NCBI RefSeq assembly: GCF_010747475.1
Contig: NZ_VSLZ01000011.1
Span: forward strand, 1 to 49,082
DNA: 49,082 nucleotides
DNA from: Halorussus sp. MSC15.2
GTDB taxonomy: Archaea > Halobacteriota > Halobacteria > Halobacteriales > Haladaptataceae
Direction of reading: 5' to 3'
Shown: piece by piece, positions 1-49,082 of the stretch
Layout: every line of letters starts with the position of its first letter
How positions within the stretch are numbered: position 1 is the stretch's first letter
Program-made: the position numbers and the translations under genes
Notes under the pieces: model-generated
What the model saw: only the letters and a program-made list of their open reading frames with translations
The model's database searches: none
Told to the model about the DNA's origin: nothing

Positions 1-198
1 GTTCTCCTTCGTCAACGTATTCACGAGGAACTTCTTGGCCTTCGTGACCGCGCCCGTCGCTTTCGCCCAAACGAATTCAGCAGCGCTGACCGCCGCAGAC
101 TTCACCGCGCTCGCTGCTTTCACCGCGTTCTCCTTCGTCAACGTACTCACGAGGAACTTCTTGGCCTTCGTGACCGCGCCCGTCGCTTTCGCCCAGAC
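1..198 (-). repeat. In-frame 126-base repeat inside the tape-measure gene
   Basis: Bases 1-72 and 127-198 are near-identical (two mismatches), giving a period of 126 bases, exactly 42 codons. Each copy encodes the segment WAKATGAVTKAKKFLV. The repeat continues to the window edge, so the copy number is unknown. Tape-measure length scales with tail length, so copy-number change could alter the tail by fixed steps. That consequence is inference. Confidence 0.85.
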
Positions 199-723
199 AT
201 GTTGAGCGGCGGCGTTCAGGTAGATTCCGGTCGTCGTGTTGGCGAGGAGTGCCTCGGTGAGGACCAAGTACGCGGTCAACGCGGCGTACTCGGCGACGAC
301 CACGGACAGTACCGAGAGCAACCCGCCCATCACGATTCCGAGCGCCGTCGCAACCGTCTTGTTCTTGTTGAGAAATTTGAACACGCCGGTAAGTACCTCT
401 GCGACGAGTTCGAACGCCGGGGCGAGCCCCGAACCCATGTTCTCCTGAAGTCGCTTGTAGGCCTTCGTCAGCGAGTCGATGTCGTTTCGCAGGCTCTTGC
501 TGTCTCTCGCGGCCCCCGCGACGAGGAAACTCCATGCGCTCCGGAGGTACTTCAAGGACATCTGAGCGGTTTTGACGTGGTTCTGGATAGCACCGATGTC
601 CTGATTCGCGCTCCGGAACTGATTGCTCGCCGTCTTCGCAGTGCTTCCAGCGTTCCTGAACGCGGAGCCGAGGCTATTCAACGATGAACTGAGGTTCTGT
701 ACCTTTCCGAGTCCGAATGCCAT
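1..723 (-). CDS. Tail tape-measure protein, N-terminal part (runs off window)
   Basis: Reading leftward from an ATG at 723, the frame stays open for 241 codons to the window edge. The protein starts MAFGLGKVQNLSS, has an amphipathic N-terminal part, then hydrophobic helices around residues 105-165 (FKFLNKNKTVATALGIVMGG), then a lysine/alanine-rich repeat region. Position right after the sheath, tube and two chaperone-like ORFs is where tape-measure genes lie in contractile-tailed phages. The family sets tail length and is typically long, hydrophobic and helical, so most of this gene should lie beyond the left edge. It is separated by 18 bases from the preceding small ORF. The call rests mainly on gene order and hydrophobic/helical composition. 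Confidence 0.7.
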   Translation of the reverse strand, partial: MAFGLGKVQNLSSSLNSLGSAFRNAGSTAKTASNQFRSANQDIGAIQNHVKTAQMSLKYLRSAWSFLVAGAARDSKSLRNDIDSLTKAYKRLQENMGSGLAPAFELVAEVLTGVFKFLNKNKTVATALGIVMGGLLSVLSVVVAEYAALTAYLVLTEALLANTTTGIYLNAAAQHVWAKATGAVTKAKKFLVSTLTKENAVKAASAVKSAAVSAAEFVWAKATGAVTKAKKFLVNTLTKEN

Positions 724-741
724 TGTGTAAAGAATAACGTA

Positions 742-996
742 TCAGTCGTCCTTGACGCGGACGACGTGTTCGTGCTTCGCAACCGAGGGGTGAACTCCGC
801 GCGGCGCGTTCGACGGCGGAGTCGGTACGTCACCACCAGCCGACCGAGCGCCAACGTTCTGCGCGGCCTGTTGGGCCTCACGCTGTGCGCGCTGGTGTTC
901 CGAGAGCGCGATGGCGTAGGCGTACCGCTTCTTCCACGGCCAGCCCGCCACGTCCTCGATAGGTTCGTTGAACCGGAGCGCGATGCTCACGGTCAT
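742..996 (-). CDS. Second tail-assembly chaperone ORF (expressed by -1 frameshift)
   Basis: An 84-residue reading frame starting MTVSIALRFNEP, rich in Gln/Ala/Arg helix in the middle (EHQRAQREAQQAAQN). It sits between the first chaperone ORF and the tape-measure gene, the standard place for the second (gpT-like) half of phage tail-assembly chaperones. The frame is open upstream of its ATG back through the slippery site at 1038-1044, and is in the -1 frame of the preceding ORF, so the likely product is a C-terminal extension made by frameshifting. Independent initiation at 996 is possible but I see no strong ribosome-binding site. Function in chaperoning the tape-measure protein is by analogy with lambda gpG/gpGT. 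Confidence 0.65.
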   Translation of the reverse strand: MTVSIALRFNEPIEDVAGWPWKKRYAYAIALSEHQRAQREAQQAAQNVGARSAGGDVPTPPSNAPRGVHPSVAKHEHVVRVKDD

Positions 997-1025
997 CCGA
1001 CCTGCAGGTGACGCTGCCCACTCGG

Positions 1026-1487
1026 TTACTCGTCGAGAAAACCCCCGTCGAGTCCGAGGAACTCGGCGGCCCGACTAGCGAGCGCGAGCTTGGCGGAGAA
1101 CGCCATTTGCTCCCAGCGTTCGTCCGAGACGTCGGGCTTGGCGACTGCGAGTTGGACGAGCGCGCGCATCTGTGCGGCACGGTCCGCTTCGGCGACTTCT
1201 TCGAGTTTGTTCAGGACGGCGTCGTCGTTCTCGGGTTCCTCCAGCAGGAACTTCATGTCGCGGAGTTCGAACACCGTGGGCTCACGGCGCTCGTCGAGCG
1301 TCCACTCCTGCCCTTCGAAGTCGAAGCTCTCGGGGTCAGCGTCGGGCGCGTCCGTTCCACCCGCGGCTCCGACGTCCTCGGCTTCGAGGTCGTCTGTGTC
1401 GAGCATCTCGTCTACGGTCCGCTCGACTTCGTCGTTCGTTTCGAGACCGGTCGCGTCACGTCGTTCGAGTACGGTGTCGTCTGTCAT
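1026..1487 (-). CDS. Tail-assembly chaperone (gpG-like), 153 aa
   Basis: An acidic 153-residue protein starting MTDDTVLERRDATGLE. The first third is disordered and Asp/Glu-rich. The rest is helical and includes EWTLDERREPTVFELRDMKF and a C-terminal helix ending FLGLDGGFLDE. It lies between the tail-tube gene (22 bases away) and the tape-measure gene. This position, the size and the slippery heptamer near its 3' end identify it as the N-terminal tail-assembly chaperone, which in phages binds the tape-measure protein during tail polymerisation and is absent from the virion. Frameshifting at codon 150 would yield a fusion of about 248 residues with the next ORF. Confidence 0.75.
   Translation of the reverse strand: MTDDTVLERRDATGLETNDEVERTVDEMLDTDDLEAEDVGAAGGTDAPDADPESFDFEGQEWTLDERREPTVFELRDMKFLLEEPENDDAVLNKLEEVAEADRAAQMRALVQLAVAKPDVSDERWEQMAFSAKLALASRAAEFLGLDGGFLDE
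1038..1044 (-). other. Slippery heptamer G GGT TTT for -1 programmed frameshift
   Basis: On the minus strand the sequence is GGGTTTT. The zero frame of the upstream ORF reads GGT (codon 149) and TTT (codon 150), so it fits X XXY YYZ exactly (X=G, Y=T, Z=T). After slipping back one base the frame continues without a stop through the 29 bases to the downstream ATG and on to 742. The zero-frame stop TAA lies only a few codons later (1026-1028). A short CTCG/CGAG inverted repeat follows but is weak as a stimulator. The signal is seen in the sequence. Its use is inferred from the conserved phage tail-chaperone frameshift. Confidence 0.8.
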
Positions 1488-1508
1488 GGTGGCTGATGGT
1501 GTAGAACG

Positions 1509-1898
1509 TTATTGGTGAGTAACTTCGGCGGCTTCCCACGAGCCTTCGACCGTCGGGACGCCGTCGAGTTCGTAGTCGGAGGGGCCGAAATCAGTCAGCA
1601 CGCAGTCGACGAACGTACTCTCCGACCGCGGTTCGCCCTCGGCGTAGGAGATGGTGATGTTGAAGACAGAGCTCTCCTGAAAGAGGTCCTCCAACATGGG
1701 GACGTCGTCCGACGTTGCCTTGACCGCGAACGACCCAGTGAACTCGCCAGTCCCTTTGACCCAGACGCTACCGCCGTCGAGCGTTCGCTCCAGTTCGTGG
1801 GCCTTCGACTGGTCGTAGCCGAAGCTGTCGATGTCTGCAATCTGTTCGTCGTTGACCGTGATGGATATCTCACGGGCGTCGTATTCCTTGGTTGGCAT
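1509..1898 (-). CDS. Contractile tail tube protein, 129 aa
   Basis: A 129-residue acidic protein starting MPTKEYDAREISITVNDEQI, with the beta-rich pattern of tail-tube subunits: a substrate-like VWVKGTGEFTGSFAVKATSD segment, then FNITISYAEGE and a C-terminal EGSWEAAEVTH. It immediately follows the sheath gene with a 13-base gap, the usual sheath-tube order of contractile phages, so the two are probably co-transcribed. The tube polymerises inside the sheath and is driven through the target envelope on contraction. Identification is from gene order plus fold-like pattern. Confidence 0.75.
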   Translation of the reverse strand: MPTKEYDAREISITVNDEQIADIDSFGYDQSKAHELERTLDGGSVWVKGTGEFTGSFAVKATSDDVPMLEDLFQESSVFNITISYAEGEPRSESTFVDCVLTDFGPSDYELDGVPTVEGSWEAAEVTHQ

Positions 1899-1911
1899 CT
1901 GTAGTTACTCC

Positions 1912-3279
1912 TTAGACTCGGACGTTCAGCTCGACGCCGAACTCGTGGATGTTGTTGGCCAGCGTCCCTTCGACGGTGATGCCGCTGAAGACGCGGTTGG
2001 CCTTGTCTGCGTCCGAGAGTTGGTCGATAGTCGGTGCGGTTACCTCGAGTTCAGACAGCGGCGCGTTGTTCGAGCCGACGTACTGCTGGAGTCGGCCACG
2101 AATCGCACCGAGAAGCTGGGAGCGACCGTTGTTCGTGAACGGAACTTGGTCGTTGTCGAGACGCAGACTCTTGAGAGCTTCCTCGACCTCGCTACCGATG
2201 AACGACTCGGTGCGGCCGACGTCCAAGTACTGGTAGTCCGACGAGGAACCTGCGGTCGTCAACGAGTTAGACAGTACGAGCGTCCCGTCCACCGAGATGA
2301 TGGCGTTCGACGGACCGTTGCCGTCGGAGTCGCCACCCTCGAACGTCTCCGTCGTACCGGGGTCCCCGACGAGGGTGCGCCGGTAGAAGTCCGTGCTGAA
2401 CGGATAGCCCTCACCGTCCCAGAACGGATCGAACCAGGCGGGGTTGACGCCGAGTTGGCCCGCGACGTAGGACGCGACGTCCTCGCTAGACTTGTGCGCA
2501 ATCATCATCAGGTCGCCGCTAGGGACGTAACCGGCCACCTCGTGAGCGAGTTCCATCGCCTCAGCGTCGGTGGCGGCTTCGGCCCCGTTCATGTGCGCGC
2601 CGACGACCGCGGCGTCGATGCTGCTGGCGAACGTCACGAGCTCGTTGAGGTTGCCGATGTGTTCGCGCTTACAGCGCGTATCTGCGAGGGTGAACAGGTC
2701 GATGCCGAGCGGTTCGAGTTCGGTCTCGAGAGACGACCAGTCGAGGTGGTGATAGTCAGCCGTGATACCGGGTCCGCTACCGCTCGTGGTCGTCCCGGTG
2801 ACGATTTCGCCGGTGTCGAAGTTGACGAACGCCTCGTCGTTGGCGGGCGTCTCGTTCACGTCCGGCGGGCTTTCCGTCTTGGGCACCACCGTCTTCTCGG
2901 TACCGTCCACGTAGACGCTGGTGGCGCTCAGGTCGTCGTGAAGCGGCAGGTGGTTGGAGTTGGTGTCCTTGATGTTGACTCGGTCCGTACTCGTGGTGTC
3001 ACCACCCAGAGACACGCTCGACTCGGTCAGTTCTTCGGCGACTGCGACGACCCACGATTCGACGCCCATCTCCGTGAGCGCCTGCGACGCGACGTGAACG
3101 TCGCTTCCGTCGCCGAAGTTGTTGGCGACGTCGTCGGGGTTGGAGTACCGTTTCCCGTTGTTGAACCCGACGGAGGGTGCAGTCGTCGCGTGGCCGATCA
3201 GTGCAATGTCGTTGTACGTCGGCTTCGCCGTCGCTCCGGTCGAGGCCGACAGATTGATGTCGACTACTGAAACTGGCAT
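1912..3279 (-). CDS. Contractile tail sheath protein, 455 aa
   Basis: A 455-residue protein starting MPVSVVDINLSASTGATAKPTYNDIALIGHA, the typical sheath N-terminus with an early beta-strand and a PTYNDIALIG segment. The C-terminus, ITVEGTLANNIHEFGVELNV, has the beta-strand pattern that forms the inter-subunit mesh in sheath proteins. The central part (VTFASSIDAAVVGAH, DLMMIAHKSSEDVASYVAGQLG) resembles sheath core domains. Length matches the family (about 390-500 residues). It follows a dedicated AT-rich promoter region and precedes the tube gene. A sheath means a contractile (myovirus-type) tail. The sheath gene is the strongest anchor for the module. Confidence 0.85.
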   Translation of the reverse strand: MPVSVVDINLSASTGATAKPTYNDIALIGHATTAPSVGFNNGKRYSNPDDVANNFGDGSDVHVASQALTEMGVESWVVAVAEELTESSVSLGGDTTSTDRVNIKDTNSNHLPLHDDLSATSVYVDGTEKTVVPKTESPPDVNETPANDEAFVNFDTGEIVTGTTTSGSGPGITADYHHLDWSSLETELEPLGIDLFTLADTRCKREHIGNLNELVTFASSIDAAVVGAHMNGAEAATDAEAMELAHEVAGYVPSGDLMMIAHKSSEDVASYVAGQLGVNPAWFDPFWDGEGYPFSTDFYRRTLVGDPGTTETFEGGDSDGNGPSNAIISVDGTLVLSNSLTTAGSSSDYQYLDVGRTESFIGSEVEEALKSLRLDNDQVPFTNNGRSQLLGAIRGRLQQYVGSNNAPLSELEVTAPTIDQLSDADKANRVFSGITVEGTLANNIHEFGVELNVRV

Positions 3280-3583
3280 GGGACTGGCAACTGTTCGTAC
3301 TGCCGGGATGATATATATCAGTTTTCAGATAATAAAAGCGAAACGAGTGCTTCGGGGCGGGAACGACGTCAAAACAGCGTCTCTACCACCGGGAAGCCCT
3401 CGAAAACTGGCGCGAAACGGCGAGCGACGCGACGGACGACGGAACCGAGAAGAGGGGAGTCCATTGGCGAGGACAAGGGCGACTCCGACGGCCGAAACGC
3501 GTGCGAGCGGCGCAGTTACGGAAGGGCGAACGCGGTCAGCGGGGAAGCCGAACGTAGTCGGCGGGCGAAGAACAGCGGAAGAG
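3280..3583. other. Intergenic region with sheath promoter
   Basis: This 304-base gap separates the sheath gene from the upstream structural gene. The 60 bases nearest the sheath are AT-rich, with a minus-strand TATA-like element at about 3310-3318 (ATATATATC), about 30-40 bases before the ATG. The remainder is GC-rich with no convincing coding frame or known motif on either strand. Confidence 0.55.
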
Positions 3584-4165
3584 TCAGTTCGTCGTGACGG
3601 TGTACTCGACGTCCTCGGTCGAGTCTACGGTCTCGGTGTGCCTGTCGGTGTAGTGTAGCCGGACCCGGAACTCGTACTCCTGAACGTCGGTCCCTGCAGA
3701 GTCTGTGTGGGCCTCGTGAATCTGGTCGCTGGAGATGCGGGCGACGACCGGCCGTTCCCCGTTCGACCCCGTCGAATTCTGGTCGAAGTCGTACCGGAAG
3801 TGACTCCAGAGCGTCTCGGCGAACGACTCCACGCGGGGTTTCGGCGGCACGCTATCGGCGTTGGTGGCGTCTTCTACGAGGCACGTTACTGTGAGTTCGT
3901 CGTACAGTCGCGTCGCGTAGGTGTACTCGTAGACGTTCTCGCCCGGGCGCTCGTTCACGGCGACGACACGACCCATCGACTGGGCGTCTTGTTTCTCGAC
4001 GTTGCGCTCGTTCCAGCCCAGAATCACTTCGGGATAGCTTCGCGTGTGATTCTCGTTCTCCCACCATGTCTCGATGCTGTACGTGTACGTCGTTCCGCTC
4101 CACGTCACGTCGTAGGACCCCGGAAGGCTACTCTCCACTCTAGACCGCTCGTCGAAGGTCAGCAC
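3584..4165 (-). CDS. Putative virion/tail completion protein, 193 aa
   Basis: A 193-residue protein with alternating beta-strand character (YDVTWSGTTYTYSIETWWEN, YTYATRLYDELTVTCLVED, VQEYEFRVRLHYTDRHTETV). I do not recognise a named family by motif. Its location one gene upstream of the sheath is where tail-terminator, tail-completion and neck proteins are encoded in contractile-tailed phages, and the all-beta pattern would suit a tail terminator. It has no signal peptide or membrane segment. The functional label is inference from context. Confidence 0.55.
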   Translation of the reverse strand: MLTFDERSRVESSLPGSYDVTWSGTTYTYSIETWWENENHTRSYPEVILGWNERNVEKQDAQSMGRVVAVNERPGENVYEYTYATRLYDELTVTCLVEDATNADSVPPKPRVESFAETLWSHFRYDFDQNSTGSNGERPVVARISSDQIHEAHTDSAGTDVQEYEFRVRLHYTDRHTETVDSTEDVEYTVTTN

Positions 4166-4265
4166 GGGCGCGTCCCTCCGGTCCGGTGTGTAGGTTCGAT
4201 GACAGACATCACGAACTCCTACGGCTCGTGTTATCTAAATGTGGTTTGGTCGGGGCGGTCTGTAA

Positions 4266-4631
4266 TCAGGGGTACGCGGTTCGCGCGACGACCGGCGGTT
4301 CGTGGCCCTTCTCGATGACACCTGCGTGCTCGCGGATGGCAAGCGTACCGGACTCGACGCAGTGTTCGAGGCCATCGACCTCCTGCAGCGACACGTAGAG
4401 CGCTTCGGCGGCCGTCAGGTCGTAGAACGGAACGGACGCGCCCACGGCAGGGTTCCCGAGCGCTGTCTCGTCCACGTAGGTCTTGTAACCCTCGGCGTCG
4501 ATGCGGGCGGCGTCCCGGTCGGGCACCGCGTCGAGGAGGGTGTCGGCGAACGCGCGGTCGTCCACTTCAAGGACGAACTGAACCGCGTAGGTCGTAGTTC
4601 GATTCGGGTCGGGGGAACTGCTAATCGACAT
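4266..4631 (-). CDS. Small structural-module protein, 121 aa, unknown
   Basis: A 121-residue acidic protein starting MSISSSPDPNRTTTYAVQFV. It contains FVLEVDDRAFADTLLDAVPD and VSLQEVDGLEHCVESGTLAI. No family is recognised. It lies 100 bases upstream of the 193-residue putative tail-completion gene on the same strand and has its own TATA-type promoter, so it may open the structural transcription unit. A connector or neck-like role is possible but only from position. Confidence 0.5.
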   Translation of the reverse strand: MSISSSPDPNRTTTYAVQFVLEVDDRAFADTLLDAVPDRDAARIDAEGYKTYVDETALGNPAVGASVPFYDLTAAEALYVSLQEVDGLEHCVESGTLAIREHAGVIEKGHEPPVVARTAYP

Positions 4632-4652
4632 ATCACACTCAACGCAGACGGG

Positions 4653-4660
4653 ATTATAAA
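4653..4660 (-). promoter_or_regulatory. TATA box for the 121-aa gene
   Basis: Minus-strand TTTATAAT, centred about 26 bases upstream of the ATG at 4631. This is the spacing expected for an archaeal promoter giving a leaderless transcript. It supports the chosen start. Confidence 0.6.
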
Positions 4661-4857
4661 CTAGTTTTCCGCGAAGTAACTCCGACCTCGCGCAGTCCGA
4701 CTCGATTCGACTCTGCTGGGACTCGTGGCGGAACTACTCGGGCCGCGGACAAAAAATCCGTACGGTGTTCGGACAGTTCGACAGGTGACCCCGACAGTCA
4801 CCGCGAATGCCCGCTGGCGGTCACTGTGCGCGAAAGCAGGTTGAGGGGGAGTTGCGC

Positions 4858-5112
4858 TTAGACGCGACCTCTCTTCTCTTCGAGGCCGGCCTGCACGATG
4901 TCGTCGAGGACGTCCATGCCCTCGGGCGTGACGACCGCGTCGGCGTCCTCGTCGACGTCGAGCGTACTTTCGCGTTCCTTCATTCGGTTGCGGTACTTTC
5001 GGACGGACCAGACCGAGCAGTTGGCCTTCTTGGCGATGGCCCGGTTCCCGAAGAACGGAGCGCAGGCCATGATTACGACCTTCTGCCAGTCGCGTAGCTG
5101 TTTGTTCGGCAT
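4858..5112 (-). CDS. Small helix-turn-helix DNA-binding protein, 84 aa
   Basis: An 84-residue protein. Residues about 22-45 (GNRAIAKKANCSVWSVRKYR) form a clear helix-turn-helix, preceded by a basic tryptophan-containing helix and followed by an acidic tail ending EEKRGRV. This is the shape of small haloviral regulators and also of the DNA-binding half of some terminase small subunits. No large terminase follows it, so a transcriptional regulator of the tail module is the simpler reading. It lies 226 bases upstream of the first structural gene. Confidence 0.6.
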   Translation of the reverse strand: MPNKQLRDWQKVVIMACAPFFGNRAIAKKANCSVWSVRKYRNRMKERESTLDVDEDADAVVTPEGMDVLDDIVQAGLEEKRGRV

Positions 5113-5301
5113 GTGTGGTGGCTGATGGATTTCCGACCGACCCCGCCGTCGGACGAGATTCGGTCGGTCGATGGCTGTCGTGCGATTCAGCGACGGGTCA
5201 TTCGGTACTCTGAGCGCGCTAGAACCCGCCGATATTACTTTTACCTAGCTGTTACAATTTAAATTTTATGATTTGTTTGGGGGTGGCATACTGGACAATC
5301 G

Positions 5302-5793
5302 TTAGAGACCCCTTTCACCTGCCGGTCGAAGGCCATTGGTCGGCAATGGGCGATGATAGTCGTCAGGCGACGGTCGAGGGGCGGCGTCGAGCGACAGATG
5401 AACGCCGTCGCCGGACGGCGAGTGACCGTCATCTCGAAGCGCCTCGCCGTGAGCGGCCGGTTCGAGCGCCTCTCCCGTACCGCCCGCGACCGCCGAACCC
5501 GACGACGCTGCGGCGCGCTCGACGAACCACGCACAACCCTGAATTACGTCGGCAGCACGACCAACGTGGACGCAGTCTGCGTCTAGCCACGTCTGCACGC
5601 CCTCTTCAGTACCCCGAAGAGTGATACACTGTCCGTCGGTACCGGCCGTCCATCGGATTCTGCGTTTGGAGCAGTGAGCGTACTGTACGGTCGCACCGAC
5701 CTCGCCGGGTTCGACGGTGAGGCTTTCGATAACCCATCCGTCTCCCAGGTGGTCGGCGATGTGTTCCATCCGCTCGATGAAACCACCTGGCAT
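5302..5793 (-). CDS. Hypothetical protein, 163 aa
   Basis: Starts MPGGFIERMEHIADHLGDGW and contains YAHCSKRRIRWTAGTDG, then CAWFVERAAAS and a low-complexity Gly/Ser/Asp/Pro-rich C-terminus. It resembles small soluble haloarchaeal proteins found next to proviral genes, but I do not recognise a domain. An AT-rich stretch at 5797-5830 upstream could be its promoter. The last 40 residues are compositionally odd, and an alternative frame there ends with a CPVCH motif, so a frameshift near the 3' end cannot be excluded. Confidence 0.45.
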   Translation of the reverse strand: MPGGFIERMEHIADHLGDGWVIESLTVEPGEVGATVQYAHCSKRRIRWTAGTDGQCITLRGTEEGVQTWLDADCVHVGRAADVIQGCAWFVERAAASSGSAVAGGTGEALEPAAHGEALRDDGHSPSGDGVHLSLDAAPRPSPDDYHRPLPTNGLRPAGERGL

Positions 5794-6024
5794 ACCAGAT
5801 AATTGATATCATTTCATTATATTGGTTTTGTTAGTTGACCCGCCGAACGTCCGATGGTACTCTCGTCTGTTTCACGTCGACGGCGAAGGCGGCGGAGGCC
5901 GCGGAGCGGAGACTCGACGTGGCGGCCTCTGTTAAAATCTTCAGTCCGTGATTGGTTCGGCAGGCGTGGTGAATACACGGCGCATAGTCACCAGTTCATA
6001 TTATTGGTCTCCCCGACATTCCGG

Positions 6025-6128
6025 TCTGGGTCGTCTGCGTTGCCAGCGACGACCTCAAACGGTCACATCATCGACTCATCCTCGTGTCCGAGGATGTGGC
6101 AGTGCCACGGGTACTAGCCCGTAAAGTC
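6025..6128 (-). pseudogene. Relic of a multicopper oxidase C-terminus
   Basis: In one minus-strand frame the sequence reads DFTG, stop, YPWHCHILGHEDESMM, stop, PFEVVAGNADD. HCHxxxHxxxxM is the C-terminal type 1/type 3 copper-binding signature of multicopper oxidases (CotA/bilirubin-oxidase type, usually followed by RPFEVV). Two in-frame stop codons (TAG at 6114-6116, TGA at 6063-6065) and the absence of the rest of the gene show it is a dead fragment. It lies just downstream of the two LVIVD genes, so an oxidase may once have belonged to that unit. Confidence 0.75.
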
Positions 6129-6148
6129 CACAGACTAGGTGCCGACAC

Positions 6149-7387
6149 TCACCGCATCCCCGGTGAGTCGGGTCGGCCAGTACCATCGAAGCCCGGCGAG
6201 TCCCTGCGGCCGCGGTCACTGTGAAGGAACACGAGACCGCCGCCGATGTCGCTCGCAACGGTGAATCCGCGTGCGGCGTCGGCACCCCAGAACGACGTAT
6301 CGTCGGTGTGGTAGCTGGCGATGGTCTCGGGGTTCGACGGGTCGCTCACGTCGTGGACCGTCACGCCGCCGTTGTACCACGAGGCGTGGAGTCGGTTCGA
6401 GGTGACGTCGAAGTTGTGCGATGTGCGGAACGCATCGACGTTCGGCGGTTCGATGCGGACGAGTTTCCGGGGGTTGCTAGGGTTCGAGACGTCCCAGATT
6501 TTGATTCCACCGTAATCGTCGTTGTCGGGGTTCTCGACACCGACTTCGCCGGGGAACGTCTCAGCGCCGACGTAGACGTAGTCGCCGTCTGGCGACGGCT
6601 GGACGTAGTGCGCGTTCCCGGGCCGTGTGAGGTAGCGCTCCAGATTGTAACCCGGTTTGTCCGCACCGGGCGCGTCGCCGAACTGCGCCACCAGTTGCGG
6701 ATTGGTCGGGTCGCTGACGTCCGCGACGACGATGCCCGCGTCCCAGAACGCCTGATAGAGGAGGTCGTCTTGGACGTAGATGTCGTGACACGGGCTGACC
6801 CCGCCCATCGCGAACTCGGGGAAGTCGTCTTTGAGGCGGTACTCGCCGACGACGTGCGGGTTCGTCGGGTCGTGTACGTCGACGATGGTGGTGCGAGCCT
6901 CGCTGAACGCCGCCTCGCCAGACTCGTTGACGGTGAGGTAGGCGTAGCCGTCAGCGAGGAAGTTATTATGGATGTGATGGCCGACGTTCACAAACTCGAT
7001 TTCGGTCGGGTCAGTCGGATTGCTCACGTCCACGAGCGTGACACCCGGCCCACCGTTGCTCGCCAGGCTCACGAGGTCACCGTCGACCTTGGCATCGAGA
7101 ATGCCGCCTGCCGGATCGGATGCGGTCATCGACCCGACGAGTTTCGGCCGGGTCGGGTTATGCCAGTCGACGACGGCGAGACCGTCGCCCGTTGCGACGT
7201 ACGCGTAGTTGCCTTGCGTGGAGACTTCGAGCGACCCGTCGACCGCCTGCTCGCTAAACAGACGGAGCGTGTCGTCGGTGGACCTCTGCGCGTCTCCGGG
7301 GACGCTGGCACTGCTGAGGTCCGCGACGCTGGCGAGGCCGAGCACGCCGGTCGCCTTCAGGAGGTTGCGTCTGGTGGAACGGTGCAT
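6149..7387 (-). CDS. Tat-exported LVIVD-repeat beta-propeller protein
   Basis: The chosen start is the ATG at 7387, giving MHRSTRRNLLKATGVLGLAS, a twin-arginine signal peptide (S-T-R-R-N-L-L). The longer in-frame ORF overlaps the preceding gene and is unlikely to be translated from its first codon. The mature part consists of repeated LVIVD-type blades with the signature V-D-V-S/H-D-P-T/S-N-P (for example VDVSNPTDPTEIE, ADVSDPTNPQLVA, WDVSNPSNPRKLV, HDVSDPSNPETIA), predicted to form an extracellular beta-propeller of unknown activity. It starts two bases after the stop of the related upstream gene, so the pair forms one operon and probably arose by duplication. Confidence 0.85.
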   Translation of the reverse strand: MHRSTRRNLLKATGVLGLASVADLSSASVPGDAQRSTDDTLRLFSEQAVDGSLEVSTQGNYAYVATGDGLAVVDWHNPTRPKLVGSMTASDPAGGILDAKVDGDLVSLASNGGPGVTLVDVSNPTDPTEIEFVNVGHHIHNNFLADGYAYLTVNESGEAAFSEARTTIVDVHDPTNPHVVGEYRLKDDFPEFAMGGVSPCHDIYVQDDLLYQAFWDAGIVVADVSDPTNPQLVAQFGDAPGADKPGYNLERYLTRPGNAHYVQPSPDGDYVYVGAETFPGEVGVENPDNDDYGGIKIWDVSNPSNPRKLVRIEPPNVDAFRTSHNFDVTSNRLHASWYNGGVTVHDVSDPSNPETIASYHTDDTSFWGADAARGFTVASDIGGGLVFLHSDRGRRDSPGFDGTGRPDSPGMR

Positions 7388-7389
7388 GG

Positions 7390-8655
7390 TCACTGTCCTC
7401 CCTTCTCCGCGGCGGGTGTGACTTTGAAGACGTAGATGCCGGTGACCATGTCGGACACAACCGTGAGGTCGCGCGTCGCGTTGTAGTTCGCACCCCACGC
7501 CATCGGAGCCTCGCCTAGCCACCCCGGACCTTGGGCTTGGTCGGCCATGTCGTCGGTCGCGTAGCGGTCGGTGAACGTGGGGTCTGTCGGGTCGCTGATG
7601 TCCCAGACGACCGTTCCTTCGTGGTACGCGCCGTCGACGAGGAGAGAATTGTTCCCCTTCGAGATGATGTCGTGGTTGTGCGTCGTCCAGTCGTAGGTTT
7701 CCAATGGGTCGTCGCCCTGATACTCCGCGTTCGGAGACGGTGTGTATCCGATGGGTTTGGGGTTCGAGACGGAGCCGTCGCCCCAGCCGATGTCGAAGAT
7801 GTGTTTGCCGCCGGGTTTGCCGTGGCCAATTTCGTCGCCGACGACGGCGATGCCACGTCCGGGGTCGTAGTCGGCGTAGTGGCAGTTCTCGAACGCTTCC
7901 TCACCCAGCGGGACATCCGCGTAGTCCGGTCGGCCTTCGTAGCTGAAGCTCCCGGCCATCTCGGGGTTCGCGGGGTCGCTGACGTCCATGATGACGTAGC
8001 CGTCGAACCCGTCGCCGATGAACGCCAAGTGCGCGAGGTCGTTTTCGGGGTCGACGACGATGTCGTGGAGGTCGGCTTCGGGGCCGAACGTCCCGACGAA
8101 CGAGGTATCGGTCGGGTCGCTCACGTCGAAGACGCCCATGCCGTGATGTTCGGTGGTGTACACGTACGGCTCGGTCGGGTGTGGGAAGAGGTTGTGCGTC
8201 GACCCAGAGTCGAGCGTCCCGAGAATGGCCGGGTTCTCGGGCGTCCCGTCTGCGTAACCGTAGTCGATGATTTCGACACCGGCGAAATCGTCGTATTCAT
8301 CGGGATTCGGCTCCTGTGACCTGTAGTAGAGGCCATCGCGGCGGCCGAACTTCACGTCTGCATTGCGCACGTTCTCGGATGAGGGTACTTGGTGTACCTG
8401 AGTGGGGTTCGTCGGGTTGCTGATATCGACGAGGAAGCTCCCGCCTGTGCCGAAGAAGCTTCCCGTGAGAGCGTACTTGCCGTCGTCACGTACGTCCCCT
8501 TCTGTGTATCCGCCCGGTGGGTCCTCGAGGAGCGAGTGTCCGAGCTTCCTGATTCGTCCTTTTTTCGACTTTTTGCGTGCCGCTGCCAGTCCTGTACTTC
8601 CGATTGCAACCGTGCTGCCTAGCAGTTGGAGCAGTGTTCGCCTCGTTTGGGTCAT
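7390..8655 (-). CDS. Tat-exported LVIVD-repeat protein
   Basis: A 421-residue protein beginning MTQTRRTLLQLLGSTVAIGS, a twin-arginine signal (T-R-R-T-L-L-Q) followed by a hydrophobic stretch. It contains LVIVD-type repeats (VDISNPTNPTQVH, FDVSDPTDTSFVG, MDVSDPANPEMAG, WDISDPTDPTFTD). Histidine-rich loops (THNLFPHPTEP, DWTTHNHDI, NCHYADYD) might bind metal, which is inference. It is the first gene of the LVIVD pair. The 297 bases upstream are AT-rich and should carry the promoter. The decayed multicopper-oxidase fragment downstream hints at an extracellular redox context. Confidence 0.85.
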   Translation of the reverse strand: MTQTRRTLLQLLGSTVAIGSTGLAAARKKSKKGRIRKLGHSLLEDPPGGYTEGDVRDDGKYALTGSFFGTGGSFLVDISNPTNPTQVHQVPSSENVRNADVKFGRRDGLYYRSQEPNPDEYDDFAGVEIIDYGYADGTPENPAILGTLDSGSTHNLFPHPTEPYVYTTEHHGMGVFDVSDPTDTSFVGTFGPEADLHDIVVDPENDLAHLAFIGDGFDGYVIMDVSDPANPEMAGSFSYEGRPDYADVPLGEEAFENCHYADYDPGRGIAVVGDEIGHGKPGGKHIFDIGWGDGSVSNPKPIGYTPSPNAEYQGDDPLETYDWTTHNHDIISKGNNSLLVDGAYHEGTVVWDISDPTDPTFTDRYATDDMADQAQGPGWLGEAPMAWGANYNATRDLTVVSDMVTGIYVFKVTPAAEKGGQ

Positions 8656-8952
8656 GGAGTGACCATCTCAGTATTCATTCGGGACTAACTGTAGTTAATT
8701 AGCCATTAAAGACCGTAACAATACTCAACAATACCCTGGATTCATTAGGTTACAACCACATATATTTACAGAATCTCCGGTTAGGTTCGCTTCGAGATTA
8801 TCAAAATCCCCAGAAGGGGATTACTCAAAGAGACCCTGAAACGATTCTATTTAATAGTGAACCTATAGTTATTCGCTAGCGACTTCCGCTCTATCTCGAA
8901 CTCGATATAGTTGCCACTCCGAGACGGATGCATTGCTGACAGAGACACGGCC
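8656..8952. other. AT-rich intergenic region upstream of the LVIVD operon
   Basis: About 297 bases between the LVIVD operon start and the stop of the next minus-strand gene. Composition is AT-rich, with several TTTAATA/TTAATTA-like elements within 60 bases of the LVIVD start that could be its promoter. No coding frame was found. Confidence 0.4.
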
Positions 8953-9390
8953 TTAGGACCGATAGCCGATTGCGTAGTGGCGCAACACCCCAGCGACCGT
9001 TCCGACGACGACTCCAATTCCTAGCAGTATCGCCACGTAAATCCCGACCATCGTGAACGAGTAAACCTGCGTGCCCAGCACCAGATAGACCGCAGAGAAG
9101 ACAATCCCAGTAACGAGTCCGTATCCGAGTCCAGCAATTACGTAGTTGCGGACCGACGGTGTCTCAAGGTAGTACCACGACACCCCCATTACAGCCACCG
9201 TCAGGGCCACACAGAGCAAGTAGAAGTGGAAATACGTGTGTCCGATGAGGAATCGCAGCGTTTCACCGACCCCCCGGGGACCGCCCAAGTGCTCCGCGAT
9301 GAACGGGAGTACATAGCCGACGACGACAATTACTCCCGTCAAAGTGGCGTTCCGGACTCGACTACGATGACCAATTGAAACCGCCTTCAT
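8953..9390 (-). CDS. Four-helix membrane protein, unknown function
   Basis: A 145-residue protein with four predicted transmembrane helices at about residues 14-34 (NATLTGVIVVVGYVLPFIA), 52-72 (YFHFYLLCVALTVAVMGVSW), 82-104 (YVIAGLGYGLVTGIVFSAVY) and 112-135 (FTMVGIYVAILLGIGVVVGTV). It has a short basic N-terminus. No family is recognised. It is a single gene with no obvious operon partner. Confidence 0.65.
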   Translation of the reverse strand: MKAVSIGHRSRVRNATLTGVIVVVGYVLPFIAEHLGGPRGVGETLRFLIGHTYFHFYLLCVALTVAVMGVSWYYLETPSVRNYVIAGLGYGLVTGIVFSAVYLVLGTQVYSFTMVGIYVAILLGIGVVVGTVAGVLRHYAIGYRS

Positions 9391-9513
9391 CGTCGTTGAG
9401 TATGGGTAACTGCCCGGAATGTAAAGTCTTCGGCAGTTCCCACTGAGACTGTGACGCGCTCCGCCAAGCGTTCACCTGACTGCCGAGGAGATGGGTCGCT
9501 GAGTACGTCTCCG

Positions 9514-9715
9514 CTATTCGGCCCCAACCGACCAACTGGTCTCCGCCTCAAACGAGAGTTCATCAGTAGTGAGAATCTCAGCGACTTCTTCGAGTGTGAC
9601 TGACCCTTGGTCGACGGCGCGTTCCATGAACTACTCGTGGCGGCCGGTCGAAACGGCGGTCGTGTCGGCGTGTATCTTGAGGTAGTAGTCGGCGGCGTCG
9701 AGCGCTCGCCTACAT
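9514..9715 (-). pseudogene. Decayed small-protein relic
   Basis: One minus-strand frame reads RALDAADYYLKIHADTTAV, then an in-frame TAG (9631-9633), then ERAVDQGSVTLEEVAEIL and TDELSFEAETSWSVGAE before its stop at 9514. The composition is typical of haloarchaeal coding sequence and the frame is consistent across the stop. It is probably the C-terminal part of a small gene now inactive. I recall similar tails in haloarchaeal regulator-like proteins but cannot name the family. Confidence 0.5.
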
Positions 9716-9769
9716 CTTGGGAAGATTAACTATTAAGCCTCCAGTCGGCCTTCCTGTCTAATAGATATC

Positions 9770-10534
9770 TTGACTCAGTACCATCCCACTCACACTCTCG
9801 TCGTGAGCTATCCGATAGAAGGTACACCACACCATGAGGAAGTACTGTTTGAGGTCATCCAAGCAGCGTCGTCCTTCGCAGACCGATTCGTCCTATCGAT
9901 TGAGACGGGAATAGTAGCCGACGACTACCCTTCGATTATCCAAGAGTTGGACGACAACTTCTCGCAAACCAGTGGTAGTGGTGCTGTAAGGTACGAAGCT
10001 CACGTATCTGAGAGTTCATTAGAAGTGATTAAATCACTTCTGGAGATGACTGGGGGTGCTCGCGTCTTTGGCATACGGAAAATTGAACTCGTCCGCGACT
10101 CCGAAACGTGTCTTCGGTACGTTCCCGACCACGAAGATTTCACGATGAATGGCGATTCGTCCGGTGACATCATTGATGCGGTCCAAAACGCCATTGACGT
10201 CGAACCGGCAGTGGTCCTCCCAAATCACCTACTGGTGGAATGGGAAGTCACCGGTACGGAATGTAGCATCTCTCCACCATCACTCTGTATTGGAAACGTC
10301 TGTTATGGCCTTTCTCGACTTGCGTCGGTTGAACCGCGTCCGGAGCAGTTGGAAATCGAACTACGATGGTACGAGCCAGAACAAGGCCAACTCGGGCAGG
10401 CAATCAGTTGGGCTGCTTCAAAGATTGGTTTGTCACGACCAGACACGCTCCGCTTTGAATCGACAGCGGAACTCTCCGACGCTGTAGAGATACTGCAAAC
10501 AGTGACAGCAGGAACCGGAAAAGACGTACTCTAA
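9770..10534 (+). CDS. Hypothetical protein, 254 aa
   Basis: The only plausible start is TTG at 9770 (reads MTQYHPTHTLVV), about 35 bases downstream of a TATTAA element. The protein is soluble, alpha/beta and acidic, with segments HHEEVLFEVIQAASSFADRF, GGARVFGIRKIEL and LEIELRWYEPEQGQLGQAIS. No domain recognised. It stands alone between two decayed genes, which suggests an accessory region. Confidence 0.6.
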   Translation: MTQYHPTHTLVVSYPIEGTPHHEEVLFEVIQAASSFADRFVLSIETGIVADDYPSIIQELDDNFSQTSGSGAVRYEAHVSESSLEVIKSLLEMTGGARVFGIRKIELVRDSETCLRYVPDHEDFTMNGDSSGDIIDAVQNAIDVEPAVVLPNHLLVEWEVTGTECSISPPSLCIGNVCYGLSRLASVEPRPEQLEIELRWYEPEQGQLGQAISWAASKIGLSRPDTLRFESTAELSDAVEILQTVTAGTGKDVL

Positions 10535-10603
10535 CTAGAGTCCCTACTCAGATACGTTGCCCATGGTATGGGTGGACGAAGACGACTTCCTCGCGGCGCG
10601 GAA

Positions 10604-11116
10604 AGCCGTGTACAGTCGCGGGTGCGGACCGCGACGAAGATCCGCCTCGATAAGTACCGCAACCACGAACTCGTGGACATCATCTGAGGGCGTGTTGAGG
10701 CGGGCCTGTAGCACAGCGCGGCCGACGATGCGACAATAGCGCGCATTGCTCACCTCGCTGCGGGGGACGTGCACTTCGGCATTGCGTTGCTTCGCCCGAC
10801 TGCCGAGGATGCGGAGATAGAAGACCGTCATTCACTCAGTCCGGGGTTAGTTGAGGACATCGCGGGCGACGCCGAGACGGAGGTATACGAGCGGAACGTC
10901 CCGCGGTTGTCTACTCACCAGCGGATTCTACTCGACATTGTTCGGGAGGACGGCGAGGTCGCGGCGGGCGAGTTGCACGACGAGTACGAGCACCGTGTGG
11001 GGACTCCGAAGTCGAAGTCGACGCGACAGCGGTATCTCCAGTCGTTGGAGCGGTACGAGTTGGTGGAGCAGGTCGGACGGACGCGAGGGACCTGCTATCG
11101 GTATTTCCAACGTTAA
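10604..11116 (+). pseudogene. Decayed Orc1/Cdc6 replication initiator, C-terminal part
   Basis: A single plus-strand frame reads SRVRTATKIRLDKYRNHELV, stop TGA (10685-10687), GRVEAGL, stop TAG (10709-10711), then continues as IARIAHLAAGDVHFGIALLR, ELSP-like SLSPGLVEDIAGDAETEV, STHQRILLDIVREDGEV and a winged-helix ending LEQVGRTRGTCYRYFQR-like. This is the lid/sensor-2 region (AGDVR-FGIALLR is typical) and C-terminal winged helix of haloarchaeal Orc1/Cdc6. The AAA core with Walker motifs is absent, so this is a truncated, twice-stopped relic. It may mark a former replicon or replication origin. The part from 10769 is an open frame of 115 codons but has no reason to be expressed. Confidence 0.8.
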
Positions 11117-12065
11117 GGTCTGCAGGACCAGGACCGATACACTTCTTCATAAGTGAAAAGCAGTAACTGATAGACCCAATACATAAGATATAGGGTATAA
11201 ATTGTAATATTCTACGGAGTGTATTTTCCATAGGTATTAAATCGGTTGGAGATTGACAATTTGGCAGCTGAGAAGCAATCAAAATAATTATGGAGATAAC
11301 CAATAGAGGTTTTAGGATATCAATAATAGCTTTTAGAATGTCAACAATAGGTTTTCCTGCCAATTTATGACATGACTGTTTAAGTTGCGCTGGAATCGTT
11401 GTTGGACTCCTCAATCTATATCCCCAATCGGCATTGGTTGAGGGAAGTATCTTCGCTGGATGCCCTGGTGGATATTTCACATCAATATAAGCTCCACATC
11501 CGCTTATCACCAATATAACTAAATATACAATATATTGAGATAAACTACCTATGTATAATTTCGCTCCAAATAAGACTAGAGCAACGAAACTAATTGAAAC
11601 GAATGCATCAGCCATTACCATTATCCGCCGCTGCCCCTTGATAACACCTTCATTATATGATATTTTTTGATATAGAATGTCTAATTTTCGTATAAAGTAG
11701 ACATGAGGTGTTGCCCTCTTTGCTGTATGAATTTCTTCAATTTCTCCTGATGTGTGTTTTATTGCTGTGCCAACACCTAATGTTGCACTCACTAAAAAGA
11801 AGATGGAGAGGAAAAATCCACCAGCCACTATTGATAGAATACATGAATGTGGCTGGATAGCTTCCCTTAAGCTCATATTTGGTCCACGAAATTGAAAGAG
11901 ACCAGCAATAATAGCTGCAGAAGATACCAGTAGCACACGAAACATTTTGGTCGCATTATTTCCTAATTCCTCAATAGTGTCCGATTGGTTGTCTAACCGC
12001 TTTTCTGCAGATTCACACTCCTTTTGTAGAGTAAGATATTGTCGTTCATCAGGGCCTTCAGCCAT
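10911..12065 (-). CDS. AT-rich polytopic membrane protein with chimeric C-terminal tail
   Basis: Starts best at ATG 12065 (MAEGPDERQYLTLQKECESA). The N-terminal 35 residues are coiled-coil-like, followed by about six hydrophobic helices (FRVLLVSSAAIIAGLFQF, ILSIVAGGFFLSIFFLVSA, FVSISFVALVLFGAKLYI, YIVYLVILVISGCGAYI, LLVISIIILIASQLP, FIPYILCIGSISYCFSL). The two-helix units resemble SLATT-like 2TM effectors only superficially. The coding part (about 11,120-12,065) is strikingly AT-rich compared with its neighbours, implying transfer. The last 65 residues (from about DSRSLASVRPAPP) are simply the antisense of the Orc1/Cdc6 relic, so the original stop has been lost or the insertion truncated the gene. 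Confidence 0.6.
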   Translation of the reverse strand: MAEGPDERQYLTLQKECESAEKRLDNQSDTIEELGNNATKMFRVLLVSSAAIIAGLFQFRGPNMSLREAIQPHSCILSIVAGGFFLSIFFLVSATLGVGTAIKHTSGEIEEIHTAKRATPHVYFIRKLDILYQKISYNEGVIKGQRRIMVMADAFVSISFVALVLFGAKLYIGSLSQYIVYLVILVISGCGAYIDVKYPPGHPAKILPSTNADWGYRLRSPTTIPAQLKQSCHKLAGKPIVDILKAIIDILKPLLVISIIILIASQLPNCQSPTDLIPMENTLRRILQFIPYILCIGSISYCFSLMKKCIGPGPADLNVGNTDSRSLASVRPAPPTRTAPTTGDTAVASTSTSESPHGARTRRATRPPRPRRPPEQCRVESAGE

Positions 12066-12420
12066 CCCAATTCCCCCAACAATAAAGACTGCGCACAATG
12101 GTAAATCATTCTGTCATTGGTCCAAGGGAAAATGGCCTAAAACTACATTTTTCCACTCAGAGATTCTTCCGTCCTTACTACTAACTCGGTGAGGGCGTCG
12201 GCATTTGTTCACTTTAATTCATCGCTTATACTGGCTACTTACCAACAACTCAAGCCCTCTACCGTCAAAATCGGGGTTTATTCGTTCACGCTCGCCATAC
12301 ACCCGTTTAGTCGGCCTGTCTCGCGCCGAGTATGCAACCAAACCGCGGCCCGGACGCGAGCAGATTGAGACAGAACCGAATTCGGAGTAGAGCGCAAACC
12401 AGCCGACTAACGCGGCCGCG

Positions 12421-12525
12421 CTACGCCAGCGAGGCCATCCAAACCACGAAGCCAACGGTCGCGGCGACGAAACAGACCAGAAACAGTAGGAGTCGCGTCC
12501 AGCGATGGACTGACGAACCAGACAT
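12421..12525 (-). CDS. 34-aa single-helix membrane peptide
   Basis: ATG at 12525 to TAG at 12421, 34 codons. It begins MSGSSVHRWTRLLLF and consists of a short basic N-terminus and one transmembrane helix ending GFVVWMASLA. It starts five bases after the stop of the winged-helix gene, so it is almost certainly translated from the same mRNA. Function is unknown. The pairing suggests a membrane partner for the regulator. Confidence 0.6.
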   Translation of the reverse strand: MSGSSVHRWTRLLLFLVCFVAATVGFVVWMASLA

Positions 12526-12529
12526 CGGT

Positions 12530-12811
12530 CTACTCCTTGTCCTTTTCCAGTTCTTCTGCGTCAAGGTCGCCAGCTAAGTAGTCACGGCCTTTCTGCGTGA
12601 TTTGGTACATTCCTTGTGGTTCACTATGGTATTCGATTAACCCTGCATCAAGGAGCTTCGAGATACGCTGTCGGACGTACCCCGAATTGAAATCGATGTT
12701 TTCGGCGATTACAGATGGCGTGGCGACAATTTCTTTGTTTCCTTCATTGAGAAGAAACTCTAAGATGTAGTCATCTGCGTTCGTCATCCACGACACCCGG
12801 GGTCGGCGCAT
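12530..12811 (-). CDS. Winged-helix transcriptional regulator (phiH1-repressor-like)
   Basis: The most likely start is ATG 12811, giving MRRPRVSWMTNADDYILEFL. The W-M-T-x-A-D-D-x-I-L-E-F/Y-L pattern is characteristic of the haloarchaeal phiH1-repressor-like / PadR-like winged-helix group. Then follow IAENIDFNSGYVRQRISKLL (recognition helix) and wing GLIEYHSEPQGMYQITQKGR. The C-terminus is acidic (LEKDKE). It is divergent from the plus-strand operon at 13141 and may regulate it. The 34-residue membrane peptide follows directly. Confidence 0.75.
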   Translation of the reverse strand: MRRPRVSWMTNADDYILEFLLNEGNKEIVATPSVIAENIDFNSGYVRQRISKLLDAGLIEYHSEPQGMYQITQKGRDYLAGDLDAEELEKDKE

Positions 12812-13140
12812 TTGACCGCCTTTCTCCGGTCTAATGCTATAGTCACCCCGGTATACAGGCAACAAACAACTAATCTGTTAGCCATAGATAACAGTACAAT
12901 GAGTTAGAACTAAATGGTTGGCGTTTAGAGAGACTTCTCACGGAGACAAAATCGCGGACTCGTCGCTCGCCGATGGGTCCATTCAGAAAGCGGACCCCGC
13001 TGTTGGTGCCAGCGGGTCCGCGTGAGCCTCCGTAACTGGAGTACGGAAGCCATGCAAGCCTTACAGCACACGGGACTTGAATGTCCCGCACGAGGAGCGG
13101 ATAGTCTATCAATCGCCTGCAGGACGGGAGGTGACCGGGC
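12812..13140. other. Divergent intergenic region with three hairpins
   Basis: This 329-base region separates the minus-strand regulator from the plus-strand operon. It contains a strong inverted repeat at 12990-13021 (GCGGACCCCGCTG pairing with CAGCGGGTCCGC, one bulge, loop TTGGTGC), a smaller one at about 13030-13046 (CCGTA/TACGG) and one at 13071-13088 (CGGGAC/GTCCCG, loop TTGAAT), all on the plus-strand side of the leader. No tRNA cloverleaf could be assembled. The hairpins could be a structured 5' leader, operator sites or a replication-related element. Confidence 0.5.
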
Positions 13141-13590
13141 ATGAGCGCGGACACCCCTACGTCAGTCGAGAACCTTCGAGCGTTCGAGCGTGACCTCTTG
13201 TTTGCAATCCGGGCGCTCGAACGCGACGATAGCCCGCCGAAGGGCCTCACAATCAAACAACGTCTCGAAGCCGGACCGTACGAGGACGTGAACCATAGTC
13301 GGCTCTACCAGAACCTCGATTCTCTCGCCGCAGACAACTACATTCAGAAACGTGAGCGCGACGGCCGCACCAACGAGTACGCAACCACGGAGCGAACACG
13401 TGCCCTGCTGGAGGCGTTTGCGTGCCGACGCGCTCGACAAACCGGCGTCGAACTCGAAGCCGACGCCAACGCCGAGACCGAATCTGCTCCGAATCAAATC
13501 GGCCCAGACCATGCGGATGCGTCCGAGCAGACGGAATCTGCTCCGGACCAGACGGACGCCAATATGTCCGAACAGGAGGGCGAGTCATGA
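13141..13590 (+). CDS. PadR-like winged-helix protein, 149 aa
   Basis: Residues 10-90 form a winged helix (LRAFERDLLFAIRALERDD, LTIKQRLEAGPYEDVNHSRL, YQNLDSLAADNYIQKRERDG) of the haloarchaeal PadR-like type. The last 50 residues are an acidic, Gln/Glu/Ala-rich low-complexity tail containing a repeated TESAP-N/D-Q motif. It is the first gene of a four-gene overlapping run (stop/start overlaps ATGA), downstream of the hairpin leader. The likely role is DNA binding in an integrated-element or plasmid-type control/replication locus. Confidence 0.7.
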   Translation: MSADTPTSVENLRAFERDLLFAIRALERDDSPPKGLTIKQRLEAGPYEDVNHSRLYQNLDSLAADNYIQKRERDGRTNEYATTERTRALLEAFACRRARQTGVELEADANAETESAPNQIGPDHADASEQTESAPDQTDANMSEQEGES

Positions 13591-13979
13591 CCCAAGCCAC
13601 GGAGGGATTCGGCCCGGACCTAGACGAGGCAATCCCCGAAACCTTCGACGTGTGCGGCGACTGTGGGACGCCGACGATTCAACTCTCGTCGCATACGTGT
13701 CCGGACCCGGACACCGTCCAAGAGCCGACGCGTGAGGACCTTGACGCGCGAATTGATAACGATACCTACCCAGCACAGGAGACGGTCCTCGTTATCGAGA
13801 CGACGGGCCAGCGGTCGTACGCCTACCACGAAACCACTGATTCGGGAGAACCACTCTGCCCGGTCAACCACGACGGACTCACGGAACTCGCCCGTCGCGA
13901 AGCCCAAGACCAGCGATACGGACCCTGCCAGTTCTGCCAGCGGATTCGCCGCGCGAACGAGGGGGTGACCGGCCAATGA
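13587..13979 (+). CDS. Cysteine-rich zinc-ribbon-like protein, 130 aa
   Basis: The start ATG at 13587 overlaps the stop of the preceding gene (ATGA). It contains CGDCGTPT and HTCPD near the N-terminus and CQFCQRIRRANEG near the C-terminus, suggesting two zinc-binding knuckles around a central alpha/beta part (TVLVIETTGQRSYAYHETTD). Small zinc proteins like this commonly occur in haloarchaeal plasmid and element operons. The exact function is unknown. Confidence 0.65.
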   Translation: MTQATEGFGPDLDEAIPETFDVCGDCGTPTIQLSSHTCPDPDTVQEPTREDLDARIDNDTYPAQETVLVIETTGQRSYAYHETTDSGEPLCPVNHDGLTELARREAQDQRYGPCQFCQRIRRANEGVTGQ

Positions 13980-14131
13980 GCACTACGACGCTGGAGGACG
14001 GCGAGTGTCCCGCGTGCAAGACGCCGATTCGCGCCATTGCCGCCAACAGTCCCACCGAGTGCACAATCCAGCCGTGTGGCTGTATCATCCCCAAGGGTGT
14101 CACTCCCAGTTCCGGAGGTGAGGGTCGATGA
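13976..14131 (+). CDS. 51-aa zinc-finger protein
   Basis: A short gene whose ATG (13976) overlaps the stop of the gene before it and whose TGA (14129-14131) overlaps the ATG of the gene after it, so it is embedded in the translationally coupled run. The product begins MSTTTLEDGECPACKTPIR and has four cysteines as CPAC and CTIQPCGC, which could bind one zinc ion. The double ATGA overlap and third-position GC bias support it as real. Confidence 0.65.
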   Translation: MSTTTLEDGECPACKTPIRAIAANSPTECTIQPCGCIIPKGVTPSSGGEGR

Positions 14132-14523
14132 CGCAGTCTCGCTCGGTCAAGCAGACGGCGGCCAACCTCACCAGCTACAAACGCGACCTCTTGCTCGCAG
14201 TCTACCGCGCGAACGAAGCTACCGAGATACCTGTCGGCGCGGACGTCAAGCGGGAACTGGAAGCGCTCGGCCAGACCAACACCGCGGGCGGTCAGTTCTA
14301 TCCACGGCTCAATGAGCTAGTTGACCAAGACCTCGTTACCAAGAGCGACCATCCGGACGACGCCCGCGGATTCACCTGCGACCTCACCGACGAGGGGAAA
14401 ACCGTACTCACGCAGTTGTTTGTGCGGAACGCCATCTCGCTCGACATCGACGTTCCCGAATCCGACTTACCTGCAGAGCCGCCGCGGCCCGGTCTCCGAC
14501 TCCACGGGCGACCTCGCGGATAG
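14128..14523 (+). CDS. PadR-like winged-helix protein, 131 aa
   Basis: A second winged-helix protein, related in layout to the one at 13141: LTSYKRDLLLAVYRANEATE, VGADVKRELEALGQ, QFYPRLNELVDQDLVTKSDH, then FTCDLTDEGKTVLTQLF. The C-terminus is Pro/Arg-rich. Its start overlaps the previous stop. Two related winged-helix proteins in one operon suggest they act together or arose by duplication. Confidence 0.7.
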   Translation: MTQSRSVKQTAANLTSYKRDLLLAVYRANEATEIPVGADVKRELEALGQTNTAGGQFYPRLNELVDQDLVTKSDHPDDARGFTCDLTDEGKTVLTQLFVRNAISLDIDVPESDLPAEPPRPGLRLHGRPRG

Positions 14524-14613
14524 CCCAGACATCCCCTTTAGTCGCCCGTTGCGCTCACGCGTACGTTTAGCGGTATCGCTCACCAGCCACACAACCCACA
14601 CTCCCGAGAACTG

Positions 14614-15513
14614 ATGACCACCGACACCCTCACCGAACAAGCTCTCCCCGAACAGCTCGCCGAACTCGTCGAACAACGCGTCCACGAAGCAACCGCCGAC
14701 CTCCGAGAACAGATTGCTGACCTTGAACGCGAGGTTGAGGACCTCCGCACTCAACTCTTCCAAGAGCGCGACGCGCGCCGCGAGGCCGAAGCCCGACTTG
14801 CAGCGCTAGAGGAGACGGTCGAAGGCGAACACGACGCGCGACTGAGCGCCCTTGAAGCAAAAGCGAATGGGACGCGGTCGATGATTGCGGAACTCCAATC
14901 TCGCGAACTCGAAAAAGGCGCACACCTCGCCTACGACAACGTCGAAGCGAACATCATGGACGAGTTGCTCGACGTGGATGGTGACCGCGTCGAACGCATC
15001 ACCAAAGACGACGACAACCAGTACGCCCGGCTTCCCGGCGAAGAGGACGCCCTCAACCGGGGCGGCACCGTCGCCCACTCCACTGCGGATTTACTCCCAA
15101 TTCAGCGACTCGCTCGCTACGACGACGAAATGCTCGCGAGCGTTACCAACCGCAAGCCTGACGAACTTGCCGCCAAAGCATGGCGAGAACGCGATAACCC
15201 TGGCCGCTACCAACTCTGGACCACCGGGAGTAGCGGGTGGCGTGTCTACCTCAAATCCTCCGACCTTGCTGATTGGATTATGCGCCACGAGGAGGGTGTG
15301 TCGAAAAACTACGCCCAAGAATTGGCGCGGCGGACGCTCGACGCCATGCGTGAACTGAGCAACCATCGACTCATCACGACCCAGAAGAAACGCACCGCAG
15401 ACGGCCTCACCTACAAAGAGAACGTCATAGTGTTGACCGAGGACGCCGAGCTGCCGGGTGAACCATCACTTGGTGGAACTGACGGTCCGGCCACAGACGA
15501 GGTGGCCGGATAA
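14614..15513 (+). CDS. Coiled-coil protein with C-terminal winged helix, 299 aa
   Basis: The first 110 residues are a long coiled coil (LREQIADLEREVEDLRTQLF and EAEARLAALEETVEGEHDAR). The middle part contains MDELLDVDGDRVERIT and LPIQRLARYDDEMLAS. The C-terminal third (VYLKSSDLADWIMRHEEGVS, YAQELARRTLDAMRELSNHR, LITTQKKRTADGLTY) looks like a winged helix. It closes the operon, 90 bases after the winged-helix gene. Proteins of this design are common in haloarchaeal integrated elements and plasmids. A role in DNA binding, partition or replication control is plausible but not shown. Confidence 0.65.
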   Translation: MTTDTLTEQALPEQLAELVEQRVHEATADLREQIADLEREVEDLRTQLFQERDARREAEARLAALEETVEGEHDARLSALEAKANGTRSMIAELQSRELEKGAHLAYDNVEANIMDELLDVDGDRVERITKDDDNQYARLPGEEDALNRGGTVAHSTADLLPIQRLARYDDEMLASVTNRKPDELAAKAWRERDNPGRYQLWTTGSSGWRVYLKSSDLADWIMRHEEGVSKNYAQELARRTLDAMRELSNHRLITTQKKRTADGLTYKENVIVLTEDAELPGEPSLGGTDGPATDEVAG

Positions 15514-15619
15514 CGGACTGGCCGGACCCAAACACACCCCGAGAGGGACACCTCTCTCCCACAACCGACCGTAATCGGCGGCGGTCTGAATCCGTCACGA
15601 CGTGTAGACCACCCCCAAC

Positions 15620-15713
15620 GGTGGGTCCTCGTGGCGGTGACACCCTATGGCTACCTGTCGGTCTCTCAATTCCAGTGGCATCCAGCGGTAGACACGGACG
15701 GGATGCACTGGAG
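15620..15713 (+). repeat. Left copy of a long direct repeat
   Basis: Shares a core (TGGCGGTGACA, C or T, then CCTATGGCTACCTGTCGG, then TCTCTCA) with positions 28706-28790. The alignment covers about 85-95 bases at roughly 90% identity, the main difference being a ten-base insertion here (after TTCCAG). Both copies have the same orientation. They enclose the 13-kb toxin/helicase island. No coding or RNA family is recognised. Confidence 0.75.
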
Positions 15714-15910
15714 GAGGGACGCCAACAGCGTTTGTGGCCAGACAAATCTGCAGAGGTACGTTATCTGCGAACGGGGATGGATGTGTCTTCGGACGAGCGA
15801 GTGCTCGTTGTATCCACTCGACCACGTGACTCCGACTGGCTCTGTACCACCGACCTTGATACCAACGGGAGACGGTCTCGTTCGATTCGACAGTGTTGAC
15901 TCGGTTGGAC

Positions 15911-16111
15911 GCTATCAAGTTGAAGCTTAACGCCGAAGATGCGACTGAAACTGTGACAGCACGAGCGTTGAGTGGGGAGGGACAGACGCTCCTGCATATT
16001 TTAGTCGAGAGTGACCTTCCACCGGGCTAGCTAGTCGACGTTCAAATCCGCGAGACAACTCCGACTGAGATGCTATTTTGGTGTGGCGACTACCTGACAG
16101 CTGGATTTTGA
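15911..16111 (+). pseudogene. Decayed small-gene relic upstream of the toxin
   Basis: One plus-strand frame reads IKLKLNAEDATETVTARALS, then GEGQTLLHILVESDLPPG, an in-frame TAG (16028-16030), then LVDVQIRETTPTEMLFWCGD and a TGA at 16109-16111. The beta-strand pattern resembles the C-terminus of haloarchaeal pilin-like proteins but is too degraded to name. The rest of the 15,514-16,285 gap holds the direct repeat and no intact gene. Confidence 0.45.
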
Positions 16112-16285
16112 GAAATGGAGGTCTCATTTGACCGACGGGCTGATATGAGACGGATTTTCCGCTCCCAACTGTTTCTTGTCACAAAACCTGATAGTCGTAT
16201 TTAGTTGCGTAGGTATATCAGGCTCGGTTGACCGTCACTGCTTAAATCTATCTCTCTCACTTCTATTTAATAATACCAAAAACAA

Positions 16286-16293
16286 TTTTATAA
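16286..16293 (+). promoter_or_regulatory. TATA box of the toxin gene
   Basis: TTTTATAA, centred 29 bases upstream of the ATG at 16319 in an AT-rich stretch, consistent with a leaderless archaeal transcript starting at or just before the ATG. Confidence 0.65.
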
Positions 16294-16318
16294 CTGAATT
16301 TCTATCGAGATTCAATCA

Positions 16319-16945
16319 ATGAATCGTCACACGCAACGCACCCTCGCCATCATTTTCTCTATCCTCCTCGTCACGGCGACACTCACTCCTGCCAGCGCCG
16401 CTCTCGCCACACCGAACCAATCGCAGACTGCCAGTTCGCTCACCGACTCATTCACGAATTCGCTCGTTGAGTTCGACGTACTTCCCGCGATACTCGGCGC
16501 AGACAACGGCAACGGAAATGGGAACGGCAAGGGAAAAGGTACAAACACCTCGCAGACGCCGACCACAGCCACGACGACACCGCCCGAAACCACCACCGCA
16601 AAACCACCGGAAGGCCCGCCAACAACCACCCACAACAAAACGCAAGGTCCTCCGGGCAACAAGACGCAGGGCCACCCGGTAACAAAACCCAAGGTCCGCC
16701 AGGAAATAAGACGCGAGGTCCACCGGAAGACCCTGGTCCACCGGACAACAAGACGCAAGGTCCGCCGGAAGACCCCGGTCCGCCGGAAGATCGAGGACCT
16801 CCCGAAGACCGTGGCGGCGGTCCTCCCGAAGAACGCGGCCCGCCTGAGTGGGCGCAGAACCCGGAGACACCGCCGAGCGTCGAGCACAACCGCTCAGCAC
16901 TCGCCAACAAGAGCAGGCCACTCGCCAACGCCTCGGTCAACGTAA
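16319..16945 (+). CDS. Polymorphic toxin, N-terminal segment (signal peptide, collagen-like)
   Basis: The ATG at 16319 gives MNRHTQRTLAIIFSILLVTA, a Sec-type signal peptide ending ASAALA. It is followed by a GNGNGNGKGKG stretch, a Thr/Pro-rich stretch and a collagen-like repeat, GPPGNKTQG. Within that repeat, at 16670-16671, one base is missing: downstream of it this frame turns into Arg/Lys nonsense up to 16945, while the other frame continues the GPPxNKTQ repeat and runs open for over 4 kb. The genuine coding part is thus 16319-16671. The protein is secreted and probably heavily glycosylated (many N-x-S/T). The missing base is either a sequencing error, a mutation, or a switchable site. Confidence 0.75.
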   Translation: MNRHTQRTLAIIFSILLVTATLTPASAALATPNQSQTASSLTDSFTNSLVEFDVLPAILGADNGNGNGNGKGKGTNTSQTPTTATTTPPETTTAKPPEGPPTTTHNKTQGPPGNKTQGHPVTKPKVRQEIRREVHRKTLVHRTTRRKVRRKTPVRRKIEDLPKTVAAVLPKNAARLSGRRTRRHRRASSTTAQHSPTRAGHSPTPRST

Positions 16946-19900
16946 CTCTCAGCGACGACGCTTCGGCCGCGGACTACCGACTGGCGGCGATTGCCGCGCT
17001 CCAGCAGGCCGACTTCGACGGTCCCGGCCGGTCGGCCCAGCGCCACCGCACTGCCGCGCTCAAAGCCCTCAACAAGTCCCTCCAGTACGTCCTCGACGCG
17101 AACCGCACTACGTCGGCGGTCCTCTTCGAACACGACAAGAAGGCCAGCACTCCACCGCAGTTCGCACCGAACGTCACGAAACTGCTGGTCCGTTCTGACG
17201 AACAACTCACCACGACTGCCATTGCGGACGCCGAGCGCGTCCGCGAGACGCTCCGCGCCCGCAACGTTTCGTTCAACGAATCAGCGGTCGCAGAGAACAT
17301 CAGTACCGCCAAAGCCGCGGTCGAGCGCGCCGAGCGATTCCGCAATCGCGGCCAGCACCACACTGCGATCACCCAATATCGGGTCGCGTGGATTCACGCC
17401 CAGCAGGCGCTGGACATACTAGACCTCGCCACGACTCCGAACGTTACGATCACTACCCGCGAAGACATGCCTTACGAGGCGAACACCACCTACGAACTCC
17501 GTGGTCGGGTGTTCGACGTGCGGGGCCACGAACTCACCGCGGTCGTCTCGCTGAACGGCGCGAACCGGACGCTCGTGCTTGACGTGAACGCCACGCCCGA
17601 GACGACCCCCGGCGCGGTCGCTACCTTCCAGACGAATCTTACCCTCTCGAAGCAGGTCAACGTCATCGAGGTCCATGCGACCGACCCGAACCGGCGGTGG
17701 GCACCCGACTCTTCAGACGTGAACGCGACGACTGGACGAGACGTGCTCCGCCTTGACGGCGACGGCCTCCCCGACACCTACGAGCAGAACGTCGTCGGCA
17801 CCGACCCGCTGGACCCCGACAGCAACGCGACACGGACCGCCCAGAACGAATCTTCGAACAACATCACCGATGGCGTGGAGGATCTCGATGGCGACGGCGA
17901 AACCATCTACGAAGCATATCGATTCAACCTCGACCCGCTTGACAACGATACTGACGCCGACCGTCTGCTTGACGGCTTCGAGTTACAGGTCCAAGGTATC
18001 GATCCTGTAAGCAATGATACCGACACCGATTCGGTCTTGGACGCCGCGGAGGACCTCGACAACGACACGCTGTCGAACTACCGTGAACAGAACACGAGTA
18101 CAAATCCAGTTCGAGCGGACACCGATATTGACGGTCTGAACGACTCGGAAGAACTGGCGAACGGAACGGATCCCCTTGCGCCCGATACTGACTCTGATGG
18201 ACTGCCCGACCCCGACGAGTACGAGGTCGGAACGGACCCGACTGTGGCCGACACCGACGGGAATGGGGTGCTGGACGGCAACGAGACGTTCTCGACCGAG
18301 ACGAAAAATGAGACGGTCGGCGCGGCGGTCAATATCTCGGGCAAAGGCAACGTGGCCGACACAGTCACCATCCAGAACGAGACCAACGAAAACCTCAAGT
18401 CTGGCCCTGTACGAAATGCTTCAGCTTCTGAAATCCTACATTTCGAGGCCGAAAGCGAGTTCGAGAGCGCGAACCTCTCTATCGACTACAACGAGAAGCA
18501 AGTCAGTGATGAACGCGAGCTTGCGGTCTACACCTATAATCGGATGCTCCAGACGTACGTGAAACTCCCGTCGACAGTCGATAGTGCGAACAACACGGTG
18601 ACAGGAACGACGCCCCACTTCTCCACATTTACCGTCTTGAACGAGAGCCAGTGGGAGAGACAGAAACAGGTCGACCCACGACCCAAGTACGTCATTAACG
18701 AGAGCTTCAAAAACTTGGACGATTGGAACTGTACCGGCGACTGTGACGGCGGTAACGGCGTGGTCGTTGGTGCTGGCTCAGATAGTAGCCAATCGTTCGA
18801 CGCGTCTGGCATCAATGCACCGACACAGGCAGATGGCTCAGACTCGTTTACGGATGAAAATGAATCATCTACGCGTTCACTCTATCAAGCCATTCAAGAT
18901 TCGAAGACGGGGACCGGACGGATTGGAACTGAAAAGTTCTGTGAGCCTACAGAGCCGAACTGTAGTAACCCGATTCCAACGTCGACAACAACAACGACGA
19001 CGAAGGATCCGTCGGACCCACCAACTGGAACGTCGATTCCGGGCCGAGGGGGCGGTGAACCGATTCCGCCATCGAAGCTCACTCGATCGGTCGAGCTTCC
19101 GACTGATTCATCGGAGATTGTAGTTAATGCCTCGTTCGAGGGATCTGCAAAAGAACGGAATGCGACTGCCCAAGTTCTGCTAATCACGGACTCAGACAAG
19201 TACACCGTATTCGACGTTGACGGTAAGGATGGTGAGTGGGTTAGTAAATCTAAATCTATCGAGAAGGACCTAACTCATGCCGCGGGAGAGACTCTGACTG
19301 TCCGAATTTTAGCGCTGAACATGTCGAATATCGAAGTAGAGTACTTCGATGTCGAGATTACTCGGGATAGCGACGGCGACGGCCTCTCGAACTCAATCGA
19401 GCAACTCGGTATCCTGACTGGCAATCAAGACCGTGTTCATACAGACCCGTACGACACTGATACGGATGGAGATGGCCTAACGGACGGCGAAGAAGTCGGT
19501 CAGAAGGTCGACAGCGAAGAGGTCGAACGTGACTACTATTTGCTGAACAGTAACCCGGCCAAAGTTGATTCCGATGGGGATGGACTTGACGACTACGAGG
19601 AAACGAACGAAAAATGGACTGTCAGATACACGAAGTCGAGCGAGGATTCGAAGGCATTCCTTGCAGCCCTTTACGACGACAATAGTGACCCGGGGAACCA
19701 TCTTACGCCGCGGACAGCCCACCCCGATCCGATACTGGCAGACTCCGACGACGACGGGATTCGAGATGGGAATGAACTCGAACTCGGAACTGACCCATCG
19801 CGGGCGGACACCGACGACGATGGGATTCCCGACAACGATGAACTTGACTACGATACCGATCCGACGCTTCACGACTATGAAGGGCCGGAAATCAGTATCC

Positions 19901-20916
19901 TACAGGCGATTTTCGAGACGACCGCCAACCCACCCGAGACGACGTATCGAATCGGGTATAGTGCGAGTGACCCAAGCGGTGTAACGAGAGTCCAATACGT
20001 CAAGGAAGGCGAGACGAAGATAGATTCCACGTTCTCGGATGCACCAGATGGTGTGAGTGGAACGAGAGAGTTCACGACTGGTCCTGTCGAATCAATCGAC
20101 AGTGCACTCGGTGGGACGACCGTTGACGTGAAGGCGACCGACGGCAACGACAATAGCCGGCAAGTCGTCGCACTGGAGCGCACGAACTTCTACGGGGAAG
20201 TTGCAGACGAACTCGGCTCGGACGACATCTACGCGAAGAAGGTTGCAGACGACCTCGGCTATCTCTCTGGTTTCTCGACGGGCGCAGGTAGCACCGTCGA
20301 AATGGTGAGGGCCGTCGCCGAGAACTCGTTCAGTTTCCTCGATTCTATTACGCAGGTCGTCACCATCCTCCGAAATCTCGGACTTCTTGACGACCTCATC
20401 AAGGCTTTCCCGAAGCAAATTGAGGAGAACCAGAAGCGCAACAATCCCTACGATGAGGATACGGAAGCAGAATTGTACACGGAGTACCGCGTGGCCTGGT
20501 ACGGGGGGTATATTTCTTACACGCTCGTTTCGATGGTGGTCGGCGGTCAGGCGACGAAAGCCGCGAAGAGCACCAAGACGTTCGGGAAAATCGTCGATAC
20601 ACTTGACCGGAACGGTCGGTTGAGGACGGCGAGTAAGTATCTAGATACGGTCGAAGACCGGACGACTGGGAAAGCAAAACGGGTGACATTCAAGTTGGGC
20701 GCGAGGGCTGCAAAGGGTAGCGTACACTTGAGCAGAAAGAGTGGACGGCGGGTTCTGTCAGGCGTGAAAACGGCGAGTGTGAAATACGACGTTCGTCAGA
20801 AACTTAGTAATGCGGAAGGTGGCACACTCTCGAAATTCAACCGGTACAACGAAAGGGTTCAGGAGAAACTCGGCCAAGTTCTTGTACGTAGCGACAGTCC
20901 AAAAAAAGGTCGGTGA
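16672..20916 (+). CDS. Polymorphic toxin, main TSP3-repeat body
   Basis: This is the continuation of the gene starting at 16319 after the one-base shift. The frame is open from 16672 although the first in-frame ATG is only at 17467 (MPYEANTTYELRGRVFDV), inside a domain, so 17467 is not a natural start. Order: collagen-like GPPEDPGPP stretch; helical region to about 17,440; beta domain; TSP type 3 calcium-binding repeats (DxDxDGLxDxxE, for example DTDSDGLPDPDEYEVGTDP) at about 17,750-18,290; glycosylated linker; beta-sandwich; second TSP3 block at about 19,370-19,870; Ig-like domain; then a hydrophobic/glycine pre-toxin region (GGYISYTLVSMVVGGQATKA) and basic helix. It terminates at TGA 20914-20916 right after an A7 tract, cutting it off from the toxin domain. 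TSP3-containing toxins are known in haloarchaeal conflict systems. Confidence 0.8.
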   Translation, partial: PPGNKTQGPPGNKTRGPPEDPGPPDNKTQGPPEDPGPPEDRGPPEDRGGGPPEERGPPEWAQNPETPPSVEHNRSALANKSRPLANASVNVTLSDDASAADYRLAAIAALQQADFDGPGRSAQRHRTAALKALNKSLQYVLDANRTTSAVLFEHDKKASTPPQFAPNVTKLLVRSDEQLTTTAIADAERVRETLRARNVSFNESAVAENISTAKAAVERAERFRNRGQHHTAITQYRVAWIHAQQALDILDLATTPNVTITTREDMPYEANTTYELRGRVFDVRGHELTAVVSLNGANRTLVLDVNATPETTPGAVATFQTNLTLSKQVNVIEVHATDPNRRWAPDSSDVNATTGRDVLRLDGDGLPDTYEQNVVGTDPLDPDSNATRTAQNESSNNITDGVEDLDGDGETIYEAYRFNLDPLDNDTDADRLLDGFELQVQGIDPVSNDTDTDSVLDAAEDLDNDTLSNYREQNTSTNPVRADTDIDGLNDSEELANGTDPLAPDTDSDGLPDPDEYEVGTDPTVADTDGNGVLDGNETFSTETKNETVGAAVNISGKGNVADTVTIQNETNENLKSGPVRNASASEILHFEAESEFESANLSIDYNEKQVSDERELAVYTYNRMLQTYVKLPSTVDSANNTVTGTTPHFSTFTVLNESQWERQKQVDPRPKYVINESFKNLDDWNCTGDCDGGNGVVVGAGSDSSQSFDASGINAPTQADGSDSFTDENESSTRSLYQAIQDSKTGTGRIGTEKFCEPTEPNCSNPIPTSTTTTTTKDPSDPPTGTSIPGRGGGEPIPPSKLTRSVELPTDSSEIVVNASFEGSAKERNATAQVLLITDSDKYTVFDVDGKDGEWVSKSKSIEKDLTHAAGETLTVRILALNMSNIEVEYFDVEITRDSDGDGLSNSIEQLGILTGNQDRVHTDPYDTDTDGDGLTDGEEVGQKVDSEEVERDYYLLNSNPAKVDSDGDGLDDYEETNEKWTVRYTKSSEDSKAFLAALYDDNSDPGNHLTPRTAHPDPILADSDDDGIRDGNELELGTDPSRADTDDDGIPDNDELDYDTDPTLHDYEGPEISILQAIFETTANPPETTYRIGYSASDPSGVTRVQYVKEGETKIDSTFSDAPDGVSGTREFTTGPVESIDSALGGTTVDVKATDGNDNSRQVVALERTNFYGEVADELGSDDIYAKKVADDLGYLSGFSTGAGSTVEMVRAVAENSFSFLDSITQVVTILRNLGLLDDLIKAFPKQIEENQKRNNPYDEDTEAELYTEYRVAWYGGYISYTLVSMVVGGQATKAAKSTKTFGKIVDTLDRNGRLRTASKYLDTVEDRTTGKAKRVTFKLGARAAKGSVHLSRKSGRRVLSGVKTASVKYDVRQKLSNAEGGTLSKFNRYNERVQEKLGQVLVRSDSPKKGR
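20901..20907 (+). other. A7 homopolymer at the body/toxin junction
   Basis: Seven adenines. The zero frame reads CCA AAA AAA GGT CGG TGA and stops. With one A fewer (or a +1 shift) it reads CCA AAA AAG GTC GGT GAC and runs on into the toxin domain to 21628. A-tracts of this length are prone to polymerase or transcriptional slippage, and also to sequencing error. Confidence 0.7.
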
Positions 20917-21628
20917 CGGCGGTCAAAACTACGTCAATCTGCTTGCTGACCTTGACGATATTAATCCTGAAACTGCTAGACGATTGAATAAAATCGAACG
21001 TGCCGGTGAGGACGTCACCCCACTTGTTCGAGCCTACAAGAATGGCGATATCGACGGAAACGACCTTCGGCGAGCCTCAAAGCTGTTGGATAATACTAAC
21101 AAAGAATATATTTCTAGTGGCGATATTACTATCAATGAACTTCTTGATATCGCGGATAAAAATGACTTGGACGATGTCCACGTTGTCGTCAAAGATACTG
21201 ATGGAGACGTGCGACCGCTACTTCAAGGTCGTTACAACCCGGACGATACTACGAAGGATAGTGGTTGGGTGTATATCAAGGGTAGGCACATTCACGGCGA
21301 GCAAATGGATGACCCTAAAAAGGGGGCTACGGACTTCTTCCCGATGGGACAGGAAATAAAAGGTCGAAACTTAGAGCCTGCTAACGAGATGAAGAAGAAG
21401 GATATTAAGAGGATGGCATACCAAGCTGTGAAAAACTCAGATACAGATCGGCAAGACCGGATAACCTATGACCTTGGTCCTAAACTCGAATCTAGGACTG
21501 GTGTAAGTAAAATTCGAGTTGTCATTCGAAATGGTCATATCCGGCAAGTATATCCGAAAACGGGGGACGCCGTTCATAAGTGGATTCAACAACTCGGTAA
21601 ATGGGAAGACGAACTAGAGAGCAATTAA
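20906..21628 (+). CDS. C-terminal toxin domain of the polymorphic toxin
   Basis: The frame that follows the A7 tract encodes about 240 residues (VGDGGQNYVNLLADLDDINP onward). The region YISSGDITINELLDIADKND is a helical linker. The last 130 residues, from GWVYIKGRHIHGEQ through ATDFFPMGQEIKGRN and KIRVVIRNGHIRQVYP to HKWIQQLGKWEDELESN, have the layout of BECR-fold (barnase/EndoU/colicin/RelE) ribonuclease toxins of contact-dependent systems: an early His, a T-x-FFP motif and a closing VVI-x-NG-x-I-x-x-x-YP hairpin. Fold assignment is by pattern only. GC content drops here relative to the TSP3 body, as expected for exchangeable toxin tips. The immunity gene starts 15 bases downstream. Confidence 0.7.
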   Translation, partial: KVGDGGQNYVNLLADLDDINPETARRLNKIERAGEDVTPLVRAYKNGDIDGNDLRRASKLLDNTNKEYISSGDITINELLDIADKNDLDDVHVVVKDTDGDVRPLLQGRYNPDDTTKDSGWVYIKGRHIHGEQMDDPKKGATDFFPMGQEIKGRNLEPANEMKKKDIKRMAYQAVKNSDTDRQDRITYDLGPKLESRTGVSKIRVVIRNGHIRQVYPKTGDAVHKWIQQLGKWEDELESN

Positions 21629-21643
21629 AGAGGAATCGAAAGA

Positions 21644-22150
21644 ATGGTCTCCAAGATAGATAACAAGTTCCAAATACAACTGAAGTACGATCCTGAGTTT
21701 GAGAAACTCATCGCGGATGGCAAGATGCCAGACGGTCGAATCAAAATCCGGGTTAATGACGAGTACCTCATTGGTGGTGAGGACCATTATGTTGAAAGTA
21801 TCATGACGGGATTAACGCTGGTTGACTTGCTGAAAGCAGCAGAGAACACTTTAGCAGGTTTCAGCGGCGATGTTGAGCTACTCGATAGTGGGACGTACCT
21901 CGTTATTGAACCGCATGAGGAAGGGATGGTTACTCTTACTAAGTGTTTTAGCCCGACTGCTGTCGAAGATCAGAGTGAACGTCATTTTGATCCCTTTGTG
22001 GTAACAAAGGATGATGTAATCTCTGAAATCATCCGTATTACTGAGGAATGGCGAGACGACGCACTTGACGTAAATCCCGACATTGAGACCGTAGAATGGT
22101 TCGAAAGACTACAGCAATCGATAAGTGATGTGAAATTGGAGTACCAATAG
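21644..22150 (+). CDS. Putative cognate immunity protein, 168 aa
   Basis: Starts MVSKIDNKFQIQLKYDPEFE with a GAGG-like site shortly upstream, 15 bases after the toxin stop. It is a soluble acidic protein with SGDVELLDSGTYLVIEPHEE and a helical C-terminus (VISEIIRITEEWRDDALDVNPD). It is homologous in layout to two further proteins at 26,432 and 27,162: each has an xLxIKYDxxFE-like start, a central TFFNI/GDGPTYIVFES-like strand and a C-terminal E-x-x-x-x-x-x-x-NP helix. Position and paralogy argue for an immunity family against the toxin tips. Confidence 0.7.
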   Translation: MVSKIDNKFQIQLKYDPEFEKLIADGKMPDGRIKIRVNDEYLIGGEDHYVESIMTGLTLVDLLKAAENTLAGFSGDVELLDSGTYLVIEPHEEGMVTLTKCFSPTAVEDQSERHFDPFVVTKDDVISEIIRITEEWRDDALDVNPDIETVEWFERLQQSISDVKLEYQ

Positions 22151-22164
22151 TATATATATAAAAA

Positions 22165-22257
22165 ATGGTGGACTTTAGATTCGAACCGTCCCCTGAATTG
22201 AAGCAGTATATGAAGACGAACGACATCGACTACGTTGTTTATAGGTCTGGCACGTAA
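22165..22257 (+). CDS. 30-aa ORF in the immunity cluster
   Basis: ATG 22165 to TAA 22257, product starting MVDFRFEPSPELKQYMKTND. It follows a TATATATATA stretch and precedes the next immunity-like gene by 10 bases, in a different frame. It may be a genuine small peptide, or the relic of a larger toxin or immunity gene. Evidence is weak beyond the clean short frame and AT-rich upstream promoter-like sequence. Confidence 0.3.
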   Translation: MVDFRFEPSPELKQYMKTNDIDYVVYRSGT

Positions 22258-22267
22258 TCGACAAAAT

Positions 22268-22960
22268 ATGCAAGACTGGGAAATCCAGTTTTATTCGCCA
22301 ACTATCCCTAACTGTCGATTCATACATCGATTTCTTTACGCACTCGTCGTGCAAGGAGTCCGGTACAACACCGGAAAGTACCCAGGGAAGTACAGAATCA
22401 TTCCTATTAATCCAAATGAGGAGATTGCTCAAAAAGCATCTGGCGAACAAGAGTATACCGAGCGACTCGCAGACATTGTGAACCTCTACACTGACTTTGA
22501 CCCATCAACAACCGAGATGGGAATCGACCTTACATATATGCAAACCACAAATCCGATTCATTTCAATCTTGGTCTCGTACCAACTGACGAGTCAGGATGC
22601 CGAATCCAGTTGTCTGTTGTCGGGACTGAGGTCCAAACGGACGACCGATTTCAGTCGTTTGTCGATCTTTGTGCGGGTGTGTTCCAGCGCGTTGATCTCC
22701 CTTACGGGTCATTTAGAGGCGAATACGACAATTGGTTGCCGACAACAACTGAAGCGTTCCTTCAAGAACGACTACGGCGAGTCACATTCTTATCGGCTGA
22801 ACTCGTTGATGAAATTGGTCGTCGTAAAATACTCTCAGCGCCGACCGAACGCACCGTAGAGTTTGCTGACGAAGGAGTGGTGCTCGTTACCACTTCGGGC
22901 CCACTCCAAGACGGTGGCCGAACTCAAGAACTAAACGAGTATCTCGGTCTACAAGACTAA
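22268..22960 (+). CDS. Second immunity-like protein, about 230 aa
   Basis: The best start is ATG 22268 (MQDWEIQFYSPTIPNCRFIH). The ORF can be read from 22235 but that extension runs through the small ORF region. The protein is soluble, with NPIHFNLGLVPTDESGCRIQ, DLCAGVFQRVDLPYGSFRGE and RERLRRVTFLSAELVDEIGR segments, reminiscent of large immunity proteins of polymorphic toxin loci. It is not a paralogue of the 168-residue family, so it may protect against a different toxin tip. Convergent with the helicase gene downstream. Confidence 0.55.
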   Translation: MQDWEIQFYSPTIPNCRFIHRFLYALVVQGVRYNTGKYPGKYRIIPINPNEEIAQKASGEQEYTERLADIVNLYTDFDPSTTEMGIDLTYMQTTNPIHFNLGLVPTDESGCRIQLSVVGTEVQTDDRFQSFVDLCAGVFQRVDLPYGSFRGEYDNWLPTTTEAFLQERLRRVTFLSAELVDEIGRRKILSAPTERTVEFADEGVVLVTTSGPLQDGGRTQELNEYLGLQD

Positions 22961-23172
22961 ATATAACCTCGTCAATTCCCTCTAATACCTCAGTCATATT
23001 GCCACTTCGGTAGTAGTCAGTAAGACGAGACCACAATCAAATATTGGAAGATGTTCTTTAAGCTAATAAAATGCCGAACCGACTGGAACTGAGTAAGTCC
23101 ACACCAATCCCATACGCCACGACTACGAGGAATAGTAGTGCCGTTAACAGTGCAAAAACGTTTTCACCTCAA

Positions 23173-26100
23173 TTAGGTCGTCGATTGGTAGGCCTTCGTC
23201 AGAATCGTTACGTCCTCATCTAACTGGAGTTCGAGTTTGAGAGCGTCGTCGTATCGTTCACTACTTGGTGACCGATACTGGATGCCGCAGTTCTCCAAAC
23301 TGATGGTGGTGTCCGTTTCTGCGAGCTCGTCGATTTGTTGTATCTGCTCATCGGTTGCGTCGTACATGTTAATCCCGATGAGTCCACGGTCGTCCCAGTC
23401 AAGCGTGGCGTAGTTTGCCGCCTGCCGCCGGTCGACGACGCCAGTGATGTTTCGCCGGGTTTCGCGTTCCGTTTTGATTTCGTTCAGTTCTTCTTCCGAG
23501 AGCGGGCGCTTGTGGACGCAGATATCTTCGTCATTCGGGAGTTCAGCCACGAACAGTGACTCCGCCCCTTGAACAGTGATGATATCTAATTGCGTTACTG
23601 CTCGAGTCAACGCCACGTAGAACAGTCGGCGTTCCTCCTCGAGAAGGTAGTCTGCATTTTCCTCTTGGTACTTCTTCGGGGGGTGGTTCACCGGGTCTGT
23701 CCATTTGTCTGGACGGAAGCTCGGGAAATGGCCTTCGATCATCTTCGGGATGATAACGTGCTCTGCCTCGGAACCCTTTGCATCGTGAACAGTTCGAATA
23801 TCAACTTCGTTCGGAAGTTCCCGCTTGAGTTTAGAATAGAAGATGGGGTCACCGCCCATCTGTCGGAGCAGGACTTGCGTCTCATCGGCGGCGTATGGCG
23901 AGTGCCGCATGAGGTTCTTGATTTTCCGAATCATCGAATCGTTTAGCTTGTTGTCGAAGAGGTCGCAACCAAGGTGGTGGACGGTAAGCGGATCACCACC
24001 GGGATGTCCTTTCGGGTCTTTCTCCGTTCGAATCTCGTTATTCTTGATGACAACGTTGCTGGCCTTGACAACAGTATCTGGGCACCGATGATTGGATTCG
24101 AGCGTGCTGTCTGCGTATGCCTCGTAGTTGTCCAATTTGGGGTTCTTATCGCTGAAGACCTCAATCGGAGTGGCGGCAGCTTCCTCGTAGTTGTCGGCCT
24201 CTAAGTGTTCCCCGAAGTCGATGAACAGGTTTGGCCGGGCACCACGGAATCCGAAGATGCTCTGCCAGTCGTCGCCCACTCCGAACACGCGAACCTCATG
24301 GGGTTGCTGAGCGAGTTGTTTGACCATGCTGAATTGCACAGGATTCAGGTCCTGCATTTCGTCTACGAAGACGTGTGTGTAGAGGTGTTCGCTTTCGACT
24401 TTCTCTTCTTCCAAGAGGTCGCGTGTAAGGACGGTTGCAGCGTGGAAGTCCATTTTTTCGACTTTGTCGAAGACTTTCTCGAATTGGCGATAGGCGGCGA
24501 TGGCTAAGTCTGCGAATTCCGGAACTCCCTCCGGGATTTCCTCGTCGTCGTCGATTTCGTCGAGGAATTCCTCGACTTTCTCTTCTGTTTCCTCAGGCGT
24601 CCATTCGCGGACGCGTGCATGTTGGATGAAGTCCTCCACTTTGTCGACAACTTCCCGCTCAAGAACGTTCAGGTCATAGACGTGGTCTTTGAAGTCTTGG
24701 CCGGTGAGACGCGAGGAAGTATCGACTCCGAGGTCTTCCAGTTGGCGTTCGAGTTCGTTCGTAACCTTGTTTTTGAACTGGTCTCTCGTCGTTTTATTCC
24801 AGGCGATAGTGTCGCTCGGTGCCTCCAACAGTTCCTCACCGTCTAATACCACCCCTTCTTTTCCGTCCGGGTCAAACGTCTGCTCCGGATTCGGTGTGAA
24901 CAGGCGCTCGATAGTTTCTGCTCGTTCGCTATTGAGATTCCGATAAAAGGGACGTTCACTCCGTGTTTCTTCGGACGTGCAATACTCGATGTAGATGGTG
25001 TTCCCTTTGGCGGGTTCGACGAGTTGGAAGTCGAGGACGTATGCGCCAGTGGAGGATGGTGCCCAGTCGAGATGGACTTGGTAATCGTAGTCGAGTTCGA
25101 GTGAAGTCAGGTATTGTGCAATTGCTTGGTGAGCGAGGTTCTCTTCCGGTATCGAATCGGTGTCAATGGATTCCCCGCCGACCAATTTCGATTTGCCCGT
25201 GACCGAGTTGTATTTTTGTTCAACTGCGTCGATGTCGTCGGGGTTGTAGTTATCGCGCTTCCAAACCTCCATGAACTCCTCATAGGTCCCTTCATGGGAG
25301 GGGTTAGCTTTGATGTCGCGCCAGATATTGGCCAGTTCAGTCTGTTTGGCTTCCTCGACAAGCAGTTCGATATCGGGGTAATGGGACTCTGCCACGCTTT
25401 TGGCATACGAGTCCATGGTTCGGACATCAACACCGGTAATGTCGAACGTTTCATCCAGTTCTGTCTCCATCTCGTTTGCCCCGTTCCGAGTGAACGTGAA
25501 CGCAAGCAAATCGTCCTCGCTCACGTCGTCGAATTCTTTGAGAAGAAAGTGGACGCGGCGTCCGAAGGTTGTCGTCTTCCCCGTGCCTGCTGCGGCGTTC
25601 ACCCGATTGAAGTTGTCGTTCCGGAATATTGCCTGGAACTGATTATCGGTATGCTCGTGCGCGGGATTGTCGAAGTAACTATTCAGGTCGTCTGCGTGGT
25701 TTTGTTTCATCCGTTCGACCCATTCCTGGTTGAATGCGTCACGGGTTTCGATGAAATCGATAACCGTTTCGAGGCGTTCGGCGACGGTCTCTACGGCTTC
25801 CCTGTCGGTTTCGTTGAGCCCCTCTTTGTGGTTGAGGAATGGTTGGAGACGGTCGTGAGTTTGTGTTGCCTGCTCGTATTGTTGCAGGGCTTCTTGAACG
25901 GTTAGGAAGTCAGTATACTCCTCATTGTAGTTCTCTTGCCACTCAATGAGTTGTTCGCTGATAGTGATGGCACCCGGCGAATCGTCTGCATCGAGGAGAA
26001 CATCGTCCGGGTCAAGATTCTCGACCGGTTTGGTCTTGGATTGATTCTCGGTTCCGCTTGAGGAAAACAGTCCGCGAAGGTACTCCATGATACTCGACAT
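23173..26100 (-). CDS. UvrD/Rep-family superfamily 1 helicase with nuclease-like insert
   Basis: A 975-residue protein. Residues about 168-178 (NAAAGTGKTTT) are the Walker A motif. ADLL-AFTFTRNGANEME is motif Ia. The segment THVFVDEMQDLNPVQFSMVK is motif II (DExQD type). VFGVGDDWQSIFGFRGA is motif III. VDIRTVHDAKGSEAEHVIIP is motif V and RRLFYVALTRAVTQL is motif VI. Between motifs Ia and II is a long insert with LELDYDYQVHLDWAP and VLDFQLVEPAKGNTIYIEYC, resembling the PD-(D/E)XK-like insertion of helicase IV-type enzymes. A TATA-like element lies about 25 bases upstream of ATG 26100. ATP-driven DNA unwinding is firm; a defence or repair role is inferred from its place inside the toxin island. 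Confidence 0.85.
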   Translation of the reverse strand: MSSIMEYLRGLFSSSGTENQSKTKPVENLDPDDVLLDADDSPGAITISEQLIEWQENYNEEYTDFLTVQEALQQYEQATQTHDRLQPFLNHKEGLNETDREAVETVAERLETVIDFIETRDAFNQEWVERMKQNHADDLNSYFDNPAHEHTDNQFQAIFRNDNFNRVNAAAGTGKTTTFGRRVHFLLKEFDDVSEDDLLAFTFTRNGANEMETELDETFDITGVDVRTMDSYAKSVAESHYPDIELLVEEAKQTELANIWRDIKANPSHEGTYEEFMEVWKRDNYNPDDIDAVEQKYNSVTGKSKLVGGESIDTDSIPEENLAHQAIAQYLTSLELDYDYQVHLDWAPSSTGAYVLDFQLVEPAKGNTIYIEYCTSEETRSERPFYRNLNSERAETIERLFTPNPEQTFDPDGKEGVVLDGEELLEAPSDTIAWNKTTRDQFKNKVTNELERQLEDLGVDTSSRLTGQDFKDHVYDLNVLEREVVDKVEDFIQHARVREWTPEETEEKVEEFLDEIDDDEEIPEGVPEFADLAIAAYRQFEKVFDKVEKMDFHAATVLTRDLLEEEKVESEHLYTHVFVDEMQDLNPVQFSMVKQLAQQPHEVRVFGVGDDWQSIFGFRGARPNLFIDFGEHLEADNYEEAAATPIEVFSDKNPKLDNYEAYADSTLESNHRCPDTVVKASNVVIKNNEIRTEKDPKGHPGGDPLTVHHLGCDLFDNKLNDSMIRKIKNLMRHSPYAADETQVLLRQMGGDPIFYSKLKRELPNEVDIRTVHDAKGSEAEHVIIPKMIEGHFPSFRPDKWTDPVNHPPKKYQEENADYLLEEERRLFYVALTRAVTQLDIITVQGAESLFVAELPNDEDICVHKRPLSEEELNEIKTERETRRNITGVVDRRQAANYATLDWDDRGLIGINMYDATDEQIQQIDELAETDTTISLENCGIQYRSPSSERYDDALKLELQLDEDVTILTKAYQSTT

Positions 26101-26334
26101 ATCCGCGTACGATGGTACAATTTTAGATAAATGTTCCCTTACAACTCATCCGCGTTCGGTCAAGTTGGGAAATCGAGAAACTGTGTTCTGTTGACGAGGT
26201 CATGGGAACAATCCCTCGCGTGAACGTCGGTAGAACGCACTATACACGTTCCTAAACGTTCTTCTTCGCGGGTTCACATAGACATAGAATTTATCAGCTT
26301 CAATGAACTGAGTAATTAGCATGTCCGAAATTAA

Positions 26335-26439
26335 TCGGATACCGGAAAAATCACGGCGGTGATTCCCGATGGCGAATCGAGCTTCGTGAAATGGATTAGC
26401 GATAAACAGGACTGGCTTGAGAACATCAAGAATGACTGA
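26335..26439 (+). pseudogene. Orphan toxin C-terminal tail, copy 1
   Basis: After a TAA at 26332-26334 the frame reads SDTGKITAVIPDGESSFVKW then ISDKQDWLENIKND to TGA 26437-26439. This matches the end of the intact toxin (GHIRQVYPKTGDAVHKWIQQ then LGKWEDELESN) in spacing and key residues: G-K/H-I, VIP/VYP, G-x-x-F/V-x-KW and W at the close. The stop overlaps the start of the following immunity-family gene (ATGACTGA). It is the truncated 3' end of a displaced toxin module. Confidence 0.7.
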
Positions 26440-26947
26440 CGACATTCAGGGCCTCATCGAACTGAGCATCAAGTATGACGAAGACTTCGAATAACAGGTT
26501 ACCGGAAATGGTCGTTCGTACAATCCTCTAGCGAATTTGAAAATAAGAGCTGGGGACACAGCTATCTCCGGTCCTGAAAAGGGATACACGGGCGTCTATC
26601 TCTTAAACTTCCTTGGGGAAGCACTTGATGCAGTCAAAAAGATAAGACAGGATGAGAAGAAAATCATCATGACTGGTGATGGTCCTACCTATATTGTATT
26701 CGAATCGAAAAATGAGAACGAAGTGGTCTTCGCCAAGTGTTTCACCAAATCGGGTGCAGAAGAGTCGGAGGAACGACTCTCCATCGAGCCTGAAGTCGTT
26801 GTCAGCAAGCAGGCTCTAATTGAAGAGATACTCCGCTTCTCTACTGAGGCGATAAACAAGATTATTAGCTTGGACCCCAATGTAACGAACCACAATCAAA
26901 TACGGGAATTCCGAGAGCATCTGCAAGAAATAAAGAGCGCTCAGTAA
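26432..26947 (+). pseudogene. Immunity-family paralogue broken by a stop codon
   Basis: The ATG at 26432 overlaps the stop of the orphan toxin tail and gives MTDDIQGLIELSIKYDEDFE. Codon 21 is TAA (26492-26494); the same frame then continues QVTGNGRSYNPLANLKIRAG and stays open to 26947, ending FREHLQEIKSAQ. The N-terminal match (xLIELSIKYDEDFE) to the intact paralogues at 21,644 and 27,162 shows the stop is a mutation. From the next ATG (26537) 136 residues could still be made. The gene is likely inactive. Confidence 0.75.
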
Positions 26948-27058
26948 AGTGGGAATCCCAATCGAAACATCCCCAAAAGCGAATTACCGGCGTAAAAGAA
27001 CGAGCAGACGTAGACAAATAGTTAGTAAAAGCACAATTGTAGAGCCACTAAATTATAG

Positions 27059-27169
27059 TACGATATTGAGAAAGTGGGGGTCGTTATCGGTCACAACGGA
27101 CAAGTGATACCAGCGTATCCCCCAGGTCAAAATGTCCCGAAATGGGATAACGCATGGGAAGATGACTGA
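27059..27169 (+). pseudogene. Orphan toxin C-terminal tail, copy 2
   Basis: The frame YDIEKVGVVIGHNGQVIPAY then PPGQNVPKWDNAWEDD to TGA 27167-27169 matches the intact toxin end (KIRVVIRNGHIRQVYPKTGD, then KW and WED). It is preceded by a TAG stop at 27056-27058, so only the last hairpin and tail remain. The TGA overlaps the ATG of the downstream immunity gene in the same ATGACTGA arrangement as copy 1, so the cassettes appear to be built alike. Confidence 0.7.
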
Positions 27170-27674
27170 CAAAGAGAATATGTTCGAGCTGGTCATTGAT
27201 TACGACGAACAGTTCCACGAACAGGTCCAAAGTGGGGACCCAAACCCATTAGCGGACCTCACAATTAGAGCCGGTGAGTATGACCTGACTGGTGCATCCG
27301 GTGATAGGTTTTATCTTGATGATTATGTATATTTCAACCTACGAAAACAATTGGATGCGATTGAGTCTATCCTCGCCGGAAATAGGAACGAGTTGACATT
27401 TTATAATATTCCTAATGACCTTATTCTTGACCCTGAAAATGCGACTATCTTCGTGTCGCTAGTGAAGTCATCCGGTGAACCCAAAAACGATGCCGTACCC
27501 GAAGATGGTGTCCCAATCACGATGAGAGCCTTTATTGAGGGTGTCGTTAATGCAGCTGAGGAATTCCACGAGAAAGTTATTGAGGTGAATCCAGACCTAG
27601 AGGATAGTGAACAGATGCGGACATTACGTGACCTCATACAGAACGCCAAAGAAAAATTATCCGATATTAATTGA
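27162..27674 (+). CDS. Intact immunity-family paralogue, 170 aa
   Basis: Starts best at ATG 27162 (MTDKENMFELVIDYDEQFHE), overlapping the stop of the orphan toxin tail. The ORF upstream to 27132 is in frame but lies inside the toxin remnant. The protein shows the family layout: xxELVIDYDEQF start, ADLTIRAGEYDLTG, a central YFNLRKQLDAIESIL helix and NPDLEDSEQMRTLRDLIQNA at the end. It is probably a functional immunity protein kept after loss of the matching toxin. Confidence 0.7.
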   Translation: MTDKENMFELVIDYDEQFHEQVQSGDPNPLADLTIRAGEYDLTGASGDRFYLDDYVYFNLRKQLDAIESILAGNRNELTFYNIPNDLILDPENATIFVSLVKSSGEPKNDAVPEDGVPITMRAFIEGVVNAAEEFHEKVIEVNPDLEDSEQMRTLRDLIQNAKEKLSDIN

Positions 27675-27836
27675 ATATATAATGTGTTCATAAATGAAAA
27701 TTGGAATAGATGTGTGGTGGAAGTCTCAATTAGCGTTATAAGATTATCTTGACGGTCCACGGTCGTAGTCGGTGCTTCGTAGAAAATCAAAATATGAGGG
27801 TTGCTCAATCACCGCACTTCACCGAAGTGGTGAGCA

Positions 27837-28151
27837 TCACCAGACTGTCGTTCTGCAACCTCGAAGGCTTCCACAGTCGACTTCACTACCGCCGGAATGT
27901 ATAACCACCCAACGGCTTTCAACAGAGCCTTCCGCCCCGTCCCACTCCGCCGGTTGAATCTGACGAGTTTCCTCGGCAAGGTCACGAATATACGCTTGAA
28001 GTGCGTCCATCTCGTCACGAGCGTCGTCGAGCGTTTTCGCTTTCATCTTCGCCTTAATCTGGTCTTCATCCCATGTTCCGGTTCCCCGCTTGAGTTTCAC
28101 CGTGAGCGAAAAACCGACGTCGCGCCGCTCGATGGACTCCGTCGGTGACAA
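27837..28151 (-). CDS. DUF7389-like small protein (possibly truncated)
   Basis: A 104-residue ORF starting MSPTESIERRDVGFSLTVKL, with KRGTGTWDEDQIKAKMKAKT and LDDARDEMDALQAYIRDLAE. I recall this RDVG-xSLTVKLKRGTGTxDED pattern from a widespread haloarchaeal small-protein family (DUF7389-like). The last 30 residues are not family-like, suggesting a truncation or frameshift after AEWDG. Confidence 0.55.
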   Translation of the reverse strand: MSPTESIERRDVGFSLTVKLKRGTGTWDEDQIKAKMKAKTLDDARDEMDALQAYIRDLAEETRQIQPAEWDGAEGSVESRWVVIHSGGSEVDCGSLRGCRTTVW

Positions 28152-28336
28152 TTCGTCATTGGTCGATTTCGACTCGGTCGCTGCACGAGAAAACGAGTTG
28201 TATTCGAGGGACGACTTCGAGTCCCCCGCACCTCTCAGGGAGTGTAAAACTCACGCGGTCACTCCATCACGGGGTTCACTGACTGCGTAACTGTTCTGCA
28301 CCCAAGAGAAGATAAGACGACGTTTGACATTCACCC

Positions 28337-28625
28337 TCAGAACGCTTTAATTCGGTCGGCTAAGTTCTCAAGAACGCTTGGGAGTACATCCCACTAGTTG
28401 CTTGCGTCCTCTGCATCGTCACCAGGCGTCGTTGCATCTAGCGGTGGATGAAAGTGCGAGCGGGTGTTGTGGCTGTTCGAATGGCGGTCCCATCGACATT
28501 CCCCGTGGTCACCATCGGTGAACTGCACGGAGTAGTGGACGGTGAACTCGTCTGTTTCGTACCACCGAATCTGGAGATACGCCCGGTCGATAGCCGCCGG
28601 AAGTACCCCATATCGTACTCTGCCA
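28337..28625 (-). pseudogene. Decayed haloarchaeal small-protein gene
   Basis: The frame reads PAAIDRAYLQIRWYETDEFT, VHYSVQFTDGDHGECRWDRH, SNSHNTRSHFHPPLDATTPG, then an in-frame TAG (28394-28396) and WDVLPSVLENLADRIKAF to TGA 28337-28339. The ECRWDRHxNxHNxRxHFHPPPDA signature belongs to a common haloarchaeal family that I recall but cannot name with certainty. The first part of the gene and the stop show it is inactive. Confidence 0.6.
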
Positions 28626-28705
28626 CGACGGAACTCGGCGCATAATCTGGCTGGGACACGACCTCAGAGAACCGCTGGTTTCATTCGAGGTGTTGGCTAG
28701 CCCTT

Positions 28706-28790
28706 TGGGTGGCCCCTGGTGGCGGTGACATCCTATGGCTACCTGTCGGTCTCTCAGTTCCAGCGGTAGACACGGACGGGGTGAGCTACG
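28706..28790 (+). repeat. Right copy of the long direct repeat
   Basis: Matches 15620-15713 in the same orientation. It lacks the ten-base insertion present in the left copy. It lies between the small decayed gene and the small membrane-protein gene, at the right edge of the toxin island. Function is unknown. See the findings for why it may mark the island boundary. Confidence 0.75.
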
Positions 28791-28806
28791 CGGAGGAGGA
28801 CATCAA

Positions 28807-28965
28807 TTATCTCCGTCGATTACTCTTGTCTCGTCCGATTTCATAATATATGGGTCCTACGCATAGGTATAGAAAAACCCCGAGAGCTATCATAGTAAGC
28901 ATCCCGTTTCGGGTAAGATAATGGCCCCCATCTGACGCTCCTAATACAACTCCGTATAGAACCAT
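28807..28965 (-). CDS. Small membrane protein, 52 aa
   Basis: ATG 28965 to TAA 28807. The product begins MVLYGVVLGASDGGHYLTRN and continues with a second hydrophobic helix, MLTMIALGVFLYLCVGPIYY, ending in a basic tail (EIGRDKSNRRR). The open frame extends upstream without a start to about 29,027, so it may be an N-terminally truncated protein. Two helices and a basic cytoplasmic tail suggest a membrane protein. No family recognised. Confidence 0.45.
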   Translation of the reverse strand: MVLYGVVLGASDGGHYLTRNGMLTMIALGVFLYLCVGPIYYEIGRDKSNRRR

Positions 28966-29063
28966 AATAAAATAGATATCGACGTATAAAGATACGGAAT
29001 CCTGAGACGTAGATGATGACTCTTCGCTATCCCGTCACACCCAGTAGACGGAAGGCTTGAAGG

Positions 29064-29912
29064 TCAGATGACCAACCGTCCACCCTCGAGATCGAATCCA
29101 TCGAAGCCATCGACACTCCGCTCGGCAGCCCGCTCTTCGAGTTCCTCAAGGTCGACACCTCTTGAACGACCGCTTTTCGATTTCTCGAGGCCGGTTGAAT
29201 CCAACAGGACATCCATCATCCCTCCGAGGGCGATGGACCATCCCCGTTTCTCTGCATGGTCAAGGACCGGATGGGCGTCTGGTGCAACCTTCGAACTGCG
29301 TGGAGACTCCGACGGGTTCTCCTTGATATAGCCGCCGCCATGCTTCGGACAGGTTCCCAGATAGTCTACGTGGCGTTCACTCGGCACCTCACCGGCGAGC
29401 ACCTTCTCCTTGACCGTCTCGAAGTCATCCTGCAACCGCTGTGACCACGTCTCATCCGGTTCCCAGATATCGACCCAGACGACAGGGTAGTCGGCGCGGT
29501 CTTCGCCGACCACGTGAACGTACCAGATGATGAGCATCTTCGAGAGCTTCTTCCGGAGTGCGGGGACGTCCGTCCAATGGTCGGCCTCAGCGATGGCGTT
29601 ATAGTCGACCATGCTGAGGACGAGTCGCTCCTTCGGACGAACCAAATCATCGTCGCCGGTGAGCTTGAGCGGCGTCACCTTGAGCTCGATTCCTGCATCT
29701 GGGAAGTCCGGCTTCGGAGAACTGTTGATGGGAATCCCGAAGTAGCCCTCCTCGATGACATTAGCAGCACCGTGTTTCGACCGAGCGCGCTCGTCATCTG
29801 CCATCCCGAGGATGTCTTCGCTAATCTCCCCGAACGTCTCTCCTAAGAGTACCTTCGCGGCTTCGCTAATCTCTTCTTCTGTTGCATCTTGGCCGATAGG
29901 TTCGAAGTCCAT
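29064..29912 (-). CDS. MutH/Sau3AI-family restriction endonuclease 1
   Basis: A 282-residue protein starting MDFEPIGQDATEEEISEAAK. It carries the MutH/Sau3AI catalytic pattern D-x6-E-x-K at D69, E76, K78 (PDFPDAGIELKVTPLK), almost the same positions as D70, E77, K79 of E. coli MutH. Downstream lies VLSMVDYNAIAEADHW and LSKMLIIWYVHVVG. It is paralogous to the protein at 33792 (shared start P-IG-x-DA-x-x-E-I-x-x-A-x-x-x-LLG-x-T-x-GEI). It ends the minus-strand unit downstream of methyltransferase 1, 124 bases away. Recognition sequence cannot be read from the sequence; Sau3AI-type enzymes often cut GATC-like sites. Confidence 0.8.
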   Translation of the reverse strand: MDFEPIGQDATEEEISEAAKVLLGETFGEISEDILGMADDERARSKHGAANVIEEGYFGIPINSSPKPDFPDAGIELKVTPLKLTGDDDLVRPKERLVLSMVDYNAIAEADHWTDVPALRKKLSKMLIIWYVHVVGEDRADYPVVWVDIWEPDETWSQRLQDDFETVKEKVLAGEVPSERHVDYLGTCPKHGGGYIKENPSESPRSSKVAPDAHPVLDHAEKRGWSIALGGMMDVLLDSTGLEKSKSGRSRGVDLEELEERAAERSVDGFDGFDLEGGRLVI

Positions 29913-30036
29913 CTTCTTTGACCCATCGTACCGGTCTCATCACCGGGTTTTGAACCCCTAGGTGATAGACCTGAACAATTGTATCACTTGCATTAAATCC
30001 TGGACGTAAACTGTAGGTACTGATGAGTAAGAGGGC

Positions 30037-31287
30037 TTATCCAGAATTCATCTGGGCGAAGGCGTGGGAGGTCTCCATCTCGGGGTCCTGGTTGAGCGTC
30101 CTCCCCATCTGCTCAATCAGCCCCACCACCAACGCGTTCCCCATGCAGGTATATCGCCAGTTCTCGGGCATTCCTGTGTCCGTCCATCCATCGGGGAAGT
30201 CCATGAGACGTTCGACCTCGATAGGGGTTAGGATACGGAGGTCGCCAGTCGCCGGGTCCTCAACGACGTGTTTCTCTCGTCCTGGCGAGGTCGTTCCTTC
30301 GCTGGTCAAGAGAGTCCGGGATGGGCGATCGAGCGGATCGGGGAACGGAATCGCCCCCTCGCTAAACGTGTACTCGTATCCCTCGTCGGTCACCCGTTCC
30401 TCCTCCTTCGAACCCTTCATGTACTCCCATCGTTCAATCTCATCCTCTGAGAGGTAGTACTTCTCAGGGACACCGCCAGTCTCGAGAACGTCACCGAGCG
30501 TCGTCTCCCACTCACTCTCAGGGTCGACATCCCGTGTCCAAACATCACCATCGACCATCGCACCGGACTTCTTGAAGTGGAACTCGAAGCTCTCGCTCGT
30601 CTCCTTCGGGTCACCGAGCAGGGAGGCGTCAGGGTTCCGCGCGACCGGGAACTGTTGTTGCTGGCGGTTGTCTACCGGAAACTCCCGGGGGAAGAACCCC
30701 CGACGGGTGAAGTAGTTCGGCTGGTCACCGTGTGATTCCAGCCAACCTCCCCACTCGGTGTCTCGACGCGCACCGAAGATGAAGACGCGTCGTCTTTTCG
30801 TCGGGTACCCGTAGTCGGCGGCGTTGATGACCCGCCATTCGACGTTGTAGCCGATATCGTGGAGGCAGTGAAGAAGAACACCGAAGTCGCGACCACGCTG
30901 TTCGGTCGGTGACCGAAGGAGTCGATTCACATTCTCCAGGAGGAGATACCGTGGGCGTTTCTGCCGCGCGATACGTTCTATATCCCACCAGAGCGCACCC
31001 TTCTCCCCTTCGATACCCTCCGCCCCGGTTTGGGCCACCGAGTAGTCCTGGCAGGGGAACCCACCGACCAGCAACTCATGGTCCGGGACCTCGGTCTCGT
31101 CAATCTCCTTGATGTCCACGTTGGTGTGGTTATCATCACCAAATTGACTGGCATAACAGTTGGAGGCGTGCTGGGCCTGGATGCTAGGCTCCCACTGGTT
31201 ACTCCAGATGACCTCGTGCCCAGCCTCCTCAAGTCCAAGTCGGAAACCCCCAACGCCAGCGAACAGTTCGACGACCTCAAGTCCCAT
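30037..31287 (-). CDS. dcm: DNA cytosine-5 methyltransferase 1
   Basis: ATG 31287 gives MGLEVVELFAGVGGFRLGLE, motif I of C5 methyltransferases. Motif IV is GGFPCQDYS (catalytic Cys about residue 82), motif VI is LLLENVNRLLRSP, motif VIII is GYPTKRRRVFIFG, motif IX is ILTPIEVERLMDFPDGWTD, and motif X is MGNALVVGLIEQMG. The upstream in-frame extension (to 31422) lacks motif support. About 416 residues, a normal length. It transfers methyl to cytosine at its target and protects host DNA from its partner nuclease. It pairs with the nuclease at 29064 on the same strand. The gene symbol follows family usage. Confidence 0.85.
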   Translation of the reverse strand: MGLEVVELFAGVGGFRLGLEEAGHEVIWSNQWEPSIQAQHASNCYASQFGDDNHTNVDIKEIDETEVPDHELLVGGFPCQDYSVAQTGAEGIEGEKGALWWDIERIARQKRPRYLLLENVNRLLRSPTEQRGRDFGVLLHCLHDIGYNVEWRVINAADYGYPTKRRRVFIFGARRDTEWGGWLESHGDQPNYFTRRGFFPREFPVDNRQQQQFPVARNPDASLLGDPKETSESFEFHFKKSGAMVDGDVWTRDVDPESEWETTLGDVLETGGVPEKYYLSEDEIERWEYMKGSKEEERVTDEGYEYTFSEGAIPFPDPLDRPSRTLLTSEGTTSPGREKHVVEDPATGDLRILTPIEVERLMDFPDGWTDTGMPENWRYTCMGNALVVGLIEQMGRTLNQDPEMETSHAFAQMNSG

Positions 31288-31289
31288 TC

Positions 31290-31640
31290 TGGATGGGCCA
31301 ATGTGAGACCGGGAATTGAATCTATCGCATTCTTCCACCAGGGTATCTGAAGCATGAACTGTTCCCCAATATGCCAATACAAGGCCATCTCCTCGAATTT
31401 CCGACGAGCGGCGTTGGTCCATGCTGTTAGTATACCTTCTACGGGGTCTTCGTGCTCACTCAGATGCGAAAACCAAAGCATCTCGTCCGAGATAATTTGG
31501 TCAACCCGGCGCTTTGACCTATCGCGACGAAACTTCACCTTCTCTTTCAGTTCAGCCTGCTGCTGGCTGTACTCCGCATGTTCCTCGGCGTGGCACTTCG
31601 GCGGCAAGGAGTACTCTGCTGCAAACCCCTTTGTTCGGTC
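31290..31640 (-). pseudogene. Truncated coding remnant upstream of methyltransferase 1
   Basis: A minus-strand frame after a TAA reads NALDRTKGFAAEYSLPPKCH, HAEYSQQQAELKEKVKFRRD, RVDQIISDEMLWFSHLSEHE, EGILTAWTNAARRKFEEMAL and WHIGEQFMLQIPWWKNAIDS. The composition is clearly coding. There is no ATG near the beginning (a TTG at 31607 is possible), and downstream of about 31,285 the frame continues out of frame into methyltransferase 1, so the gene is probably a fragment of a larger lost one. No family recognised. Confidence 0.45.
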
Positions 31641-31840
31641 AAGCGCATTCTGCCTATATTACGCTCCGAAGTAGTGACTTCCGTCCCCCTGTTGTACCCT
31701 AAGATCCCGAGATATCGTCTTGTAATCGGGGAAACCATGAGGGAATATTCGGGAGATGGTCCTCCATGAATGGATGTATCAGCCATCCTCCAGACGAGGG
31801 GATCGAAAGCTCTTTATCAAGGGAGTGAGGAAGCCGTACC

Positions 31841-33721
31841 ATGTCCAAGTCCCTGACCGCGGTCGACCTCTTCTGTGGCGGCGGCGGATTGAGCGAAGGA
31901 TTTCGGCAAGCTGGTGTCGAGATAACACATGCGGTCGACATCGATGAAGGAGCCTGTGAGACCCACCGACTGAACCACCCTGAGACCGAGGTAATCGAAG
32001 CGGACGTCTGTGATATCGAACCCGAGGACCTCCCATCAGACATCGACCTCCTCATCGGTTCTCCGCCCTGCAGTGAGTTCTCGTGGGCCAAGCAAGGCGG
32101 TGGTGGTGACATCGATGAAGGGATGCGGCTGGTCAAACGGTTCCTCTACTTCGTTGCGGAACTTGACCCTGATTACTGGGTCATGGAGAACGTTCCCCGA
32201 CTGGATAACTATCTGCCGGAACACGTCGAATACGCTGATATCCCGTGGCTCGACCGTGAGGGCTCGCTCGACCTCGAGAAGCACATCCTCGACGGTGATG
32301 ACTACGGAACCCCGCAGCGACGTAGCCGTCTGTTCTCCGGCCAGTTCCCGTGTCCCGAGCCATCCGACGAACCAGTCTTCAGCTTCGGTGAAATTCGCGA
32401 GCACTTCCCGCGTCCCACGGACAGTCCAGCCCCCGAGAGTACCATCACTGACCCGAACTACGACATCGAACTCCAGGAGAACGAACTGACCGACCATTTC
32501 TACAACAGCCACGTCACGAACCGCGAGGCGGAAGAGATTCGACGCCGGAAGGAAGACCACTCCTTCTACGGCAAGATGAGCTTCCCGGACGACCCGGATG
32601 TCCCCTCGCGGACTGTGTTAGCAACAAATCGTCGTGTTGCACGCGAGACGCTGGTGATGGAAGAAGAGACCGCACCGGATGGGTTGAGCAGATTCCGTAA
32701 GCCGACGATTCGAGAGATTGCGACCATCCAGGGGTTCCCGATTACGTACCAGTTCACGGGTACTTCGCAAGCCCAGAAATGGCGACGAGTCGGTGATGCC
32801 GTCCCACCCACCATGGCCTTCCATCTCGCCCAGGCCATCCAACGGGATGCAGGAGTCGATGTGGCCGAGCAACCGGAGGTCAGCCAGGAATGCCCACCTA
32901 TCGAGACGAACCTGAACGACCGTGACACATCCTGGAAGGGACGTCGCAGTCTGAGTATCGCCCGAAACTTCCGCCATCACGTCCCGCTCGACAACAAGCA
33001 AGCGTTCCGTGTCGACGTTGAAACGGACAAAGACGCCACCCCAGAACGGCCGACTGCAGCCGATATAGATGACGCTGTTGCGCATCCTGTCGAATACGGC
33101 GTCATCTTGTATCGCGGATATTCGAGTGACGTTGTCTCGAAACCGATTTCTCTCCCAGAGGCGACGGAGTTCGTCGAGTCGATGGTCAGCCAGCACCCCG
33201 ACCTCGCCGCCCAAGTTGCCTCGTGCCTCGACGGATTCGTCACAGAACTCGGGCCAAATATTCCAGATTGCACCACCCTACAGGCGATTCGATCGCGACG
33301 CCATGAACGCGATGAGCCGTTAGAATTTGACCTGCTATCGACTATCTCCGCCTACGATGGATCTGGCGTTGTCGATTCCGCATTCCCGAAGGACGAGTAC
33401 GAATCTGTGACGGTGTCGCTGCCGGAGGTGTTCGATGGGACCGACCTTCCGGTTCGTGTTCTCATGAAGACAGTCGGAGCGGCCTACCTTTCGGTGAAGC
33501 TCAACCATTGTGCGAAGTGGCTTCGCACGCATCCTGAGGACGCGTACCTCTCGGATGAGGACGCGATTACTGCGGCAGCGTTCGAGTCCGCGCCCTGCCG
33601 ATTCGACGATTCGAGAGTCGCTGAAAGTAACGATTACGACTGCGTTGACGAATGGGTGGACGACCAACTACAATCGATGGTGATGCAGGCTGGCGGGAAG
33701 ATTCCAGCAGAAAGCGATTAA
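31841..33721 (+). CDS. DNA cytosine-5 methyltransferase 2 with long C-terminal extension
   Basis: A 626-residue protein starting MSKSLTAVDLFCGGGGLSEG (motif I), motif IV GSPPCSEFSWAK (Cys 77), motif VI ENVPRLDN, motif VIII QRRSRLFSGQFPC, motif IX KPTIREIATIQGFP and motif X GDAVPPTMAFHLAQA. Residues 1-340 are a complete methyltransferase. The last 280 residues (SLSIARNFRHHVPLDNKQAF, VEYGVILYRGYSSDVVSKPI, ESVTVSLPEVFDGTDLPVRV) are not part of the usual family and lack a recognised domain. TATA-like TCTTTATCA lies about 29 bases upstream. Convergent with the second MutH-type nuclease, its presumed partner. Confidence 0.85.
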   Translation: MSKSLTAVDLFCGGGGLSEGFRQAGVEITHAVDIDEGACETHRLNHPETEVIEADVCDIEPEDLPSDIDLLIGSPPCSEFSWAKQGGGGDIDEGMRLVKRFLYFVAELDPDYWVMENVPRLDNYLPEHVEYADIPWLDREGSLDLEKHILDGDDYGTPQRRSRLFSGQFPCPEPSDEPVFSFGEIREHFPRPTDSPAPESTITDPNYDIELQENELTDHFYNSHVTNREAEEIRRRKEDHSFYGKMSFPDDPDVPSRTVLATNRRVARETLVMEEETAPDGLSRFRKPTIREIATIQGFPITYQFTGTSQAQKWRRVGDAVPPTMAFHLAQAIQRDAGVDVAEQPEVSQECPPIETNLNDRDTSWKGRRSLSIARNFRHHVPLDNKQAFRVDVETDKDATPERPTAADIDDAVAHPVEYGVILYRGYSSDVVSKPISLPEATEFVESMVSQHPDLAAQVASCLDGFVTELGPNIPDCTTLQAIRSRRHERDEPLEFDLLSTISAYDGSGVVDSAFPKDEYESVTVSLPEVFDGTDLPVRVLMKTVGAAYLSVKLNHCAKWLRTHPEDAYLSDEDAITAAAFESAPCRFDDSRVAESNDYDCVDEWVDDQLQSMVMQAGGKIPAESD

Positions 33722-33791
33722 CAAAGCAAGTGTACGTACATCTGTTCTGAGACCGGAACAGTCTGGTTATGGGTGGCGGACGTTACCTTCC

Positions 33792-34649
33792 TTACTTCTC
33801 TGAGAAGTCGTTCAGTTCGGCCTGCGTTGGGGCGGTGTCGTCCGGTAGGAAGGCTTCGATTGGTGCAGAATCTTCAGCGCGTTCCCGAGCACGCTCCCAG
33901 AGAGCTTCTCTTTCGACCTTCTCTGAGCGTCCGTAGTCGACGGTGTCGATACCAGCGGAATCGGCAAGCATCTTAATCAAGAATCGGCATGGGATTCGCC
34001 AACTCCGTCGTTCCGGTTTCTCTAGATGTGGATGGCCGCTTGAGACCACAAAGGAACCGGGTTCCCGGTTTGCAAAGTCATAGTTATGCTTCGGGCACGT
34101 TTGGAGGATATCATTCCCCGCTTCTTCTTGGCTGAGGTCTTCTCCGTCGAGTATTTGTTGTCGGATAGCTTCATACTCTGCTTGGATTTGTTCGTCCAGT
34201 TCTTCCGATGGGGACCAGATTTGCCACCACACGAATGGGAAGTCATCTCGTTTGCCATCGTCGTGGACGAACCAGACGATGAGGAGGTTCAGGAATTTTC
34301 GCTGGAGTTTCTCGATATCTCGCCAGTGTTCTGTTTGTGCGACTTCCTCGTAGTCTATCATTCCGACGCTGAGCGGTTCCTTGGGATAGAAATAATCGTT
34401 GTAGGATATGTTGAGTGGTTTGCATTTGAGTTCGAGTTCAGCTTTTCGAAAGTCTGGTTCGGGGTCGTTGTCTAACTCCATCCCGTAGTAGGCTTCGAGC
34501 AGTTCTCCGAATTGGCCTTTTACTTTGACAGGGTCGACATCGGTGACGTCTGTTTGAGCGATTTCACCGGTGGTATGGCCGAGTAACGCGTTTGAGGCGC
34601 GTTCTATTTCGGCACGTGATGCGTCCCGGCCGATAGGGGTTGCGTCCAT
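33792..34649 (-). CDS. MutH/Sau3AI-family restriction endonuclease 2
   Basis: A 285-residue protein starting MDATPIGRDASRAEIERASN. The catalytic pattern is D66-x6-E73-x-K75 in PEPDFRKAELELKCKPLN, equivalent to MutH D70, E77, K79. Then follow LSVGMIDYEEVAQTEHWRDI and LQRKFLNLLIVWFVHDDGKR. It is a paralogue of the nuclease at 29064 (similar length, identical start pattern). It ends convergently with methyltransferase 2, 70 bases away. The two nucleases could be subunits of one heterodimeric enzyme or two separate systems. Confidence 0.8.
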   Translation of the reverse strand: MDATPIGRDASRAEIERASNALLGHTTGEIAQTDVTDVDPVKVKGQFGELLEAYYGMELDNDPEPDFRKAELELKCKPLNISYNDYFYPKEPLSVGMIDYEEVAQTEHWRDIEKLQRKFLNLLIVWFVHDDGKRDDFPFVWWQIWSPSEELDEQIQAEYEAIRQQILDGEDLSQEEAGNDILQTCPKHNYDFANREPGSFVVSSGHPHLEKPERRSWRIPCRFLIKMLADSAGIDTVDYGRSEKVEREALWERARERAEDSAPIEAFLPDDTAPTQAELNDFSEK

Positions 34650-34997
34650 AACATGGCGTGGACCACGGCCGATAGTTATAGATACCTAATTACCTCAAGT
34701 TGGCAGTTCCCTCTTTGATGGAGAATGAATAGAGACTGAAAGCCTCTTCTCTAGTCACCAAACTCTATCTCGAGACCCTTCGACCATAGACAAAGACAAG
34801 GAAAACAACCAATTTCGATGGGCGTATATTGTTTGTTGGTTGGCGTATCGGACGGGAAACCGTACAGTGTCTTCCTAAATAGGGTTCACAGTGGAAAAAC
34901 CTGCACCCACCAATTTGTCCGATGTACTGAAATTTATCTCGTCGGACTGGCTAGCTTTTCGAAATGTTAAACCAGTACATTGCAATTGAGAAAACTG
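34650..34997. other. Divergent intergenic region
   Basis: About 350 bases between two divergent genes, AT-rich at both ends. TTCCTAAATAGGG- and TGTTAAACCAG-like sequences occur, but I could not assign a firm promoter. No coding frame or RNA motif was found. Confidence 0.4.
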
Positions 34998-35867
34998 ATG
35001 AGCAGTGAAGGAGACTTCCGTCTAGACGAGTATCGGAACCAGCTACAGACGAAACACTGGAGTTCTGGAAAGACTGGCCCTGTGCGGAAGAAACGCGAGG
35101 CCAACATCAATTGGATTGGCCAATTATCTCGCGAAAACCTAGAACACAACCAGCGAGAGAAACAAATCGAAATGGTGGAGACAAAAGAAGGAGAGCGACT
35201 CCTCATCCAATATCCCGGGAAGGAAGCTATTCGGGATGAAGATGACCACCGCCCGTGGGATTTCCGTCCACGTACATTATTCCCGAATGGCTCCTATGGG
35301 CCGGACCTCTCTTTCAGGGATGTTTGGGATACACTCTTCGAGAAATTCGAAGCACTCGGAGAAGAGGGTATCGAACCCGCCCGCGCCCTTGCAGCTCTCT
35401 TCTACCGGATGGCCTTCATGGTCGATCATAGACGAGACTATGACGTCGAAACGCAGACTCGTCGAATCAACGGTGCAGACGAACCTCTGAGCGAGTTCTG
35501 GGGGGAGCAGCATCCGACTATGCTTCGATACGAGCCACCAGTGGATGTGGTTCAAGCTCTGTCGGAGGTCGTCCCGGAATTAGGCGGAATGAGCTTGGAA
35601 GCATTCCTGCATTATAACGATTTGATGGCGTGGAATGAGGACTGTAAATACTACTATGGGAAAACTGATGGTGGAGAAACAGACTGGGACTGGCCGCGCA
35701 CTGGACGAATCAACACCCTTCTGACGCATATCTCCATCCTTGGAATCATCACTGGCGACCTCAATCTGTCGGGGGTGCTCAACAAGTTCCAAAGAGGGAG
35801 AGGTGTCGGACCAATCACTCGGAGCGAAGCTGAAGCAATCACTGACGGTATACTTGGCGCAGAATAA
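34998..35867 (+). CDS. Defence-island protein of unknown function, 289 aa
   Basis: The best start is ATG 34998 (MSSEGDFRLDEYRNQLQTKH). A soluble protein with an amphipathic N-terminus and segments RPRTLFPNGSYGPDLSFRDV, IEPARALAALFYRMAFMVDH, HPTMLRYEPPVDVVQALSEV and a mostly helical C-terminus ending RSEAEAITDGILGAE. No nuclease signature is visible. It sits between the restriction-modification genes and the PLD gene in the plus direction and is convergent with the latter. Its position suggests a defence or restriction-related role, which is inference. Confidence 0.55.
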   Translation: MSSEGDFRLDEYRNQLQTKHWSSGKTGPVRKKREANINWIGQLSRENLEHNQREKQIEMVETKEGERLLIQYPGKEAIRDEDDHRPWDFRPRTLFPNGSYGPDLSFRDVWDTLFEKFEALGEEGIEPARALAALFYRMAFMVDHRRDYDVETQTRRINGADEPLSEFWGEQHPTMLRYEPPVDVVQALSEVVPELGGMSLEAFLHYNDLMAWNEDCKYYYGKTDGGETDWDWPRTGRINTLLTHISILGIITGDLNLSGVLNKFQRGRGVGPITRSEAEAITDGILGAE

Positions 35868-35931
35868 GAAGTTCGACCTCGAACACATATAGAGGGTTGC
35901 TGTGATTGTTCACCGTTGGATGTGATGAAGG

Positions 35932-38205
35932 CTAATCACTCAGCAATCGGGAGAAGAATCCACCGGAGCTGTCTTCGTCAGACGCGTCTTGTGCTTCGGC
36001 TGACGGTGCGGTGTCCATCCCGGTTTCATCGACACCGCTGAGTAGTTCGTCGACGGAGTACCCAATCCACTCGGCGAATTCCTCGGGAGCACCGATATAG
36101 ACGCTGCTCGAGGATTTTTCAGACATGAATCGCTTGGGTAGACGTTTCTCATAGTCGTATACTTCGTAGTCTTCGCGGTCGAAATTGGCGGTGATTGCGT
36201 TGGGTTCAGACTCGAATGTGACGCGACCGCCCTGTATGTCGCGCTGCCATTTCATCCGTCCCGTGTCGTATGTTTTCTCGGCGGGTTCCTCAGCGGGGAA
36301 GTACTCTGGTTGTTCTCGATTGGCTTTGTCGTAGAACTCGCGGAAGATACGGCGCACGTCCTCGATTGTCCCCGTTCCGTCAGTCCACGGTTCCTCGGTG
36401 AGCATCCGTCGGGCAACATAACTGAAGATTGGATTCTGTCGCTCCAACACATCCGAAAGGTCTTGTTGGGCTTCACGGAACCCTGGGTCCTCGGGGTTCG
36501 AGGGGAATGAGACGTCCATGCTCAGAATCTTCATGCGATTCCGGAATTCCGATTTTGGCAGTGCGTCGTTCGTGGTGAAAATCAAGCAGGGCTGGTCGAC
36601 GCTGGTCGGCGTCCAGTCACCCCAATAATTCCGGATTGGGCTCCATCGCTGGATTTTCTCCTTCTCCGCGTCGATGATTGCGTATGGGAAGCTTGTGTCC
36701 CATTCGCGGACGCCACGTACCTCCTTGACACCGACATCGTCTGCGTCAACCCCAGAAATAACCGTGTTGTCAGAGACGAGTCGGAGAATGTACTCGGTGA
36801 GTTTGTCCTTCCCGGCGTCACTCTTTCCTTCGATGTAGAGATGCTGGAGGACGTTATCGAGTGTCCGTGACGGCGACGACAATGACTCAGCGTACTGGTT
36901 GGCGAATGGAGCCCAAAATCCGTAGAGGAATGCTTCATACATCTGTGCCATCACCGCGGTCTCCGATTGGGTGTGGCCGTGGTCATCGACCGTCTGGATG
37001 TAGTCTTCGATGGTTTCCAGACAATGATTCAAGACTTCGGGTGTCGGTTCCTCAGTGGCGACCAGAATCATCTCATCGTCTTCGCCAATAACAATCTGTT
37101 CGGCTTCAGGAAGGACAGACATCGTTGGGATGGATGTCGATTCCTTGACTTGGGTGGTGTACGCGCTTAGTGGCGCGGTGATGCTGTGGTCTTCAACGGT
37201 CGCGCCGCGGTTTCGAAGACTCCTCCCGAATTCGTCAGCGGAATCTTTGTCCACCTTGCTTGTCCCCATTCGAATCTTCTCGTCAGGTGCTCGAACGCGC
37301 GGCCGGTCAAGCGTGTCCGTCAAATCCGTCTCGTGGTCTGATTCGACGAGTCCAACATCCGGCGACTCATCATCGTCTTCACTCTGGTCTGAGTCCTCGT
37401 TGGCTGTCGACTCACCAGGTTCAATGACGGTCCGGTTGGCATTCTCGGGATCTTCGACGAACGCGACCGTTTCATCGGCTTCGTCTGGATTATCAACGAC
37501 GGCGGTGACTTTGTCTGCGACATCTTTTAAATCCTCGACGGCATCCTGGTTCAAGGCGGCTGTGTCGCTCACGTCAAGGTCTCCCGCACCGACCCAGTAC
37601 TCGATTCGGTTCTCTCGCTCTTCCGGTGAGTCGGCCGCCTCAAGTGCTTCGACCAAGCCTTCTAGGAGTGTCTGGTCGCTGTATTCCTCGCGGTATTCAT
37701 CGATGAATCTCTTGAACTCTGTGTCTAGTTCTGTCCCGGTTTCGGTTGTGAAGACTGAAATCTGGTTTGTGTGGTAGTCCCAGGAGTTCCGTGAGAGATT
37801 CGCAGATCCCTGCACGAGCTTCACTGTATCGTCTGGCATTACGACACGGTAGATTTTCGAGTGGACTATCTTTCGATTCTTCAGTCGCACTGTCAGTCGG
37901 TCGTCTTGCCGGAGTTGCACTAGCGACCGAGCGGTTGAGACGGCATCGACTTGGTCGGCGTAGTCGTCAGCATTCCCGATGAGTACGTCTAATGACCCGA
38001 TATCGTAGTCGGTGAGCATCTTCACCATCAAATCGGGGGTTTCTGCGTACGTTACTGCGTCTACATGGCGGGCCCCTTCGAAGAGGTCGAGGAAATCGTC
38101 TCGGTCTTTCACCATCGCCAAACGGTATTTGGCTGCGCCCGATCCGTAGAATTCCGGCATGTCCGCGAATCTGTCGAATGAGATGTTCGCGGTCAGTTCA
38201 TCCAT
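35932..38205 (-). CDS. PLD-domain / P-loop fusion protein, 757 aa
   Basis: ATG 38205 gives MDELTANISFDRFADMPEFY. Residues about 25-150 form a phospholipase-D-like domain with one HxK motif (IVHSKIYRVV at 114-123, HSK at 115-117) followed by VQGSANLSRNSWD, as in PLD-family nucleases such as NgoFVII/Bfi-type enzymes. A central acidic linker separates it from a P-loop domain: GKSDAGKD (460-467) as Walker A-like, FPYAIIDAE (506-514), and LIFTTND (541-547) as the sensor-1-like strand, followed by basic R residues. The arrangement resembles superfamily-3-like viral/plasmid ATPases, but the fused combination is not one I recognise. The gene start overlaps the stop of a short upstream ORF (TATGGATGA). 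Confidence 0.7.
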   Translation of the reverse strand: MDELTANISFDRFADMPEFYGSGAAKYRLAMVKDRDDFLDLFEGARHVDAVTYAETPDLMVKMLTDYDIGSLDVLIGNADDYADQVDAVSTARSLVQLRQDDRLTVRLKNRKIVHSKIYRVVMPDDTVKLVQGSANLSRNSWDYHTNQISVFTTETGTELDTEFKRFIDEYREEYSDQTLLEGLVEALEAADSPEERENRIEYWVGAGDLDVSDTAALNQDAVEDLKDVADKVTAVVDNPDEADETVAFVEDPENANRTVIEPGESTANEDSDQSEDDDESPDVGLVESDHETDLTDTLDRPRVRAPDEKIRMGTSKVDKDSADEFGRSLRNRGATVEDHSITAPLSAYTTQVKESTSIPTMSVLPEAEQIVIGEDDEMILVATEEPTPEVLNHCLETIEDYIQTVDDHGHTQSETAVMAQMYEAFLYGFWAPFANQYAESLSSPSRTLDNVLQHLYIEGKSDAGKDKLTEYILRLVSDNTVISGVDADDVGVKEVRGVREWDTSFPYAIIDAEKEKIQRWSPIRNYWGDWTPTSVDQPCLIFTTNDALPKSEFRNRMKILSMDVSFPSNPEDPGFREAQQDLSDVLERQNPIFSYVARRMLTEEPWTDGTGTIEDVRRIFREFYDKANREQPEYFPAEEPAEKTYDTGRMKWQRDIQGGRVTFESEPNAITANFDREDYEVYDYEKRLPKRFMSEKSSSSVYIGAPEEFAEWIGYSVDELLSGVDETGMDTAPSAEAQDASDEDSSGGFFSRLLSD

Positions 38206-38416
38206 ACCACACCATATGAATAAATCCCAATAAATCCATCTGAAAGACAAGAGTGGTTCCTACGGGGTAGCCGTTGGCGAACAGGAGTTCGAGATATTCC
38301 AGTACTGACTCCGGGTTGGTGTCGAGTGGTGTGGCGGTTCCGGTTAGTGGGGTGAGTGTGACGTGGTTCTCACCGCCGACCGAGAGACGACCGTTCTCAC
38401 GGCCAAGCACACCCAT
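38198..38416 (-). CDS. Short ORF translationally overlapping the PLD gene
   Basis: A 72-codon frame, starting MGVLGRENGRLSVGGENHVT and ending LDLLGFIHMVWYG-like, whose TGA overlaps the ATG of the PLD-fusion gene. The segment ESVLEYLELLFANGYPVGTT is coding-like. It may be a leader peptide gene or the 3' relic of a lost gene. Evidence is weak. Confidence 0.3.
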   Translation of the reverse strand: MGVLGRENGRLSVGGENHVTLTPLTGTATPLDTNPESVLEYLELLFANGYPVGTTLVFQMDLLGFIHMVWYG

Positions 38417-38897
38417 AGACTTCAATCCTACCGATTCACTTCGACGCACCATTCTATTCCTACTTGAGGTGCGTTTCGCTCCCAGCCACAGACGCTGTTG
38501 GCGATGGCTTCTCCACGACCCCCATTCCCGTACAGTTTGTAAGGACAAGACACGAAACGGCGAACACCTCCTGACGGTACAACTCATGGAGGGTGGTATC
38601 CGCGGCGAGTAACCATGCTAACTCATCGATGGGTTAGCATAGCCACCACGACATGGTGTCAGCGACACCCCGACACTCCACCCAAAATACGCTCACAGGA
38701 TGTCGAGGATCTCAAAGTCTTCGAGGTTGATGCATTCCAGGAGAACAGCGAATTCATCGAGTTCTCGAAGCGTGTATCTCAATTTTTGTCTCGGCGGAAG
38801 GGAGAAGACTTTCGGGCGTATATTGTTGACGCCATGTCGGAGGACAACACCAGTGATTCAGCTGCTCCGCACGCTACTTGGGTTTCAAGAGAATCCG
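38417..38897. other. Gap with a possible relic and an inverted repeat
   Basis: This gap contains a perfect 8-base inverted repeat (ATGCTAAC...GTTAGCAT) at about 38,613-38,640. It also contains a plus-strand frame at 38,615-38,920 with coding-like content (EDLKVFEVDAFQENSEFIEF, SKRVSQFLSRRKGEDFRAYI) but no supporting start or context; this is probably a decayed gene fragment. The frame is convergent with the PD-(D/E)XK-like gene. Confidence 0.35.
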
Positions 38898-39800
38898 TCA
38901 CTGGATTCCGTTCTGGGTGACTGTGTAGGTTTCTTCGGCAAGTTGTTCGAGTTGTCGTCGGTACATGACGATGTTAATCGGTTCTTCGTTCTTCTGGCGT
39001 GGTGATGTGTAGTAGAAGTAGAAATCGGGGGCGTTCACGTCGGTTTTCCCGTAGTTGTTTCTGTTTCGGAGTTCAGTGGCTTTGTCGTTCGCTGTTGTTC
39101 TATCGAATCCTGCCGCGGCGAGGTAGTCTTGTAATGTGTCTCGGTCAACGAGCAGGCACTCTATCTCGTTGATGTGTTCAGCTTCGAATGCTCGGCGGTC
39201 GACCGTTCCACCAGACGTAATCCTTCCTGGGATAGATACGATGTTCGACTCGAAGGCATCGATACTTTCAGATGAGGCGTCGATTTCCACGCGTGGTCCA
39301 GGCAAATCATCATTATCTACATCGTCGTCGGCTCTGAGGCTGGCTTCATCCCGCCACATCACGCTGGTTGTATCACGAGGGAGAGCATCAGCGTCAATCT
39401 TGAGCTGTTTGTGGTCGCCTCGCTCGATGAGTATCTTCTCACCGTATCTTGTCTGCTTTCGCCTGAATGCGTAGACGTCCACCATCCAGATGAAGAGATA
39501 GTAATCGGTGTTCTTGTCTGGTTTGAATAACCATCCTTTGCGTTTTGTACCGTTCTGGATGGAGTCGATTTCGAGCGCGAATGTCGGGAGTGGGTTATTA
39601 AGATAGTCGGTCTGTGCCTTCTCGTCGATATGAATTTTAGACCCGATGCCGGGAATGGATGCGATGATGTCTGAGCCTTGCCGCTGTATATCTGTCTCCG
39701 TCTGCCGTTCTGTCCGCCAATCCAGATTCTCGTACAGATACTCATCGAGGAAGCGACCGACCTTCCGCTCATTCTTATGGTCGTAGTCTCGATTACTCAT
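38898..39800 (-). CDS. PD-(D/E)XK-like nuclease candidate, 300 aa
   Basis: A 300-residue protein starting MSNRDYDHKNERKVGRFLDE. Residues about 40-62 (QRQGSDIIASIPGIGSKIHI, then DEKAQTDYLN) have the layout of a PD-(D/E)XK active site: G-S-D-I followed about 14 residues later by D-E-K. Then follow TFALEIDSIQNGTKRKGWLF and DYYLFIWMVDVYAF. The middle contains an acidic linker and the C-terminus LAAAGFDRTTANDKATELRN may be a helical DNA-binding segment. It is on the same strand as the PLD fusion and may be functionally linked. Nuclease assignment is by motif. Confidence 0.6.
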   Translation of the reverse strand: MSNRDYDHKNERKVGRFLDEYLYENLDWRTERQTETDIQRQGSDIIASIPGIGSKIHIDEKAQTDYLNNPLPTFALEIDSIQNGTKRKGWLFKPDKNTDYYLFIWMVDVYAFRRKQTRYGEKILIERGDHKQLKIDADALPRDTTSVMWRDEASLRADDDVDNDDLPGPRVEIDASSESIDAFESNIVSIPGRITSGGTVDRRAFEAEHINEIECLLVDRDTLQDYLAAAGFDRTTANDKATELRNRNNYGKTDVNAPDFYFYYTSPRQKNEEPINIVMYRRQLEQLAEETYTVTQNGIQ

Positions 39801-40207
39801 CGGCTCGCCTCCTGTCCCTGAGCCTGGGAAATCGGTGGAGAGAGCGTAGGTTCGTCGATTGATATCGGGAATTCACAGACTGAATACGCATACGTGTAGA
39901 ATGCCGGAACCAGCCTTCTATACTCTTTTATTTGAGGGTCATACCGACGGTTCGAGTAGGTGCAAACTCGTTCCGCGTGCTTTCGATTATATCGGTGTTG
40001 ATTGCTGATGACATGATTGGGGAGTGCTATTCAAGTATGATAACCGATTGAATCGGTCTACAGTATTTTTCTAGTTTCACGTGTTCTGTTTGTTGTTCCA
40101 TCTGCTCATTCCTTTTTTAATCGATGTTAGTGTGGTCTATTCACTGATTGGGAGATGAACGGTCGAAAGTGGTAGTATTCTGAAAATGGTTCTCTGGAAT
40201 TGGAACG
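39801..40207. other. Divergent AT-rich intergenic region
   Basis: A 407-base gap between the nuclease gene (minus) and the ferritin-like gene (plus), AT-rich throughout. No tRNA, hairpin array or coding frame was recognised. Promoters for both genes presumably lie here. Confidence 0.4.
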
Positions 40208-40897
40208 ATGCAACACTCAAAGCCAAACGACACGGGTGAAACCTCGAGTTCGTTATCTGAACCGATAGAACAATCCAGTCACCCGACACGGCGACAGTAT
40301 CTCTACGGAATCGGATTACTTGGAACGACAACCCCGTCAATCATCCCGCTAACCAAACGGAAGCAGGACAACGAGGATATCGAGACTCTCAATTTCCTAC
40401 TGGAGGTTGAGTTGCTGCATCGGGCGATGTACCGTCTTTTCTTAGAAAATGCCGATGAGGGAAAAATCGAGACCTCAGAGTATGCCCAACGTTTCAGTCA
40501 GGTTCAACAGGATAGTCTCTACGAATCAATCGAAGAGTTGTTCAATCACGAAGATGCACATGTTTGGCGGCTCCGAAACATCATCAAGGACCTTGGCGGT
40601 GAGCCTGTCGAGGAATGCGAGTACACGTTCGACTTTGTGACGAAGAACGGTGTTGACGACAAACAATTCTATGATACAGCTGCAGAAGTAGAGACGGTTG
40701 GAACAGCGGGTTACGCAGGTGCCCTTGCTGATTTAGGGGCTCATGAATCGGATGCACGGTCGATACATAGTGTTGAATCCCGTCATTCTACATACACCCG
40801 ATTCCTTAACGCGGAAGACCGCTTCCCCAATGTGTTCGATATAAGTCTCAGTAAAGAGGAAGTCAGAAATCGATATGAAGAATATCAAGATTGTTAG
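40208..40897 (+). CDS. Tat-exported ferritin-like protein
   Basis: A 229-residue protein with a twin-arginine signal at residues 27-40 (TRRQYLYGIGLLGTTTPS). The mature domain contains IETLNFLLEVELLHRAMYRL and LFNHEDAHVWRLRNIIKDLG, i.e. the E-x-L-x-x-x and E-D-A-H-V-x-x-L motifs of the ferritin-like (Ferritin_2/DUF4439) superfamily, plus a C-terminal helical pair (EVETVGTAGYAGALADLGAH). The family binds iron or other metals in a four-helix bundle; its exact role here is unknown. It is co-transcribed with the membrane protein nine bases downstream. Confidence 0.75.
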   Translation: MQHSKPNDTGETSSSLSEPIEQSSHPTRRQYLYGIGLLGTTTPSIIPLTKRKQDNEDIETLNFLLEVELLHRAMYRLFLENADEGKIETSEYAQRFSQVQQDSLYESIEELFNHEDAHVWRLRNIIKDLGGEPVEECEYTFDFVTKNGVDDKQFYDTAAEVETVGTAGYAGALADLGAHESDARSIHSVESRHSTYTRFLNAEDRFPNVFDISLSKEEVRNRYEEYQDC

Positions 40898-40906
40898 GAG
40901 AGGCAG

Positions 40907-41884
40907 ATGAGACAAAAATGCAAAGATATAGTTTTCACTTGGGAATTCTGGCTCATCCCATCTATCTTGATTGTTGTCCTGATTGGTTTTGTCGGTCTTG
41001 GGTTTCTACTTCCGTCCGCAATGATAGACAGCCTAACTTTAGATTCGAACAACCAGGGATATACATCGACCACATCCATACGAATCGATGGAGAAGAGTT
41101 GATACTTCATCTTGACTGCACGCCAGAAAACTCGTATATCGCTACAGACACTCGTGTCTACGACTGCCACTATAATTCCTCCAACGTAACCAATCTTGAA
41201 CGGAAACTCAACATCTCCCGTGAGTTAATCAGAATCCAATGGCTGCGGATATCCGACGGTACTGTCATCAATCAACGGCGACAAGCTCACCGAGTAAATA
41301 TCGAGAAAGCGTTGGGAAGAGATCAATATCTGAACGGAACATTCCCGATTTACGCGCCATCGGAGGCTGGTCGATACGAGATGACCGCTGGTCTCACACC
41401 GGCTCTTGACGGAGGAGCCACGCCAGAGCAATGGCGGGACGAAACCAATAAAAGACCTATCCATGTCTATGACTCCAGGCGAGTCGTAGCGGTGCTGTTT
41501 CGACAGCTTATCGTTCTTTTCGAGGGTGTAGCTATCGTAGGTGTGCTTTTCGTTGGTGCAAACCTGGCTGTCACGTTATACAATCGAATCGAGCGGAAGA
41601 TTGCTGCGGACGATTCAGATAACGATACTATCGAAGACGGGGTGCAAGAGCGAATCTTGGAATCGCTTGAAGAGACCGGGAATTTAGTTACGGCAACAGC
41701 GGTCATGGGGTATCTCCAACATCACGGTTGCACACCAGTCTCATATCACGACGTCCTACGTGGTCTCGTAGAGTTAGAAAATGAAGGATTCATCCAGACA
41801 ACTGGACCAAACAGCACGAGTTACGAACTCACGGAAGAGGGACAGCGATATCTTACTGAGAACCCCGACGAAGAAACGGATTAA
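40907..41884 (+). CDS. Membrane-anchored winged-helix protein, 325 aa
   Basis: AGGAGAGG lies just upstream of ATG 40907, a clear Shine-Dalgarno site that decides the start. Residues about 13-35 (FWLIPSILIVVLIGFVGLGF) and 195-222 (LFRQLIVLFEGVAIVGVLFV) are transmembrane. Between them lies an extracellular domain with several N-x-S/T sites and paired cysteines (DCTPENS, YDCHYNSS). The C-terminal 75 residues (QERILESLEETGNLVTATAV, LRGLVELENEGFIQTTGPNS, LTEEGQRYL) form a cytoplasmic winged helix. The design suggests an envelope-sensing transcriptional regulator. It is paired with the ferritin-like protein. Confidence 0.7.
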   Translation: MRQKCKDIVFTWEFWLIPSILIVVLIGFVGLGFLLPSAMIDSLTLDSNNQGYTSTTSIRIDGEELILHLDCTPENSYIATDTRVYDCHYNSSNVTNLERKLNISRELIRIQWLRISDGTVINQRRQAHRVNIEKALGRDQYLNGTFPIYAPSEAGRYEMTAGLTPALDGGATPEQWRDETNKRPIHVYDSRRVVAVLFRQLIVLFEGVAIVGVLFVGANLAVTLYNRIERKIAADDSDNDTIEDGVQERILESLEETGNLVTATAVMGYLQHHGCTPVSYHDVLRGLVELENEGFIQTTGPNSTSYELTEEGQRYLTENPDEETD

Positions 41885-41957
41885 AGATACAGAGAACGAG
41901 ACTCTCTATTCTATAGGTTCCAGCACTGATTGTGGGACGCCCCTGAGAGTGCTCGAT

Positions 41958-43490
41958 TTAATCAAGGCCGTTTGGCGATTGGTCATCGGATTCAGCGAAC
42001 GGTCGTTCAGGAGTGTCGCCGAAGCCACTAATCTGTATCCCTGAGGGGGATGGATTAGCGATTTCATCCGAGTGACCGACAAAATACCCTAACTCGAAGT
42101 CCACCGATTCGAGGATATCAGGATCAGCCGCAATATAGTCGGCTGGTAATCTCCCTGCCCACTCGAGGTCGTCACCGAATTTAGCGTGAGCCCCGTATTC
42201 AAGAAGTTGCTCAAGCCCCTCCTTCAGATAGCTGTTCCCGGTGCTCCACTTGACTTCAGCGATGAACAATCCTTCAAGCCGGTATGTTTCTGCGTCTGCA
42301 TCAAGTTTCAGCAAGACGATGTCGGGTGTCTTCCGACCGAAGCTAGATTCAAAGACTGACTGACTTAGTCGATGTTTCTGTTCGTGGACTGCGTACTGTC
42401 GGCGTGCGAAACCATCGGGAGAGGGAGTCCCAAATGTAGAGGCTTGAATCTCTTCTAGGTCCCAGCTGATATCCAAGTAGTCGACGTAGCCGCGGTCGTC
42501 GTTCCAGTGATGCTGGCCGTCCCAGTCGTGGAACAAGAGATACTCCGACCCATCAGATTCCCAGGCGGCAACGATTTGGCCTCTTTCGTCGGTAATCTGC
42601 TTGAACTGCACGTCATCGAACTGGTCCAACAACTCGAAAATCCAGTACAATTCGAATAAGTCGGAGGTTCCACCGTCTTCAGGCGGGGCGAACAGATTCA
42701 ATCGGAGCAGGTTCTTAATCTCCTGGTTGTTGAGGTCTCCGTGACGGATTCGACGGTAGTTCCGGAGTAAGATTGCCGCCTCACTATATAAGGGGTCTCG
42801 TGACTGCTCTACTGCAGCGAGGTCGCGAGAATCGACTGCGGTGTCTCCTGTTGAGAGTTGGGATAGATAAACGTTGTTCAGTTTCGTTTGGAGGATTCGA
42901 CGAGGGCGTGACTCCGCTACTTCCCATGGCTTGAACCAGCCCAGTTTTGAATCATCGTTGGGGGCCATCTCCGTATCGAATCGGTCGAGAATCTCCGTGA
43001 TGGTCGAGAGGAGTTCGATAAGAACGCGGTTCTTTGCTGTGTCGACTGTTCGCTGGCGTGTCCGGCAAGCAAACCGTTGCCCGACAGTATCGCCGGTTGA
43101 CCAGCGATGCTCGATGGTCTTGTTCCAATCTATCGCGCCGCGAACCTCACCATCGAAGATTTCTATCTGCTTTCTCGTCGCCGGATCGACCGTGCGAAGT
43201 CTCGCCGGGAGTAACGAGACAAAATCGAGCACGCCGATTGGCTCGTCGTACCTATTTGTTATCCCACCAGTATCAGTCGCGGTGAGATTGAGATTGCTTC
43301 GATCTTCCGCGGGCGAGTCAATCTGCTCGCCAGTTAGAAGGAAATAGTATTCGAGGAGTTCCTGAAGGTTCTCAATCTCTATATTCGGGTCTGCTTCCTG
43401 AATCACCGGGTCAACAGAGACGTCCCCGATATATGTCGCGAGGAAATCCGCACTCGCTTCGACGAGTTCCTCGTGTTCCGGTTTACTCAT
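41958..43490 (-). CDS. mcrC: McrC-like nuclease subunit of a type IV restriction system
   Basis: A 510-residue protein starting MSKPEHEELVEASADFLATY. The C-terminal domain has the PD-(D/E)XK motif: RKTPDIVLLKLDADAE followed by LEGLFIAEVKWSTGNS (D...E-x-K). The N-terminal part (DFVSLLPARLRTVDPATRKQ, ERVRGAIDWN-like EVRGAIDWNKTIEHRW, NRVLIELLSTITEIL) resembles McrC. Its start overlaps the stop of the McrB-like gene (ATGA), so the two are translationally coupled. McrC supplies the nuclease recruited by the AAA+ partner to modified cytosine sites. Confidence 0.8.
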   Translation of the reverse strand: MSKPEHEELVEASADFLATYIGDVSVDPVIQEADPNIEIENLQELLEYYFLLTGEQIDSPAEDRSNLNLTATDTGGITNRYDEPIGVLDFVSLLPARLRTVDPATRKQIEIFDGEVRGAIDWNKTIEHRWSTGDTVGQRFACRTRQRTVDTAKNRVLIELLSTITEILDRFDTEMAPNDDSKLGWFKPWEVAESRPRRILQTKLNNVYLSQLSTGDTAVDSRDLAAVEQSRDPLYSEAAILLRNYRRIRHGDLNNQEIKNLLRLNLFAPPEDGGTSDLFELYWIFELLDQFDDVQFKQITDERGQIVAAWESDGSEYLLFHDWDGQHHWNDDRGYVDYLDISWDLEEIQASTFGTPSPDGFARRQYAVHEQKHRLSQSVFESSFGRKTPDIVLLKLDADAETYRLEGLFIAEVKWSTGNSYLKEGLEQLLEYGAHAKFGDDLEWAGRLPADYIAADPDILESVDFELGYFVGHSDEIANPSPSGIQISGFGDTPERPFAESDDQSPNGLD

Positions 43491-45373
43491 CCTTCGACCG
43501 AGACGTTCTGATACTCCTCGACGAACTGTGCAACTAACTCCCGGTCAAAACCATCGATATCGCTCGCCATTGTATTGAGCATCCCGTTGATTCGTCCTTC
43601 AGGAAGTCCTTCCAATTGAGGGACGATGTACATCCGGACTGGATAAGCATAGTCTATTTCTCCAGAATCCGTTTGGTTCTGAATGTGGCCCATGATGTCC
43701 TTGATGAGTGCAGGACCAATCTCCTTGTGTGGCTGCACTGCTTTCCACAGGTTCGTGATGTTCTGGATTGCATCGTCGTCGAAGTCGCACCCCCAGGTCT
43801 CCGCATAGTTCGAGACCAGTTCAGAAGAGATAGTGTCTGTGTCCGGGACGGGGACGGAAATGAATGCGAATCGCCGCATGAACGCGTAACTCATCTTGTA
43901 GAGGGAGGCTTTATCCTGGGTGTTCATCGTCGCAATCAGACGCCAGGAGTCCGGGATGTAGTAGTGTCGCGAAGTGAGTGGACGGTCGTCTGCTGAACTT
44001 GGGTCGCCCACGAGTACTATCGACCCATCGTCGTTCTCGAAGGGGAGTGTGACGGTGTTTTCGGTGAGTGCGGAGAGTAACGAGCCGAACGCTTTGTCGA
44101 TATCTGCCCGGTTCAGTTCGTCGATAATCAGCCATTCGTTCTTCGCGGCTGGTTCTGCTGGGTCGAGGAATCGCTGCAGGAACACTCCCGGCTTGAAATC
44201 GAGCGCGTCATCCTGCTCCCGGCTCGGCTGGTATCCGCCGATGGTGTGGAACGTAGACCAATCATCGGTCGCTGTTGCCAACTCGTACTCATCCCCAACG
44301 TAGTGGTCAGCGATTGCTTGCGCTATCTCAGTCTTCCCGGAACCAGGCGGCCCAGTCAAGATGATGTGCTTCCCACTTCGTAGAGCATCATCAATCTGAG
44401 CGGTGAGCGACCGATTGCCGACAAGCCCATCGGGGAAATATAAACTATCAAGCGATGCAACTTCGTTGGTTTCTTTTAGGGGGTTTGCTGGCTGAACCCA
44501 TTTCTGTGCTTTGGTGCTTTGCGAGCCCTTGCGTAGAATCTCTATTCTTTCCTCGAAATCAGCTTCAATCTGTTCAAGTGCGGGGTCAACCCTGCCTTTC
44601 TGGTAGCCTTCACCCTCGGCCGGGGTGTCCCAGATTTCACGGCCGCACTTACTCTGAACAGTATTCATTTCTATACCGTTTTCATTTGCAACTCTTTTCT
44701 GGGCTGTTAACCTACGTTCTCGCGTCGTATCTTCGTTCGTTTCGGTCAGGAACTTAGTAACGACAGCCCTGATTTGTTGCTCTCGACTGCTACTGCTCTT
44801 CCATTCCTCAGGAAAGTGCTGGTTGATGATGCTATCTATATCTCCCAAGACGAGATTATATTCCAGTGATTGCAGAATATCTCCAATATCATAGGATTCT
44901 TGTTCAAGACCATTCAGAAACGCTTTAAATCTCTCGTTCCCGTATTTAGTAACTGAGCCATTTGGGAAATTTTCAGAGGGAAGAGCCTCGACTATTTCTC
45001 CATTTGATGCAATTGGTACCCAATTTACTGGAATTCGATGGGTAGAGATATCAAGTTGTGATTCTGTTTTCTCGGTTGTGATTACCCTTTGGTTCAAGGA
45101 TTCGTAACCGGCGAGGGCAATTCCAATTCCGTACGTAAGGTATGAACCCTGATTTTTGGTTTGTGCGACTAGAATATCTCCTTCTTCTATCGATTCGGAA
45201 AACACCCTCCAGGAACTATTGCTGGTATCAGAATCACCTTCATAGGAGACGATACTGTGTCTTCTCCATATTCTCCAAAGATTATTTTCTCCCCAGTCGA
45301 TTTTATATACATCTCGATTCGAAAGAAGCCCGTTTATTTCTTCTTCAAATGTTTTAGTTGGTGAAGAAGGCAT
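43487..45373 (-). CDS. mcrB: McrB-like AAA+ motor with N-terminal reader domain
   Basis: The start is taken as ATG 45373 (MPSSPTKTFEEEINGLLSNR), because a TATA element at 45406-45416 would place the mRNA start near 45,385, downstream of the alternative ATG at 45397. N-terminal residues about 25-160 (DWGENNLWRIWRRHSIVSYE, IGIALAGYESLNQRVIT, HRIPVNWVPIAS) look like an EVE/PUA-type modified-base reader. The AAA+ domain has GPPGSGKTEIAQ (Walker A, near residue 341 in this frame), WLIIDELNRADIDKAFG (Walker B with the McrB-type LNRADID) and NTQDKASLYKMSYAFMRRF (sensor). It couples to the McrC subunit. Target specificity depends on the reader domain and cannot be read from sequence alone. Confidence 0.85.
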   Translation of the reverse strand: MPSSPTKTFEEEINGLLSNRDVYKIDWGENNLWRIWRRHSIVSYEGDSDTSNSSWRVFSESIEEGDILVAQTKNQGSYLTYGIGIALAGYESLNQRVITTEKTESQLDISTHRIPVNWVPIASNGEIVEALPSENFPNGSVTKYGNERFKAFLNGLEQESYDIGDILQSLEYNLVLGDIDSIINQHFPEEWKSSSSREQQIRAVVTKFLTETNEDTTRERRLTAQKRVANENGIEMNTVQSKCGREIWDTPAEGEGYQKGRVDPALEQIEADFEERIEILRKGSQSTKAQKWVQPANPLKETNEVASLDSLYFPDGLVGNRSLTAQIDDALRSGKHIILTGPPGSGKTEIAQAIADHYVGDEYELATATDDWSTFHTIGGYQPSREQDDALDFKPGVFLQRFLDPAEPAAKNEWLIIDELNRADIDKAFGSLLSALTENTVTLPFENDDGSIVLVGDPSSADDRPLTSRHYYIPDSWRLIATMNTQDKASLYKMSYAFMRRFAFISVPVPDTDTISSELVSNYAETWGCDFDDDAIQNITNLWKAVQPHKEIGPALIKDIMGHIQNQTDSGEIDYAYPVRMYIVPQLEGLPEGRINGMLNTMASDIDGFDRELVAQFVEEYQNVSVEG

Positions 45374-45405
45374 ACTGGGGTTCTCTTTTGAGTGCACATT
45401 AAACC

Positions 45406-45416
45406 TATTATATAAT
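45406..45416 (-). promoter_or_regulatory. TATA box of the McrB-McrC operon
   Basis: Minus-strand ATTATATAATA. With the standard spacing of about 26 bases the transcription start falls near 45,385, a few bases before the ATG at 45373. It decides between the two candidate McrB starts. Confidence 0.6.
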
Positions 45417-45745
45417 ATGACGGTTCCTTTGGCGATAATATTCGTACTTTTGGGTACGAGTTAAGTCCAATGTTGAGCGGGTCCTCACTGGCCTGCAGGT
45501 CGGTCTCATTATGAAGGGACTGCTGTTATGGCCGAGAATCCCTGGACAGATTTCGTATTACGGTATACTTGGACCAATCGTCGGGTATGATAGGTGGAAT
45601 TTCGAGCGAGTCTACTGTCAAGGTTAACAAAGGAGACGGTGTGGCTGCCAACAGAACAAGCGAGTCGTTTCAACCCTTGCAGGGATGCGTCTGGAGAGAG
45701 ATGCTTCCCAAGAATCAGCGAAACGGTGCTGTCTAGGGGATTCGA
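45417..45745. other. Intergenic region between McrB and the nuclease-like gene
   Basis: About 330 bases. GC-mixed with no recognised coding frame, hairpin or RNA motif. It probably contains the terminator of the 45,746 gene and the operator region of the McrB-McrC operon. Confidence 0.35.
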
Positions 45746-46690
45746 TTATTCGATGTCGCGTAGCTGTCTCCGCCCGAGGTCGTACAATCCCTTCAACTCC
45801 TCTTCATTGATATCGTTGGGGGTGTCTGAATCGAAGCTTGTGGTATCGAGTCCCACATCGATAAGAACCACCTTCATCGGATTACTTGCAGATTCTGTTT
45901 CTCCACCATCGGGAATTGGGTCTCCGGATTGGTTCACGAGGCTATTTGAGCTGCGCCCGGAGGTGAATGTCTTTGGCCGCTGGTGGTCGAACATGTACGT
46001 AATCAGTTCATGGAGTGTATCGCCTTGTTCGAAGGCTTGGCCATACTGGCGTCGAATCAAGCTGAGTACTTGATTGGTGTATTTGTTCACGTCCCACGGT
46101 TCTTGACGAGGGAGTGTGTATTTGGTTGGGTCTGATTCCTTGTCGTAGAGGTACCACTTCGATCGGTCGACCGTCTGGAAGAATGGGGGGAGAAAATTGC
46201 TCGCGAAGATGTAGGTGGTCAGGCTCTTGTTCTTATCCGTGATGGTGAATCGCTTATCGGCATCCTTCCAGTCGAATCTGAAGTTTCGGAGTGTATCAAG
46301 AAGATGGAACTGATGCATCTGGGTCTTCCAGACACGGTCTTTCCGATTGTCGTAGCTGCCCTTGGTGAACTTCGCTTGTGCAATCGACGCACGGCGTTCG
46401 ACAACTTGGCCAGATTCGAAATAGTTCACGATGTAGAGGATATCACCTAGCTCCGGGTTTGTATCGCGGATGTATGATGGTCGAGGGTAGCGAATATACG
46501 GGGATTGGTGCAACTCCTTGACTTGGATTCGCGCAGATTGAGTCCCCGTAGAACAGTGGATGTAGTCTAACTGCTGGACGGCGATATCGATGAAGTCAGT
46601 TTCATGGGTGAACGTTTGATACACACCTTCTGGAATGTCAGGGAGCCGTGATTCCAGTTCCTGAAGTAACTGCGTCGAAACGGCTGGCAT
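45746..46690 (-). CDS. Nuclease-like defence-island protein, 314 aa
   Basis: Starts MPAVSTQLLQELESRLPDIP with a TATA box 25 bases upstream. The segment GDILYIVNYFESGQVVERRA, then SIAQAKFTKGSYDNRKDRVW, looks like a restriction-type fold (D...E...QAK). Then come WKTQMHQFHLLDTLRNFRFD and TDKNKSLTTYIFASNFLPPF. I recall this layout from uncharacterised defence-island nucleases, but the motif is not decisive. It is encoded on the same strand as McrBC but has its own promoter. Confidence 0.55.
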   Translation of the reverse strand: MPAVSTQLLQELESRLPDIPEGVYQTFTHETDFIDIAVQQLDYIHCSTGTQSARIQVKELHQSPYIRYPRPSYIRDTNPELGDILYIVNYFESGQVVERRASIAQAKFTKGSYDNRKDRVWKTQMHQFHLLDTLRNFRFDWKDADKRFTITDKNKSLTTYIFASNFLPPFFQTVDRSKWYLYDKESDPTKYTLPRQEPWDVNKYTNQVLSLIRRQYGQAFEQGDTLHELITYMFDHQRPKTFTSGRSSNSLVNQSGDPIPDGGETESASNPMKVVLIDVGLDTTSFDSDTPNDINEEELKGLYDLGRRQLRDIE

Positions 46691-46711
46691 TACAATTCAC
46701 TGCTAATTTAG

Positions 46712-46719
46712 TTATATAA
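46712..46719 (-). promoter_or_regulatory. TATA box of the nuclease-like gene
   Basis: Minus-strand TTATATAA, centred about 25 bases upstream of ATG 46690, giving a leaderless transcript. It supports the chosen start. Confidence 0.6.
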
Positions 46720-46963
46720 ATGTATTGCGGTAGGAATGAACAAATCGTTGGCGAAACATGACGGAGCAACTGCAGGATTCCCTCGTTTGAAGATTCTCTT
46801 CCACAGATTCTGAGCCGAGAGACTCTCCATCACACCCCGGTAATGTGTTGGGGTGATTGTGAGACTCCGGGCTATCCGGAATCGAGATTCTTGACCTTGA
46901 GTAGATGGGAGGGTTCACTTCGGCCGGTAAGAATCTGTGCAGGTGTTCTGCTGGGGATTCAGG

Positions 46964-47791
46964 TTACTCGTTTTCTTCGTCTTGTTTCGGTGTTTGGGTA
47001 GATTCCCGCGAGACGTGGTGCTGAATTTGAGTGAAGAGACGATGGATACGGCGTCGAATGTTCTCCGGCCCAAGCAGATACGCTATGAGACTTAATGCGG
47101 CAATGATAACACTTGCTACGGCAGGAGGCGTCTTCAGAGCGTTTAGGACCTCCTGAAGCAGTAGTGCAAGCTCACAGCTGATACCACATGGCGGAGTTGG
47201 TGGGGTTGTAACAATTAGCGATGCTTCTCTTTCCCGCTTTGGGAAGGATGGGTGTTCTCCGTTGATTACGAGTATTTCAGCGTGGAGTGTGTACTCTGCT
47301 GGTGCTGAGGAATTGGTGACAAAAACGGGGAATTGCGCTGCTTCCCCCGGTTCGAGAACATCTATTGGAGGACGTGTTCCACGCCCATCTTTGACCGGCT
47401 TATCAAGTTGTTTGACGTGAAGTGCATTTGTGCGTGAGCTGTCGTTGATGGTGCGGTGAATCAGCTCCATTGCTGGACCTTGGTCGTCCGGGGTCACAGA
47501 ATGCCAGATTTGCAGATAGGGATCGAAGGGCGCCTTGTTCTCCGGTGGATTCACCACGCAGACGAGGAACATCGTCCTGTTTCCGGTGGCGATTGCGGTC
47601 TCCTCCGGCACGATTTTCAAGACGATTCGGTCCTGCGTATTCAGTCTTTGTATGGCCTGTTGTTCATCGAAGCCAGTTGATTCACACTCGTTTAGCGAGT
47701 CTTGTGTTGTCGCCGTCGCAATGCCTGTGAAGCCAGTTAGTAAGACAAGTGCAAGCAGATACACGCCAATCCTGGGTACTGGTCGAGCCAT
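46964..47791 (-). CDS. Secreted, C-terminally membrane-anchored protein, 275 aa
   Basis: Residues 1-27 (MARPVPRIGVYLLALVLLTG, FTGIATA) form a Sec signal peptide. The extracytoplasmic part is a beta-sandwich-like domain (VFVTNSSAPAEYTLHAEILV) with Asn glycosylation sites. A C-terminal transmembrane helix (PPAVASVIIAALSLIAYLLG, about 225-245) is followed by a basic tail (RRRIHRLFTQIQHHVSRES) inside the cell. Function is unknown. It is a single gene at the right edge of the defence island. Confidence 0.65.
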   Translation of the reverse strand: MARPVPRIGVYLLALVLLTGFTGIATATTQDSLNECESTGFDEQQAIQRLNTQDRIVLKIVPEETAIATGNRTMFLVCVVNPPENKAPFDPYLQIWHSVTPDDQGPAMELIHRTINDSSRTNALHVKQLDKPVKDGRGTRPPIDVLEPGEAAQFPVFVTNSSAPAEYTLHAEILVINGEHPSFPKREREASLIVTTPPTPPCGISCELALLLQEVLNALKTPPAVASVIIAALSLIAYLLGPENIRRRIHRLFTQIQHHVSRESTQTPKQDEENE

Positions 47792-48134
47792 GAGTTAGTT
47801 ATTCTACTCGTTGTGTTTGACTATCCACCACCATACGAGATGATGGATTATTAAGGTTATTGAGGCTGCTAGACAATTGTTTCTCCACCATAGCCCGTCC
47901 ACACCAGACAACAACGGTCACTATGGGTTTACCTCGACTTCTGGCCGGGTCCGGCCCACCTGCCTCGTTGCAACACCCAAAAACCAAGTACCGATATCTT
48001 GCGCGAGTGGATGACGAGTACTCTCCGTTCTTGACCAAACCACCCGGCTCACAGAAACAAGGGGACCGACTACGAACTACCACTAACTAATGGAAGCGCG
48101 AAAAATTAACTCAGCATTGGTTAGCAGGAGAGGG
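47792..48134. other. Intergenic region near the CRISPR end
   Basis: About 340 bases with no convincing coding frame or RNA motif. AT-rich stretches near 47,840-47,880 could be the promoter for the gene at 46964-47791. Confidence 0.35.
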
Positions 48135-48503
48135 CTACAGGTCGTATCCCCAATCACGGAGGATGTCTTCGGCGTCGTCGGGATTCTGCATTCCGGCGAG
48201 ATAAATTGCCTCGCGGGCGTCGAGTTTGTAGATACTTTCATCGAATCGGTCATCGAGATTGCGACGAGCATCCTGCTCGTCCGCTTCAGTCTCATTTTGA
48301 ACGAACAATTGGTGGACGTTCTCCCGTTCGTCTTTTACCTTGTCACGACGAAGTTTGAATAGTAAGTCTGACCGGTTAAACTGACCCGTGTTACTGACAT
48401 CGTCAGTCGGTTCAGCTGGTTCAGTTGACTGCTCAGACACTCCGAAGTAGCCATCTATAGCTTCGTCGCAGAGCTTCCAGTTTGACCGGAACACCATTCT
48501 CAT
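48135..48503 (-). CDS. Small acidic protein of unknown function, 122 aa
   Basis: Starts MRMVFRSNWKLCDEAIDGYF. The middle is acidic and helical (DLLFKLRRDKVKDERENVHQ, LFVQNETEADEQDARRNLDD) and it ends AEDILRDWGYDL. No family recognised. It lies between the secreted protein and the leader-distal end of the CRISPR array, about 30 bases from the first degenerate repeat. It is not a Cas protein by motif. Confidence 0.45.
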   Translation of the reverse strand: MRMVFRSNWKLCDEAIDGYFGVSEQSTEPAEPTDDVSNTGQFNRSDLLFKLRRDKVKDERENVHQLFVQNETEADEQDARRNLDDRFDESIYKLDAREAIYLAGMQNPDDAEDILRDWGYDL

Positions 48504-48536
48504 ACTTCTGCTTAAGCTTGGAGATAAGCTTCTTGA

Positions 48537-49082
48537 GCTTTAACCTATAGGAGGTTCGTCTGGAACAGTCGTTACAGACAACTGTAACAGACAACTATCT
48601 GCTTCAACCTCACCAGAATACACCTGGAACCACGTGTCTCGTACGGTCGTCCCTCCTCGGGCGTGAGGGTCGTCAGTTCCAGCGCGTGCTGGAACCACGT
48701 GTCTCGTACGGTCGTCCCCATGTTGTTCGTGCTTCAACCTCACAACGGTGCATCTGGAACTAGGTACGAGATTCATGGATTGTCCTATCGCCTTTGCTTC
48801 AACCCCACAAGGGTGCATCTGGAACGCGGCGGTTGACGCGGAATATCTCGCTGGGGTGCTTCAACCCCACAAGGGTGCATCTGGAACTCGGCCGGGCAAT
48901 CCGAGCGTTTCTGGTTCGCCTTGCTTCAACCCCACAAGGGTGCATCTGGAACTTTCGACTATTCGCTGTTTCTCACGCCGTTGCGGCCGCTTCAACCCCA
49001 CAAGGGTGCATCTGGAACACGGTCTTCGAGCCTTCGTAGGCCGCGGTGCCGCTGCTTCAACCCCACAAGGGTGCATCTGGAA
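48537..49082 (-). CRISPR. CRISPR array, leader-distal end, type I-B-like repeat (continues right)
   Basis: Nine repeat units of 30 bases. The conserved ones begin GCTTCAACCCCACAAGG and end GTGCATCTGGAAC on the plus strand; five near-perfect units start at 48796, 48858, 48923, 48989 and 49054 (the last is cut at the window edge). Four degenerate units start at 48537, 48601, 48666 and 48731. Spacers are 32-36 bases. On the minus strand the repeat ends GGGGTTGAAGC, matching the haloarchaeal type I-B style with an xTTGAAGC handle, so transcription is right to left and the leader lies beyond 49082. Progressive degeneration toward 48537 marks this as the trailer end. No cas genes are in the window. 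Confidence 0.9.

Follow-up and report, generated by a model that had tools for sequence, protein, structure and literature searches.

A PLD-AAA+ fusion in a restriction island

The window examined here is a 49,082-nucleotide stretch of the Halorussus sp. MSC15.2 genome (contig NZ_VSLZ01000011.1). It carries an island of restriction systems, recognized in a preliminary description of the DNA and borne out here as two pairs of C5-methyltransferase and MutH-like genes and one pair of an AAA_5 gene and a nuclease-like gene. The preliminary description had also reported a PLD domain fused to a P-loop domain with the motifs GKSDAGKD and LIFTTND, together with a nuclease-like second ORF on the same strand; the fusion was confirmed by an ORF check, direct reading of the motifs, Pfam, and structure, and the coordinates of the second ORF also hold (Table 1). 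Homologues place the start codon of the PLD ORF at the ATG at 38205 (MDELTANISF..., 757 aa) in place of the TTG given by the ORF listing (772 aa), which agrees with the H115/K117 numbering used originally. Nucleotide similarity among the relatives compared ends at the ORF boundaries of this gene, and no same-strand neighbor recurs across its branch of the family.

Table 1. Features of the PLD-AAA+ gene and its neighbor (window positions)
Feature	Position	Strand	Basis
PLD nuclease/SF3-type AAA+ fusion, 757 aa, monocistronic, Argonaute-free branch of AgaP family	35932..38205	(-)	
PLD (HKD) nuclease domain, residues ~26-180, single HKD half-motif per chain	37666..38130	(-)	Pfam and fold matches
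HSK, catalytic H115 and K117 (H105/K107 in N. pellirubrum AgaP)	37855..37863	(-)	Alignment and direct sequence read
GSAN motif, G133, S134, N136; H115 to N136, 21 residues	37798..37809	(-)	Alignment and direct sequence read
Acidic linker, residues 226-307, low confidence	37285..37530	(-)	pLDDT <50
Predicted SF3/MCM-type AAA+ domain and C-terminal small domain, residues 380-724	36034..37068	(-)	AF2 pLDDT 87.7
Walker A-like GKSDAGKD; K466 invariant, D467 replaces S/T	36805..36828	(-)	Alignment and direct read
Walker B-like FPYAIID, I511-D512; D511-D512 in Ago-linked relatives	36670..36690	(-)	Alignment and direct read
Sensor-1-like LIFTTND, N546 invariant	36565..36585	(-)	Alignment and direct read
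PD-(D/E)XK-like protein, 300 aa, judged outside the system	38898..39800	(-)	Absent from relatives' loci

The nuclease domain matched the Pfam families PLDc_2 (E value of 7.6e-5, under the curated Pfam cutoff) and RE_NgoFVII (E value of 1e-3), and its fold matched those of the NgoAVII R-protein, SauUSI, Nuc, and BfiI, with the NgoAVII structure 4rct as the top Foldseek match (E value of 4.5e-6). Residues H115, K117, GSxN, K466, D512, N546, and R557 are invariant in all 71 proteins compared, and since every catalytic position is kept in these homologues, the PLD assignment goes beyond chance. The window branch is under purifying selection, with omega about 0.05 (median of 0.059, versus 0.042 in Argonaute [Ago]-linked AgaP), although dS is saturated.

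Sequence-profile searches with the P-loop domain recovered nothing usable, and the sole PDB match below 0.001 was discarded because it was to a designed protein with 36 residues aligned. The AlphaFold2 model of the C-terminal domain, on the other hand, resembles SF3/MCM-type AAA+ replication helicases and not SF2 motors, with matches to SCCmec Cch (Z score of 12.4 over 246 residues), SaPI Rep (Z score of 11.6 over 194 residues), and MCM structures (Z scores of ~9 to 10); no SF2 match was found in the protein with Pfam. The fold is accompanied by the sensor asparagine N546 and the arginine R557 of an AAA+ core. At the level of the fold, the model thus indicates that the P-loop domain is of the SF3/MCM AAA+ type. 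To this extent the possibility raised earlier, that the P-loop domain comes from a family of replication proteins, proved correct, but a replication-type fold does not make the protein itself a replication protein, because the plasmid-restricting nuclease AgaP (see below) has the same PLD-AAA+ architecture.

The canonical Walker A motif is GxxxxGK[ST]. Neither canonical Walker A nor canonical Walker B is present in the window protein: position 467 is aspartate or glycine in the proteins compared and never serine or threonine, and position 511 is isoleucine or serine in the branch that contains the window gene. The two Mg-site positions covary among the 71 proteins without exception, as D467 with I or S511 in 38 and as G467 with D511 in 33. 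A carboxylate has in this way shifted between the two positions, from G467/D511 to D467/I-or-S511. The swap tracks the window branch and not Ago loss in general, as other Ago-free lineages retain G467/D511.

Relationship to AgaP and other PLD nucleases

AgaP is a PLD nuclease that other archaea encode beside Argonaute (Cheng 2024, PMC11442185); the published protein restricts plasmid and, when Ago is absent, proved toxic in Haloarcula hispanica, an effect that depends on H105, K107, and GSxN (PMC11442185). Its P-loop/AAA+ domain goes unmentioned in that report. The PLD-AAA+ protein aligned with N. pellirubrum AgaP at 30% over 722 columns, P-loop included. One locus in our set (L148, 9926-12079) encodes the tested N. 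pellirubrum AgaP itself, with H105, K107, E112, G119, S120, D122, G157, S158, and N160 all as published. The AgaP proteins of haloarchaeal APAP (long-A pAgo plus PLD) share the full-length layout of PLD domain, acidic linker, P-loop/AAA+ domain, and C-terminal domain, and they are homologous to the PLD-AAA+ protein at 27 to 31% with the catalytic H, K, G, S, and N identical; unlike the window branch, they have an adjacent Ago and the Mg-site carboxylate at 511 instead of 467. Taken together, the alignments argue strongly that the PLD-AAA+ gene is a member of the AgaP family, albeit one that lies outside the agaP-ago operon that defines APAP. The earlier view that the fusion matches no known system therefore stands only in part: it is unlike the PLD restriction enzymes with SF2-type motors, but a family member has been published and tested, so the system is not wholly new.

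Several characterized enzymes resemble the protein in their PLD part. SauUSI, a type IV restriction enzyme, likewise joins an N-terminal PLD nuclease, a linker, and an ATPase in one chain, and the PLD structures match (Z score of 12.8), but its motor is of the SF2 type and it recognizes its target through an SRA domain (PMC7913695); no recognition domain was found in the PLD-AAA+ protein. NgoAVII and CglI are also NTP-controlled PLD nucleases, but these are two-subunit restriction-modification enzymes in which a PLD R-subunit works with an SF2 ATPase subunit and a B3 recognition domain. PbeA of haloarchaeal Dnd-Pbe likewise fuses PLD to an NTPase in a haloarchaeal defense setting, but it has type III Res/DEAD-family helicase domains and acts with PbeBCD and phosphorothioation (PMC6459918); its PADLOC match was weak (E value of 0.012) and covered the PLD part alone. 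Assignment to the SauUSI, NgoAVII, or PbeA type was rejected, as the likeness is confined to PLD and the ATPase differs. The SCCmec Cch and SaPI Rep helicases share the fold of the C-terminal domain but initiate mobile-island replication and have no PLD domain. A PADLOC match to Avs2 (E value of 0.022 over 35 residues) was judged to be due to chance.

Genomic neighbors and distribution

The PD-(D/E)XK-like gene lies 692 bp upstream of the PLD-AAA+ gene on the same strand, with no shared operon. Its product gave no notable match in Pfam, PADLOC, NCBIfam, PHROGs, or PDB, but three distant homologues retain E14, GxD47, and D58xK60, which makes PD-(D/E)XK-like a fair reading. The nuclease-like character of both genes, their common strand, and their separation by 692 bp speak for the NTP-controlled two-nuclease system suggested in the preliminary description. 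What stood of this proposal is an NTPase-fused PLD nuclease with a connection to defense. The expected conservation of the pair across neighborhoods was not found: the PD-(D/E)XK-like gene is missing from all 98 other haloarchaeal genomes searched, though 20 of these have a PLD relative, and from all of about 90 loci surrounding PLD-family genes, while its distant relatives adjoin C5-methyltransferases in restriction-modification loci. This missing co-conservation refutes the pairing as a general rule, and a two-nuclease system at this locus is highly improbable.

On a 69-row tree, a quick build with flagged long branches whose deep groupings are tentative, the Ago label switches at least five times. 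The window gene falls in a 36-row branch (support of 100) in which an HMM check found an adjacent Ago absent in 35 of 36 members; in the exception, locus L103, Ago lies 139 bp downstream. A Piwi profile picked up no gene in the window genome. A profile of six Agos did match there (E value of 5e-4), but over an N-terminal stretch of 113 residues, and this candidate was rejected because dozens of Ago-free genomes give the same kind of match. Ago was absent from 11 of the 17 carrier genomes tested and lay 8 to 31 kb from the PLD-AAA+ gene in the other six, which include two near-identical locus pairs; these counts are based on a smaller Piwi search and a full-length Ago profile, as a one-pass Piwi search of 99 genomes missed genomes G010 and G014, which the smaller search recovered. 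Enrichment of Ago among carriers was weak (P = 0.078 with the duplicate locus removed).

Loci of the family occur on chromosomes and plasmids, in defense islands and away from replication genes. An N6-methyltransferase, Mre11-Rad50-NurA-HerA, Mrr, AddA-like, or Ago gene lies within 10 kb in 18 of 29 named or plasmid contexts of the branch. Median dS within the branch is 1.3, so a very recent single-gene transfer for the whole branch was dropped, but some cross-genus pairs are recent (dS of 0.02 to 0.19).

Proposed function

We consider it probable that the PLD-AAA+ protein is an AgaP family member that acts independently of Argonaute, namely a single-chain defense nuclease whose PLD domain is governed by the C-terminal SF3/MCM-type AAA+ domain. 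AgaP and the island context both point to a defense function that the gene may carry out autonomously. In such a protein the AAA+ domain, judging from its fold, would assemble as a ring or a dimer on extrachromosomal DNA that is invading or actively replicating; the noncanonical site, on binding or hydrolyzing nucleotide, would release or position paired PLD half-sites, which would then cut the DNA, a step for which nuclease dependence is known from AgaP; and general cellular or island-encoded nucleases might complete its destruction. In AgaP proper the adjacent Argonaute would restrain and aim the nuclease. The toxicity of AgaP without Ago in H. hispanica implies that a free-standing copy needs some other restraint, and in the window protein the AAA+ domain and linker alone could both restrain and aim the PLD nuclease. 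The DNA target, autonomous control, ring assembly, and antiviral effect are thus predictions of this model.

The gene could instead encode a module that is inactive alone and works in trans with a nearby Argonaute or a cassette of Mre11-like, Rad50-like, NurA, and HerA genes, cutting DNA that the partner resects. Loci L047 and L135 join the PLD gene to the cassette in a single Ago-free operon (Mre11-Rad50-NurA-HerA-PLD, with gaps of -3, 0, 3, and 46 bp), L046 carries the single operon Ago-PLD-Mre11-Rad50-NurA-c27-HerA, and solo-branch genes adjoin cassettes above chance (5 of 12 versus 10 of 86; Fisher P = 0.018), so that a partner may exist that the window genome lacks. The position of every Ago in the six carrier genomes within 8 to 31 kb, and that in L103, would fit the same view. 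Against it, neither a Piwi match nor a cassette-type NurA was found in the window genome (its sole NurA is the ordinary chromosomal copy at C1:645801, E value of 1e-18), most carriers have no Ago, and clustering in defense islands yields co-location without cooperation. We regard dependence on such a partner as unlikely, though deserving of some weight.

A role in replication or maintenance of a mobile element, with a Rep-like SF3 helicase joined to a nicking PLD domain, would account for the resemblance of the AAA+ domain to SCCmec Cch, SaPI Rep, and SF3/MCM. Yet no relatives were found among 2.9 million viral contigs or 50,697 phage records, on which count a viral or phage origin of the gene was also rejected; replication genes are not adjacent to these island loci, and AgaP lowers rather than raises plasmid maintenance (PMC11442185). 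Such a role is very improbable, and it is likewise very improbable that the gene is a decayed or neutral APAP remnant left after Ago loss: broken copies do occur (G037, G068 C7, L106, and L107), but the catalytic positions are all invariant in the branch and omega is low, even with dS saturated.

These results alter the reading of the published Ago-PLD system, in that its partner nuclease is itself a predicted AAA+ machine and is widespread without Argonaute. Two questions were left open by the APAP study, the nature of the restraint on AgaP and the means by which it distinguishes DNA of plasmids or viruses from chromosomal DNA; in APAP and window systems alike, the AAA+ domain stands out as a candidate for both roles. 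More broadly, the chances are about even that the whole family is built on a previously unreported SF3/MCM-type AAA+ controller to which Ago, Mre11-Rad50-NurA-HerA, or no partner at all has been added as an optional and repeatedly swapped component, with the window branch autonomous and its Mg-site carboxylate moved from Walker B to Walker A. The protein would also be a PLD nuclease on an SF3/MCM-type motor, where known PLD restriction enzymes use SF2 motors.

The spacing of the PLD active site also bears on the published enzyme, in which HxK and GSxN are reported to be separated by ~50 residues (PMC11442185). We measured 55 residues in the tested AgaP, a spacing confined to its own sub-lineages, as opposed to a compact 21 residues in the window branch, a value shared by some Ago-linked AgaPs, L127 among them. 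The family is therefore not defined by a long spacing, and the "split" active site of the published AgaP is an insertion of a sub-lineage.

A PLD-AAA+ fusion of the AgaP family

The preliminary description's reading of the window protein as a PLD/P-loop fusion was accurate, residue numbers included. Pfam recognized the PLD part alone, weakly (PLDc_2, 7.6e-5; RE_NgoFVII, 1e-3), with no match elsewhere in the chain, and searches of the window proteins with PADLOC, NCBIfam, and PHROGs gave no useful match. In the full-length model (pLDDT 71), the PLD part matched the NgoAVII R-protein, SauUSI, Nuc, and BfiI. The P-loop domain, modelled separately (pLDDT 87.7, pTM 0.88), matched SCCmec Cch (Z 12.4, 246 residues, rmsd 6.5), SaPIBov1 Rep (Z 11.6, 194 residues, rmsd 4.0), and MCM proteins (Z about 9 to 10); because these score above generic AAA+ rows (near 8), the modelled domain is assigned, at fold level only, to AAA+ of the SF3/MCM kind, whereas the known PLD-NTPase defence enzymes SauUSI, NgoAVII/CglI, and PbeA have SF2-type motors (PMC7913695, PMC6459918).

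Remote relatives are encoded in operons with a pAgo gene directly before the PLD gene and, after it, genes for a UvrD_C-weak protein, a PDDEXK_1 nuclease, and a UvrD-PDDEXK helicase. One relative, L148 9926-12079 (an N. pellirubrum pNATPE02 ORF), is the experimentally tested AgaP, the PLD nuclease of the haloarchaeal APAP system, because it has every residue mutated or discussed in PMC11442185 (H105, K107, E112, G119, S120, D122, G157, S158, and N160). It carries a P-loop too (GESNGGKG ... FISND), yet nowhere in the main text of that paper do the terms ATPase, Walker, P-loop, AAA, or NTP appear. AgaPs are described there as having HxK and GSxN ~50 residues apart, which holds only for sub-lineages (L148, L116, L123, and L130), whereas the window branch and Ago-linked AgaPs such as L127 have a compact 21-residue spacing. 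The window protein is homologous to a published defence protein; what is new is the lack of an Argonaute, together with an AAA+ module not described before and an altered nucleotide site. Two long-branch PLD-AAA+ relatives (L114 and L140; about 40% to AgaP) lie on contigs labelled bacterial (one from a Bacteroidetes MAG, the other from an unclassified bacterial MAG), possibly through transfer out of haloarchaea or mis-binning.

Conservation and the nucleotide site

Among 71 proteins with data, H115, K117, G133, S134, N136, K466, D512, N546, and R557 are invariant, and omega in the window branch (about 0.05) is similar to that of Ago-linked AgaP. In P-loop NTPases, the Walker A S/T position and the first Walker B acid position both serve the Mg ion. 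These positions, 467 and 511, covary without exception across the 71 proteins: 32 members of the window branch have D/I, the six at about 42% identity have D/S, and the 33 others have G/D. The simplest reading is that the carboxylate moved between the two, which argues for a nucleotide site retained and rebuilt; because all 38 proteins with D at position 467 belong to one branch, the change may be one evolutionary event.

An Argonaute-free branch and the PD-(D/E)XK-like neighbour

In a 69-row tree of the family, the window protein falls in a 36-row branch (30 rows comprising it and relatives at 75 to 89% identity, plus six at about 42%), where a single row, L103 (Halobaculum litoreum plasmid), has an Ago gene, located 139 bp downstream. 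Over the whole tree, the Ago label switches five times or more. A Piwi search found no match in the genome that contains the window, which is 4.4 Mb in size and 98% complete. Of 17 carrier genomes tested, 11 likewise gave no match, and in the other 6 the Ago lies 8 to 31 kb from the PLD gene. Divergent haloarchaeal Agos without an adjoining PLD gene (25 to 29% to NpAgo) occur at this distance from window-type PLD genes. Two further loci (L116 and L117) have an N. pellirubrum-type AgaP (81%) and UvrD/PDDEXK genes, with no Argonaute detected nearby.

Because nucleotide similarity between relatives ends at the PLD ORF boundaries and no recurring same-strand neighbour was found across the branch, the gene is its own transcription unit in this branch. 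The proposal that it forms a two-nuclease defence system with the PD-(D/E)XK-like gene 692 bp away was not borne out by neighbourhood conservation: a PLD relative occurs in 21 of 99 haloarchaeal genomes (window genome counted), the PD-(D/E)XK-like gene in the window genome only, and none of about 90 loci around PLD-family genes has it besides the window locus. Phylum-wide, that protein has two distant relatives, each encoded immediately 3' of a C5-methyltransferase-like gene, and another lies in an R-M cluster of a Psychrobacillus plasmid; all three relatives retain E14, GxD47, and D58xK60. The gene is best read, from these comparisons, as a rare restriction-endonuclease-like gene and no partner of the PLD gene.

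AgaP toxicity and plasmid loss depend on PLD residues, and Ago holds the toxicity in check (PMC11442185). Alongside the fusion architecture, residue invariance, and branch without Ago observed here, we lean toward a model in which the AAA+ domain would sense or encircle invader DNA, gate paired PLD half-sites, and so substitute for the restraint exerted by Ago in APAP.

Operon partners and other window genes

Operons of Mre11-like, Rad50/SMC-like, NurA, and HerA genes with a PLD-AAA+ gene occur without Ago (L047:1310-10789, the L135 region) and, with c27 between NurA and HerA, with Argonaute (L046:6142-19144). Window-branch members lie near such cassettes more than expected (5/12 versus 10/86, p 0.018); the window genome has none. 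In some hosts, the PLD-AAA+ protein may plausibly work together with such DNA end-processing machinery. The pAgo-PLD/AAA+-UvrD/PDDEXK operon is strictly conserved (its UvrD_C-weak protein has 686 aa), is accompanied by a divergent AAA_14/DUF4143 ATPase, and looks like an APAP version with an AddAB-type helicase-nuclease.

Features of the window and of loci around PLD-family relatives (L-numbers)
Feature	Position	Strand	Remarks
PLD/P-loop fusion, 757 aa	35932-38205	-	N-terminal PLD domain, C-terminal P-loop; ORF and motif reading
PD-(D/E)XK-like protein, 300 aa	38898-39800	-	ORF and sequence reading
C5-methyltransferase	30037-31422	-	Adjoins MutH-like endonuclease 29064-29912 (-)
C5-methyltransferase	31841-33721	+	Adjoins MutH-like endonuclease 33792-34649 (-)
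AAA_5 (McrB-like) ATPase and overlapping 510-aa protein	41958-45397		D...EVK nuclease-like motif in 510-aa protein
1149-aa protein with TSP3 repeats	17467-20916		Pfam TSP3_bac
Divergent Ago loci	L158:2806-5442; L159:64-2727; L161:715-2895; L162:7182-9485
pAgo-PLD/AAA+-UvrD/PDDEXK operon	L048, L049, L050, L051, L127-L145 (named loci)

The window's two MutH-like endonucleases are mutually related, and the TSP3-repeat protein is probably a surface protein. Both L051 and L049 also have the AAA_5 ATPase/510-aa protein pair, next to their Ago operons.
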